A stretch of 64,000 bases of DNA, taken from contig NC_058342.1 in assembly GCF_905475395.1 (NCBI RefSeq), positions 21,982,640 to 22,046,639 on the forward strand, in the 5' to 3' direction. This document shows, one piece after another, positions 1-64,000 of this stretch (positions are counted from its first letter, which is position 1; every line of letters starts with the position of its first letter). Made by a program: the position numbers and the translations under genes. The DNA is from Chrysoperla carnea (taxonomy: Eukaryota; Arthropoda; Insecta; Neuroptera; Chrysopidae). Under the pieces are notes generated by a model. That model worked only from the letters and a program-made list of their open reading frames with translations. It was not told the origin of the DNA and made no database searches.

Positions 1-641
1 GTTTACATCCTTATCTACTACGTATAAATATTTGTCTCAACACGTGTGCTCAACTTATCCCTCGTGCATATTTTACATGTATAAAAACGGTTTTCAGTCT
101 TTTGTTCCACTATAATAAATAATTTAAATCTTTGGTTTCGAACATTTTAATAGTGTGTGATCATAGGTTGTTGTTGCAGTTTATTTAGCAAAAAAAATAA
201 TATTAAGGTATGTTGTTATTCAATCAAAAACATTTAGTTATGTTTAATTATATTAACAAGTTTTGTCAAATGTTTAGATAAGTATTACGGAAAAAATCTT
301 GTTGAGATATGATTCTCTTTTATTATGAAATTATTTCTTTGTTAATAAAAAGTTTTTTTTAGAGAGGAAACTGATTTTCAGATAAAAAAATATAATTTTA
401 ACCTTTTAATCTAATTTATATGTAGCAAAAGTTTTTTATTATTCAAATTGTTTGGTGTTCACAAATTTTATGATTTTTATAGATTCATACGAAAGATATT
501 TATTTAAATTAAACTTTCATAAGATTAGAATTTTGCAAGAATTTCCCTCACTATTCAATGTTCTGTTTTTGCTTATTATAAAACTTATATCGATTGATCC
601 TTTTTAAGACTGATGAAAACACTCCACTGTTACAACAAGTA
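1..641. other. AT-rich leader, no gene recognised
   Basis: I see no supported coding exon here. The stretch is AT-rich and carries only short open frames. Any 5' exon of the gene that follows should lie here or before the window, because the frame of that gene has no usable ATG in its visible exons before residue EPM in the second one. Confidence 0.4.
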
Positions 642-1125
642 ATCATGAAGAAACAGGTCATGAAAATGATAATTATGGGGTATACGAGGAATTTGCCAAG
701 TAAGTATATCTAAAAATTTAATAATTATTACTAGTACAATTTAAATATAGTTTAAATAAAATATAAATTTTGCTAATTATTTTTACAGTAATCTTATCAA
801 TGTAGAATCATTTAATTTTGATGGAATTTCTCCCCAAGAGTACGAGGAACGTTCAAGGCTATATGCTTCAAAACTAAATAATCTAAAGTTTGATCCAATA
901 GAACCAATGTGTTTATTAAACGATATTTCAAATCCGGAAATTATTTTGGCATCAGAGGCTATTGATCCGACGGACGAACAAATGGTAAATAAAATGACGA
1001 TTTCTTGAAGTAATTATTAATTTTTAAAATGATTTTAGATTCGAGATATGCTCAAAATGGCAAATGAAGCCATGAAAGATTTGCAAGTCGAGCACAAAGA
1101 GGATATAATAGTTCAATTTCCATAG
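642..1125 (+). CDS. 3' exons of an unrecognised small host gene
   Basis: Three exons join in one frame: about 642-699 (donor GTAAGT at 700), 789-984 (acceptor TTTTACAG, donor GTAAAT) and 1039-1125 (acceptor ATTTTAG, stop TAG 1123-1125). The middle exon is exactly 1 nt plus 65 codons and the phases match at both junctions, which is good evidence that this is real. The peptide is acidic and lacks membrane segments; it contains SPQEYEERSRLYASKLNN and ends IIVQFP. An AATAAA signal follows at 1223-1228. The start is not found: in the good frame a TGA lies just before 642, so the first exon shown is bounded by a weak acceptor (CAACAAG) and the initiator must be upstream. I do not recognise the family. 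It could be a short nuclear or regulatory protein, or a decaying gene. Confidence 0.55.
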
Positions 1126-1840
1126 TAAATTTTCAGCTACTTAATCCATTACTTTTTAATTTATCATGACAACTAGTTTTTTACATAAAAAAAATGTATT
1201 AACTACTTTTATACTTTTATAAAATAAACAAATATTTATCTATTAATCTTATATTATTTCTAGGATGATTAGGGATCAACTCATCATGCCATTTATAAGT
1301 TTATTTCTGATCTTTTTTTTCTATAAAAATAAAGCAACTTCAAAATTTCAAATCTAACTTTTCAAATATTGACGAATTTAATAGTAAAAAATGATTATTA
1401 AAATAGTGATTACTATATTCATCAAAACGTTAATTAATGATTAATAAAAAAATTAAATTAAAAAAGAGAATACTTAGAAGATTGCAAATTAATTTTATTC
1501 CTGCAGATTATGGGAAATAAGTTGATTGCAGATCATTCAATAGCTTCAAATTTTCTTTTTTTTTTTTTATTTTTTTTTTTAAAAAGCGTATTTCCTCAAT
1601 TTCACGTTCATCGATATGATTTCATCAAAACTGTATAAATCAGATTTTTTCATTATTATTAAATGTTCATACAACATCCTAGTTCCAATATTAATGATAA
1701 AAAATAGATGAGCACAAAATCTTGAAGTTTTTCATCTCATTGGAACGCGAAATATTTTTTTATGAAGCTGAGAGAATTTTTTGGGATCAGTCGGTCTAAA
1801 ACAGAATCTACGTTTACTGATAAAAACTTGAACAGTAAAC
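1126..1840. other. intergenic AT-rich DNA between convergent genes
   Basis: Holds the polyadenylation signal of the upstream gene (AATAAA, 1223-1228) and a T-rich run near 1555-1580. I see no further gene. The minus-strand TPPP-like gene ends at 1841, so both genes terminate into this spacer. Confidence 0.5.
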
Positions 1841-2335
1841 TTATATAAATGTATTTGTTATAGCAATTTTTATAATTACAGTGATACTGTTAGGACATGG
1901 ACTGCCACATGTTTCTAATTTAAATTTAATGATTTGAGGATGAATATTCTTACTTTTAGCCAACTCATCAATAAATTTTAAATACTCCTCGAAATTTAAA
2001 CCTTCTTTTCTAAAAAAGACATTATTTACTGTTATTACTACTATGATCACTACTTATCAAAATAATTCTTATAATAGTTTGGATAAAAGCAATTGTTAAT
2101 GTACCAGTTGTTTTATATCAAATAATTAGACTATATGAATAGGATTAAGAATAAAAAAATCTCACTTAAATTTATTAAAATGTATTGCAGTATCAGCCGT
2201 TGTAATCTCAGATTTTATCACTTTTGCTCGTTTCATCCATTCGTCACTTTGATATAAATTTATAGAACTACCAGAAGATTGTTCTTTTCCTAATTTAGAA
2301 TAATTAATAAAATTCTTTAATAACTCTGTTGACAT
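1841..2335 (-). CDS. TPPP/p25-alpha family protein, short form
   Basis: Two exons on the minus strand, 2335-2166 and 2009-1841, join through a GTGAG donor and a TTTTTTAG acceptor to give 112 residues and a stop with no phase error. The protein carries the family signature in order: an N-terminal helix, the [14 protein letters not shown] block, the [14 protein letters not shown] block, [16 protein letters not shown], then the CGSP turn (CGAP in most members). TPPP proteins bind and bundle microtubules, with a core p25-alpha domain having a degenerate EF-hand fold. This copy is short (many insect members are near 180-190 residues): it stops about 16 residues after CGSP with a hydrophobic, unconserved tail, so either a last exon is missed or it is a divergent or truncated paralogue. 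The ATG at 2335-2333 is the only one that keeps the first block. Confidence 0.75.
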
Positions 2336-3180
2336 CTTTTACACCCACAATTTTGACAAATAATTAAAAAATTTAGGTTACATGTAAATACTTATTTGTT
2401 CATTAAAAGAAATTTTTACTTTTTGTTTGTGTTTAGAAACAAATGATAGTCATATTTATCTGAAATTTATTTATAAACCTTGATAAAAATTAAATTAAAT
2501 GAATACAAGTTAATAATGGGATAAATAATTATAGAAAATTATTTCAAATACAGAAACTCGTTATTTCTTTCGATAGAGTATTAATTCAACTGATAAGACT
2601 TTATCTCAACTGTAATAATCGTTTTTAATATGATGAAATCGGTCTCGGGAAATTATCATGAAAAAAATAGTATAATTTCATTTGCCAAACATATTACCTC
2701 TAAGTTTTTGAATTATCATCCAATCTTCTGTGCTCAATATAAAATTATATCAACAATTGTAAGAAGATAAATAGATTACAAAATATTTATATGCATGGAC
2801 TTCAAGATATTTGAAAAATAAACTGAGTGAACGCCGAGAACTAAATTCAATCATAGAAAAACTAGAAAGTATCTGATATCTATAGATTCATTAGGGGTAA
2901 TAACAGAGAACATTTCATATTTACCAGTGGCTTCAAAAGATGTGGCAACAAGGCTGGAGGCACAATTGTATATAACGTAGCATTATGTTAGCGATGTGTA
3001 TCGGAGGCCACTTACCATATTAATTATTGCAATTTTTACATACATTATTTTGTTAAATAATTTACCCCTCTGATTGAAATTTTATTTAAAACACCAAACG
3101 TAGCTTTTATTGATGTTTTATACATTTCTAAACATTTTTTGTCAGGGGGAGGCTTGAACGCCTGTTGTGTATATGGAGGC
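2336..3180. other. AT-rich DNA, no gene seen
   Basis: Upstream of the TPPP-like gene. I find no open frame with family resemblance and no clear repeat structure before the TA array. Confidence 0.4.
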
Positions 3181-3195
3181 AAATAAGATATCAGG

Positions 3196-3198
<3 letters not shown>

Positions 3199-3263
<65 letters not shown>
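3199..3263. repeat. (TA)n microsatellite, left flank of transposon
   Basis: About 32 TA units. The transposon TIR begins immediately after it at 3264, and the array resumes on the other side at 6884, so this is probably the split target site. The same TA run precedes the TTGGTGCATCG repeat in its three copies. Confidence 0.85.
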
Positions 3264-3265
<2 letters not shown>

Positions 3266-3293
3266 CTGGTCCGGAAGAAAAACGACACAAGTC
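3264..3293. repeat. left terminal inverted repeat
   Basis: Pairs with 6854-6883 with two mismatches. The inner half contains the same AACGACACAA core as the subterminal repeats. Confidence 0.9.
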
Positions 3294-3340
3294 TAAAAAC
3301 CACTATTTTAACCTTTTGGTGCCAAGCGACTTCAAAAAAA

Positions 3341-3730
3341 TAACTTTTTGTGCTAGAAAAACGTCACAATATTAGTGTTCTTTTTCGGCGCCATGGAGCA
3401 GTTATGTCGTTTATCATTATGGTGTGAACCGTTCCCCACTTAGGAAGAAGAACGACACACATCAGTTGTGCTTAAGACCTACTAATGAATGTACATGCAT
3501 AATGTCGAGAAAAACGACACAAGTTGGTAAGTTGTATTTTTTTAAATAAATAATCATGTTTTATAATCGACAAAAACGACACAATTTGGGTTATGTCGTT
3601 TTTCATGATGCACAAGTTACATTATTACTATTTCTTGTACACACATACGTAAATATGACGTTTTTCTTGTGAAATGTCTACTATTATATGAGTAATATTC
3701 CGGATTAATCTCAAAAAGTGTCGTTTTTAG
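3341..3730. promoter_or_regulatory. subterminal repeats, possible transposase-binding sites
   Basis: A GAAAAACGACACAA-like core recurs, exact or with 1-3 changes, near 3280 (in the TIR), 3355, 3449, 3510 and 3570, and in inverted form near 3403, 3592, 3656 and 3717. A further copy lies near 6640 (GAAAAACGTCACAAG). Clusters of short repeats near transposon ends are typical transposase-binding sites. The role here is inferred. Confidence 0.6.
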
Positions 3731-3781
3731 TGATTATGTTTTTAATAAACGAAAAAGTTATTGTTATTTTTGTGACGTATA

Positions 3782-4010
3782 CTCAGCTCCAAAGAAAAAA
3801 ACCGACAATAAAAAAAAACCATTTACAAAAAACTCGATTTGGATAGTCTGTGTAAGAATTTTTAGACTTTTAGTTAATAATTGCTTTAATATAATTAATT
3901 ATGAATAAAATTCTTGCTAACTAACTATATAAAAATTCATATGCAGACAATCGAAATCGAGTTCTTTGTAAATAGGGTTTTTTTTAGTGTCGGTTTTCTT
4001 TGGAGCTGAG
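3782..4010. mobile_element. MITE nested in the transposon
   Basis: The ends are long inverted repeats of about 75-80 bp with scattered mismatches (CTCAGCTCCAAAGAAA... and its complement ...TTTCTTTGGAGCTGAG). Both sides are flanked by TATA (3778-3781 and 4011-4014), which may be target duplication or TIR. It lies just 5' of the first recognisable transposase exon. Confidence 0.8.
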
Positions 4011-4075
4011 TATACATAGGAAATAATTGTAGTCAAGTCTTATGGAATAATGACCAGTATTTGCACATTTTTCAG

Positions 4076-6337
4076 GAAATCCAAGCGAGCGAAGTAAACT
4101 TCTTATGCTACTTGCTAAGAAGAATATGCAATGGACAATAAAGGGTGATAGTACAAACCTGGAAAGTAAACGCATTATGGCGGTCCTTTCTACCGGACAA
4201 GCAGGTAATAAATTTGAATCCATTTGCCTTTAGGTTGGCATTTCTTCCTTACATGGTTCGGTATTTTAAAAACCAATGCGTAATTCTTACAGAGACCGAT
4301 GAGACTGCCCTTACGGAAACTTTGCCGATCGGAGTGACTTCAACAACAGTTTCAGAACTTCAGTCTCACGAAGCAATGAACGAGAGTGGAAAGTCTGATC
4401 TCACAGAAACTTCTGAGGCTACGATGTTTTCTGTGGCACCAGTTCCTAAACAAGGGCTTGCTCCCGATACAAGTGATAAAAGCGATTTTAGTGACGATGA
4501 TAGCGTGAAGGACCCAGACTTTCTTGTCCCTAAGGATGACATGCCACCTTCTGATGTCACCACTGATGATACTGATATTGATGATGATAATAATGTGGTA
4601 ATTCCGAAGAAGAGAAAAACAAATTCTGCGACTGAAATAGTTCAGAAAGGAAGAAAAAGAGTTCGACATGAAGAGAAGTGGAAGAAGACGAAAGCTAAAT
4701 TACTTAAGGCACATGGAAAAAGTTACACATCGTTCGGCAAAAGTACAAGTATAGTTTTAGCCAAAGAAATCGGCCCTGTTTGTGAAAATAAATGCAGACT
4801 AAAATGCTACCAAAATATGAAAGATGAAGATAGGACCCACATCTTTCAATCTTTCTATGCTTTAGGAAGCACTGAACGACAGCACAGCTTTATATCGTCC
4901 AGTATTGAGGAAATACACCCCAAATACGAGTATAAGCGAGAAAACAGCAAGCGAATTCCCAATAACGCATTTTTTCTCCATACTCGAGACAATGTACGTG
5001 TGAGAGTTTGCAAGACTTTCTTTAAGAACACACTTTCAATTACTGATCGGCCAATACGGACGATTTTGACAAAAAAGAGTTCTTATGTGTTTCAAGACAA
5101 TCGTGGTAGGCATGGAAACCACAAAACTGTTCCTGAAGAGATAAAACAGTCCATTAGGAACCACATTGACAAAATCCCACGCATTGAAAGCCATTACTGC
5201 AGGGCAGATTCTAAAAAAACTTACATTGAAGGAGGAAAAACAATTAGAGACTTACACAGGGATTACTTAGAGGAGTGTCGTGAAAATAAAAAAACACCTG
5301 GAAATTACGTTATGTATTCGCGAATATTTAATGAGGAGTACAACATGGCTTTTTTTGTTCCTAAGAAGGATCAGTGTGAACTGTGCACATCCTACCAACA
5401 TGCCGAAGATGAAGCTAAAGCCAAAATGCAAGAAAATTACGAAACTCATTTGATGGAAAAAGAATTATCCCGACAAGAAAAGACAACAGACAAGAATGGT
5501 GAATCTACCGTTGCTGTTTACGATCTACAAGCAGTGCTACCTTGCCCAATTGGTCAAACTTCCCCATTTTATTACGTTAGTAAATTAGCGGTGTATAATT
5601 TCACAATTTGCAATATTAAAAACAATGAGGTGCACTGCTACACCTGGCATGAAGGAGAAGCACATAGGGGAGCAATAGAAATAGGGAGTTGTGTCCTAAG
5701 CTATTTGTCTCTCTTAAATAACAAGAGTACTGCTCCAGAAGACGTAATTTTTTACAGTGACAATTGCGCAGGCCAACAAAAGAATCAATTTATTATAGGC
5801 ATGTACCTATATGCTATTCAAAAGTTTCCAAATATTAGAAGCATTTCTCACAAATATCTCATAACTGGCCATACGCAAAATGAAGGCGACGCTGCTCACT
5901 CTATTATTGAACGGCAAGTTGCCAGAGCTAGAAAAGCAGGGCCTATCTATTTACCGGATCAGTATTACACCCTTATAAGAACAGCCAAGAAAACAGGAGA
6001 CCCCTATATTGTTCATGAATTATGCCACAAAGATTTTATAGATATAAAGCAACTGACGAAAGATCAAGGAATCCAAATTAAAATACCTTTAAAAGATATT
6101 AAAATTTTAAAAGTAATCAAAGAAGAGCCAAACACTGTATATTATAAAACATCTTTTGGGTTCCCTGAATATGATGAAATAACTGTCAGCAAGAGAACGC
6201 GATCACAGAATGTTAAAGCAAAGCCAGCCTACCACACGAAGGTCGGAATTACCGATTCGAAGAAAAGGGGACTTCTTTCATTAATAGAAAAAAATTGTGT
6301 ACCTCAGTGCTATAACAATTTCTACAGTAGTTTGTAA
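4076..6337 (+). CDS. spliced transposase, DDD type, Sola-like
   Basis: Encodes the putative transposase. Two exons are clear: 4076-4204 (acceptor TTTTTCAG, donor GTAATA) and 4293-6337 (acceptor TTCTTACAG). They join in frame (CAAGCAG to AGACCGATGAG) and give about 724 residues plus whatever lies further 5'; no upstream ATG exon is certain. The frame through the intron happens to be open with a GTG start at 4145, which is probably misleading. Domain order: acidic Ser/Thr-rich N-region, basic patch (PKKRKT, KGRKRVRHEEKWKK) near 4605-4690, Cys pairs (CENKCRLKC), the ESHYCRADSKKTY block, CELC pair, then a catalytic-like core with D at 5522-5524 (YDLQ), D at 5759-5761 (YSDNCAGQQKN) and D at 5888-5890 (GH..NEGD). 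This core is shared with DUF7869-type proteins and, I believe, Sola transposases. No stop or frameshift interrupts it. Confidence 0.75.
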
Positions 6338-6853
6338 AGAATTAAAATGAATTTCCTTGTACTAAGGCCCCTATCAGACGCTACGTCTTTTCGCCGTGCG
6401 CCGTGTAATTTTATGTGATTTTATATTGTGATGTGTAACAATTTTATGTGATTTTTACAACAATAAAAAGATAGCCTATTTAAAAGCATTATTTCTTCCT
6501 AATTTTTTAGAGATTACTACAGACAAAATAAGTAGGTAGGTAAGTAAAGGGCAGACAAATTACTCTGCAGTCCTGAAGATCATTTTTTTGGCATAATCTT
6601 TCGTCATAAGTGCTGTCTTATGTTCAGATATGAAAGCATGAAAAACGTCACAAGTCAAAGTTGGTTGACTAATTTTATTCCCCATCTCACAATTTTCATT
6701 ATTAAAAGTTGAAAACATCGTAACCGCATTTCAATAGTATATCCTTAATTTTAATCGCCTAAGGGTTCCGCAAAAATTCTTATCATTAGCTGTACAAAAA
6801 AAAAAGATTATATAATAAACTTAAATGTCTCCTCCTGAAAAATGTATCATTTT
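6338..6853. other. 3' region of the transposon
   Basis: Follows the transposase stop (TAA, 6335-6337). It includes AATAAA near 6463, a subterminal repeat near 6640 and otherwise AT-rich DNA up to the right TIR. Confidence 0.5.
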
Positions 6854-6883
6854 GACTTGTGCCATTTTTCTTCCGGACCAGCG
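6854..6883. repeat. right terminal inverted repeat
   Basis: Inverted copy of 3264-3293, ending ...CTTCCGGACCAGCG directly at a TA array (6884-6908). Confidence 0.9.
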
Positions 6884-6908
6884 ATATATATATATATATA
6901 TATATATA

Positions 6909-7160
6909 TTGGTGCATCGAATTTCTAACGCAGATTCCCTGAACTGAATTATTTGAGAATTGCCAACTAATCAAATTCTCTTAATAATATCCCGAATAAA
7001 TTCATTTTTTATAAATTCTTTCTCAAGATGATTTTTGCATGATTGTATTTATTTTAATATAAATAGAATTATTTTTTCTAGCTTGAGTTAGTCTTTCATT
7101 CAAGTGAACTTGATAATTTTTGTTTTATAATTTTGATAAGTAATAAAAAAAAATAAAAAA
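6909..7160 (+). promoter_or_regulatory. copy 1: conserved upstream region of the small spliced gene
   Basis: Starts TTGGTGCATCGAATTTC after the TA run and is nearly identical to 18254-18490; a shorter form with internal deletions lies at 9824-9952. It contains a TATA-like box TATAAATAG at 7058-7066 (also at 9902-9910 and 18403-18411) followed about 35-40 nt later by a pyrimidine-rich AGTCTTTCATTC initiator-like stretch. The spacing fits a core promoter. Function is inferred. Confidence 0.55.
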
Positions 7161-7161
7161 A

Positions 7162-7572
7162 ATGTCAACACCACTATGTTTGTATCTATATTATTTAGTG
7201 TCAACAAGTATGTTTAAAATTTTATTGTTAACTAATAAATTATTAATTATAATTTTTTGTTTTTAAGTGCAAATAGGAAATGCTAGAGACACCATAATAT
7301 GGATGATTGAGGGGGATTACCCGCATGAGTGTAGGCTATATGAGGTGGCCTACTTAATAACTTTCAGTAAGTCTCAATTTTTTTTTTTTTTTAGAATAAT
7401 TTATTAAAGGTTTTTTATTATTTTTAGCGCCGGATAATTATCTTGTTAGGGCAATGGAAATTGCCCAACAATTAGTTGAAGATAAAATTCAACAAGAGAT
7501 TGAAAGTGAGTTATTTGTATGCTTTTTTTCTTTTTTGTATGATTTCTAATGTTTTTTTATTTTTCAGGTTAA
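7162..7572 (+). CDS. copy 1: small four-exon gene, unknown hypervariable family
   Basis: Exons 7162-7207, 7268-7366, 7428-7505 and 7568-7572 splice with canonical GTATGT/TTTTTAAG, GTAAGT/TTTTTAG and GTGAGT/TTTTCAG sites, all in phase 1, and encode 75 residues with the stop TAA two codons into exon 4. The protein starts with a short Tyr/Leu-rich stretch (LYLYYLVST), then a middle exon with HECRLYEVAYLITF, then DNYLVRAMEIAQQLVEDK, probably helical. There is no clear signal peptide and no known domain that I recognise. Two paralogues lie at 9953 and 18493. The shared pattern is YYL-ST-MQI, HEC-x-LY-x3-YL-x2-F and DNY-x3-A-x-EI-x3-L. Introns are more conserved than exons between copies. Downstream lies the tail of a Polinton-type gene in opposite orientation, so it may be mobile-element cargo. 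Confidence 0.6.
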
Positions 7573-7906
7573 TATTTATGATATATTTTTATATGTATTT
7601 TTTTATTTATATTTTTTTATATGTATTGTTTTATACTTTTATATGTATTGTTTTATACTTTTATATGTATTTTTTTTTTTTTTTATTTTTTTTTTAAATA
7701 TTAAATACATGAAAAAAATTTAATTTTTTTATTAAAATAAAACCTTCTTACATTACATTACATTTAAAATATTGGGTTGTTATTTACAATATTTCTGCAT
7801 TTTGCAAATATTGACAAGAAAAAGAATCCATATTCTGTATCTGTTGCATACATAATTACAAGAAATTACCGTATGTTGTATTAGAATTATCCCATGAGAT
7901 TAATCC
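7573..7906. other. 3' region of copy 1
   Basis: T-rich tandem stretches (TTTTATATGTATTG units, 7585-7680), then an ACCTTCTTACATTACATTAC block (7742 on) repeated at 10484 in copy 2. At 7881-7904 a TTAGAATTATCCCATGAGAT block matches the region just past the 3' end of the minus-strand gene at 11564-11606. The homology stops at about 7905, where errantivirus sequence begins. Confidence 0.6.
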
Positions 7907-7907
7907 A

Positions 7908-8731
7908 CAACGGCTTCTGAATTTAATGAACAAATAGCACTAGACATAGTGGGCCCTCTTCCCCTAACTAGAAATGGTAATCGATTTATACTTACCATTC
8001 AGGATAGCTTAACTAAATTTATCCAAACTTATGTCCTCCCTGACCATAACGCTGAAACGACAGCCATACATTTTATTAAATATTGCACGATTTTTGGATT
8101 CCCCTCATATATTCTGACCGACCAAGGCTCAGAATTCACTTCTAAACTTTTCAAGGAAATTACCAAATTTCTTTCGGTACACCACAAGTTATCCAGCCCA
8201 TATAGACCACAGACGAACGGGTCATTAGAACGTATTCACCTCACCCTTAAGGATTACCTGAAATGTTATATAAATACAAGTCATTATAACTGGGACGAAC
8301 TACTTTCACTTGCTACATTTTCTTACAATTCCCATCGACACTCTTCAACCGGTGAATTACCCTACAAATTGGTATACGGTATTGAGCCTAACGTACCAAC
8401 CTCAATATCAAACCCAAAAATAAAACCCAATTATCAGGAACTTACTCGCGATATCACCTCCAAACTAAAGAAAATTAGAGAAACGGCCAAGGAAAACCTA
8501 ATAAAAGCCAAACATCAGAATAAAATACATTATGACAAAACTCATCACAATGAAGCTAAATTTTATAACGGACAATTAGTACTACTGTACGACAAATTAT
8601 CGAAACTTCAATATAAAAAACTTAACCCGAATTACAAAGGACCATATAAAATAATACAAGTTCATCCTAATCATACAGCCTCTTTGGAAATAACGAAAAA
8701 CAAATTCAGGACGTATCACTTGATTTTTTGA
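7908..8731 (+). pseudogene. errantivirus (Ty3/gypsy) integrase fragment
   Basis: A reading frame of about 274 codons, open from 7908, is the C-terminal pol region of an insect endogenous retrovirus. It shows the integrase core with LDIVGPL (first Asp), LTDQGSEF (second Asp) and QTNGSLERIH (catalytic Glu), followed by a basic linker and a GPYKI motif of the GPY/F module. The zinc-binding N-domain, RNase H, reverse transcriptase, protease and gag are absent: the element is cut at about 7907, directly against the tail of small-gene copy 1. The frame ends at TGA 8729-8731. Env follows 41 bp later, the usual order. As a truncated piece it cannot be a functional element. Confidence 0.85.
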
Positions 8732-8772
8732 AACAATTCCTCTCAGACACAACGAGACCCTAAATTACAACA

Positions 8773-9786
8773 ATGGTTAAACTCGTGTTCGCTCTTATAA
8801 TGCTCTCAATCCTTAGTCATTTTCCCGTCTCTACTTCAAGATTATTGACACCCGACAGACCAAGCCACATTACAAAAGTAAACTCAACTTCCGGACTCTT
8901 TTATAAATTAATGGGATCTACTCAACTTACTAATTCCAATTACAAGCTAGTAAATTTCTATAACTTTTCCATTATAGAAGAACAAATGGAGCTTATAGAA
9001 AAACATTACGAAAAATCAATGAATCTTTGTCACTTAATAACGTTACAAACCCTGAATCGATTCTTTTGTATTCAAGAATTAAAAATACTTCAGGATCGAA
9101 TGACTGACACCAAACGAAACATTAGGACGTTAACGCATCATTTTCAAGCGGAAACCCGAGTCAAGCGTGGAATACTGAATGGAGTGTCGTATCCACTTAA
9201 ATGGCTTTTCGGTATACCAAACGCGGACGACAACGAGTTTTACGCTAACTAGATCAAAAACTTGATAAGTGATCAACGACAAACACACACCCTAATGCAA
9301 GAACAGATACACGTAATAGAATCAACTATCAAAGACTTTAATGACAATGTGACAAATTTAAAAACAAACGACGAAACATTGAACAAAAATCTTTTATTAT
9401 TTAATGAATTTTCAAGGAATATCACGGACTCAGTTAACAGAGACGATATAGAATTATCCGTGATAGACCACATTTGTTTACTGAACCAATTAACTTCCCA
9501 ACTTACAATAACCGTGGACAGATATCTACTTAGCCTTACTCTTATTCGACACGGTATTATTGACTATAACACTATCAACCCGACGGTACTTTTTAATGAA
9601 TCACAAAAATTATCCCAAAGTTATAAATTACCACTCCCAATAATCTTGTCCAACATCGAAAGCTACTACGATATAATGACTATAAAATCCTTAATCTTTA
9701 ACAACGTACTATATGTTCAGATAGAAATTCCTGTAGAAATTATAGATAGAAAAGATTCCTGTAGAAATAGAAATTCTGTAGGCTGA
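8773..9786 (+). pseudogene. errantivirus env, N-terminal part, broken by a stop
   Basis: Two consecutive frames in the same phase, 8773-9252 and 9253-9786, are separated by an in-frame TAG at 9250-9252. The first begins with a hydrophobic signal-peptide-like segment (residues 1-20) and carries a furin-type cleavage motif (RVKR) followed by a glycine-rich, hydrophobic fusion-peptide-like segment. The second is mostly helical ectodomain and ends in a short duplicated stretch (ATTCCTGTAGAAAT units near 9728-9780). No transmembrane anchor is present here; a matching env C-terminus lies at 19170-19523. With the stop and the missing end this copy is dead. The env type is the gypsy/errantivirus class known from insects. 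Confidence 0.8.
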
Positions 9787-9823
9787 CGATCTGCAGTTAA
9801 TAACAGAATACCGTGTATATATA

Positions 9824-9952
9824 TTGGTGCATCGAATTTCTAACACAATCCTGAATAAATTCTTTCTCAAGATGACTTTTGCAGGATTGCATTTATTTTA
9901 ATATAAATAGAATTATTTTTTCTAGTTAAACATAAAAGTTAATTTTTTTAAA
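9824..9952 (+). promoter_or_regulatory. copy 2: upstream region of the small spliced gene
   Basis: Begins TTGGTGCATCGAATTTC after a short TATATATA run, lacks roughly 100 bp present in copies 1 and 3, and keeps TATAAATAG at 9902-9910. Confidence 0.55.
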
Positions 9953-10299
9953 ATGGAGCAAGTTCAAATGTATCATCAAATTTATTATTTAATATCAACA
10001 AGTATGTTTAAAATTTTAGTGTTAACTAATAAATTATTAATTATAATTTTTTGTGTTTTTAAGTGCAAATTCAAACGGCAGTACAAGTTCTGCAGGTGTA
10101 TATCAATGAGGGTATAATCCACGAGTGTGGATTATACCAAATAATATATTTATTAGCATTTAGTAAGTCTTAATTGTTTTTTTCTTAAGATAATTTATTA
10201 ATGAGTTTTTATTATTTTAGAACTGGATAATTATATCAATATGGCCCTAGAAATTACTATAAATTTAATCAGACAGCATGAGGGAAATAATGTGAAGTG
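9953..10299 (+). CDS. copy 2: small spliced gene, diverged paralogue
   Basis: Exons 9953-10001, 10064-10162 and 10221-10296 are in frame with the same intron positions as copy 1. Without further splicing it ends at TGA 10297-10299 reading NNVK; a GTGAGT donor at 10297 and TTTTTCAG acceptor ending at 10360 are kept but the phase differs by one from copy 1. The protein of about 75 residues retains YYL-ST-MQI, HECGLYQIIYLLAF and DNY...A.EI, while most other residues changed. Exon 2 matches copy 1 at only 47 of 99 bases, but intron 1 differs by one substitution and a 2-nt insertion. All frames are open, so neutral decay does not explain the differences well. Function unknown. Confidence 0.55.
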
Positions 10300-10660
10300 A
10301 GTACTTTATATGTTCAATTTTATTTTAAAATTTCTAATGTTTTTTGTTTTTATTTTTCAGGTTAATATTTATGATATATTTTTTATTAATTAATATTTAT
10401 GATATATTTTATATTTTTATATGTATTGGTTTTTTAAATACATGAAGAAAATTTTAAATTTTTTTTTTTTTTATTAAAATAAAACCTTCTTACATTACAT
10501 TACATTTAAAATATTACATCTGTTGCATACATAATTATTCAAAATAATTATCATCTGGACCATTAGAATTATTCTATGAGATAAATTCATTTGGTTGATG
10601 AGGCTCTAGTTGTTCAACATTGGGTTAAACAGGTCTGTATCTAGGATATGTAAATTTAGA
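10300..10660. other. 3' region of copy 2 with tail of a minus-strand gene
   Basis: Repeats the ACCTTCTTACATTACATTAC block of copy 1, then 10563-10626 resembles 11564-11628, the 3' end of the minus-strand small gene at 11607-11966. This places the small spliced gene tail-to-tail with that gene in the ancestral element. Confidence 0.55.
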
Positions 10661-10667
10661 ACAGCGT

Positions 10668-10860
10668 TTGCTCATGGTTTTCATTCATCATGGACACCGG
10701 AAATATTCACCAATCGCGAGGTGAAACATCCCAATTACAAACCTAAGAACATGTTTACTGAATGACTACAACAACGATGATATAAAGGGCGGTTTCTATG
10801 CGGTTGCTAAGAATTACAAAAAGTTCACAATCCAAAGTGGATCGCTTTTGTGAACATATT
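10668..10860 (+). pseudogene. Polinton/Maverick integrase C-terminus, degraded copy
   Basis: In shifting frames the translation shows WTPEIFT and, after frameshifts, DYNNDDIKGGFYA, the linker typical of Polinton-type retroviral-like integrases before the chromodomain. It parallels the better copy at 11208. Stops and frame changes make it a relic. Confidence 0.6.
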
Positions 10861-11119
10861 TGTGTTTTAAAAAAGGAAATGTATTTTTTAATATGAATAT
10901 ATATTAGACTAGGTTAATATGATCATGAAATTTTATTGAAGCAATTTTTAACTAACACAAAACAATATAAAAATATTGTTGTAATACAAATGTTTTTTTT
11001 TGATTCATGTTTATTACTCAAAATTACTTGATGGTGTGAATATAATTGTCACAAACAAGGTGTATTTATAACCTGAAAATAAGGTGGTGAGGTCATTTCA
11101 TAGATAAAACAAAACAATG

Positions 11120-11210
11120 ATTAATTAAATTATAGTTTGACCTGTTTAATACTGGTCTGTATCTGTTTAATACTGGTTTTAACCTGTTTAATACTGGTCT
11201 GTATCTGCTT
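11120..11210. repeat. short tandem repeat CCTGTTTAATACTGGT
   Basis: Three imperfect units of about 20-25 bp (CTGTTTAATACTGGTCTGTAT) between the two integrase relics. Confidence 0.75.
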
Positions 11211-11405
11211 ACAAACCCAAGAACATATTTACTGAAGGACTACAACAACGATGATATAAAGGGTGGTTTCTATGCTGAAGAATTACAAAAAGTTTACGAT
11301 CCAAACATTAATTTAGTGGAAAAGGTCTTAGCTAAACGTGGATCCAAATTTAAAGTCCGGTGGTTAGGGTTCGACTCTTTACATGATTCATATATTGATA
11401 AAAAA
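11208..11405 (+). pseudogene. Polinton/Maverick integrase C-terminal chromodomain fragment
   Basis: An open frame reads TYLLKDYNNDDIKGGFY, ELQKVYDPN, then LVEKVLAKRGSKFKVRWLGF and a SYIDKK end. This is the junction of the SH3-like end of the integrase with its chromodomain, as found in Polinton (Maverick) INT proteins and related F54H12.3-like genes. Only the last 65 residues or so are present. The chromodomain aromatic and W positions (KVRWLGF) are kept. No catalytic core is seen, so this is a fragment. It sits between small-gene copy 2 and the minus-strand small gene, supporting a Polinton origin for this block. Confidence 0.75.
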
Positions 11406-11606
11406 AAAGTCTCCTTTTATAGTGGAACGAATTTTTATTGTAAGTTTCTTATTTAAAAAAACAGTGTTGTATTATAAATATTTAAAAATAAAAATACATA
11501 GAGTTTATAAAATGATTTTTTATTCAGAAATTTCTGATGTATTTAATACAAAACGTCTGTTGTATTAGAATTACCCATGGGATTAATTCGCTTGGTTGAT
11601 CAGGCT

Positions 11607-11966
11607 CTATTTGTTCAATATTGGGTTGATCTGGTTGCCATCTTCGTTAACATCGTCTTCGAATAGGCGCAGCGTTAATTGTTGACTTCTTCCAATTTTC
11701 TCCTCCACCCTCAAATACCCCGGTTTCGTGTTAAATAATTTAATCATATTGTCCGTCAACACTGCAAACCTAGATGGTAGAAAAACTCCCTCGTTTTCTG
11801 TACCATCTAGGCTTATATCCAGTAAAACTTTTATTGATGGCCCATGTTTCGTTAGAATCCGCTCCATTTTTAGTATTTTTAATTTTTTTTTCAGTGGCAA
11901 GTCGTCCATTTTTATGCATGGTCGCACTAAACAACTATCTAATAATTTTAATTCTGCTCTATTCAT
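11607..11966 (-). CDS. small Polinton-type protein, possible OB-fold
   Basis: A single minus-strand frame of 119 residues with an ATG at 11966-11964. The core reads LPLKKKLKILKMERILTKHG, then VLLDIS and GVFLPSRFAVLTDNMI, and ends in an acidic tail. The pattern 'interacts, truth-keeping beta strands, FLP.R' resembles small proteins I associate with arthropod Mavericks that are thought to have an OB-like fold and bind single-stranded DNA; this is memory of a pattern, not a search. The frame is uninterrupted. Its 3' flank (11564-11606) recurs at 7881-7904 and 10563-10605, after small-gene copies 1 and 2. Neighbouring integrase fragments fit a Polinton. Could also be a domesticated host copy. Confidence 0.5.
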   Translation of the reverse strand: MNRAELKLLDSCLVRPCIKMDDLPLKKKLKILKMERILTKHGPSIKVLLDISLDGTENEGVFLPSRFAVLTDNMIKLFNTKPGYLRVEEKIGRSQQLTLRLFEDDVNEDGNQINPILNK

Positions 11967-11999
11967 TTTGATTAATATTATGAATATTTTATGAAAACT

Positions 12000-12730
12000 G
12001 ATATTACCGTAATGTCGAGCGCCTTTTTTATATGATTACCACCACTCCAAAAATCCCCCACCAGCAGAAATTATTATCTAATCTCATAACGTGTAAAATT
12101 ATTTTAAGATCTAATGCGATTCAAACAAGTTTAAACATGTATTTTTATCATGTAAATTTCAAGTGTCATATTACATTGCTGAATCATATAAAAATATTAA
12201 CATCCGGTCACGTGTCTTGAATTTTATCATGTATATTTAAGGTGTCAAATTACATTTGCCGAATCATTCAACATATTCTTGAGAATTGCTGACTAATAAT
12301 ATTCTTTTCTTGGAATGCAGACTTGCAAATTATTATCTAACACGTTCAAGTGTCATATTACATTGTTGATTCATAAAAAAATATTAACATCCGGTCACGT
12401 GTCTTGACACGTGTAAAATTATTTTAAGTCGATTCAAACAAGTTTGAACTTGTAACAGGATGATGATATCATATTTTTCAAGGTCAAATCTATTTCAACA
12501 TAAAAAAAATAAACATCCGGTCACATGTCCTTGAACGATTTTTATCATGTAAATTTCAAGTGTCATATTACATTGCTGATTCATAAAAAAATATTAACAT
12601 CCGGTCACGTGTCTTGACACGTGTAAGATCAAAGTCGATTCAAACAAGTTTGAACTTGTAACAGGATGATGATATCATATTTTTCAAGGTCAAATCTATT
12701 TCAACATATTCTTGAGAATTGCTGACTAAT
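12000..12730. repeat. complex tandem repeats, AACATCCGGTCACGTGTCTTG units
   Basis: The motif ATTAACATCCGGTCACGTGT occurs near 12196, 12385 and 12593, with a variant near 12510. Between them CGATTCAAACAAGTTTGAAC and the TCATATTTTTCAAGGTCAAA block also repeat (about 12430 and 12640). The unit is roughly 190-210 bp. GAGAATTGCTGACTAAT (12279 and 12714) resembles GAGAATTGCCAACTAAT in the small-gene upstream repeat (6955), hinting that this is an internal or terminal part of the same element. Confidence 0.7.
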
Positions 12731-12930
12731 GTCAACGTCCCGCTCTCCGTTCACTCCCCATCACTATTGGTCAAGCCCCGTTTATATCATTCCTCACCCC
12801 CACCACACCTCCCGACGCCATCTTGATTTACTATTGGCCAATGACGTCATCTATCCCCTCCAACTTCGCATTCAACCGAGGTTTCCAACATTCACCTAGG
12901 TTTGCCCTTTTTGGAAAAGTGTACCATCCA
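12731..12930. promoter_or_regulatory. GC-rich block with CCAAT and CRE-like motifs
   Basis: In sharp contrast to its surroundings this stretch is C-rich and contains ATTGGTCA, ATTGGCCAAT and TGACGTCAT (12839-12849 region). These are CCAAT-box and CRE-like motifs, so it may be a transplanted promoter. No start site can be shown. Confidence 0.35.
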
Positions 12931-13041
12931 ACTGCGCTGAAAGTGGGCTGACTATACTACTTATCCGCTTATCCAAAATGCTAAAATTATATTTTATTTT
13001 TACATGCGATAACAGGTTGTGATGTACATTTTCAAAAGGCA

Positions 13042-13482
13042 ATGAGTGCTTCTCATGCCATTGATACTATCAATCGTAAAATGAAGTCAGCTGTTTCTCC
13101 TGATCCTATTCAACTGCAATTGCAATTGCGTACTGAAAAAAATGATATTTGGAATTATCATGACGATCTTGTAAAAAAAACGGGTGCAGCAAAAAATAGC
13201 ACCGATGGTTTAACTTTTGAATTAAAGCAGTATTTGTCTCAACTAGTCATTTCAAGGACTGAAGATTCTTTAAAACATTGGAATTTACTGCAACCTAGTT
13301 ATCCGAATTTGTACAATGTTGCAATTGAATATTTGTGCGTCGTTGGAACTTCTGTACCGAGTGAACGTCTTTTTTAGACGACTGGAATTATTAAAACTGA
13401 CGATCGGAATCGATTGTCTCCAAATCATCTTAATGAATTATTATTTTCAAGTAGTTTAAGTGCTGAAGACTGGAATTTATAA
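13042..13482 (+). pseudogene. hAT transposase C-terminus with a stop
   Basis: The frame 13042-13377 continues after a TAG (13375-13377) in the same phase to 13482. The end is the hAT dimerisation domain: YPNLYNVAIEYLCVVGTSVPSERLF, then DDRNRLSPNHLNELLFSS and DWNL. The RNase H-like catalytic core and BED finger are missing. The A-rich 5' part begins without a clear acceptor. It belongs with the hAT terminus at 13797-13810. Dead by the stop and by truncation. Confidence 0.85.
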
Positions 13483-13565
13483 TTTTGAGTGAATTTTTCA
13501 TACTGGAATTGATAATTTTGAGTGAATTTTTCAGACTGGAATTGATAATTTTGAGTTAATTTTTC
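13470..13565. repeat. tandem repeat, GATAATTTTGAGTGAATTTTTC
   Basis: Three units of about 38 bp directly after the hAT stop, derived from its last codons and 3' UTR. Confidence 0.8.
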
Positions 13566-13689
13566 GGTTAGTTTTCATATTGATTGTTAATAAAATCTGT
13601 ATTTTATTTACATAATGTTTTATTTATTTAATTAAAAAATTTCACTTAGTAAATAATGTTAAGATTTTTGAATTTTCGCTCCAATTTTA

Positions 13690-13810
13690 ACACTCGATAT
13701 CAAAAATCGATATATCGATATTTTATTTGGAATATCGATAGACCGATAGTATGAAATTCAAATAATCGATGTTACAATATCGATATTTTTTTTAATATCG
13801 CCCACCCCTA
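13690..13810. mobile_element. right terminus of a hAT element
   Basis: Ends ...AATATCGCCCACCCCTA, the complement of a TAGGGGTGGGCGATATT start typical of hAT TIRs. Inside it many ATCGATAT palindromes occur. The left end is not found, so the element is truncated. Confidence 0.65.
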
Positions 13811-14510
13811 ATGATTAACTCTTTTATCATATAGGGACGATATCATTTTGTATAAATTAAAACGGTCACTTGGTTTGACAAATTGTGTAGATTTGGTATG
13901 AACTTATTGTAATTTTTTTTAATACAACTATTTTCGTATTTGTTAAATGCGGTGCACGATTTGTTGAATCAAGTCACTAAGTTAAATTTACGATTCTGTT
14001 CTTTGCTTTTGTACATATTATCTTTATGAATAATTATGAAGGAATACTTGTTACGAAATTGAATTAACATTTTATTTTAAGAATAAAACTCAAAATAATT
14101 AAAAATTTAAATACTGGTTTTTAATATATATTATCTGTTGATTCACGTTTATATTTCAGATTAATTAATTTCACGCTTCCACCTAAATATTTATTTATGA
14201 ATTGAACTTGTTACATATATGAGATTGAATACAGTTAACTCGTAGCTTGAGTAATCAAGTTCGAGAGAATATCTCGGTTAACTACCATTCTCATTAGTAC
14301 TTGTTCATTTCACCCCATTCTTAAAGATATCAAGTAATTTTAGTTTGATCTTCACTATCTGCTTAACTTCTTTTACTATCCCATCGTTTCAAATTTAATA
14401 CCAGAGCGCTACAGAATTAATAGTAGATTTTTCTAAAATAATTACTCACAGCGTATCAAAATTGGTAACATAGCGCGTACCAATCGTATCATGCTCTACT
14501 AAAGCACGTA
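13811..14510. other. AT-rich DNA, nothing recognised
   Basis: Between the hAT end and the piggyBac relic. No supported gene. Confidence 0.35.
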
Positions 14511-14512
14511 AT

Positions 14513-15300
14513 ATGTTGAAAAGATACAACCCTAACAAACCACATAAATCAGGTTATAAGGTCTTTGTATTGTGTGGCGTTTCAGGCTTTGCTTACAAAA
14601 CACAAATAGAAACCGGCAAGCAAAATATTGTTCTGGATGAAGAGCCTCATCTAACGTAGTCATGAGGTTAGCGCGTATGATTCCAAGACACCAGAACTAC
14701 AGGCTATATTTTGACAATTATTTCACGTCTCTCCGTCTATTGGAATATCTAACCAAAGAAGGTATCCTCAGTCTTGGCACAGTGAGAAGAAATAGAATAG
14801 CGGATTGTAAGCTGTCATCAGAAAAGATAATTATGAAAAAAGAAAGAGGGTATTCAGAAGAGTATGTAGCTGACGTCAATGGCATCGATGTCTCAATTGT
14901 TTCCTGGAAGGACAACAAAATTGTCAATCTGGCTTCCACATTCGCTGGGCAAAAGCCTGAAACCGAAGTTCGAAGATGGGATAAACAAAATTCAAGATAT
15001 GTCAACATAAAAAGACCCAATGTGGTTGGAGAGTACAATCGTCATGTGGGTGGCGTCGACCTTCTTGACAGCATCATGGGCATCTATAAGATACGGTTGC
15101 GAAGCAAGCGATGGCATATGCGTCTTTTTTATCACTACTTGGACCTCACGATCGCCAATGCATGGCTACTTTACAAAAGAGTTGCTAAATACAAAAACCT
15201 TGAAGGGTCCGACCGCTTACGATCAGCAGACTTTTGCCTCAATGTTGCGGAGACCCTTTACAAAATGGGTATAAAGCCAAATTTGCTAAATCTATTTTAA
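14513..15300 (+). pseudogene. piggyBac-like transposase, frameshifted
   Basis: A first frame (14513-14659, KPHKSGYKVFVLCGVSGFAY) belongs to the DDE core; it ends in a TAG and the protein continues in another frame from 14662 to 15300. The second part holds RLYFDNYFTSLRLLEYL (the second catalytic Asp of piggyBac-type DDD enzymes), SWKDNK, EYNRHVGGVDLLDS (third Asp) and RLFYHYLDLTIANAWLLYK. The N-terminal third and the Cys-rich C-terminal domain are missing. A related but distinct copy lies at 24120. The frameshift shows it is inactive. Confidence 0.85.
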
Positions 15301-15482
15301 ACTACAGCTTTGATATTCTACACAACAGATCGATATTTTCCCAAAATCCCTTAGCCGCGAAATTGAAGAAAACTTCGAATATATCACGGAACGTGTAAAT
15401 TCTTGTATAAAATATATTTCTAGATTGAAAATAGAAAATGGGCGCTCTGTGATTTATTCTGAAAGAAAAGTTGGAATTTTTG

Positions 15483-15530
15483 GATTTATCATCTGCTTGA
15501 TTAATGCAATCGAATTATTTGAAGTTATAA
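15483..15530. repeat. direct repeat flanking a hAT relic (with 16408-16455)
   Basis: CATCTGCTTGATTAATGCAATCGAATTATTT is present here and again at about 16418-16448. The two copies bracket the hAT relic, so they may mark a duplicated target region or an older element interrupted by it. Confidence 0.7.
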
Positions 15531-15634
15531 ATTTAAAAAAAAGAAAAAAAGAAAAAAAAAGGAATATAAAAAAAAACGATAATGAGGAGTATTACAGGAA
15601 TGATTAAATATTTGACAACGATTAAGCCATCGAG

Positions 15635-15813
15635 TCGATGTTCACTCAATAGCCGTGATGTATATGAGTATCGTAGGATCATCTGTTCCCTGTGAGCGCC
15701 TTTTTTCGCTTGCCGGCAACATCGCAAGTGATGAGCGGAACCGCTTGGATCCCATTAGACTTGACAAATTGTTGTTTTTAAAAAGCTTAGATATGAAGCA
15801 TTGGGAACTATAA
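15635..15813 (+). pseudogene. hAT transposase dimerisation domain fragment
   Basis: The translation reads IVGSSVPCERLFSLAGNIAS, then DERNRLDPIRLDKLLFL and ends KHWEL with a TAA stop, the end of a hAT (ZBED-like) transposase. Only about 58 residues are present. A hAT-type terminus follows at 16060-16171. Confidence 0.85.
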
Positions 15814-16059
15814 GCTATGTTATCTACCCTCTTAACTTTTTAATGTAACAAATACATTTAGAAAATAAATGTCTTCTTTTATATCTGATCTGATATTTTG
15901 ATATGGTAATAAAAATAATTGTAATTATCGAATTCCCTGAACTAAAAAATTCTTGATTTTCTGATAAGAGATCCCAGAGATTGTTTATTATGGTATCATT
16001 CTTGTTTTTCATAAAATGGATCTAAATTTACATTGTAAATAAAAATTTGAAAAAAATTG

Positions 16060-16171
16060 ATTTTTTAGAAATCGATTTTTTAGACCTCGATTTTTTTATG
16101 AATCGATTTATCAGGTTACGATTCGAATCGATTTAAAAATCGATCTTTTTTGGAAAGAATCGCCATCCCTA
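16060..16171. mobile_element. right terminus of a second hAT element
   Basis: Runs of ATCGATTTT and its complement end in GAATCGCCATCCCTA, the complement of TAGGGATGGCGATTC, a classic hAT end. The left end is not seen. Confidence 0.6.
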
Positions 16172-17460
16172 CCATCGACTGGAATAGTAGAGATGACGAG
16201 GAAAATAGCAAAAATATCGACGATAATGAGGAAGTTGGACGTAATTGGTGGTTTGTCCATGGTCCATGACATTTGATGGTGCTGCCGTGAACATAAGTAT
16301 GTGAACTGTGTTAAAAGCCAATTTCGAATATGGTACCAAAAATTTCCAGCCATGATTTTCACATCCCGTGACCAAAGAAAAAGTAATTACTGCAAAAACC
16401 TTTGGGATTTCTCATCTGCTTGATTAATGCAATCGAATTATTTTAAGTTAACACACATTTCGATACATTTTAACATCCAAACTTAACTAAGATGATTTGG
16501 AAGTATTTTTTAGTGCGCTGCGCGGTAAGAGTAGGTTTAATAACAACCATACTGCGTATCAATTCAAAAACGCTTTTAGAAGACTTATTAGTTGACATCA
16601 AATCGAAGGTTCACTACGCGGAAATTGTATTCATTTTGAAGGGCTTGAAATTCTCCAATAGTGGAAAAAAACCTTTGCCCGAGCTCTCTTTTATGCGAAA
16701 AGTGTTTCTGAGGTAGAAAAAAACAAAAATATTGACCACGATTACATACATACTGGGTTAAATACTATTCAAGCTCTAAAGGGGATTTAGAATGAATTAA
16801 ATGAAAAAAAAATATTTTCATTTTAAAGACAAGGTGCTTGCTGTAAGTAAAATTAAGTAAAATTATTATTGGAAAATTTTTTAGGTATGTAAATAAAATT
16901 TCTTATTTTTATCACAATTCTTAATTTTTTTTTTTTTTTTTTTGGAGCACGGTCAGACAATATGATGCTGCAAACACCAATCCGAACTGCGAAGAAATTT
17001 ATGAGAGCGGTTAAAACCGCCACCGCTTAATAAATAAATAATTCAAGTTCCCAGAAAATCTTAAAGATACTTTGTTGAAATAAAAAACATTACAAATAAT
17101 TCAGTAATTTTATATTCAAATGAATTGATAGATATTGAAGAAAGTTCATTTGAATCTACTGCTTATTTATTTACATTCTTTATACAGAAATAGAAAATTT
17201 TTTCATGCCAACTTTGCTCTGAAAGTTTTTCAACGTCGTTATAGGAATGGTTTTGATGAATTTGTAGTGACCATTCCTAATATACAGTATTCAAAAGGAA
17301 TAACGATTACCGAACACACATAGCGAACAAGGAACACGCGCGCTATACATGCGGTGCTCAGTCCCGTATATACAACTAGGATAAGATTTTAGTTCACAGA
17401 AGCCATCGCCTGTGGCGCTAGCAATCTAGTCGACAAAATTTGGCACTTTTTATCACAATA
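16172..17460. other. non-coding or degraded DNA
   Basis: A 74-codon open frame at 16492-16716 has no resemblance I recognise. A T-run lies near 16924-16943. Nothing else is supported. Confidence 0.35.
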
Positions 17461-17540
17461 ATCACATGAAAAATCCTTTTCTCCAGTATTCGTTTATGTT
17501 GAACTAAATTAGATTTCCAGGTAAAGAAGGTTTTTCTGTA
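17461..17540 (-). pseudogene. C2H2 zinc-finger relic
   Basis: The reverse strand reads KTFFTWKSNLVQHKRI followed, after a frameshift, by a GEK-like linker and F.C. SNLVQHKRI is the typical helix of a C2H2 finger. Less than one finger remains. Confidence 0.55.
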
Positions 17541-17776
17541 GGCTCTATTTATGCAACGTTTGAGAATAGTACAGAGATAATGTGTATAGGAACTTTTTTA
17601 CGTCACTGAATACGTACCTAAAATATTTACTATTTTTGCTGAAACACCATGTCTAAATATAAATATATATTTACACAATTCCAAATTGTTTGATTTGATT
17701 TATTTAAATTTATTAATAATTTACAAGCGACTTCACTTATAAGAATTCAATTTTTATATTTTATACTATTTTTCAG

Positions 17777-17886
17777 GGTGAAATGATCGATGAAATTGAA
17801 GACGAGGAAACAATGTCAAATGTAGTTAATGCCCGGAATTTTTGGAGGCTGTCGCCGAAAAAAATAGAGTAATTCTAGCAGAAGAT
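17777..17886 (+). pseudogene. possible orphan exon with a frameshift
   Basis: Bounded by a strong acceptor (CTATTTTTCAG) and donor (GTAAGT). It reads MIDEIEDEETMSNVVNAR, then in another frame EFLEAVAEKNRVILAED, so one base change broke it. No family recognised. Confidence 0.35.
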
Positions 17887-18253
17887 GTAAGTATTTATTC
17901 CTTAATTACTTATATAGTACACATATTATTTGAATATTTTGAGGACTAATACAAAATTGGTAAAAATGATGTAATAAGTGAATTCACAATCGGTATTGGT
18001 GCTTTCTTCTTTCTAAAAGCGTAATTTTTTGAAACCGACTTGCTTACTAAAAAACGTACTTTATTTTAAAGTAAGTCAACCGCTTGAATACTTTATTTTA
18101 TTTTTGTTTTATACCTTTTATTTTATTTTTTTATATTTATTTTGAAAATTATTCGATTCAAACACTTTCTAATTTTTACTGATTTCAAATAATTTATAAC
18201 GCAAATAAAAATTAAATACGTGGGTTAATATTGTATATATATATATATATATA

Positions 18254-18490
18254 TTGGTGCATCGAATTTCTAACGCAGATTCCCTGAACTGAATTATTTG
18301 AGAATTGCCAACTAATCAAATTCTCTTAATAATATCCCGAATAAATTCATTTTTAATAAATTCTTTCTCAGGATGATTTTTGCATGATTGTATTTATTTT
18401 AATATAAATAGAATTATTTTTTCTAGCTTGAGTTAGTCTTTCATTCATTTCAAATTGAAGTTTATAATTTTTGAAGTTTTTTTTTTGAAA
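18254..18490 (+). promoter_or_regulatory. copy 3: upstream region of the small spliced gene
   Basis: Starts TTGGTGCATCG right after a TA array (18235-18253) and follows copy 1 closely; TATAAATAG at 18403-18411. Confidence 0.55.
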
Positions 18491-18492
18491 AA

Positions 18493-18836
18493 ATGTCATC
18501 ATCATTATATTTATATTTGTACTATTTAGTATCAACAAGTATGTTTAAAATTTTATTGTTAACTAATAAATTATTAATTATAATTTTTTGTTTTTAAGTG
18601 CAAATAGGAAATGCTAGAGACGCAATAATATGGATGATCGAGGGAGATCAACATGAGTGTAGGTTGTATGAGATGGCCTATTTACTAACGTTCAGTAAGT
18701 CTCAGTTTTTTTTTATTTTTTTTAGAATAATTTATTAAAGGTTTTTTATTATTTTTAATGCCGGATAATTATCTTGTTAGGGCAATGGAAATTGTCCAAC
18801 AATTAGTTGAAGATAAAATTCAACAAGAGATTGAAA
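18493..18836 (+). pseudogene. copy 3: small spliced gene with a lost splice acceptor
   Basis: Exons 18493-18538 and 18599-18694 splice as in copy 1 and intron 1 is identical to copy 1 over all 60 bases. The protein would read LYLYYLVST, MQIGNARD, HECRLYEMAYLLTF. The acceptor of exon 3 is changed: copy 1 has TTTTTAG at 7421-7427, here the same place reads TTTTTAA (18752-18758), which also creates an ATG at 18758. Exon 3 (18759-18836) is otherwise well kept. The homology ends near 18852, before exon 4. So this copy is probably non-functional or must use a different acceptor. Confidence 0.6.
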
Positions 18837-18889
18837 GTGAGTTATTTGTATGCCTTGTTAGGGGTAGGGGGTGCAACTTAAAAAAGTCA

Positions 18890-19523
18890 AATGGAAACCT
18901 CCAATTTTTTTTGCAGATTCAGATTTGTCAAAATTGTGAATTAGATATATTTATGCAAAAATATAGTCTTATCAAATCGTGATAAAAGATTAGTGAAACT
19001 TAATAATAATTTATGGTACCCATTACCAAATTTATCATCATGGATTTTTATTTGTGTTGTCACTAAATCTGTGACGGTCAATTGTGATGATTTGACTTTT
19101 GATTTGAAATTAAACAACACTTGAATATTTAAATTAGAAAATGAAAATTGTAAGGCGTATACTTCTTTTGTGGAGTTACAACCGAAACGTGTCAGGAATA
19201 ATATCTTAGAAGTTGACTTTATTCCCGAATTGTACATTCAAAAATTTAACATTAGTAAATATGTTTCATTTTTAGAAAACAGTTCGATTAATACAAATAT
19301 GTCATTCAAATATAAACATATTAGTTTTGAAAATATAAACGAAGTCAGTCATAGATTCACTGACTTAGATAAGTCCATGGATATTTTAAAATTTAATAAC
19401 GATCACAGTAATGTGACTTCGCAACAATCGTATTTAATTTATATTATCATAACACTAGTAATTGTAATATTAATATATTTAATCATTTCTAGAATTAAGA
19501 AATATTGTAAACATTTAAACTGA
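18890..19523 (+). pseudogene. errantivirus env C-terminus with membrane anchor
   Basis: The open part (19170-19523) ends with a segment of about 20 hydrophobic residues (YLIYIIITLVIVILIYLII) followed by a short basic tail, as in insect retroviral Env anchors; the sequence before it is ectodomain-like with N-glycosylation sites. Upstream (18890-19169) the match continues in broken frames. The N-terminal env part at 8773-9786 has the same orientation but is 9 kb away. An LTR-like unit follows. Truncated and broken. Confidence 0.65.
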
Positions 19524-19647
19524 AGGAAACCAAAATCGAAATACGAAGATACAGTAATACTCCCTCGACTTCAGAAGATCTTGGAAAAACTAAATTATTC
19601 GCGAAGAAAAATTCTTCTAAGTAGAATAACTTTTTTTATAGGGCAGA

Positions 19648-20168
19648 AGTGTTATGGTCCCATGACATTCGTATTATCACTCGGTAGTAAATCGCTCTGT
19701 AGTAGTTTATAAGTCAGTATGTTGTTCTCGTGTATTTTGTATAAATTGCAGGTTTACGTAAAACACACAATATTTTACAATATTATGAAAATTAACAGAC
19801 TCCGCTTTCTGGTATCAAAACTTGTGGCATTTACACGTGTCACTTGAATTTATGGTCAAATATGAATACACGAGGATGATTGTCTACAGACGCCATTGAA
19901 ATGTTGCTTCCGTTCAGCCGCGTATATATGTCAAAGTTTTCTGACGCTTGGGGAATTCGTTAGTTGCATTTGTAAGAGATCCATTCGTTTTGCGGATCCA
20001 TTAGTAAAATTCTTTGGCAACATTCGTTGTAGAACCATTCGTTTTTCAGTTCTACTAGTAAAGCAAATTAATTCATTCATTCATTTTCGGTTTCGATTGA
20101 AATACTTCAAACACAATTTTATTGTAAATAAATAATTCATCAAATAAAGAATAGTAAAAACTATTACT
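19648..20168 (+). repeat. errantivirus 3' LTR (putative)
   Basis: Follows env by about 120 bp. It begins AGTGTTATGG and ends CTATTACT, fitting the AGT...ACT ends of errantivirus LTRs, and contains AATAAA-type signals near 20130-20145. No second copy is present in the window to fix its ends. Confidence 0.45.
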
Positions 20169-20188
20169 ACAATATATATTCACTCACT

Positions 20189-20602
20189 ATTTATAGTAAA
20201 AACTATTACTTAATTATAAACAAAGTTTTGTTTAATATTATTATTATTTTTTATATTTATTTAAACTGACATAAATTTAATAATTTTGCTGACGAGCCAA
20301 ATATTTTAAAATAATACGTCACGATAGCCAATATGTTGGCCCACAATTAACTATATAAAAAGACAATGTAAAATTATTAAAAGTATGCAGTGATTATACA
20401 ACTTGAAATAACATCGTAATAATACAGTGACTTACAAGTTTTTACTTCAACTTAATTTGTAACAAACATCGTTAACTTTATAAATAAATAATTTTCAAAC
20501 TCATTGAATAAATAAAAAATAAACGAATATCAGTGCAATTTTGTTAATTTTGGACATTGGATTTCAACATTGCTGCAACAATTTAAAAAGAGTAACATAA
20601 CA
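20189..20602 (+). repeat. partial LTR, family L, copy 1
   Basis: Its first 220 bp are nearly identical to 22735-22955 (GCTGACGAGCCAAATATTTT and ACTATATAAAAAGACAATG, a TATA-like box). It lacks the TGTTAGGCCCTGG start, cut where the errantivirus LTR ends. TGGTGTGCAGCGG at 20604 looks like a primer-binding site, so this would be a 5' LTR. Confidence 0.6.
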
Positions 20603-22660
20603 TTGGTGTGCAGCGGTGGAATTCAACACGATTGGAGAATTGGCAAGTGTACAATTTAGACTTCAAGCGGTTCACTTTTGTGATTTGGTTGAATAACGAA
20701 CCTACAGGTTAGTAAAATTTTCACTTTAATTTGAAGTTCTCTTTCCTGGTATAAAAAATTCCCAAATTTTTTTTTGCAAACTACTCTCTTCCCTATAACT
20801 AATTTTGCAAATTCAAATTATCCTATTTTTATACCATAAAAAGTTGTATAGTCCTGTATCATTTTCCTATCTTCTCTTTTACATTACTAACAATTTTTTT
20901 TTCAACATGCTTTGTAACCCTTTCGACATGACTTACCCCTACACTTGTCTAGTGCTACCCTCAGACAAGACAATCTTACACAGACAAGACAATCTTACAC
21001 AGACAAATTTTTAAAACTAAACGGCTCCCTAATAACGCGATACTAAAAAATAACCCATTATATTATGTTCTCAGCACAGAACGACCCCCTGATAGCACGA
21101 TGCAAAGAAATAACCCCCTATATGTTCTTCCTACAGAACGACCCCTTGATAACGCTATAAATGCAAATAATCCCCTATATGTTCTTCGTACAGAACGACT
21201 CCCCTGTAACGCGAATTATTATAACCCCTTAAAACAAACGTATCACGAACAGATACAATTACCCTACACGTTACCCCCCTCGATAAACGCCTCATACGAA
21301 TACCAATTTCCAGCGAACTTTACTAATACGCATCTTATTAACAAGCGACTTTTTAATATTCGACAAAGCATGCAAATTTTGACCTTTTCAAAATCTAAAC
21401 GTAAAATACTTATCCCCAAATTTAAAAGCCCTTTTCAAATCGCGGCTCCAAACTTATAATGAAAAAAAAATTTACCCTAATTTTTCTATCGATTTTACTT
21501 TATCAGAATATCTCGACATTTTTAAATTTCTAACTTTTTTTCAAAACGAATTTTCACGAATTTCTCTTATACATTATCTTACTTAAAACCCTAATCCAAA
21601 TTCCCAAACGAGAACATTAAATTATGCAGAAAGTTTTACTGGATTTGGAACAGCCAACCAAATTCCTGAAGGAAACTGTGAAGTATAATTGTTCTCGGAA
21701 CCATCAAATGGAGAACCCAGAAACTTGTCGAAGTTGGAAGTGGATATTAAGCCATTGGTCACTGGAATCACAATTTATAATGTAAACAACGTATACACTA
21801 CATACGCCCCCCCCCGTTTCATTATATCTTATCTTAGATTTACCCTCCCTGGCGTCTTGCTGAATGACGACATTTATGGATAGAAGCAACGTATTTATGG
21901 CATCTCAAAACCTTCTACAGTATGTTAGAAAAACTTCTGAGTGTATTCCTAAACCGACCAATGCAGTTCGACAACGACAACAAGTAATGGAAAATTCAAA
22001 ATGGTTCACATTTCTTCAACCGCACGTAACTCAACTCTACTACTAAATCTAATCAGCACGATCATCCAAACCCCAAGAAATTTCAATTCTACAACTCTAT
22101 TAAATCTTATCAACACAATCATCCAAACTCTACGAGATTTAATTCTACTACTACAACTAAATCTTCAACGAAATTTCATCAATAATTTTAAAAATCTTAA
22201 ATCGGATTTTACTAATGTATAAATTATAAATTATTATTGTAATAATTTTTTCTATTCAGTTCAAGGACAGTACCTAATGTTTATTTTTTTTTTTTCATAA
22301 GCGCTTAATGGCAAAAATTTTTTCAAGCATTTTATAGTAAAACATAATTTTTGCATAGTTGCAAAATTATTTCATTCATTTATATATCACATTTCAACTC
22401 ATTGTGTACTATTGTAAAACGAAATTGTTTATAATAGTTAAAATTTTTTTTCTTAAACCAATTTATTTACAATTTCGTTACTCATCAAAATGTAAATTTC
22501 TTTTCTTTTTATTCTTAATGATTGATTTAACGAAGTTATCCTTATTACAAAGTTCTCAAGTTTTCTTTATTTTTTAAATTTTCTTTAAGGGATCACTTTA
22601 CTTCTGAGTTAGATGAAAAATAATTTGCAATTATTTTCCCTCTAAAAAAAAGTCGGAAGG
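20603..22660 (+). mobile_element. degraded internal region of an LTR retrotransposon
   Basis: Lies between two LTRs of family L and ends in a purine-rich AAAAAAAAGTCGGAAGG tract just before the next LTR. It has a donor-like CAGGTTAGTAAA at 20706 and only short open frames; no gag or pol domain is recognisable, so it is non-autonomous or badly decayed. About 2 kb long. Confidence 0.5.
21045..21225 (+). repeat. 58-60 bp tandem repeats encoding NNPLYVL..TER
   Basis: Three units starting near 21050, 21109 and 21166 share AATAACCCCCTATATGTTCTT and ACAGAACGACCCC. A 119-codon frame (21100-21459) reads two of them as NNPLYVLPTER / NNPLYVLRTER. A 19-bp duplication (ACAAGACAATCTTACACAG) lies just upstream at 20965-21003. 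Confidence 0.75.
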
Positions 22661-22662
22661 TG

Positions 22663-23352
22663 TGTTAGGCCCTGGACAGCGTTATCCTTAAAATAGTGGT
22701 TCTAATACACTAAATCAATCATATTTTTAAGTAAAAACTATTACTTAATTATAAACAAAGTTTTGTTTAATATTATTATTATTTTTTTATATTTATTTAA
22801 ACTGACATAAATTTAATAATTTTGCTGACGAGCCAAATATTTTAAAATAATACGTCACGATAGCCAATATGTTGGCCCACAATTAACTATATAAAAAGAC
22901 AATGTAAAATTATTAAAAGTATGCAGTGATTATACAACTTGAAATAACATCGTAAAAGCATGCAGTAATTATTTAACCTTGATGATCAAGCTAAATTGAA
23001 ATCAACAAATTATTAATAATCAAATACAACAGTATTATTAGTGTAATTAAATATTCGTTTTAAGAGAAATCAAAAGTGTTGGTTATTTTTCTAGAAGGAT
23101 TTTCCTGATTAATCCTTCACAATAAACAATCAGGTGGTGGCAGCATCTTCCCTGGACCATACCAAAATACAGTAATATAACATTATACAACTTGGACTTA
23201 CATCTTTACAATACTGTGATTATTACAACCTAAGTTTAAAATCTATGAACGTAAACCATCAATCAATAAAGTGATATTATATAAATTTAAAAAAAGTCGT
23301 TTTCATCTACAAAGGATTCATAAGGTCTCTCCTTTCTAAATACAAAGACCTT
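22663..23352 (+). repeat. LTRs of family L, two joined copies
   Basis: Starts TGTTAGGCCCTGGACAG after the purine tract, carries the TATA-like box near 22889 and reaches a primer-site-like GGTGGCAGCATCTTCC at 23135. A second LTR end (ACTTGGACTTACATC..., about 23195) follows at once and meets a second TTTGGTGGCAGCATC at 23351. This suggests a nested or recombined pair. Confidence 0.55.
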
Positions 23353-24119
23353 TGGTGGCAGCATCTTCCCCTGGACCAAACCAGGTACTTGACCAGATAA
23401 GGGATTGGATGATCACTATCTGGAGAAGACTGTTTGAAACATGCCAATTTTCTTTTTTTAAACCATCGAGGAAATTTGACAAATTAAAAAATTTTCTTAG
23501 GTCGTTAACTTTTTTACGTTCGCAAACTGGAAACACTTTTTAAATAATTTCTGTATTCAAAAATACTTTTTTTTGTTTAAATTTAGTAATAACCAGAATA
23601 CATTTGAATAATTTTCAAATGTATTCTGTCCCGTCGAAAGGTTCTTTAAAACTATCGTCGATTTAAATGGAGCGACAGAAAGTCATAATTGTTTTTGGAA
23701 AAATTGCTAAATTTTGTGATTTAAGCAAAATAGCATACATTCAGCATATTGAATTATTAAATGAACTAACAACTGTAAATGCGATTTGAATGTCTTCTGT
23801 GTTCACAAATATTTATTCGAAATTCAATAATACCTTTATATAATCATCACCCTTCCTGAAAATTTCTTCAAACCATCGACGATTTAAATGGCGTAACAAA
23901 AATTAATTAGATAACTGTTTTAGGAAAAATTCCAAAATTTATGTAAAACATATAAAAATTGAAAAGATAAGGGATTGGATAATCACTATCTGGGGAAGAC
24001 TGTTTGGAACATGCCAGTTTTCTAATCAAAATTGTTTAAAATATTTTTTCGCAAATGATTAACTCAAAAAAATTTCTTAATATTTCATAAAAATTAGATT
24101 CTCTCCGAAATTTATTTTT

Positions 24120-25059
24120 CTGTTCTGGCCAAGAAAACCTTAAAACACGACCTGAAAATGAACCAAACTTAGGAGAGGCTGCGAATATCGTCGAGATTCG
24201 ATTATCGCGAGAAATACCCAAAAATATGACCTATAGACTTTATTTCGATAATTACTATACTACACTACCACTTATGAGCTATTTAGCTAGACAGGGTATT
24301 TATTCTCTGGGTACGATTCGCAAAAACAGAATTCCTAATAATAAACTGCCTGATGAAAAAATTTTCAAAAACCTAGAACGGGGTGCAAGTGTGGAATATG
24401 TTAGCTCATTTGACGGTGTCAAAGTTTCATCTCTTGCGTGGAAGGATAATAAGTGTGTGAATCTCCTTTCGACTTTTGCTGGGACAAATCCAACCAGCAA
24501 GGTTAAACGTTATGATCGAAATGTAAAAAAGACCATTGAAGTAGACTGTCCGTATGTCGTTCAAGAGTATAACCGCCATATGGGGGGCGTAGACTTAATG
24601 GATAGCTTACTTGGGAGATATTCCATTCATTTAAAAAGTAGAAAATGGTATCTCAGAATATTCTACCATTTGGTTGACCTTACAATTGTTAATTCATGGC
24701 TGTTGTACAAGAGGGTTATGCATGAAACAAGAAGAGAATCGGATATAATATCCTAATCTAAATTTCGGATGGACTTAGCCTATTTCTTATGTAAAATTGG
24801 ATCTACTTCTGGTACTAAAGGCGAAAGACCGAGCTCCAGCCTAGAAAGAGAAATTGAGGAAAAGAAGCACCCTACTCAACATGTTCCACCAAAGGATGTA
24901 AGGGTGGATCAGATAGGCCATTGGCCTGTCTTTACAGAAAAAAGAACACGTTGTAAATTTCCAATATGCACGGGATACACTGTAGTGAAATGCGATAAAT
25001 GTGGTGTAGGCTTATGCTTAAATAAACATAATAATTGTTTCAAGAATTTTCATATGTAA
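24120..25059 (+). pseudogene. piggyBac-like transposase, second copy
   Basis: Open from about 24120 to 24756 and again, in another frame, from 24769 to 25059. It contains EPNLGEAANIV, NMTYRLYFDNYYTT (catalytic Asp), SSLAWKDNKCVNLLSTFAG, EYNRHMGGVDLMDSLLG (third Asp) and FYHLVDLTIVNSWLLYKR. The second frame is the Cys-rich C-terminal domain (CKFPICTGYTVVKCDKCGV, C, then FKNFHM), like the zinc-binding end of piggyBac proteins. A stop at 24754-24756 separates the two parts. The N-terminal third is missing, so it is not functional. Confidence 0.85.
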
Positions 25060-25214
25060 ATGTATGTGTAAATAAATAAATGCACAATGTTGCTGATTAG
25101 CAACAAACCCTTTAATGGAGAGAAAGGGTGTTTTAATTTTTCCCATAAACTATATTTCCTACTAGTTTTCATTTTTTAATTACATTTTAAAAAAATCATA
25201 CATTTAAGGGTTAA
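25060..25214 (+). mobile_element. right end of the piggyBac element with TTAA
   Basis: After the stop the element seems to end ...CATTTAAGGG at 25210, followed by TTAA at 25211-25214. Its complement starts CCCTTAAATG, the CCC start usual for piggyBac TIRs. The left end is lost, cut inside zinc-finger-derived repeats. Confidence 0.55.
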
Positions 25215-26209
25215 AATACTTTTCGGAATTTAATAATACCATACATATACATTTTCGAAAACTTCCCTGAAAAGTGAAAATTTCATCAAACCATCGACGA
25301 TTTAAATGGCAAAACAAAAATTCTTATTCTTTGAGGAGATTTTTTTGTTTGTTTCAAAAAAACCACAAAACTGCTGTTTTTTATACACATTTAAATTCAA
25401 ACAAGTATTTTTCTTTGATTTGAAAATTCGGTAGTGTATAGTTTCTTTTAAAAAGAGGCTCATGAAAAACCAGAATTCAAAAATCATTTAAAACAATTAA
25501 CGCTGTAGGCTTGCCGAAAATTTCTGTTTGTCGTATTGTCCGTGAAATGACTAAAACTGGCCATGTATGTACTACTGTTGTCGATTTTATCCAAGAAGTA
25601 ATTCGACGGACAATTCATAATTTTAATGTGACTGATGGTTGTCGGCCAACATTAAGAGCCGTTATTTTTTAACATAGCCAATTTTTCAGAATAATCCTTT
25701 AATTTCATTACTAGAGAAAATAGTTCATGAAATTCGATAAACTGAAAGAAGATATTGAACAGTGGTTAAAAATTAGGGTTCAAATGGCGTAAAACCGCAG
25801 ACAACAGATGCCTTCTCATTGAAAAAGAAGAAAACGTGTTATAAGAATATATATTAACAAAAATTAATTAACTGTTTCAGGAAAAATTCCTAAACTTTTT
25901 GATTTAAATAAAATAGTATCAGAAAATTGTAGTTATTTTTAAATAAACTATATAATAACTGGAAGCACGTGTTTTCAGTATTCAAATTTCATCACTGCCC
26001 CTGTAAATTTCTTCGAACCAACGACGATTTAAATGACAAAGCAAAAACTTGTATGTATAATAAATGTATTATATGACAAAACTGTTTTTTCGAATATGAA
26101 ATTCGTTGATTTTCATTGTAGATAGTCGAATGGTGAAATATTTAAATCGCAAATTTGAAAATTCGGTAAATATATATAATGGTGAAATTTGAAAATTCGT
26201 TAAGTATAT

Positions 26210-26603
26210 TGTTAGGCCCTGGACGGCGTTATCCTTAAAAACGTGGTTTTTAACACATTTAAATCAATCGAAAATTAGAACTATTAAGTAATTATATTTT
26301 TAATGGTGTTATAAAACAAGTTGTAATTTGTAACATGGTTTTATTTATTTTATGTGGTCAGCAAAAACTAATATTCAATATTTAATTTTTACGTCATAAT
26401 ATTTTATATTTTGACCTAAATGTTTTATATTTAAAGGCAAGCTAAATATTCAAAATTCATACAGTGATTATTACAACTTGGACTTACATCTTTACAATAC
26501 TGTGATTATTACAACCTAAGTTTAAAATCTAATAACGTAAATCATCAAGTCAAACAATAAAGTGATATTATTCAAAATATTCGTTTATAATAATAAAGTC
26601 CTT
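26210..26603 (+). repeat. LTR of family L, copy 3
   Basis: Starts TGTTAGGCCCTGGACGG, ends before TTTGGTGGCAGCATCTTCC at 26602, and shares ACTTGGACTTACATCTTTAC with 23195. Zinc-finger-type repeats follow, so it may be a solo LTR or the 5' end of a truncated copy. Confidence 0.65.
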
Positions 26604-28330
26604 TGGTGGCAGCATCTTCCCCTGGACCAAACCAGGCACTTGACAATATACTAAAACAAATATTACATGAAAATGGTTTTTATCTAGTAAGAATCCGTTT
26701 TAATAATTTAGAAATAAATTTTCCCAAAGTAAACTTGAACATTCTTTATTCACTTACAAGCAGGTCTCAAATAAATATCAAGATAAAGGAATGTATAGAT
26801 AATCACTATCTGAGAAAGACTGTTTGGGATATGCCAGTTTTCTAACCATAATAATTTAAAATATTTGTTCATAAATGATTAACTCAAAAAAATTTCTTTT
26901 TTTTTTTTATAAACTAGAATTTAGATTCTCCCCGAAATTTATTTTTTTAAACCATCGATGAAAATTCAAAACATGCGAACAAATGTTCTTATTCAAAACC
27001 ATCGTCGATTTAAATGGCGAAACAAAATTTAATGTATCTTCAATACTTTTCGGAATTTAATAATACCTTACATAAACATTAGAGAATTGTAGTTATTTTT
27101 AAATAAACTATATAACAACTGGAAGCACGTGTTTTCTGTGTTACTTTAAAATATTTTTCGGAATTTAATAACACCTTACATAAACATCACCCTCCCTGAA
27201 AAGTGAAAATTTCTTCAAACCATCGAGGATTTAAAAAACGACAAAAATTCGTTATTCTTTGGGGAGAATTTTTTGGTTTGTTCGATTTTTTCCATGATCA
27301 TATAAATGTATAAATGTTTTTCCGAATCGCAAAATTCACAAAATTGCTGATTTTTGTACATACAAATATTTATCTAGTATGAATCCGTTTACGTTAATTT
27401 TACCACAGGTTTCACATGAAAATAACTTTCTCCAAGATAAACTTGAACATTGTTTATTCACTTACAAGCAAGTCTCAAATAAATACAAGATAAAGGAATG
27501 GATAATTACTATCTGGGGAAGACTGTTTGGAACATGCCAGTTTTCTAATCAAAATAGTTTAAAATATTTTTCGCAAATGATGTAACTCAAAAAAAAATTT
27601 CATTATTCCCAAAATTTATTATTTTAAACCATCGATGAAAATTAAAACATACGAACAAATTTATTCAAAACCAACGTTGATTTAAATGGCGAAACAAAAA
27701 TGCATTAACTGTTTTAGGAAAAATTCCTAAACTTTTTGATTTATGTAAAATAGCATCATGGAATTGTAGTTATTTTTAAATAAACTATATAACAACTGGA
27801 AGCACGTGTTCTCTGTGTTCAAACTTTAAAATATTTTTCGGAATTTAATAATGCCATACATAAACATCACCCTCCCTGAAAAGTGAAAAATTCTTGAAAC
27901 CATCGACGATTTAAATGGCGAAACAAACATTCGTTATTCTTTGAGATTTTGTTTTTTGTTTAAATGTATAAATTTTTCAGGTTTACATAAAATGTATTAC
28001 ATAACAAAACTGTTTTTTCGGATATAAAATTCGTTGATTTTCATTATCGTATGGTGAAATATTTAAATCGCAAAAAATCACACACATGCTGCTTTTCTTG
28101 CACATCTTAATTCAAACAAATGTTTTTCTCCGATTTGAAAATTCGGTAAACGTGAAAAATTTCACATGAAAATGATTTTTCTCCAGTATGAATCCGTTTA
28201 CGTTTAACTAACATTTTACCACAGTTCTCACATTAATATAATTTTTTCTAATGTACACTTGAAAATTGTTTATTCACTTATAATTTTATTCGCCTTGAAC
28301 TTCTCCTTGATAAACAGGAATAAACATCGT

Positions 28331-28795
28331 ATTAATTCACATAATTTTAGTTTTGCTTTTTTTACAAATTTTTATTTGATTAAATAATTTAAATTTTCTA
28401 TTTAAAAACATTTTTTATAATGTGATCGAATTCACAATAAAAAACTATTTCTGGTTTAGTTTTGAAATTGAGCTTGCACCTTACTTTAATGGATTCCAAG
28501 TGGCTTGTACATGTGCTTTGATGCGTTCTGCTTGTATGTTTCTAGAGCAAGTATCCGCTCGTGTTCACTTAAGTAAAAACGTCAAGTCAGCAATTCATGT
28601 ATCAGTGTTGCCAACTGTAGTAAAATTAAAACAATAAGGTATTACCGTTAGTCAAATATAAATCATGAAATTTAAAAAAAGAGAAAATTTATGTAAAAAT
28701 ATACTTAAATATTCTGATTTCGAGTCATAAAAACACTTTTTTCTTTTAAAATATTAAAATTAAAAATCGTAATTTTTAAACTGTATATCACGTGA
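28331..28795. other. AT-rich DNA, no gene recognised
   Basis: A 71-codon open frame (28422-28637) has no family resemblance I can name. Nothing else is seen. Confidence 0.35.
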
Positions 28796-28798
28796 CCT

Positions 28799-29015
28799 AA
28801 AACGCGGGTAAGCCCTGCTGTGATGTCATAACGGTATGAGTCATAGACCATGAGTTAGTTCAGTGTAGACAGTTGGGTATAATATATACATAGATAAGTA
28901 TTTATATTTATATTATAATCAGATGTCTATGATTATATCTGTCAAAATTATTTGTGCTATTTCGTATAGTGATACCTATATTACGTCATCAAATTGGATG
29001 CCCGCGTTTTTGACA
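28799..29015. mobile_element. MITE-like unit with AAAACGCGGG ends
   Basis: Left AAAACGCGGGTAAGCC with TGATGTCAT, right TACGTCATC...GGATGCCCGCGTTTT: short imperfect inverted ends about 215 bp apart. Family unknown. Confidence 0.45.
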
Positions 29016-29938
29016 GTTTAAAAAAGGTTTAAAATTTAATTTAAGTTTTTGGCAAGAAAGCGTGTGTATTTTTCCGAAATAAATTTTTGGTGGCTTTTTA
29101 TTAGCAAAATAAACATTTTGCAGTACTTTTTCAAAAATAGTGGAATATCCTATTTAATCAATTCGGGAGGCAGTTCGGAAAATTTTGTAATTGTCCTTGT
29201 AACACCCCTAAATAACTACCAACTGTTGTTTTTTTTCAACGGAAATTTCTATATTAAAAAAATGTTTTTGAGGCATTTTGAAATTTAAATATCCTTAAGT
29301 TAGATATTTAACACGTTGAACGCAACGTGATTTCTTTATCGCAACCGAATGCTCAAATTTCAGTCACATAATATATTATATATTTACTAGCAACCCGTTC
29401 CGACTTCTTAATTTACTGATGTAAAAAATAAAAAGTATGTTTTCAAAAAAATATTAAGTACTAAGCCGTTATCTCTAAATTTCGCTGACTTGAATCGAAC
29501 ATCACACTGTATTCTCCTATGTTCTTTAATTTCCCCTCCTTTTAACTCCTTTGGCTTGACCACCTCCGAAGCCTCCTTATCTTAACCTTCTTCTACCCTA
29601 TATTTTCACCTGCTTTAGTCGATATTTAAGATGTAAACATAAACATAAAAATCCTTTTCATTTGAACAAATAGAAAGGGATTTAAAAAAAATTTATTTAA
29701 AGGGACCGAAAAAAATTTATGTAATAGTGTGCCATTTTTGAAGACAAGGGCTAAAAACTTTAGAAGCCAAGCAACTCTTCTAAAGTGGACCAACAACTCT
29801 ATATATTAAGAAAATAATTTTAATATACACAGCCAAGTACTTAAATTATTATTAGGAGAACATGTATTAAAAATAGTAATTGTATCTCTAGAGTATTAGG
29901 AGAGGGTCTATAAAAATTAACATGTTTACCAAATAATG
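29016..29938. other. non-coding DNA with an ACTAGCAACCCG motif
   Basis: No gene seen. TACTAGCAACCCGTTCC at 29386 resembles TACTAGCTCGACCCGTACGG at 54896 and ACTAGCTTGATACTCGCCCG at 52350, a motif found at ends of dispersed insect repeats. 29885-29935 (TATTAGGAGAGGGTCTATAA...AACATGTTTACC) is repeated at 30718-30757. Confidence 0.4.
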
Positions 29939-29946
29939 CTTTGAGT

Positions 29947-30693
29947 CAGTGATTTACACCTAGGTAAGTGAGACCCGGGCCTATAACGACATAATTTGAA
30001 GGACGGGAAAATTTTTGAAATGTCAAAATTTTTGAAGCGAAAAAAAGTTAAGACAAGGCTCTGAGTGTACAATTGGTCAGCCGTAAAAATACATATAAAA
30101 GTTTTACGAAAATTTTAATTTTTTTTATGATTTATCTGAAATAGATACAAACGAATTGAAAAATCTTGCCAATTAACTAGTTAATAAGAATCTTGACGAT
30201 TTGGAAGACACGTTAGGCAATGAATGTATTCATTTACATTGTCAACGCAAAGATTCCTTAGTAAATACGGAAGATGTACGCTGTGCACAAAATATATGTA
30301 ACGTATTGAATTCACGGAGTCTTCGAGATGTTTATCCGAATGTGTACATTGCTCTCCATATTTGAGTATTCCAGCTACAAATTGTTCAGGAGAAAGATCT
30401 TTTTCCACTCTAAAAAGGGTAAAAGCCTATTTATGGGCAAGCATGGGCCAAGATAGACTTAATGTTTTTGCATTACTGTTTATTGGACAAGAATTTTCAA
30501 ATTTATTAATATTTAAAAAAATATTTATTATTTATCTGTCATGTTTATTAGTAATATTTAAAAAATTATATTTCAATAAATAAAGTTATACTAAAATAAA
30601 AATATTTGATCAAAATTAATGTAATTCATTTGATCAAAAAAGACGGCACATCGAAGGGGGCCTAGGACGGCTGCAAGCCTAAATCCGCCACTG
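29947..30693 (+). mobile_element. internally deleted hAT with target duplication
   Basis: Bounded by CAGTG at the left (29947) and by GCCTAAATCCGCCACTG at the right, the complement of CAGTGGCGGATTTAGGC. The flanks CTTTGAGT (29939-29946) and TTTTGAGT (30694-30701) match at 7 of 8 bases, the size of a hAT target duplication. It holds only a transposase C-terminus. Confidence 0.75.
30184..30584 (+). pseudogene. hAT transposase C-terminus
   Basis: Reads DLEDTLGNECIHLHC, then DVYPNVYIALHI with a TGA, then PATNCSGERSFSTLKRVKAYL, MGQDRLNVFALLF. This is the hAT dimerisation region of the type with ERSFS.L...K..LR..M.Q.RL. A stop and loss of the catalytic core make it dead. Confidence 0.85.
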
Positions 30694-30794
30694 TTTTGAG
30701 TATTAATTGTCTAGAATATTAGGGGAGCATCTGTAAAAACTAACATGTTTGCTTAATAAACTTATTATTTAAATCTGTGATATTTTTTTCGTTA

Positions 30795-30935
30795 AAATTA
30801 TTTGTCTAGCGTGTTTTTTCCTAAGCGGTACATTTTTAGACCGTAATAATATTTTTCGCCAAACCTAGACATAATAAGCTTGAAAATGAGGGGTGAATCA
30901 TAGAATTTGATAAAGGAATAAGGAAGATAAGGGTA
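30795..30935. repeat. dispersed repeat (second copy at 55860-56005)
   Basis: Shared blocks: TCCTAAGC(G/A)GTACATTTTTAGA, AGCTTG(A/G)... and TGATAAAGGAATAAGGAAGATA. Family unknown. Confidence 0.6.
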
Positions 30936-31009
30936 GGGCAGAAAAAAACTTGCTAGAGTAATTATATATAATATTAAGTAATATTATTTTACGTATACAT
31001 ATTTTAATT

Positions 31010-31640
31010 ATAACAAGTGAAAACAAACAATTGCCTGAGTTAATTGTTGAAATACCATGCATAGTCAGTGTTGATTTCTTTATCACATTACACATACAAA
31101 CATGTGACACACACATAACTAATAAAGTATAGTACATATGTAAATGACTATAGGTTTCTGCATTACCGACCGACATTTAGTGTATAGTTGGTATACATGT
31201 TATAAAATTTCCGCCTAATTGGCGCCCTCACGGGTAAACAGTGATGTTTACGAAAAAATGTTTCAAACAAAAGTTGTTTAATTTTTGATAAGGAACATTT
31301 TTTACATTTCAACTTTTGTTTTATCTCTAACGGTTTATAAGATGGGTGCTATGGACCCAAGACCCAATTGACCTATGATGCTCATTTATGAACTTGACCT
31401 CACTTTTTACGTCCTGAGTACGCTGTAAAAATATCAGCTCGATATCTTTTTTCGTTTTTGAGTTATCGTGTCCACAGACGGACGGACGGACGGAGAACCG
31501 GAAATGGACTAATTAGGTGATTCTATGAACACCTATGACAAAATTTTTTTCCTAGCATTATTATTTTTAAGCGTTGCAAACTTGGGACTAAACTTAATAT
31601 ACTATGTATATTTCATATATGCATGGTATAAACATGTAAA
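31010..31640 (+). mobile_element. repeat X, copy A, near full length
   Basis: A dispersed element of about 630 bp: it begins ACAAGTGAAAACAAACAATT and ends near GCATGGTATAAA. Internal marks: AAACAGTGATGTTTACG, CTCTAACGGTTTATAAGATG, (GACG)n near 31484-31493, CCGGAAATGGACTAATTAGG and CAAACTTGGGACTAAAC. No coding frame. Copies or fragments at 31775-32275, 34240-34303, 35978-36475, 37618-37830, 39392-39580, 48112-48480, 58108-58178, 59935-60070, 61478-62025, 62512-62840 and 63605-63650. Confidence 0.8.
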
Positions 31641-31774
31641 AATGTATCACCTAGTTTTTGTAACTAAGCCATTAATTTTAAACATAAGCATATTTTATTT
31701 TTTATAATAAATTAACAGGTCAGCAAAAATATTAATGTTATAGATGTATTTCAACAACCATATAATATATGCAG

Positions 31775-32275
31775 GCTTTTATTTTTATACCATGTATATG
31801 AAATATATCATGGTATACTAAGTTTAGTCCCAAGTTTGTAACGCTTAAAAATATTGAGGCTACCAAAAAAAATGTTGGTATAGGTGTTCATAAAATCACC
31901 TAATTAGTCCATTTCCAGTAGTCCGCCCGTTCTTATGTCAACACGATAACTCAAAAACGAAAAAATATATCAGTCTTGGGTCCATAGAACCCATCTTGTA
32001 AACTGTTAGAGATAGAACAAAAATTTAAATGTAAAAAATGTTCTTATAAAAAAAGTATAACAACTTTTGTTTGAAACATTTTTTCGTAAACATCACTGTT
32101 TACCCGTGAGAGGGCAAATTTTATAGTGTGTATTATATGGAAATATCAGTTATACATGTGTGACATATGTATGTATGTGAACTCAGTACTGTGACAGAGT
32201 AATCAACACTGTCTATACATGGTATTTCAACAATTAACCCAGTCAATTGTTTTTTTCACTTGTTTTATGTTGTTT
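31775..32275 (-). mobile_element. repeat X, copy B, inverted partner
   Basis: Opposite orientation to copy A and about 135 bp from it, so the pair could form a long hairpin. Ends ...CAATTGTTTTTTTCACTTGTT. Confidence 0.8.
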
Positions 32276-33345
32276 ATTTTAACTTGGTTGAAAGTATGAA
32301 TTTTTTATTTTTTTAATTTCCATGGGCTGTAATTTGCAAAGTGGAGGTTCAAATTTTTGTTTCGACAATTTCAAGACGAATCCAAAGATTGCTTTTGTTT
32401 GAATTTATTTATTGAAAAATATTTATTTTCTTTGCAATTGAAAAATAATGTTGTATGTTGGTTAAAAATATCAAACAAAATTTTGTATCATCCTCCTTTT
32501 TAAGTCACTAAAAATCATTTTTTATCTTTAGATTAACGTCCACGGAATGTTGAAAAAGTAACTTAAGTTAAAAAGCTGCTGGTCTAAAACTGACAAATTT
32601 TAATATTTAAAACTTCACGCATAAAAATTTTTGTGAATTCATGGCAGTGCTCTCAAAAAAGTTGAACAGTTTTAGCTAATCTATACATAATGCCACAAAA
32701 TCCTTGAACAAGGTTAATAAAATGAAATGTGAAATTCGATTCAAAAATCTTATAAATAAAAAAAGGAGAGTGGGCAAATTAATCCAGTTTTCCAGTCGCA
32801 AAAATCCATCTTCACACTTTTCCTTGTCTATTTGCAAGATTTTAAAAGTCGAACTCTCCATTTGATATTATTATCTATTATTTATATTCTTGTAAGCAAA
32901 AATTTTAAGACTTTTTGAAAAGATTGATACACAAAAACGTTTAATTAGTAAAGTTGTAATAACTTGAGATAAGTTACAACTTTCTACAATGAATGGTTCC
33001 CAAAATCCCAACACCGATGAACTCAGCTCTGTTTTCCACATGGTCTGCACTCTAGATTAAACATATACACTCTCTGAATATTTAAACTCACGTTCTCTAA
33101 CGGTAAAATTATAAACTAACGTTTTATAAAATTGACGTTTATTGTTAGTCACATTATGACAATTCAAGTTAGCTAAAATTTTTCTATTGTGTAAATATTT
33201 ATTTATTTTTCACATTCAAGACGTACAAGAAGAGTAAAATTTTATTCATGTAAATTTCGTGATAATAAATTTTATAAATATAACCAAATAATCAAAATTT
33301 TAATTAAACACAAAAGTGGGCGTTTAATGTGTCAAATTGACAGAC
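32276..33345. other. upstream region of SLC12A9
   Basis: AT-rich; likely contains promoter and 5' UTR but I cannot place them. A TAA (33325-33327) stops the frame just before the chosen ATG. Confidence 0.4.
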
Positions 33346-36300
33346 ATGTATGCTTCAAATTTGGGTAGCACAAATAATTCAGATGAAGTACAAGTTTCCA
33401 CAATACTTCCACAAAATATCCCGACCACATCTACAGATAATACACCGTTAGTATCAGCGGCTCATGGTGCTGCCACAAGTAATATTCTACGAAAAATGTC
33501 TGGCATATTTCGTGTACCAACTCGACAAACGGAAAGTGGGTATGTTGAATTTGGACGTTTAGAAAATCAGCATATTGCATCGTCAATTAATAGTCAATAT
33601 ACAGAATCGATTATCGATGGTAATAGTTCGCAAAAGAAGACATTAGGTACATTTAATGGAGTTTTTAGTCCGGTGGCATTGAGTATGTTTAGTGCTCTTG
33701 TTTTTATTCGAGTTGGTAAGTTTTTAAGAAATATGTATTCGTTGTAGTAGAAAGTTTTTGTCAGTGTTGTTAGAAAAGTTTCTATAAAAATCGCCGATGA
33801 GCGGGGTTCAAGTAGCCCAAAAATAGCCAATTACAGAGGGATTAAAAAATTCTGAAGTGATAATGAAACAAACGTATTTGTTTATTTACAATTTTTTTCG
33901 CAAGTTTACTAAGTTGAAATTAGTAATAAACAGAAAATATTTTAAACTATATGAAAGGCCGCTATAATAGAGAATAATTTTGATATCGAATTGGCCATAT
34001 TACCCATAAAATGTAAAACTAGACTTGATACCATGATAAAGATTGAAAGTGAAGTTAAAATTGATCAACGAAGAGGTTATAAACATTAAAAGTTTTATAT
34101 GCAATCTCAATGGCGACACCCACATATAACGTCACTAGTGGGTATTTTCACTTTGTTTAATTTAATTTAGTCCGTTCCCCTATTGTGGTATTTTTTAAAA
34201 CTCTTCTAATTTATGAAAAATACTGCAAGCACTGACATTCAAGACTTTCTGTACATGATATATCAACAATTATCTCAGTCAATTGTTTGTTTTCTCCTGT
34301 TTTTTAGGATATATTGTGGGAAATGCTGGATTACTGGTTACTTTATTACAATTTGGAATCGCATATGGTATATTGATTTTTACTGTGGCATCGGTTTGTG
34401 CAATTTCTACAAATGGAGCAGTTGAAGGAGGTGGTGCTTATTGTATCCTTAACTTATAGTTAGTTAATTGAAACTATGACAGGCTTTCTTTTTTCTCGGA
34501 GAAGGATGTTTTTTTTTTTAACAAAGGAGTCACCAAATTATCTCCTTTCAACATTTCTCTTTGGAAGATAATTATTTGTAAGAGATAAAATGACTATCGG
34601 ATATATAACTGGGTTTGGCTGTTTTTTCGTATTTCAGGAAATTTTAACTTGACTCTTTTGTATTCTGGTCCTAATACTTTTAATAACTTTTACCAATAAT
34701 TTTCCTTAATTCAAAAAAATTTAGTTATGATAAGTCGAACATTAGGCCCCGAATTTGGTGGTTCAATTGGTACACTATTTTTCTTGGCAAACGTTGTATC
34801 AAGTGCGTTATGTATATCTGGATGCATGGAAGGATTAGTGGATAATTTTGGACCATCTGGTTATTTAATTAAAGATGGTAGTGAAGGATTTTTACAGAAC
34901 ACTGTCTGGTATCGTTTATTGTATTGCACGGCATTGAATGGAATTAGTTTGGCTTTGTGTGTAATTGGAGCTACAATGTTTGCAAAAACAAGTGTTTTAA
35001 TTTTAGCAATTGTGACTTTATCATTGGGTAGTGTGATTGTTAGTTTTTTTATTATGGACCCACAAGAGGTAAAATTAAACTTTTCAACATTTTATTCATT
35101 ATGATTCAGTCAAATTAAACACAAAACAATGTAAAGGGAATTTTAAAAAACCTCGAAAATTTGTACCTTACTTCAATTTTACCAATTTTGGCCGTGAAGG
35201 ACTGGATTTTCATCAAAAAATGTAGTATTTATTTTCAACGCAGGTTAAATTTGCAACAATTTGAAATTAAACCGGTTTTTATAGGACCGATAGTTTCAGA
35301 GATATAGCTTTTCAAACTTTGTTTATTTTCAAAAAATCAAAAATACCTGATTTGATGCAAAGCCCAATGTTTAATTTGATTGAATTATTAGTTTTACAAT
35401 CATTTTTCACAAAAATAGCTTTTTTACTGTTACCGCCTTATGAATTAAAGAACAGCTGATAATTGAATTTGACATTTAAATTTTACTCAACTCAGTTTGT
35501 ATAAAATTTTTAATGGCTTTTATTTATTTTTAATGCACAATTTCTGATTTGAGTACACTGTCTTCAATTGCTATAATACTTGAATAAAGTATACAAACAA
35601 ATTATTTTCAGATACCAGTTCCAAACGCCAACACCTTAATACAAAATGCAACACATCATGTTACAGTTTTGTATACAGGATTAAATAAAACAACATTTAA
35701 GGATAATATTTATCCAGAATATGGACGAGATTATACAAGCTTGCATGGTGACCAAATACATTTTGCTGCTGTATTTGGTGTATTGTTTTCTGGTGTCACT
35801 GGTATTATGGCTGGTGCAAATATGAGTGGTGAATTAAAAAATCCAGGACGTTCTATTCCAGTTGGAACATTAAGTGCTGTTGCTTTTACACTTGTTATTT
35901 ATTTATCGTTGGCGGTTTTAACAGCGGCCACTTGTACCAGAGAATTATTACAGGTATTTACGATTTTATCTTATAAAACAAGTGAAAACTAACAACTGAC
36001 TGAGTTAATTGTTTAAATACCATGTGTAGATGGTGTTGATTACGCAACTTTTGTTTTTTTATGTAATGCAAGTAAATAAAGATAGCCACTCTCACACACA
36101 TAGTAATAAGAGTATCTTTCCTTTGACTTTCTCCGTGGATATAGTATATGCTATAAACTAACAAACAAACACATACATAATATATGGAACGTAACTGTAT
36201 ACAATACCTCTATACATATTATTTAATGTTTCTAACGTAATTTAAGACCTCAAGAATAAACAATGATGTTTACGTAACAATGTTTCAAACAAAAGTTATT

Positions 36301-39300
36301 TAATTTTTTATAAGGAACATTTTTTACATTTAAACTTTTGGTCCATTTCTAACGGTTTAAAGGATGGGTTCGTAGGTCCAACACTCAATTGACCTATGTT
36401 GCTCATTTATGAACTCAATCTCACTTTTTATGCCCTGAGCACGATAAAAAAAATTTAGATTGATATCCCCTTTCGATTTTTAGGAGAGGAATTTCTAGGT
36501 ACTCGAGTTCATTTTTTGTCCCAAAAATTATACTATGCTTATGCTTTGTAGCGTATTTAGGTTCAAAGCCACTCTTTTTGTTCTTTAATTGATAGTAAAA
36601 AGTATAGTACTCAGTTAAGCTTACCAAGACGAACGAAAAAGCTTTTTACCAAATGTCGATGTGATGGGTACTTTTCGAGATAATTTAAAATTGTTAAAAA
36701 ATAAATAATAGGTTTATTTAAAAAAAAACATTCGATTTCTACAAGTCGGATTTGAACCAGTGACATAAGGATTACTATTGATTTTAGTTTTCTAAGTCTA
36801 CAGCTTAACAAACTGCGCTATCAAACTCTGTTAACTGGTAACAACAATCTTCATGAAGTTGGCTCAATCACATATGAACTAGACATGATCGATATATGAT
36901 CATCATAACCAAATCCTCTACTTAAAGCAAACGCAAAGAAATTTTCTTTTAATCCATCAATTCGCGTTATTTACACGATTATATATTCCAACAAAGTACA
37001 ATTTTATTTTCATCAATAAAATGCACGACTTCAAACTAAAATCAATATCTTTCAAAGAAGTAATGATTTTGTTTATTTAACTTCAGTGATTTTGTATCAA
37101 TGAATTCATATTTTAAATTCAATCCCATTCAATTCTACACTTCTGCTTATGCTTATTTAACAAAATTTTTCTATTTCAGAATAACTATATGTATATGATG
37201 CCAATAAATATATGGTCTCCATTTGTCGCCATCGGTGTATTAACAGCAACATTCTCAGCAGCTCTAAGTAATTTAATCGGTGGAAGTCGTGTACTGTTGG
37301 CCTTAGCAAAAGATAAAGTATTTGGATCATTTTTAAATTTTATCAGCAAAGGTACTTTTCGTGGTAATCCAATTGTTGCTGTAATTGTTAGTTGGGCTCT
37401 GGTACAATTAATGTTATTTATTGGATCTTTGAATTTAATCGCACAAATTAATTCTGTACTATTTTTATTGAGTTACTTAGCGACAAATTTAGCGTGTGTA
37501 GGTCTCCAATTAACAAGTGCGCCAAATTTCAGGTATGTACTTTTTTAAGGGGATTTTCTCATTTAGAATTGCGAAAAAACTTTTTAAAGTAGTTTGTTAC
37601 CCAAATCACTTAAGCTTGATCACACAGAAATATATCAAGGTATACTAAGTTTTGTCCCAAGTTTGTAACGCTTAAAAATATTGATACTACGAGCAAAATT
37701 TTGGTATAGGTGTTCATAAATCACCTAATTAGTAAATTTCCGGTTGCCCGTCTGTCAAAACGATAATTCAAAAACGAAAAGATATATCAAGCTGAAATTT
37801 TTATAGCGTGCTAATGACGTAAAAAGTGCCTTGGAAAAAAATACTAAAATCAAGTTTATCACAGTGGCTTTAATCTGTATAAATTTCTAAAAATTAGGGA
37901 AAATTATAATTGGAAATTTGGAGATCAACAGAGAATTTTGAAAGTTATTTCTTGTGGCCATGCTATAATAATTGAGATTGTCGTTTTTTTTCTAGACTGT
38001 TGAAATTTTTCATCTCAACGTTTTAATACCAATTATTTTTTTTCAGACCAACATATACATATTTTTCGGTTCATACTGCGACATTCGGTTTATTGGGCAC
38101 AATTGCAATGATGTTTGTAATTAGTCCAGCCTACGCTGGTTTAAGTATAGCTGCATGTATTACACTTGTGGCCGGACTTCATTTGTTTGCATCGACTGAT
38201 CGTGGGGATAAAGATGCTCCTTATTGGGGATCAATATCCCAAGCATTAATATTCCATCAAGTAAGTGTTTTTACGTTTGAGCTTTATGACTAGGCATAGT
38301 ATTTGACAACCATTTCAGAACGAATGCAAATTGGGCAGGCTATTGTTGAGGTCATGCGTAACAAATTTTACCTCTACGAATAGTTTGATATTCCGAGATC
38401 AGGGCACACGGAAAAATTTTAAGTGCGCAGTAAGATTAAGTTTGATGAATATTGATTGGGGACGATATACACTCAAAGAACAAAATTATTCGTTCACCTA
38501 ACATTTGCAATTTTCTTTTGTGATTTTTGACAGGCTGTAACTTCGTTAATAATCGTCGTTTCGTGGAGGAAAAAAAAGCATGTTTGAGCTTGAAATATAT
38601 AATTCTGAAATGTTGAAAGGAAAAAGGCTTTTTAGGCATCACGTTCCGAGCTTTCAACACAAAATTGAGACAAAAAAAAAAAACAATACCAAATTCACCC
38701 GATCAAATGATCTTTGGATGATACGAATCAGTTACGGAAAATCTTCGGATTTGGAGAATAGTCACGGCGTAAAAAAAAACAATAATAATTTTGTCTGATC
38801 AACAAAACCATCCGACATTTTTTCCGACCATCTGAAAAAACGCAGCAAGGAATTTGTCGCACACTATGACCTCTTGATAATATTAATAATTATTATGCTT
38901 GGTCTTAGACCTGCTTCTGTTGAGTAAAGAAAAAAAAGTTAAAAGTTGAATTTTTTCAATTTTAGGTACGAAAATATTTGTTAATGTTGGATAGTAGAAA
39001 AAATCACGTGAAATATTGGCGACCACAAATTTTATTGTTGGTGTCGTCACCAAGATCGTGCTGTCCATTAATTGATTTTGTTAATGATATTAAAAAAAGT
39101 GGTCTTTTTGTTTTGGGGCATGTTTTTGTACCTAAAAATGGTAATGAACCTGAAAATGTGCTGGATGTGACAATGGATCCATCAAATAAAGAATATCCAT
39201 TATGGTTGGAGTTAATTGACTTTTTAAAGGTGAATATAATTTTATTTAAGGTAGTTTCAGCATGATTATATACCCATGCATATAAATTACACTGGTTTAC

Positions 39301-42300
39301 AAAATAAAATAGAGCTCATGTTACCTTCCTGTGAATTTCATATCGTTTTATTTAGTGGCAGTAACTACATGCAAACATATATTTGTTTTATTTTTATACC
39401 ATGAAATTTATCATAGTATATAAGTTTAGTCCCAAGTTTGTTACGCTTAAAATTATTGATGCTACCAACAAAATTTTGGTATAAGTGTTAATATATATAC
39501 ATAAAATCACCTAATTATTAGTCCATTTTCGATTCAAAAACGAAACGAGATATCAAGCTGAAATTTTGATAGTCTTTTATAGTTTTTATTAAAAAGTTGA
39601 AAAGATTTCTTTTTCCACAATGCAACTCTCGTGAAAATTGGAAAAACGATATTTTTCAACTTTTCTGTTAATTTGACTTTATTTTGAGTCGATCAGTCAA
39701 AATCCCATCTTTCTAGCATGTATAGAACAGAAAATCGTTATTTTTGGGTGGTTTTTCGCGCGCTCTCTTAACAATAAACAATTAAGCACTTAAAATGTAA
39801 TTAAATCAAAAATTTTTGCGGGATGATTTTGGGTAAGCTTTACACTGCAAATAAAAATTCTGTCTACAGACTGGTCTAGAGACGAAGACAGTTATACGCG
39901 TAATTTTTTTAAGGTCTCTCTCTATAACGATCAACCTTTTAGATGGCCACTTTACGGTTCTCTGTTATTACTTCTATGTTCCATACTGACCGTTTAATTG
40001 GCTTTGTTATCCAACTTCTAATTCTCATCGATTTTTTATCCTCTTACGTGTTCTCTAATCATCCCTTCCTTTGTCTGCCCCTAATTATAAAACGGTATCC
40101 ATGATTATATTATCAAAAATTTATAATACTTTTATTTTTTTAAGGTAAAAGCGTTCGTTGAATTAACTACGGCCTCCACAATCCGTGAAGGTTTTCAACA
40201 TCTAGTGCGAATATCAGGAATGGGGGCAATGAAACCGAATACAATTGTTTTAGGCTTTTATGATAATAAAAAACCGATTGACTTTTTTAACAGGTATTTG
40301 TTTACATTATTTATTTAAAGTAAGAAGATAAAAATAGACTATAATTTCGCCTTAAGGTAGTTTGTTATCTTAATCATTTAAACTCGACTCCACATTTTTT
40401 TTATTTAATCGAAAGATTATACTTAAGGATATACGAGTACCAAGGTAATTTTAAATAAAAAGCTTGATTTTTATTTTTATATGAAGTTGGACTAAGTTTA
40501 AATCAATTCTGAAAATGATGGTTAGGTTAGGTTAGAGTGGCTGTCCTTGAGTGGGACACACTTAGATCACAGGATCCGTTATGATACCAAAGAAGGGGTT
40601 GGACCATCCCCGGCCACTACTCCATGAACCATTTGGAGCTTTTTAAGAACAGCAGGAGCCCTGTGACGTCAACGGACTTTAGGGAATTCTGACGGGTCGA
40701 GTTAGTTAAATGTTATCAAATTTTGTGTCGGGGGTTTCTATAAATTTTTAATTTAATATTTTATTATTTTATAAATCAACTAATATTTGTTTTCAGTGAA
40801 TCGTCTTATAAAACAGGAATGTTTGATTCTGAAGTATTTAATGGCAGTGATTCAGTAACTGATGCATTCCCATTACAAAATAAAAAACAATTAGATCCTG
40901 TGCAATATGTTTTAATGGTCTCAGATGTATTAAATATGGGAAAGAATGTTTGTCTAGCTCGGCATTTTGATACACTAAAAAAATCTTCTATTCCTAAGTA
41001 TTAATTTATTTCAAAAATGATTTAACAAAGTTTGATGAACAAAATTACATGAAATATTGTGTTGATTTCAGGAACACGGATATTAAATTTATTGATGTCT
41101 GGACAATGAATGTATTAAAACCATTTGATATGGATGGAGCTACAACTTTTGATACAAACAGTTTATTTATGATGCAATTAGCAACTATTTGTAACATGGT
41201 AAGTGAATTTTGCAATCCTAAATGCAAGGTCTGTCAAGAGACCTTGATGATTAGATTTTAACGCTAAGATGCACAAGCGGGAATTCAGCCCTCAAAAAAT
41301 GTGATGGACACGGCACAGCACCCGAAAATTGGTTAAATGCAAATCGGAGCATAAACTCGCTCATGATCGATATAGTGCATTCCTACAAAGGAGATGTTTA
41401 CAAAATATATGACGCCCTGAGCCAGATTTTGTACAGTGTATTCGTAAATTAATAAAACTGTAAAATTTAGTTAGTTCGTTAGCTCACAAAAATTACAAAA
41501 ATAAATGTGCATTTGTTTACACATTACAGTGTCACATTTAGACTCTAAACTACTGAACCAATTTTGATAAAAATTTAACAACTTCAAATTAAATTAAACG
41601 GCAGTATACATTTTACATTAAATAATATTATTAAGGTTCTTTACTTAAATAACAAATTCAAGCTTTCGTTTTTTTTTCGCGAAAGCGTTTATAATATTAT
41701 CGATTTCCAGATGTGTAGGAGAGCAAGCCCGAATAATCCTTCTTGTCCCATTGAGGCATGCAACCAAGATTTTACCGAGTGAAGTGTAGAAAGCGATTTC
41801 TCTGCACTAGGTACGCTGGCCGGAAGAGTTACGCTACGAATCTTGGTCGCCTGCTTCAATGAGATGAGCTATCGACTCAGGTATGGCGGAATTATTTTAC
41901 ATTCTGTTTTCCATTTGGCCATCCAGAGTCAGTATTCATTTATAGTAGTTTATTCACCATCATTAATGAATCGCCGGTACATCTGAATTATTCCATTTCC
42001 ATCAAATATTATATATCTATAAGAGCTATCACCTATAGTTTTTTTTTCTATTGATAGATAGAACCTTCTTTAGCATTAAAATCCAATATTGTCTCTTGTC
42101 TCGATGCTTGCTATGATTTTATAATTCATCTTACTGAGATGTTTTCTTATTTTAAGGTGAGCGTTTGGAAAAAATTAAAAATCCGTATTTTTGTTCGTGT
42201 AAAATCTGCAGAGGATATTTTACGTTTAGAAGAGCTGTTAAAACTATTCCGAATTCGAGCTACGGTGCATGAGGTAAGTGAGGTAACGAAAATGAAGCTA

Positions 42301-43262
42301 AAATAATCGTACAGCATATGCGCAAGTATTTTAATTATGAAACAATAAATTTTGTTGGGGGGACAAAGTCAAATTAATAATTATTTAAAAAATAAAATAT
42401 ATAAGGTAGTACGAGCGCCAAGGCAAGTTTAGACTTATGGTTGAAATTATTTGTACCTTATTTTCAACTTTGATGATGAATTTTGCTATAACCTCATGAA
42501 TGTAGACAAAAAATAAGAATACAAATTTTTGCCCCCCTAAAATATTCAGAATTGATTCATATCAATTTCATATTTTAAAAAAATCAAGCTTTTTTGCCTT
42601 GGAGCTCATACATCCTTAACTAATTGTTAAATACAATTAAATTCGGTTTATTTCAATTAAATTTCGATTCAAAATTGTAATTGCTTTCAATTAGAATGAA
42701 TCGGAAATTGGTTGAATTGGAAATTTGCGATTCATGAATCGGATCTTTTAATCATGGGTTATCCAACAAATAAACTGACTCGAAGATTCAATCTCTATCC
42801 CTGCAATAAATGTAAAAATAATTTTTTTAGATTCAAAATTGGAGCGAAATATCAAACGGATTAATAAACGTGAATGAAGAAAGATCGGATTACGATGATA
42901 CAGACGACGAACAAACAAGTAAATCACAATTAAATATGAACTACATCAAACAATTAAACCAAATAATCAAAGAGAAAAGTAGTAATTGTACAGCGGTTTC
43001 CTTTATTTATCTACCTTGTCCACCAAACTTCAAAGGAAATCCACCATACGAGAATGAATTCATACGATTCAATGACAACTATTTAGCAAATCAACAGCAA
43101 TCCGATTATTTTGAGGCAACCGGTATTACTTATAATTGTTTTGATCGACGCCAAATTAATTTATGTCATAATTATTTGAAAATTTTAACTGAATTGACTG
43201 AAAATTTACCACCAACGGTTTTGGTACATGGCTTAAATGCTGTTACAAGCACAACTTTATAA
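33346..43262 (+). CDS. SLC12A9: solute carrier family 12 member 9 (CCC-interacting protein)
   Basis: Twelve exons join without a phase error: 33346-33715, 34308-34442, 34725-35068, 35612-35953, 37180-37532, 38047-38260, 38966-39229, 40145-40293, 40797-40997, 41072-41198, 42157-42273, 42831-43262; 3,048 nt, 1,015 residues. After a polar N-tail of about 100 residues the amino-acid permease core begins ([25 protein letters not shown] split in exon 1, then [17 protein letters not shown]), with [18 protein letters not shown] in exon 4 and the last membrane helices in exon 6. The cytoplasmic SLC12 C-domain follows: [41 protein letters not shown]. These blocks match SLC12A9 (CIP1; CG12773 in fly) better than NKCC or KCC. 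The family is at membranes and its member 9 has been linked to modulation of cotransporters. Chosen ATG is the first after an in-frame TAA. All splice sites are GT-AG. Confidence 0.93.
34240..34303 (-). repeat. repeat X fragment abutting SLC12A9 exon 2
   Basis: The terminal TCAGTCAATTGTTTGTTTTC block of repeat X supplies the pyrimidine-rich tract of the acceptor at 34307. Confidence 0.6.
35978..36475 (+). mobile_element. repeat X copy in SLC12A9 intron 4
   Basis: Begins AAACAAGTGAAAACTAACAA only about 25 bp after the end of exon 4 (35953). Confidence 0.75.
36735..36842 (-). repeat. tRNA-like (SINE-type) unit in SLC12A9 intron 4
   Basis: On the minus strand TAGCGCAGTTTGTTAAGC (A-box-like) is followed about 45 nt later by GGTTCAAATCC (B-box-like). 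Too irregular for a tRNA gene. Confidence 0.5.
37618..37830 (-). repeat. repeat X fragment in SLC12A9 intron 5
   Basis: TTTGTCCCAAGTTTGTAACG and AATCACCTAATTAGTAAATT match repeat X. Confidence 0.75.
39392..39580 (-). repeat. repeat X fragment in SLC12A9 intron 7
   Basis: AGTCCCAAGTTTGTTACGCT and AAATCACCTAATTATTAGTC match repeat X. Confidence 0.75.
39875..39995. repeat. dispersed repeat (second copy at 61250-61350)
   Basis: GTTATACGCGT, AGGTCTCTCTCTATAA and GATGGCCACTTTACGGTTC recur at both places. Confidence 0.65.
40520..40690 (-). mobile_element. LINE 3' end with TTAGG-like tail, intron 8
   Basis: CATGAACCATTTGGAGCTTTTTAAGAACAGCAG matches the coding end of the LINE at 60766-61055. Towards the lower coordinate the 3' UTR (GGCTGTCC...GGACACACTTAGA) ends at GGTTAGGTTAGGTTAG, i.e. 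a CCTAA-type 3' tail on the minus strand. The same UTR tail ends the SINE at 58359. Confidence 0.6.
41245..41985 (+). mobile_element. repeat R, copy 1, in SLC12A9 intron 10
   Basis: Two convergent relic frames: on + a peptide ending [21 protein letters not shown]...LYSVFVN (about 41306-41450), on - a hAT C-terminus (about 41885-41690, frames broken). Between them is a conserved AT-rich spacer (ACTCTAAACTACTGAACCAA). Copies at 49715, 50630 and 62838. Confidence 0.65.
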
Positions 43263-43615
43263 ATATAAATTTTATTTAAAAACAAGGTATTTAAAAAATT
43301 GGGTTTATTTTCATAAGTCGACCCAAATTGCTACGATTTTACCCTTTCTACCATGGTTTTTCTAAATGTAATCGAAAATTTTTTGTTTAAATTTTAAAAG
43401 TGTGATTAATATTTTGTTAAAAACGATCGGGGAGATTAAAATATAGTACAGATTGTCCCAAAATATTTGGCAATTCGAAGATTCAGATTTTTGTAAGATT
43501 TCGAATCGTACCGAAGTCGATTTATATTCGAGGAAAGAACATTTAACATATGCCGGATGCAGGCTGACTTGAAAAAGTCTGTATAATAAATATTAATTTT
43601 AATCTGAAAATGATA
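43263..43615 (+). other. 3' UTR side of SLC12A9
   Basis: AT-rich; an AATAAA lies near 43584. No other gene. Confidence 0.4.
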
Positions 43616-43619
43616 AATA

Positions 43620-43880
43620 GTTCAGTACCCCAATTAAGAAAAACACTTTGAGGTACATACTTCGTGACCAAGGGGGATGGGTTCGAAATGTTATCAAAAA
43701 CAAAAATCTTAAAAAGTTACACAAGAATTTCCCCCGAAACGATTTTTTAACAAATTGACAAATTTTTTTTCTCCGAAACGGCGGGGGTGTGGGGGTTTTT
43801 GTTTATGATAACATTTCGAACTCTTCCCCCGTGGTCGCGAAGAGCGCACCTCCTAAAAAATACTGATATAGATACTGAAC
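43620..43880. mobile_element. MITE with long inverted ends, TA flanks
   Basis: GTTCAGTA... to ...TACTGAAC with pairing over roughly 100 bp per side (GGTTCGAAATGTTATCA against TGATAACATTTCGAACTC). TA at 43618-43619 and 43881-43882 fits a Tc1/mariner-type target. Confidence 0.65.
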
Positions 43881-43882
43881 TA

Positions 43883-46800
43883 AAAAATATTTTGGAGATT
43901 GGACTCTGACGATTCGACTTTTTATCGATATCTCGAAATCTATGTTTTTCATATCCCGAGTTCAATGAAGTTCTGATCATAGTTTTTGCAAGACTGAACA
44001 TTTTTTTTCTAACATTTTAACCAGATGAATTTAACTGGAGCGCAGGGTATGGGTAAAAACTATGGCGATAAAGTCCCTTAATGAAATTTTACCTAACAGG
44101 CTCAATTTTTTTTAAAACCTTTAAACCATTTTCTTAGTAAATTTTTTTTTTTAATTTTTAAGTAAATCTAAGTAATTTATGAAAGGTCTGTTAATTCTAC
44201 CATGTTTCTGAAATGTTTTTCCCGGACGTTTAGACTAAATTAATAACAAAATAATGATTTTGGATCATTAAGATCCCGATTAAACATTTATCGATACGTT
44301 TCAGAAACATTTCGTATTGACTGCGTTTAAATCGTGAAAATTAAGGATGCATGCCAGTAACATAGATGTCAAAAATCTTTTCCAAAATTATTTGAACGGA
44401 GGATCAAGTTTAAAATTTATTTTCATTTTCATAAAACGACTCTGTTAAGATTTAGCGAACGTAATTTAAGAATACTCCCAAAATGGTCCATATGGACTCA
44501 CAGAGATTGATTTAGACCTACTAGAAATTTAGTAAATTTTGGATAATTCAGAATTAGAAATTACTAAGAGGAATAAATTTTGAGATTCTCTGTTTTGGAA
44601 CTATTGGTTTGCATAATCTAACGACTTCTGATTTTTTTTAATGAACCAATTTGCAAATAATAATTGGATATCCAAATTGAAATAATGAAGCATTGATGCA
44701 AATTTTTTGGAAAAATCATTAAATTACAATACGGATCCAGTTAGACTTTTAGATAAAACCTAGACTGTCAATTTGCACATGGTATACATTCTTAACTTAT
44801 TATTTTTCTTACGCTTATTTAAGATAGATACCGATAGTCTGTTCTTTTTAGCTGCATCATTCAGTAACAGAGTGGCAAACGAACTAGAAATGCCCTTGAA
44901 GAAAAGGGGTAATTTAAGTTTGAGTAAGCTGCAATAATGTGACAACTTGCACATTTCTTCACTACACGATATCCGTGCATTGCTCTTTATGTAAATTCTT
45001 GTAGAAAAACAGAATTCTTGAGATGTGGGAAATTTTCCACGTAAGGACAACATTCAAAGTTATCCAAAACTTCGTAACTTTTGGCGTATACTTCATATTT
45101 TGGCCTATACTTCAGTTAGTGAGAAAGTTGTAAATGCTTTAACCTTCACAGCTTATCCTACTTCTCAAGAAACATAAAAGTCTTAAAAATTAATGTCAGT
45201 TTTCAAGTTTCAAAACTGATTATGTTTACTGTCGATATCTTGTGGCAAGCAAATTAGAAATGGCAAAGGAACTAATATTTTGGATAAAGGAGAAAAATTT
45301 ATACAATCATTTTGATTACCACCTTGTCAAATTTTAGACAGCAGTTAAAAAGAACAGATCTCAAGCCAATTACTACACTTATAAAAAATTTATTCGAATT
45401 CGAAAAAAAAACTAACGTATCTAATCAAAAATATTATTTTTAAAATGACAAACATTAAAATGGTGCCTTGAAAATTTTTATGGACCGAAAATATTGTGAT
45501 ATTAATAGCAAAATTTCCAAATTTGTGTTCCGAAATAGTCCTTAATTATTTCTACACAATAAATCGAATGCAATATTTTTTTTTTTTTTTTTTAATAATT
45601 ATAAAAAGCCTAATTGCTAACCTCACAGTTCTAGTATTTTTATTAATCCTTGTTTTTTCGGCGCACTGTCGAAGAAATCGATTTTGTTGCCAAAACCTTA
45701 AAAATACAGAATTTATAATTGAATGTTGCCTATTTTTGTTGTAGTTTATGCTTTTTTGATTAGTGGTGGCCGAATTACAGACACGCATAATAATAGCGAA
45801 TTTGGGCTCTTTCAGATGCTGCTTCGGTTATCATTTAATGTTCCAGAATACACAAATGTTATTCCGGACATATATTTAAAACATCTGTGACAGTCAAATG
45901 ACAAAAAACGACAATACCAAAAGCAGCACTGTGTAAACACCAAATACGTTACAAACAAATAGATCGAATATTTTAAATCTAGAAATTTAATCGAGGAAAT
46001 ACATCCGAAAAAACAGTCTGACCCAGGAATCGACCCAGCGCTAATAGTTTTTTGTAGGAGTTGATGGCAAATGTTTGCCTGAGGGTGCTCAATGAAAAGA
46101 TATTCATTCGAACTAAAGGTTTGCAATTTACGCCCATACAAGGGACAGAAGTACCCTATTTGCAGACATCAAATTGTTTTTATTTAACATTCAAAAAAAA
46201 AAATAAAAAATATATATATATATATATATATACATATTGTAATTGGGTTTGGACGATTCTAAGAATTTTTTGATCCAAGACATTTTTTGGCACTAGTCAA
46301 CTGAAGGAAGCTGATTGACTGACGTCACTGATATTACAATTTGACAGGTACTTGGAAAAGTATAAATTGTAGATACGTAAGGGTGTGAATCGAAAAAAAT
46401 ACAAATTCGCATGAATAGATCTTGTTGAGTACTCTCAGGCATACATTTGTCACCTCGATTCCTGGAAGAAATGCCTTATTTCCTCAATTTAACAGTTTCA
46501 GAAGATTAATTAGATTGAAAAAATTTTCATACGTATCTTGTATGCCTAATTAAAGCTTATTGAATTCTGAATTTAAGTCATCACTCAAAAAAATGATCTC
46601 TATGAAAGGTATTCGGAGCCTAATTAAAATTTGAGAACTGTGGGGCTTGCTTAAGCTGAAAACCTCATAATTTCTGTACTTTTTAAGATACTTTATTTAA
46701 GACTAAAGAAATCACATAATTAAAGAAGAACATTATTCCAAAATAAATGTTTGGGTTATATTTTATACCAAATTAACAAAGAGACTTATCCGATTTCGAA

Positions 46801-48111
46801 AATCAATTGGTAATAATTAAAATCCAATTTTAGAAAAGTTTTATTTTTAGTTAATGAATTTTTGTTTAGATATTTCGACACAATTTTCCACACAAAATCC
46901 AGAATTAAAATCTAATTCTAATTAATCGTGGTTCCTCCATTTAATCGGAAATTTCCAATTGGTTGCAATTCAAGAATGGGATCGAATGGGAAATTTCATA
47001 TTGGATTGAATTAGAATTCAATCGGAACAAATTGGAAATTTGAATCGGAATTTAATCGGACTTTTTTATCAGGGTTAAAACAAATTTCATTTCAATTATT
47101 ATATCTTGAAATTAAATATTTAATTTTAAATATCCTGGTACTATAAAGATGCAGTGCACTGTTCATTACGCGATCGAAGTCTGGTAATTAATTTCGGATA
47201 CAGAGTTATGAGATACTCAAACCAGAAACTTGGTCGATAGACCATTCTCACGACTGATTTTAAAAAGAACATCACAGAATGGGCTTGTTCAGCAGAAATG
47301 GGCAATTAGCGCGATTATTAGCGAAAACGTTCGCGGTTTTGTGTCTAGCTTATCTACAAGATATAAAATACTTTTGTGCGATCGCGCATGAATTTTAGCT
47401 CGCCTTAACAGCTTTTAACCAAAGTTATTTTAAATAAGAATCGAAAGTTGAATTTTGAAATTCATTCGAAACAACCGGGTATGGACCCAACATGTACTCG
47501 ACGTCATATTTCAATAGCAAAGTAATTTTTTCGAATTAAGCCACGGTTTTCGAAATAAATTTCGTCAATTTAACCTTGATAAATGTACTCATGAAGAAAT
47601 ATTAAATACTTATAACACAAATGAGTTGTCTACTGTAAAATTGTTTGTCGATAGAAAAAATCCGCAAATTTAAAAAAAACAAACTTCGTTAGGATTAATG
47701 TCAAATGTCTCGTAAAATAACACTGAATTGAATTTTTTTTTTTGAGCGTTTTCCTTGATTTGATTATCTAGCTATTGTTGTTTTTTTAAGATTTTTCAAA
47801 TTTCAAATTTATTAGATTTGCTTTCTTGTTGATTTGGAATAAAATAAACCATTTCAAAAAAAGAAGACGAAATTTTTAATATAAGGACCTAGAATTTAGA
47901 AAAACAATTGTATTATAACAGATTAATTAAAAAAAATTATATACAAAATATTTATTTTAATATATTTATATAAACTTATACATATTTTATATTAATTGCA
48001 TTTTTTTTGTAATTATTTATAATGATTTTTCAAAATAATAAAATTATTTTTATGCAACCATTGACGTTTTTATTATTTAAAAACTAGCTGCAAATACCCT
48101 CTTCGCTAGTT
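43883..48111. other. 4 kb of AT-rich DNA without a recognised gene
   Basis: Only small open frames of no family. A (TA)n run lies at 46208-46231. 46920-47060 is rich in AATTGGAAATTTCGATT-like palindromes also seen at 42645-42715, probably ends of a small DNA element. An ATCGACCCAGCGCTAATAG piece at 46030 is weakly tRNA-like. Confidence 0.4.
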
Positions 48112-48480
48112 TTTATTATATTTATATCATGTATATATGAAATATATTAAGTTTATTCCCAAATTTGTAAGGCTTAAAAATATTGATGCTATGAACAAAA
48201 TTATGATAAAAATGTTTATAAAATCACATAAAGAGTCCATTTCCGGTTGTCCGCCTGGCTGCCTGTCTGTAGACACGATATCGCAAAAACGAAAAAAGAT
48301 ATCAAGCTGAAATGTTCATAGCGTATTTAGGACGTAAAAACTGAGGTTGAGTTCGTAAATGAACAACATAGATCAATTAGGTCTTGTAAACCGTTAGACA
48401 TAGAATAAAAGTATGTAAAAAATGTCCCTTATAAAAAAATTATCACCTTTAGTTTGAAACATTTTTTCGTAAACTACCGA
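48112..48480 (-). repeat. repeat X copy
   Basis: CCATTTCCGGTTGTCCGCC and AAACCGTTAGACATAGAATA match; the terminal part is missing. Confidence 0.75.
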
Positions 48481-49714
48481 TATGAGGTAGTTTCAACCTC
48501 ATCGCGAATGGTGCCACGAATGTGATACAACTACCGTACGAGGTTGAGTGGTGAAGTTGACACAAAGGCATGAATTGTTTGTATGAAAGTAATATACTGG
48601 CTAACAAATTTTAAATATTGGTATTTTGAAATGCAACATAGTTTTTTAAATCTTTGTTTATCAAAATTTAGATTACAATTTTTTAGATTCAAAAATTATG
48701 AAATCTGCCCTTTAAAACCAATTCAATTTTAAAATCTGGAATTAAATGAAAGAAATAGAATACTTTGGGAAAATGAAAATTGTGATGTTAATGTTATGCT
48801 ATCTAAAAGTTTCTTGCAAATGCTGCTATCTGTGATTTGGCAATTTAAACTAGATTTAGTAAAAAAATTGCAGGTTCCTATATAAAATAAATATTATTAT
48901 TGTTTCTTGTAATCCAATATTTTCAACAAGGACGTTTGAGACTGTTTGATACTTTGCTGGTACATTTAACAAAATTTATTTAAGAGATTTAAAATAAAAA
49001 AATCATTGTATGACGTAACTGGTATAGTAACGTCTTTGTACCCATCATGGAAGATAAGCTTCTAGCATGCCAGTTTCATCAATGAAGTAATTATTTAAGA
49101 CTTTTAAATGATAAATAATATTAATTCATCAGTGTAGCTAAAATTTTTCGAGCTTCTCCACTAGATAAATGGAATGTAAACTTATGTACCGTATAAATGG
49201 AATGTAAACTTATGGCTTCGAAAAAAAAACGATTCAGACTGAAAGAGCACTTTACCAAAAGAAAGTAAATAGCTTTTCTTTTTTTGCATATTTCTATTGT
49301 ATCCGAAAAACTTGAACTTGTGTTAACTAAAAAAGTCATTATCTCGATTTCTTCGGTTTTAACTTGGGGGCTTAGCGAGACTTTGATATTCGGCTTATGG
49401 GTAAATTTAACTCTGATTGTGGATAGAGTGTCAATAAAGCTTAAAATCGGTCACTAATAAAAATATAGTTTAAAAAACTAAAACGCTTGTTGCTTGTTCT
49501 AAGTATATATGTATAGTATGGTTATCGGTAGTATAATAAATATATATAACTGATGCTGCCCTATGCATGGGTATGATATTAGACAGTTACATACAAACAT
49601 ACATGCATACCGGTGAACCTAATATGGGCGTGTTAAAAATATCTTAAAATTACTATAATTATTAAAGAGGATATATGGATTTAAAAAAAATTAAATTCTT
49701 TACTTCTTAATGCT
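48481..49714. other. AT-rich DNA, nothing recognised
   Basis: A short duplication (TAAATGGAATGTAAACTTATG, 49164-49213 region) is the only structure I see. Confidence 0.4.
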
Positions 49715-50165
49715 TTGACCAGACACGGATTCAGCCCTTAAAAAAGGTGATGGGCACGTCACAGCCACCCGAAAATCGGCCAAATTCGAACCGAAGTATG
49801 AACTCGCTCATAATCGATATAGTGCCTTCTTACAAAGGAGACGTCAAAATATATGTCGCCCTGACCAAGATTTTGTATAATATGTTTGGCCACTTGGGCA
49901 AAGGCGTGGGGCGAACTCTAGTATATTAATAAACCAGTAAGATGTTAGTTTGTTCGCTCGAGAAAATTATAATAGTAAATGTTTTTGTTTGGACATCACA
50001 ATGTCAAATTTAAACTCTAAACTACTGAACAAATTTTGATGAAATTTTTACAATTTTTAATTAAATTAAACGTTTGTATACATTTTACATTAAATAATTG
50101 TATTTAGGCGCTCACTTTAATAAAAAATTCAAACTTGCTTTTTTTTCACAAAAGCGTTTATAGCG
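49715..50165 (+). mobile_element. repeat R, copy 2, truncated
   Basis: Contains the HSYKGD/VKIY peptide relic (49747-49880, frames broken) and the spacer, then stops at CAAAAGCGTTTATA, before the hAT part. Confidence 0.65.
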
Positions 50166-50553
50166 AGAATACATCTTTGATACTAAGGTACATTTTTATG
50201 AAAAATTGATTGTTTGAGAGAATTTTAAATGAGAAATCCACCTTAAATCTGCCAATGTCAAGTACAAAAACAATAGCTTCGCGTCATCAAGATGACATTC
50301 GGTAATATTATATTTTTCATAAAACAGAACCAAATAAAAATATTTATTTTTCTTGTATCTAATTCAAGTAAACCAATACCAACCACACGATAGTAGATGC
50401 TTGCTTTGTTGTACATTTGAGTTCCTATTTTATTAACTTCCTGTTGAGAAAATCCATTAGGGAGTTATAAATATATATCTTAGTATTGAAAAATGGAACC
50501 CCACTGATTCACACATTCGTGCAATTCATTGTATTGTATTAAAATTATATTTA

Positions 50554-50844
50554 ATGAAGTTTTACTGTAAATTAGTTTTGAAAGGGCGTATTATTCAATC
50601 GAATTATATAACAATTGAAAAAAAGGTCAAGTGCGAGTTGAAATCGTATGAAGAGGGTTACGCTCTTCAGGCCGCGGATATAGCCCTAAAGGTGATGGAC
50701 ACGGCACAGTCACCCGAAAATCGATCGAATGCGAGCCGGAGTATGAACCCGCTCATGATCGATATAGTGCATTCCTACAAAGGAGATGTTTACAAAATAT
50801 ATGACTTCTTGGCTAATATTTTGTACAGTGTATTTGCCCATTAG
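50554..50844 (+). CDS. unknown peptide end carried by repeat R
   Basis: A 96-codon frame whose last 50 residues ([24 protein letters not shown], then ILYSVF) are recognisable in four copies in this window (also 41306-41450, 49770-49880 and minus 63490-63233). The common stop right after YSVF suggests that this is the true C-terminus of a protein, not chance. I do not recognise the family. The first 45 residues here are not shared and may be unrelated. It could be the 3' end of an older gene captured by a hAT element. Confidence 0.4.
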   Translation: MKFYCKLVLKGRIIQSNYITIEKKVKCELKSYEEGYALQAADIALKVMDTAQSPENRSNASRSMNPLMIDIVHSYKGDVYKIYDFLANILYSVFAH

Positions 50845-51340
50845 TTTGTTCGCTCACAAAAATTACAAAAGTAAATGTGAGCTTGTTTGCACCTCACAGT
50901 GTCGTCACATTTAGCCTCTAAACTACTGAACAAATTTTGATGAAATTTTCAAACTTCAAATTAAATTAAACGCTTGTATACATTTTACATTAAATAATTT
51001 TATTTAGGCTCTCACTTAAATAATAAATTCAAGCTTTCGTTTTTTTTCGCGATAACGTTGATAATGTTATCGATGTTTAGGAGAGCTAGCGCAACTAATC
51101 TTTCCTGTCCCATTGAGACACGCAACCAAGATTTTAACACGCGAAGTATAAAAAACGATCTCTCAGAGATAGCTACGCTCGCCGGAAGAGATGTCAATAT
51201 TTGTAAGAACATTTTCGTATTAGGATTCAAATCTTGGTCGCATGCTTCGATGAGATGAGCTACCGACTCTGGAATGGTGGAATTTTTTTCACATTCAGTT
51301 TTCCATTTGACCATCTAGAGTCGGTATTCATTTATAACAG
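50630..51340 (+). mobile_element. repeat R, copy 3, best preserved
   Basis: Holds both halves: a + frame with the peptide SPENRSN...[17 protein letters not shown] (50554-50844) and, convergent, the hAT C-terminus at 51314-51012. About 170 bp of conserved spacer lie between them. Confidence 0.7.
51012..51314 (-). pseudogene. hAT transposase C-terminus in repeat R
   Basis: Reads IPESVAHLIEACDQDLNPNT, then ILTSLPASVAISERSFFILR and LKSWLRVSMGQERLVALALL: the hAT dimerisation domain. Open for 100 codons but lacking the catalytic core. Homologues on the minus strand near 41690-41885 and on the plus strand at 62840-63000. Confidence 0.8.
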
Positions 51341-52090
51341 TTGATTCACTATCATTAATGAATTGTCGGTTCATCGGAACGGCCATGGATATACAAACTG
51401 AAATATAACTTTCAACTGAAATTGGTCGAGTACCTCCGGAGACAATCTGTGCCCCAAATCATTTAAAACGGAATCTAATAGGGTAATATAAATTGATTTC
51501 GATAGAAGTCTTCTATCGATTTCGCTATGATTTTCTTCGATTTTTGATGTCAACATGCTTAGAAACGAATTTTTAAACAAAAGAAAATAAATAGTCCCCC
51601 AAAACTTATCAGATGGAAAAAAATTTTGTTTTTATTAAATTATGAGTCCAATTTTAAACTCCCCTATATTTTGAAAGTTTAAAAAGTTAACCTAATATTT
51701 TTTCTAAATTTCCCAGACATTGCACATAAAATATCATGGAGATAAAATTTTCCCCGCTGTTGTCCCGTATTTGGGATAAAAGTTATCCAGCGATGTAAAA
51801 ATGAACTAAGTGGCTGGTTCTCATGAAGTTAAATTAATAATAACCGAAATTTAAATAAGTAATATAGGGGAGATCGAAGTAATAAATCCGTCACTGTATT
51901 GCAATGTTTACGTCAGAAACCCCTTTTAAATCTATAATTTTTTAATTACTTTGGAACGTAATAAAGTAGTTATTATTTCTTCAAGTTTCTTGAATAAATA
52001 ATTATTGTTCGTGTTTAGAAAACACGACAAATGTTTTTTTGTTGTTTTTTTTATAAACAAATATTTAAAAAAATCTTGTTTGAACCTCAC
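51341..52090. other. no gene recognised
   Basis: Minus-strand frame 51580-51371 may be a further stretch of the same hAT protein, but I cannot confirm it from motifs. Confidence 0.3.
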
Positions 52091-52205
52091 ATAACTTCTA
52101 TATGATAAGCTCATACTCACCGGGTGAAAAGAAAATAGGTCGGCTAAACCAGGATTCGAACAGCGATATTTAAAGCTCATTTTGAATATTCATTTCCTTA
52201 ATTGC
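52090..52205 (-). repeat. tRNA-like (SINE-type) unit
   Basis: Minus strand TGTTCGAATCCTGG is a B-box-like motif, with a weak A-box about 55 nt before it. Confidence 0.4.
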
Positions 52206-53160
52206 ACTACAATCAAAATGATTATACATATATACAACATGTAAAATTATTATTCTTTTCCAATGGAGCCTTTTTTAGAAAAAGAAATAAACTTGCGTTG
52301 CTCTTCAATTAGAGAATTATTTTTAAATTACACAGTTAGTTTATACAAGTTACTAGCTTGATACTCGCCCGATTCACTGGGCTTAAAAGTAAAAATCATC
52401 GCTTTATAGCCTCCACCCACTCTTGATTTGCACAGTTTTCAATTTTGTTAAATTTAAAATGGTCATAATTCATTAAGTATATCAGAAAAGTTGGCCATGA
52501 TTTTTTGACATTTACTATTATTTTTTCAAAGAATTCTTTAATATCTGGTTCAAATAGATGATCATAGTTCTGCTCTATCTATTATCATCATTTTTAAAGA
52601 TTAACTGAAGATTTAAAAATGATAAATGTCTGATTAAATTTAATTTTTATATTTTTTTTATTATTTCTTTATTATATCTTTATAAATTATAGTTCATGTG
52701 TTATTCTGATATATAAGCTATATTGCTGTACAGTTTCATTAAAAACCATTCGCTAGCTGGGAAAGCAGCCAGTTTCCCTATCAAACTCTTATGGGACAAT
52801 AAATGAAGGTTAAAGAACCCGTTAATAGAAAAAATGGGTCTAACAGTTTTTTTTTTCAAAAATTATTATTTTAGAACGTTTTGTTATACCTTCAGGATCA
52901 TTAATTCAAAAAAAAAAAGAGGTATGGGTCTCCTCCGTAATTTGACACCCTTAAAAAAGCATTACTTCATATGCGGTCTCAAGAAAGTATTTTTTTTAAA
53001 TTTGCACTTTCTCAAAAAAACTTTTTTTGGCCTGAAAATGAGTTCCTACATATTTTTTGGGTCGCTGAACACGAATCCGAGGCCAGTTTTTCAAAGTAAT
53101 GTAATGAAAAGCGCAAAATCGAGGAAATTTTACCGAATTTCCAATTACAAGATATTATTA
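52206..53160. other. AT-rich DNA, nothing recognised
   Basis: Homopolymer runs and short open frames only. Confidence 0.4.
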
Positions 53161-53162
53161 CG

Positions 53163-54231
53163 AGTTACATGCATAGGCGTCCCTAGGATCAAATTATTGG
53201 GGGGGGGGGGGCACCAATAGTAGAAAAAATGGATAGTTAATTGAAAAAAAAAAGTGGTAATTAAATAAACAGGTTATAAATTTTAAGTATTTATTTATAC
53301 ATATTAATCAAAAAAAGTAACCATTTTTTTAAATTATAATGAAAATAACAATAAAAAATTTAAAAAAATCTGCCATGCTTAAAAAGCACAATAATTAATA
53401 AAAATATAAAAAAAAATCAACCTTTTCTTAAAATTGTAACAAAAATTATGAAAAACAGTCTTCTCTTCAGTCTTTCATGAAAATTATAATATTAATAAGA
53501 AGAATAAAAATACAGCTTTTTTTTAAGTTATAACAATAATAATAATAAAAAATCTGTCCATCTTAAAGTAAATTAATTCTTCTAATTTGCATAGCAAATA
53601 TTTCGACCAACATATCGAGTCCTACATCTGACATCAGCTCAGCAGTCTTTTGTCTTTCAATGGCCATCAAAGCCAATCCTGCTAGCCTATCCTCTCCCAT
53701 TTTACTCCTTTGATAGGTTTTCAGATGCCTGAGTGACGAAAATGACCTTTCAGCCGTTGCTGTGGTAATTGGCCAGGAAAGACTAATCTCAAAAAAGTGT
53801 AGTATGCATGGAAGAGTTTTACTTAAATCATATTTTAAAAATAGACCAGCATGCTTGCATAGTGACGATTTTTCGATGGTATCTTTAGAGTTCCTAAAGT
53901 GAGTAATTGCAAAGACTCTATATATTTTGTATCCATTTAATTTGTAGAAAGAACATGATTCATTTGACAACACTGTTTACTCGCGAGGACGCAAATTATA
54001 CAGGGTTTCAGTTTTGTTTTGACAATGAATAACTCAGTCAAAAAGGCTTGTAAGACAACGCTTTTTACAGATAAAAGAACAAGCAACCGACTTCTCAAAG
54101 GAGAGCCTACATCAACGATTTTTTCGCGCAGTTTCATTTATATTTAAATTTATCTTTCTTTCTGGGCCCTTACAATAACAATAATAATAATGGGGTTTAA
54201 ATTCCGTTTCTCTGACATATACGCCTATAAC
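53163..54231 (-). mobile_element. hAT element remnant, minus strand
   Basis: CATAGGCGTCCCTAGGATC at 53171 and ...ATATACGCCTATA at 54220 look like its inverted ends (TATAGGCGT type). A run of 13 G lies just inside at 53200. It carries a transposase C-terminus. Confidence 0.5.
53563..53973 (-). pseudogene. hAT transposase C-terminal part
   Basis: An open frame of 136 codons ending in the hAT dimerisation domain: LPCILHFFEISLSWPITTAT, AERSFSSLRHLKTYQRSKMG, EDRLAGLALMAIER. A second minus frame (54137-53937) with KQCC may be the preceding piece in another phase. The catalytic core is not visible. Likely dead. Confidence 0.8.
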
Positions 54232-54481
54232 AGAGGCCACCCACATCATTATTTGTTAATCTTTATTTATTTAATTACAAACATATTTACATTTACATTT
54301 TGATGTGGGTGGAGTCGGTTACTTCGTTCTTATCCAAGCGACGACAATGTGATCAATTCTACACTACCATTATTTATAAATTGTTCACACTGCCGCTGCC
54401 TGGATTCGAACCCGCAACCTAAGTCTAAGTGGACAAACAACCAAAGGCAAACGCCTTAGACCGCTCGGCCATTTAGGCCCT
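54232..54481 (-). repeat. SINE with tRNA-Leu/Ser-like head
   Basis: On the minus strand it starts GGGCCTAAATGGCCGAGCGG with a B-box GGGTTCGAATCC about 60 nt later; the A-box TGGCCGAGCGGTCTAAGGC is leucine/serine-tRNA-like. The acceptor stem does not close, so it is not a tRNA gene. Confidence 0.6.
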
Positions 54482-54889
54482 TATAAAGTCTATTTCGTGA
54501 AAAAATCATTAACAACAACCCTTGTCTGTACCCCAAGTTAAAAAAAAAATCTTTTATGGTGTAACATATTTTTAAATCGCAAATATTTTCACGTATAGGC
54601 ATCTTTTAAAACACAAATGTATATATAGTTGTTTAACTTTATACCATGTGTGTATACGCTCATGAAATAGAGAAATATTAATTAAATCGAATGAATTTTG
54701 TATATCATATTATATAAGACTATGCTGTCTACATAACATAATAAAAGACGAATACAATTGGCTTTGTTTGGTGTGCCGTTATTAATAATACTTTTAAAGC
54801 CCTTTCGTGTTTATAATTTAAAGAAAAAAAAATAAAGACAAAGTGTGAGAGCTTTACAAATGTTTTACATACATTGTTACATACACTAT

Positions 54890-54930
54890 CTTTGTACTAG
54901 CTCGACCCGTACGGAATTTCGTAGACCGGT
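54890..54930. repeat. TACTAGCTCGACCCGTACGG motif
   Basis: End-like motif of a dispersed repeat, compare 29386. Confidence 0.3.
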
Positions 54931-54958
54931 ACCCGTGGCTAATACGGAAATAATATAC

Positions 54959-55775
54959 AGTCGAACTTTGTTAAGTGGGACCTGGATAAGTGAGAAACCT
55001 CCATAACTGGAACTCATGTTGAGTTTCCAACACTTTGGAACCGAATTACCTCTGTTAGTAGGCCGAGGCAAACTTCTATATCTGGGATTCGTTCTTTCGA
55101 TTTTATCGTCATAGTTACCTCTATAACTGAGAGCACGTAAAGTTTATATGCATTAATCTCAGTAACTCAGAAAACATCGTTTGTTTACTTACTCCTTCTT
55201 ATTCTACCCGCAAATTCCGCTAAAAACTAATTTTCAGTCTCAAGTTTTAGTTTTGCTTTACTATCATACGGATGTTTATTTGAAAAATGCCGAAACGAAG
55301 GCTCAAATCGTTATCAATATGTGAAAAACTGAAGTTAATATGAAGTTTGTGTGGAATTTAATTGGGCCAAAATCTAGTCTTTGTAGAATAATTCAGAATA
55401 AAGATAAAATTCAATTACAAGGTTCTGAAGGACAAGGAAAACTAAAACGTGTATATTTATCAGAATATCCTGAACTTGAACAGTGTTTGCTAACATGGGT
55501 CAAGCAACTTCGTAGCAAAAACGTTCCGGTAAGTGGACCGATGATTAAATAAAAGGCACAGGATTTCGCGGGAAGGCTAGTATTTATAGTTTTGGTAGCA
55601 GCAATGATATTGATAATACGTTATTTTATTTAATAATCGCACTTCTATAACTGAAATAACTTGTATTCTGACCTCTATTAATTTAACCCTCTGTTAATGA
55701 GACATATATTCATTTATATCTGGATATCTGAGACACTGGATAAGTGTTATACCTCTATAACCAAGTTTCCCTTTA
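54959..55775 (+). mobile_element. pogo/Tigger-like element, truncated
   Basis: Left end CAGTCGAACTTTGTTAAGTG, right end ...CTCTATAACCAAGTTTCCC, inverted and TA-flanked (imperfect). It is the inverse counterpart of 59182-59925. Carries only the 5' part of a transposase. Confidence 0.65.
55287..55560 (+). pseudogene. pogo-like transposase N-terminus (CENP-B HTH)
   Basis: From ATG 55287 the frames read PKRRLKSLSICEKLKL, then after a stop or shift YLSEYPELEQCLLTWVKQLRSKN and VPVSGPMIK, followed by a stop. These are the two helix-turn-helix units of the CENP-B/pogo DNA-binding domain (HTH_Tnp_Tc5). The DDE domain is absent. Broken by stops. Confidence 0.75.
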
Positions 55776-55859
55776 ATATCAATAGTATTTACTTTTATTA
55801 TACTTTTATTTATAGGCAATTTTATTACAGATATGATATACAAATTAAGTAATGATCAA

Positions 55860-56005
55860 AATTAAATGTAACAATTTTCTCTAGCTTGGTTATTCCTAAG
55901 CAGTACATTTTTAGAACGTGAGTATTTAATATCAATAGTCAGCTTGGTAATAAAAAAAGGATAAATTATGTAATTGGATAAAGGAACAAGGAAGATATCG
56001 CCATA
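55860..56005. repeat. dispersed repeat (second copy of 30795-30935)
   Basis: Shares CCTAAGCAGTACATTTTTAGA and GGATAAAGGAACAAGGAAGATA. Confidence 0.6.
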
Positions 56006-56715
56006 GACAGGTACATATTTTATTATTTGTTTTAGGGCGTTGTAGATCTATTTTATTTTATTTTATTCTTATCTTATTTTGGTATTTATTGTTATTTTTA
56101 AGAGTTTAAGAAATGGTATTTACTGAAGTGGATTGCTACAGCAATCGAAACCACTTTAGCTATTTAATTCTTGCTAAATATTTTTATTATTGGTCCTGAA
56201 AGGGGATTTATTTTGACAAAATGCATAATACAGCCCACAGAATTGCTCATCTTAACTTGAATAAGGGAAAAAACAGATTAGAAAAAAAATATATAAGATA
56301 TGTATTTTATGGATTGTAAAAATTCAATGAGATTGGATTAATTTATACATTGTAGTTTAAACAAAATAATCGATATACAGTTTTTAAATACAAGTTACCT
56401 TGCAATAGGGCGGAAAATGATAAAGGAATATCATCTGCCAGGGCCGCAATAACAATGAGACAATTGAAGCCACTTAGGGCTTCTACCAGCATGGAATCTT
56501 CTCCAGCCGAGATAGAAATTGCAAAAAAAAAAAAAAAAAATCGAATACAACTCTAATATCAAATTGCATAATAAATAAAAATTTTCGAAACTAACTTTGA
56601 AATTTAGGTTACAGAATTATTCAATTACTCGCCACTTCACGTAATTTATTCAATTACTTAATTTTTGACAATTTTTGAATCATTTCACGAAATATACGGA
56701 AATTTTGTCAAAAAA
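56006..56715. other. AT-rich DNA, nothing recognised
   Basis: An A-run at about 56523-56540. No gene. Confidence 0.4.
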
Positions 56716-56723
56716 TGTATATA

Positions 56724-57521
56724 GGAGAAGGTGGTCTAAAATGATCCCCCTAAGAAAAAATGTAATTTATAGCCAAACTATTCGACATTTATGTACAACG
56801 TCGAAATATTTTCGAGTTCTTTATTCAAATGTTAAAATATTGGTATGTAAATTTCCTTTGATCTGTTCAAATTTTAAGAACTATTCAATATTTCTCAAAA
56901 GGGATCGTTTTGACTGACCTTGTATGAATAGTGGTTAAAATTATTCCATTGCATTTTTTAACAAACAGTTCACATAAAATATTAACTGTTCTTTTACATT
57001 GCATCAACGATTAGTATGAAAACAAAAATAACTGGTAAATTCATCTAAATCAACACATTCAAGACCCGTTACATGATGGGGGATCATTTTATCTATTATA
57101 ATTTTACACACAAAATAGGGATCATTTTAGTCTTTATAAAGGGGATCATTTTACCAGTAACGACGTATTTGTATTTCGTCATAAAAACTGACCTTAAAAT
57201 TTATTATACGCCTATGAAAATGTGTAATAATATTATTAAAAGTCAACAAAAGCCAAGAGTAAAAACAACCAGTCGGTAAAAACTAATACAAAAGAGAAAT
57301 TTTACGTTGAAATTTGTCGTACCATAAATCATAAGCAGTAAAATTAATATTTTTCCTCTGAAACACAAATCAGCTTATACATCATCATAAGTCTTTGTAA
57401 AACGATTAATTTGATCACGCGGAAACCATCTTTCGATTAATATACTAGAACGCTTTAATGGTTTACTTAAAACAACGTGGAATCATCTTAGCCAGAGGGA
57501 TCATTATAGACCACTTTCCTC
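56724..57521. mobile_element. non-autonomous DNA element with GATCATTTTA repeats
   Basis: Ends GGAGAAGGTGGTCTAAAATG and the inverse of GAGGAAAGTGGTCTATAATG form TIRs of about 25 bp, flanked by TA (56722-56723, 57522-57523). The core GGGATCATTTTA recurs near 56898, 57081, 57118 and 57142. No transposase. Confidence 0.7.
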
Positions 57522-57523
57522 TA

Positions 57524-58107
57524 TGTCCGTATAAATATTGATGTCTGGTAATCCTACACTGTTTAGACAAATGAAGTGAAATATTGAGCTTGGTTTTGAG
57601 AAATTTTGAGAAAAAACAGTATTTCAGTAAACCGTTTTGAACATAGCTTTATTTATACAGTACCTACCGACATTAGTCTGCATAATATACAGATAAAAAT
57701 TCATTATTTATTCTAAATTATTTAAAAATTACATTCGTAAGGGTGCGTCCTCCTTTTTAATTATTAATTATTGATTGAAAAATAATTGACTTATAATTTA
57801 TTTGTAATTAATATCAAATAAAGAGCAAATAATATATATAGTCTCGGTACGAAACGCATGCTAATTGAAAAAAATTACATAGAACAATTTTTTTATGTAT
57901 TTCTCGGAAAATGACACACATTTCTTATTTTTTTGAATAGTGTCCTTTATTTTACATTGAATTTTGACTGGTTTTGGTACCGGTTCATGTTGAAATTTCG
58001 GTTACACATGGATAGATAAAAAAAAAAAAAAAACACTTTTCGAATTTCTGTGGTTATCTGAGTGTCTCTTTTGTTTTACTTAAATGACGTAAAAAACAAT
58101 TGAAGGC
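57524..58107. other. AT-rich DNA, nothing recognised
   Basis: An A-run at 58019-58033. No gene. Confidence 0.4.
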
Positions 58108-58178
58108 ATAATCAACACTGTGTATTGAGTGGTATTTCAACAATTATGTCAGTCAATTGTTTATTTTCACTTGTTAAA
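58108..58178 (-). repeat. repeat X, terminal fragment
   Basis: AATCAACACTGTGTATTGAG to CAATTGTTTATTTTCACTTG. Confidence 0.7.
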
Positions 58179-58358
58179 AATCATTTCAATATAATTTTTT
58201 GACATGTATGTTCATTTGTTTAAGGTCTAGAAATGTTTTTATTTCCTGCTCAATAGATAGAAATATTAGCCTACAATTTTTAATTTTTTCATTCTTATAT
58301 GTAGCTAATGCCAACATGGCAAAGATAGCAAAAGCAATGGATGACGTATCTAGACAAT

Positions 58359-58652
58359 GGTTAGGTTAGGTATATTGGCTGTCCACGAAGGACACACTTA
58401 GACTATAGAGCCCATTGTGATACCATATACGTGTTTTACCACCTTTCCGCTGATAATTTCATTTACCAGCTCCTCAGTTTCAGAGGCTGAGTTCACCTTC
58501 TTCATGCATATATCATGCACTACACCAGTCCATCACAACTATTAATTAAATTAATTTTGTTGTGACGGCGGGAATCGAACTCGCTACCCTAAGGATACCG
58601 CGAACAGAATTGGTTACGCCTTAACCAACTGAGCTAATAGGGCGACAATACC
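58359..58652 (-). mobile_element. SINE with tRNA head, LINE tail and target duplication
   Basis: On the minus strand: CGCCCTATTAGCTCAGTTGG (A-box) and GTTCGATTCCCGC (B-box), a short body, then a 3' part matching the LINE tail at 40522-40600 and ending in CCTAACC. Flanked by ATCTAGACAAT at 58348-58358 and 58653-58663, an 11-bp target duplication. The tRNA acceptor stem does not pair. Confidence 0.8.
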
Positions 58653-59181
58653 ATCTAGACAATACCATTAAAAATATCGTTTCAAATATCATTAAAACAT
58701 CGTTTCATTTTCCGCTTATTTTAAATATATTTTCGAATTGATTTTTTATATTTTTGTTAATATTGGGCGGGTGGTTCATAGAGGTGGAACTGTGGAAGTC
58801 ATACCCCCTGTGGGCATCCCTTCAACAAACAGATAAAGAATGCAAAGTATAATAAATTGAACATCGAATGTTCTAATATTTTTACTGATTTGTTTCATAT
58901 TATTGTATATATTGTATTATTATTTTTAATTAGTAAAATGTGTCATAAATGAAATATATGAGTTGACTTGAACCATTTCATTTCATTCTATAAAGTATAA
59001 ACTATCTAACTCTAACTACGACACTCAAAATGAAAATAGATGATTAAGGTGTGTTTTTTTTAATGCTTTTGTGTGTGCCATAATACTGTACTATATACTA
59101 ATATAGTTATATACAGTCAAAATGGATTATAACGACGAATTATTATCACGAAAGCGAATGATCCTCACTGAATACAAATAC

Positions 59182-59925
59182 AGTGGAACCTGGTTTAGTG
59201 AGACATCAAGAGACATGCAAATTTGTCTCACTTGTAGAGATATTACACTTACCTAATGTCTCAGATATACAGATATAAATAAATATCTGTCTCATTTACA
59301 GAGGTTTCCATTAATAAGAGAAAAAATTCAGACTATTTCAGTTATAGAAGTGCGATTATTAAATAAAATAATGTATTATCAAAATCATTGCTGCTATAAA
59401 AATTATGAATACCGAGCCTTCGCGCGAAATCTTGTGCCTTTTCTTCAATCATCGATCCACTTACCGGAAAGTTTTTGTTAAGAAGTTGCTCGACTCATGT
59501 TAGCAAACATTGTTCAAGTTCAGGATATTCTGATAAACATACACGTTTTAGTTTTTATTGTCCTTTAGGAAATTGTGATTGAATTTGATCTTTATTCTGA
59601 ATTATTCTACAAAGAGTAGATTTTGGCCCAATTAAATTCAACACAGACTTCATCGCGTGCCTTCCCACTTTCATAAACGGATATTTACTTCAGTTTTGCA
59701 CGTACTGATAGAGATTTGAGTCATCGTTTCGTCACTTTTCTTGAAACTTTTGTAAAAACTAAAATTAAAGGTTATTGATGCTCAAAATTAGTTAAGTGTG
59801 GAATTTGCGGATAGAATAAGAATAAGTAAATATTATCCCAGTTCTCTGTTACAGAGGTTAATGCATATAAAATTAAATCGCTGTCTCAGTTATAGAGGTA
59901 ACTATGACGATAATACTACCCGAGG
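59182..59925 (-). mobile_element. pogo/Tigger-like element, inverted copy
   Basis: CAGTGGAACCTGGTTTAGTG at 59182 is its right TIR; inside, the minus strand repeats the transposase N-terminal relic of 55287-55560 (for example the complement of TTGGCCCAATTAAATTC). Its left TIR is lost at about 59925. Confidence 0.7.
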
Positions 59926-59934
59926 TAATTTCAG

Positions 59935-60070
59935 CTTGATAATTTTTTTCGTTTTTGAGTAATCGTGTTGACAGACAGACAGACAGACAACCGAAAATGG
60001 ACTAACTAGGTGATTTATGAACACCTATTGTTACTAAAATTAGTATACTTTGATACATTTCATATATGGT
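59935..60070 (+). repeat. repeat X fragment
   Basis: (GACA)n at 59980 and ACCGAAAATGGACTAACTAG. Confidence 0.7.
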
Positions 60071-60197
60071 TAGGTCAGGTTAGGTTATTTATTAATTTAA
60101 TTTTTGTTGTGACGGCGAGAATCGAGCCCGCTACCTTATGCATACCGCGGACGGAATTGGTTACGCTTTTACCAACTGAGCTACTAGGGTTGACAAA
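60064..60197 (-). repeat. short SINE copy, same family as 58359
   Basis: B-box and A-box regions match 58565-58645 (GTTGTGACGGCGAGAATCGA); the LINE-derived part is missing but the TTAGG-like tail (GGTTAGGTCAGGTTAGGTT) is kept. Confidence 0.7.
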
Positions 60198-60750
60198 TGG
60201 TATGGTTATTTCAATGTCGTTTTTATAGGTTTTGACTGTATTTGTGTGGGCACACTATGTTTGTATGTATAAATGTGGATTGATGATATCGTGACACCAT
60301 GAAGTTATATTGAAATTATTACAGCTCCACCTTAAAGTGACCTGATAATATTTACACATACAACAAATAATATTCTTTTTATTATTCAAGAAGATATCAA
60401 ACAATTTTCATTTAGTTCGTCATTGTTATTACTTTATTTTTAATACATTGTATGAGGTAATAATGATCATAATACGCGGCTCCTAAAATTAGAAGATAAC
60501 AATAAGCGGGATCCTAAAATTATAAGATCTATTCTAAACTTATAGGTCCTCTTTACCCTTTTTGAGAACATGTCGTCACCTGAAGACAGGTCTCGATCTA
60601 GCTATTTAGCCGCTCCAGCAAGAATAATATTTGCCGCCCTTTGCACTCATATACAGGAATGAAACTTAATTAAGTTGGAATGAAACGCATTCCAAAGTTT
60701 ATGCTCCGGTGTTACGAAAGTGTTCACTTCGAGATCTCTTTTAACGTTTT
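60198..60750. other. AT-rich DNA, nothing recognised
   Basis: No gene or clear repeat seen. Confidence 0.4.
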
Positions 60751-61055
60751 ACTTCGTTAACGTTAACGTTTTTAAATTCATTAGGCTAGGTTTCATGAAC
60801 CATTTGGAGCTGTTTAAGAACAGCAGAACTTTCACGTCGGCGGACTTTAGGCCGGAGTAAGTCCATCTCCTCATGGCAAGAGCTGGGCAGTGACAAATAA
60901 GATGAGACATAGTCTCCTGCTCCTCGCCACTGTGACAGCTCCTGCAGTAGTCGTGATACACTGCCAGGCCCAGGCGTTCAGCATGCCTGCCGCCCAGCCA
61001 GTGTCCTGTAATAGGCGCAACAACTTTGCCAACAGAGGCCCTTGGAAAAGATCTT
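60749..61055 (-). pseudogene. non-LTR retrotransposon C-terminus
   Basis: Minus strand: PITGHWLGGRHAERLGLAVY, then DYCRSCHSGEEQETMSHLIC and HCPALAMRRW. This is the end of the RNase H/C-terminal zinc-knuckle region (C-x2-C...H-x3-C) of a Jockey/I-like LINE. Open to 60749. The reverse transcriptase is not present. The same end is at 40600-40690. Confidence 0.7.
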
Positions 61056-61477
61056 CAGAACGCCTACGATTGTACTCAGACTTACTTTTATTAAAGAGTG
61101 TGATATTTGATGCTTATGGATCTCAGCATGAGGATAAAGGATTACTTAAACCAAAGAAACACCGAAAAAGGGACCTTTTTCTCTCTTTGTCTCGCAGCTT
61201 GACAAAGCGCGAATATTAATATTTTGAATTATTGTATAAACAAGTGCATGTCGTTATACGCGTCCTTTTTTAGGTCTCTCTCTATAAAGAGCAACTGTTT
61301 GGATGGCCACATTACGGTTCCATGTTATTACTTCTATGACTTAGACTGAATAAGAAAGCAGAAACGACGAGTCGCTGTTTTTAGTTCCTGTTGGCTGTTG
61401 TTTATATGGTAGATTGTAGGTAAGCATCGGAAAGGACTTTAATTACAGTCACCAAAAATTGAAAAATCTGTATTTTT

Positions 61478-62025
61478 ATACCATGTATGTATGAAATATA
61501 CATAGTATATTAAGTTTAGCCCCAAGTTTGTAATACTTAGAAAAATTGATTCTACGAAATAAATTTTGGTATAGGTGTTCAAAGAGTCATCTAATAAGTC
61601 CATTTTCAGTTGTCCGCCCGTCCGATTGTCAACACGATAACTCAAAAACAAAAAAAGATATCAAGCTGAAATTTTTACAGTGTACTCAGGACGTAAAAAG
61701 TGAAGTCGAGTTCGTAAATGAGCAACATGGGTCAATTAGGTCTTGGGTCCGTAGGAACCATCTTGTAAACCGTTAGAGATAGATTAAAAAAATTTTCTTA
61801 TAAAAAAATAAACAACTTTTGTATGAAACATTTTTTCATAAACATTACTGTTTACCCGTGAGGGTGCAAATTGTATAGTATGTATTATATGGGAATTTAA
61901 GTATGTTTGACATGTATAGGTAGATGTGTAATGTGTGACATGCATAGGTATATGAGTAATCAACACTGTCTAAACATGGTATTTCAACAATTAACTCAGT
62001 CAATTGTTTGTTTTCACTTGTTATT
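61478..62025 (-). mobile_element. repeat X copy
   Basis: Nearly full length, from TACCATGTATGTATGAAATA to GTTTGTTTTCACTTGTTATT. Confidence 0.8.
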
Positions 62026-62511
62026 TCGAATTGCTTTTTGAAAGTATTAAAATTCCTTTTTTCTAAGTATTAAAATTCTTGAAAATAATTAATATTAAAA
62101 CTAAATTTATATTTATGTTGTACGATTTTTAATTGTTAGAAAATGGTTATACCATTATCAAATGAAATTACTAAATATATTTGGTTTGATTATTTATCAT
62201 CAGAGGATAAAGGCTTTCGTATTGCTTATCTTGTTTGATGGTTATTTATTGAACGTATTTCGTTAAAAGATATACTTTTTTTTTGATATAGTAAAATAAA
62301 GACAAATGTTATTATGAAACAGTAAATGTGTTTTTTTAATTTGTAGCCCGCACGCTAATGGCAACAGTATCACTACGTATCTATAATTGGATTATTTGAC
62401 AAATATTCTTTTAATCTTTAGAAGTCTGTTTAAATTTTTTTATAGGTAGACTTTTATTCAAAGAATATGTGGTGAAAATTTAATCGTAGGTATCCATGCT
62501 AATTTTTAAGA

Positions 62512-62840
62512 AAACAAGTGAAAACAAACAATTGACTGAGTTAGTTGTTGAAATAACATGCATAGACAGTGTTGCTTACTCTATCACATTACACATACAT
62601 ACATGTCACACATATATAACTGATATTCCCATATATTTAATACTATAAAATTTACTCCTAATTTGCTCCCTCGCGCGTAAACAGTGATGTTTACGAAAAA
62701 AAAAGTTGTTCATCTGTTGATAAGGAACATTTTTTGTATTTAAACTTTTGTTCTATCTTTAGCGGTTTACAATATGGGTCCTACGGACCCAAGACCCAAT
62801 TGGCCTATGTTGCTCATTTACGAAGTCGACCTCACTTTGG
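62512..62840 (+). mobile_element. repeat X copy, cut by repeat R
   Basis: From AACAAGTGAAAACAAACAAT to CGACCTCACTTT, where repeat R begins. Confidence 0.75.
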
Positions 62841-63490
62841 GCAGACGATTTGTAGAGTAACTCTTCCGGGCAACGTAGCTACCGCAGAGAGATCGTTTTT
62901 TACATTTCACGGGTTAAAATCTTGGTTGCGTGCCTCAATGGGACAGGAAGGATTATTCGGACTTGCTCTCCTACACATCTGGAAATCGATGATATTATAA
63001 ACGCTTTCGCGAAAAAAAACGAAAGCTTGAATTTGTTATTTAAGTAAAGAACCTCAATAAAATGATTTAATGTAAAATGTATACTGTAGTTTAATTTAAT
63101 TTGAAGTTGTAAAAATTTCATCAAAATTGGTTCAGTAGTTTAGAGTCTAAATATGACACTGTGATATGTAAACAATCGTACATTTTTTTTAATAATTTTT
63201 GTAAACGAACTAACTAACATTTTACAGTTTTATTAATTTACAAATACACTGTACAAAATTTTGCTTAGGGCGTCATATATTTTGTAAACATCTCTTTTGT
63301 AGGAATGCACTAAATCGATCATGAGCGAGTTCATACTCTGATTCGTATTTGGACGATTTTCGGGTGCTGTGTCGTGCCCATAATCTTTTTTGAGGGCTGC
63401 ATCCACGCTTGGCTTTATCTCCGCGAAATCATCGATTTTGCAACCACAAAAGCTCATTTGAAAACTTGTACTTTCTAGTTTTGGAATCAC
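62838..63490 (-). mobile_element. repeat R, copy 4, reverse orientation
   Basis: On + the hAT C-terminus ([34 protein letters not shown]; 62840-63000), on - the unknown peptide ending [17 protein letters not shown] (63490-63233). Inserted into repeat X, so it is younger than that copy. Confidence 0.7.
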
Positions 63491-63604
63491 TCAAAAAATC
63501 CCTTGCCGCTTTGCAAGAAGGGTTGAAGGAATTATTTAATGTTATCATTAAATTTTGTATAAAGTTTAGAAGCGTACCAAAATTTATGATTATTTCTTAT
63601 AAGA

Positions 63605-63650
63605 AATAACACTCAAACTTTTGTTCTATCTCTAACGGTTTACAAGATGG
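63605..63650 (+). repeat. repeat X fragment
   Basis: ACTTTTGTTCTATCTCTAACGGTTTACAAGATGG. Confidence 0.6.
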
Positions 63651-64000
63651 GTCATTTTCATTTGATTGAATGAGCAAAAAAATTCCATTTTAAAATTGAA
63701 AGATCTCGGTCAGTTTTGAAACTAGAAAATCGAAAAAAAAAAACAAACAAAAATTTGCGCAATTAAATCAGCTAAATCTTTTATTTGAACTTGATTTTTA
63801 TTTGATACATAGTTCTTTTGTTACTTGTAAAAAAAAACTGATTAAGACCCCTCAACTACCTCCCAAATAGGTCTGAAGATATCCCCCTAAGAAGTCGACT
63901 TTTTGGTACGAGCAATCGAGAGGAATTACCGTTCTAATTATTTCATAAAAACAAAACTTATTTTGCAAATTTTAATTCACAGGGTACAAATTAATTTAAG
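63651..64000. other. AT-rich DNA at the window end
   Basis: Nothing recognised. Confidence 0.4.

Follow-up and report, generated by a model that had tools for sequence, protein, structure and literature searches.

Why should a small gene family have introns that are better conserved than its exons? This question is raised by three mini-gene copies (c1, c2 and c3) in the window, which is the whole stretch of 64,000 nucleotides analysed here. Alignment of the copies bears out much of the preliminary description: all three are present where they are listed below, on the plus strand, with a common promoter, exon order and intron positions.

6909..7101, plus strand: c1 promoter region, from TTGGTGCATCG to beyond the TATAAATA box (7058-7065 by eye), with 2/149 and 0/44 substitutions against c3
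7162..7207, plus strand: c1 exon 1, 46 nt, phase 1
7208..7267, plus strand: c1 intron 1, 60 nt, GT-AG
7268..7366, plus strand: c1 exon 2, 99 nt
7367..7427, plus strand: c1 intron 2, 61 nt, GT-AG
7428..7505, plus strand: c1 exon 3, 78 nt
7506..7567, plus strand: c1 intron 3, 62 nt, GT-AG
7568..7800, plus strand: c1 exon 4, whose first codons include the stop, and a 3' region bearing an AATAAA-like signal
9953..10001, plus strand: c2 exon 1, 49 nt
10002..10063, plus strand: c2 intron 1, 62 nt
10064..10162, plus strand: c2 exon 2, 99 nt
10163..10220, plus strand: c2 intron 2, 58 nt
10221..10296, plus strand: c2 exon 3, 76 nt, frame shifted against type II relatives
10297..10360, plus strand: c2 intron 3, 64 nt
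18493..18538, plus strand: c3 exon 1, 46 nt
18539..18598, plus strand: c3 intron 1, 60 nt
18599..18694, plus strand: c3 exon 2, 96 nt
18695..18758, plus strand: c3 intron 2, with AA in place of AG at the acceptor
18759..18836, plus strand: c3 exon-3-like stretch

The c1 product has 75 aa and is judged intact, while the other two copies of the window are damaged. The splice sites had been described as shared, which is correct for the intron positions but not for c3, whose intron-2 acceptor reads AA. Homology of c3 ends within intron 3, at about 18856-18859, so exon 4 is absent and the copy is truncated. The absence of frame loss ascribed to c2 holds for exons 1 and 2, but not for exon 3, which is shifted against its close relatives, and no stop codon is found in the stretch of c2 that was read.

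Intron 1 is identical in c1 and c3 (60/60) and differs in c2 by one substitution (59/60) and a 2-nt insertion, as first described, and exon 2 is indeed poorly matched between c1 and c2, at 48/99 ungapped positions, where 47/99 had been given. A 23-base exon/intron-1 pattern occurs three times in the window against 0.01 occurrences expected from shuffles. Between c1 and c3, exons 1 and 2 differ at 21/142 sites and intron 1 at 0/60 (Fisher p 6e-4). Exon 3 of this pair, with 2/78 substitutions, is conserved as strongly as the introns, and the contrast is therefore limited to exons 1-2. The pair forms a mosaic, in which the promoter (2/149), intron 1 and the part from intron 2 to exon 3 are near-identical, and the 5'UTR and exons 1 and 2 are diverged. 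In c1 and c2, which belong to types I and II, intron 1 (1/60) is closer than introns 2 and 3 together (15/114; p 0.012). Their 3'UTR is conserved (13/151 substitutions, many gaps), and for this reason the idea that the mature mRNA evades RNA silencing is rejected. A mirtron or structured intron is also rejected, since folding is no better than in shuffles (z 0.59, 0.46, 0.81 and -0.11); c1 intron 1, with the first of these values, forms no hairpin.

The changes between c1 and c3 comprise 14 synonymous and 7 nonsynonymous ones (dN/dS 0.08), while under neutrality 15 of the 21 would be nonsynonymous. This synonymous excess (P 1e-4) is read as a coding signal.

A search of the Chrysoperla carnea genome gives 36 matches to gene c, which fall into 30 loci; 29 of these were read, L036 being left out for its overlap with L022. 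Intact genes are found in 19 of the 29, with products of 74-77 aa. Pairwise divergence was computed for 23 copies (253 pairs), the set excluding L021, L037 and L038, whose splice sites the script did not recognise (the L021 donor is visible by eye), and L019, L020 and L022, which have parts missing. Mean intron p is 0.009, 0.013, 0.029, 0.075 and 0.157 in pS bins averaging 0.011, 0.098, 0.314, 0.485 and 0.767, with 2/253 pairs outside the bins. Among the 239 pairs with pS above 0, which are not independent, intron p is lower than pS in 237 and pN is lower than pS in 238. The contrast thus holds across the genome. Four non-overlapping sister-type pairs give one-sided Fisher p values of 5e-12, 0.02, 3e-8 and 0.08, the last being not significant. 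The expectation that decay hits introns first was the wrong null, as introns trail synonymous sites across the divergence range sampled. The copies are, to judge from these patterns, a real protein-coding gene family, spliced by prediction, with introns conserved more than exons.

Debris of dead transposons, in which the apparent gene would be an artefact, could explain the damage in two of the three window copies and would suit a window filled by many repeat kinds. The synonymous bias between c1 and c3 and the retention of frame, splice ends and length in 19/29 loci, across types in which over half of the synonymous sites differ, make it extremely improbable.

The conserved blocks of the introns include branch sites resembling TTTCTAATG/TTAACTAAT, named by eye, as well as the splice ends. 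Could the introns have been kept alike by copying between loci? Short-tract gene conversion would homogenise introns, promoter and flanks, with the exons escaping through selection against conversion or because mismatches block it there, and a similar homogenisation is argued for the SSSGP genes of the Hessian fly (PMC2955719). The c1/c3 mosaic, the closeness of intron 1 relative to introns 2 and 3 in c1/c2, the identity of intron 1 (0/61) in L018 and L035 at pS 0.84, and the observed recombination between copies all fit this reading. It needs, however, tracts as short as one 60-nt intron flanked by half-different exons. Intron divergence also rises with exon divergence, and the intron tree of 16 copies recovers the exon types, types II and III appearing in both the intron and the exon trees. 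Gene conversion as the main cause is considered somewhat unlikely.

The three mini-genes are, as their sequence context indicates, copies of a small predicted spliced gene inside Polinton/Maverick elements of the Chrysoperla carnea genome. This assignment rests on terminal inverted repeats (TIRs), 6-bp duplications, and PolB and A32-like ATPase matches in elements of the same family. All four copy-bearing elements tested have TIRs and perfect 6-bp target duplications (ATTATG, CTTATT, TATACG and ACTACT), and they are 12.8-15.0 kb long. A target duplication of 6 bp is the length characteristic of Polintons/Mavericks. The terminal 13 bases are identical at both ends of the four elements, and the elements (on C6, C6, C3 and C1) share 92-99.7% identity across multi-kb pieces. 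The TIRs are built of units of about 229 bp, and positions 4090-6438 of L039 match L040/L051 in inverted orientation. PolB (PF03175) is matched in L050 (69-788; 1.6e-14) and in L040 (5456-5701; 5.5e-8), where the adjoining 555-aa ORF has no match at 0.1. The packaging ATPase of A32-like type (PF04665) is matched in L049 (5.6e-6, 26.5 bits against a cut-off of 22.8), and a shorter ORF of L040 reaches 0.034 against the same family. No capsid family was found by Pfam among the 13 element ORFs scanned. In L011-type elements gene c lies downstream of the ATPase gene on the same strand, and the 3' end of a convergent gene B often follows it (19/30 loci). The window holds one Polinton end, with c2, gene B and TIR, and two Polinton fragments.

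6906..7904, plus strand: Polinton fragment 1 with c1, from promoter to gene B 3'-end remnant, 88.7% identical to L049 4782-5777 (C6, 11.22 Mb) over 1026 columns
9773..12949, no strand assigned: Polinton end with c2, gene B 3'-end remnant, gene B, terminal repeats and putative integrase C-terminal pieces; DNA matches to L039-L050 elements throughout
10562..10634, minus strand: gene-B-like 3'-end remnant, convergent with c2, 82% to 11564-11635
10640..11456, plus strand: putative integrase C-terminus pieces with chromodomain-like end, including a repeated piece (10735-10836 / 11209-11305)
11607..11966, minus strand: gene B, an orphan ORF of 119 aa that runs convergent with gene c; a relative lies in L049/L011 (96%, 322 nt)
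12089..12949, no strand assigned: region of the terminal inverted repeat, containing tandem units
18251..18859, plus strand: Polinton fragment 3 with c3, 86.4% to L049 4782-5419

To the left, fragment 1 is cut by a DUF7869 transposon that lies within a (TA)n run, and to the right by a gypsy/errantivirus fragment, of which the rve match at 7949-8728 is a part. The putative integrase pieces carry what we take to be a motif of Polinton type, and their Pfam Chromo match (E 0.067) is under the Pfam cut-off. A homologue search with gene B gives two candidates, none at E 0.01, and its predicted fold (pLDDT 37) is uninformative. In the window's TIR, the final tens of bases, those matching the element ends, are missing. 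The window is crowded with repeats of many kinds.

Gene c and its surroundings were compared in 19 copies that have both an ATPase match and exons; c1, c2 and c3 of the window have no ATPase match. For L011-L010, L011-L028 and L013-L028 the ATPase pS is 0.010, 0.021 and 0.021, against 0.453, 0.654 and 0.627 for c. In all 135 pairs with c pS above 0.3, the ATPase pS averages 0.25 and reaches at most 0.65. An ATPase synonymous difference of 1-2% beside a strongly diverged c is therefore true of some pairs and not of all. Along L011-L028, identity is 93-98% upstream, drops to about 0.5-0.6 in windows over the exons, and has recovered to 93-98% some 0.9 kb further along. The ATPase of several elements looks unconstrained (L011-L010 has pN 0.024 against pS 0.010), so the flank is young or decaying. 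In the flank of L013/L015, five sites are shared with type II, all at 17-163, and eight with type I, all at 493-624, an order with a chance of 1/1287; the flank tree support is 0.942, and five further sites (53-625) fit the order of neither grouping. A recombination breakpoint between cassette and backbone is thus seen in one clade.

The preliminary description had also likened the family to diversifying venom and cys-motif genes. Ichnovirus cys-motif, conotoxin and snake PLA2 genes have exons more diverged than introns and encode secreted cysteine-rich products under positive selection, and the ichnovirus genes show a cysteine-knot pattern of six cysteines. Gene c resembles them in its exon divergence but differs in its purifying selection and in its cysteines, as the six-cysteine pattern is absent and, of the 19 intact products, most share one cysteine. 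A host effector or venom-type family shaped by positive selection or by mutation aimed at exons could account for a small orphan gene whose exon 2 stays in frame with 48/99 matches between c1 and c2, and lacewing larvae do use venom, according to PMC12758981. Against it, synonymous changes exceed nonsynonymous ones per site in 238/239 pairs, and the copies lie in Polintons. In all 45 representative pairs dN/dS is below 1 (top value 0.78, with few changes), so diversifying selection is unsupported. Exon 3 of c1/c3 has no synonymous changes over 13.7 sites, so the exons are not hit uniformly. By hydropathy and sequence inspection, the N-terminus has neither positive charge nor a strong hydrophobic signal: K/R are absent from residues 1-15, no signal peptide of SSSGP type is seen, and the best 12-residue hydropathy is 1.53 for c1, 0.85 for c2 and 1.22 for c3. 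The host venom- or cys-motif-like family is therefore not supported, and this origin is very improbable.

That the protein has no known homologue was confirmed for c1 by homologue search. Comparison with PDB and Pfam gives chance-level matches only, and nothing was found in viral and bacterial collections; a PHROG match of c2 (2.4e-4, 18 residues) was taken as chance. Protein c is an orphan. As a guess on the unlikely side, it may be a small intracellular, mostly helical regulator, which would confer type-specific immunity between co-resident elements or evade a host factor.

The best explanation, with a probability of about two in three, is that c is an accessory gene of Polintons with old cassette types, constrained introns and exchange among Polinton copies. 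By its sequence, gene c encodes its 74-77 aa protein in three short predicted coding exons with introns of about 60 nt between them, and its own TATA-type promoter, starting at TTGGTGCATCG, would drive it. The cassette occurs in a number of old types, among them I, II and III, far more diverged than the adjoining ATPase gene. In at least one element clade its history differs from that of the backbone, so cassettes have been exchanged by recombination, as seen in one clade. Purifying selection presumably holds the splicing signals and compact introns, and would be the reason why introns change about five to ten times slower than synonymous sites, a pattern that is itself observed. The closeness of intron 1 in types I/II and in L018/L035 hints at homogenisation besides constraint.

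The many old types kept on similar backbones suggest a frequency-dependent benefit. Lacewing Polintons might carry a recognition cassette of many types. Rare-type advantage, through superinfection immunity between elements or host-factor escape, would keep the types old, and recombination would swap them between near-identical backbones; this proposal is speculative and unlikely as it stands. If true, a transposon would have evolved a population genetics like that of an immune or incompatibility locus, and introns would serve as a conserved exchange scaffold. MHC/HLA alleles, with homogenised introns, are comparable in that old coding types occur on a background that is younger and recombines; they belong to a host locus in which dN/dS exceeds 1 at binding sites, whereas c is a mobile-element gene without that signal. 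A cassette whose synonymous sites are almost saturated, on backbones whose difference is sometimes 1-2%, is a sign that type diversity is selected for within a mobile element.

Polintons are regarded as standing close to the root of many DNA viruses of eukaryotes, and to our knowledge little is known of the functions of accessory genes in animal Polintons. The lacewing elements resemble Polintons/Mavericks (polintoviruses; adintoviruses among animals) in PolB, A32-like ATPase, long TIRs, 6-bp duplications and a length of about 13-15 kb. Capsid genes and protease were not identified in them, and of an orphan gene of 75 aa with three introns, occurring as strongly diverged cassette types, we found no description in the literature. 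Accessory cargo genes, wosp and krma, are known from nematode Mavericks, according to a meeting report (PMC10680173). In PMC2955719, SSSGPs are small genes with promoter, UTR and introns conserved and the coding part diverged, and gene c shares this higher conservation of noncoding parts. Unlike c, SSSGPs carry signal peptides, and dN/dS exceeds 1 in several of their pairs. Gene c has no convincing signal peptide and a mobile-element carrier, and no dN/dS above 1 is found between moderately diverged members (c1-c3 0.08, highest 0.78 of 45 pairs). It provides a worked case in which introns conserved over exons are no sign of a host toxin under positive selection, and a caution for effector and venom gene hunts.

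One further motif, TGGTGCATCG, resembles what we take to be the complement of the tRNA-Gly 3' end; it was rejected as an LTR primer-binding site, as it sits upstream of the TATA box, within the Polinton.

Gene c, a small gene with introns of about 60 nt, is a coding, spliced-looking cassette gene of Polinton/Maverick elements, which occurs in old types, has been exchanged at least once and has slowly changing introns. Its carrier is a Polinton/Maverick because it combines PolB, the A32 ATPase, terminal inverted repeats and a duplication at its borders. Four c copies lie in repeats of 15,045, 13,996, 14,477 and 12,836 bases (the last by arithmetic), whose inverted ends start with AGTAGAAGAGTCA and contain tandem units of about 229 bp. 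Perfect 6-bp duplications border all four, and 6 bp is the length of Polinton target duplications. Among the ORFs of these elements and their sisters are matches to PolB (PF03175, 1.6e-14 and 5.5e-8) and to the A32 ATPase (PF04665, 5.6e-6). The integrase is putative, with a weak chromodomain match and a motif of Polinton type; the 13 element ORFs scanned gave no capsid family match. PolB and a DDE integrase are named as hallmarks of these elements in reviews (PMC6431247). The window contains the following parts:

6906-7904, Polinton fragment with c1, cut by other transposons
9773-12949, one Polinton end, with c2, the 3' end of a B-like gene, integrase pieces, gene B and terminal repeats
11607-11966, minus strand, gene B, a convergent orphan ORF inside the Polinton end
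18251-18859, Polinton fragment with c3, cut by other transposons

Comparison of the window sequence bears out the preliminary description of three copies, which lie on the plus strand and have a common promoter and common intron positions, and of an intron 1 that is the same in c1 and c3 (60/60) and has one substitution and a 2-nt insertion in c2. The strong mismatch reported for exon 2 of c1 and c2 also holds, with 48 of 99 bases matching, not 47. Not all splice sites are shared as described, for the intron-2 acceptor of c3 reads AA, and this copy breaks off within intron 3. The absence of frame loss, stated for exon 2, does not extend to exon 3 of c2, which is out of frame relative to its relatives. 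Exons 1 and 2 of c1 and c3 speak against the suggested diversification: of their 21 changes, 14 are synonymous and 7 nonsynonymous (dS 0.80, dN 0.065), where random placement would make 15 nonsynonymous (P 1e-4). Because of this synonymous excess, the sequence argues that these exons are coding and under purifying, not diversifying, selection. Exon 3 of c1 and c3 is almost identical (2/78 differences).

The window occupies 21982640-22046639 of C6. With c1 as query, the genome gives 36 matches on C1, C3, C5, C6 and one unplaced contig. Matches on C6 spread over much of the chromosome length; among the matches listed, the C1 group falls at 138.2-138.8 Mb of a 139.98-Mb chromosome, within its final 2 Mb, and most of the C5 group at 72.8-74.0 of 76.4 Mb. 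Intact copies (70-82 aa, stop present, GT-AG at every intron found) occur in 19 of the 29 loci read, with products of 74-77 aa. The copies include types I (c1-like), II (c2-like) and III, with over half of the synonymous sites different between types, and type II reaches its stop already in exon 3. The N-terminus, by hydropathy and charge reading only, is without positive charge and modestly hydrophobic. Homologue searches with c1 and with gene B gave none, for B at E 0.01, and 19 of 30 loci have a B-like 3' gene end downstream of c. Seven type II loci (L027, L028, L030-L034) have, about 350 bases farther upstream, a second and divergent c promoter copy, for which no gene was found. Genome-wide, 141 occurrences of the promoter start TTGGTGCATCG compare with 46 of its reversed control, so that it is over-represented; some matches are inverted pairs, 65-69 bases apart. 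One 12.8-kb element (L045/L046, C1 138.29-138.30 Mb) carries two type II copies in opposite orientation.

The claim that introns are more alike than exons stands when the genome copies are aligned. Among 253 pairs of 23 copies, 251 fall into five bins with mean synonymous difference per site (pS) of 0.011, 0.098, 0.314, 0.485 and 0.767, in which the mean intron difference (p) is 0.009, 0.013, 0.029, 0.075 and 0.157 and the mean nonsynonymous difference (pN) 0.011, 0.044, 0.098, 0.237 and 0.350. In 237 of the 239 pairs with pS > 0, which are not independent, intron p is smaller than pS, and in 237/242 it is smaller than pN. Four non-overlapping pairs give one-sided p values of 5e-12, 0.02, 3e-8 and 0.08 for intron versus exon. 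Since types II and III split off in both the intron tree (supports 1.000 and 0.999) and the exon tree (1.000 and 0.941) of 16 copies, introns mostly follow the same history as exons but change more slowly, in agreement with constraint. Conversion is favoured for some introns by exceptions, as intron 1 of c1 and c2 is closer than introns 2 and 3 (p 0.012) and that of loci L018 and L035 is exactly alike at pS 0.84. For the intron pattern, the SSSGP genes of the Hessian fly (PMC2955719) are the nearest precedent in the literature searched.

The cassette, which is the c gene unit, was compared with the backbone, the rest of the element. For the ATPase ORF, which lies a few hundred bases upstream of c, pS is 0.010, 0.021 and 0.021 in the locus pairs L011-L010, L011-L028 and L013-L028; in the same order, the c exons have 0.453, 0.654 and 0.627, and the c introns differ by 0.032, 0.137 and 0.137. 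Between L011 and L028, identity is 93-98% upstream, drops to about 0.5-0.75 across exons, with 0.92 for the window of intron 1, and is back at 93-98% about 0.9 kb further along; alignment is poor in the promoter windows too. The pattern is not general: ATPases of type III elements are diverged as well (up to pS 0.65), and the ATPase of some pairs is without sign of constraint. Within a 670-base flank, five sites at positions 17-163 group L013/L015 with type II elements and eight at positions 493-624 with type I, an order with a chance of 1/1287; this puts the breakpoint about 430-760 bases ahead of the start of c. The switch shows that the cassette was swapped between backbones at least once. 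Five other flank sites group type I (L011/L014) with type II.

Gene c would be transcribed, its introns conserved mainly by constraint, and its old types may be kept by a rare-type advantage. Its product might be a small regulator, in our guess giving type-specific immunity between elements or evading a host factor. No description of such a cassette was found in the literature searched on the intron/exon pattern and on lacewing Polintons, and among the matches listed no paper names both Chrysopidae terms and Polintons.

Other transposons surround the window copies. A DUF7869 transposon (3264-6882) with inverted ends (CGCTGGTCCGGAAGAAAAA...) lies in a (TA)n run beside the c1 promoter, and over 93% of its length a 730-aa ORF at 4145-6337 shows 100% identity with a protein of Chrysoperla carnea. 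A 5'-truncated gypsy/errantivirus fragment at 7949-9786 has an integrase core (PF00665) and a Baculo_F-like env N-terminal half, and an Env C-terminal-like ORF (18880-19523; weak Baculo_F, E 0.026) lies right behind the truncated c3. Identical 173-nt direct repeats at 20247-20419 and 22783-22955, 2.5 kb apart, are probably LTR parts. Two piggyBac-type transposase ORFs (DDE_Tnp_1_7) are found at 14662-15300 and 24226-24756, and a hAT dimerisation piece at 13042-13377. Clustered direct repeats of 53 to 134 nt (families D1, D6 and D7) occupy 23636-27936. At locus L039, a near-perfect (99.5%) 3.7-kb palindrome (1-3726) lies just outside an element.
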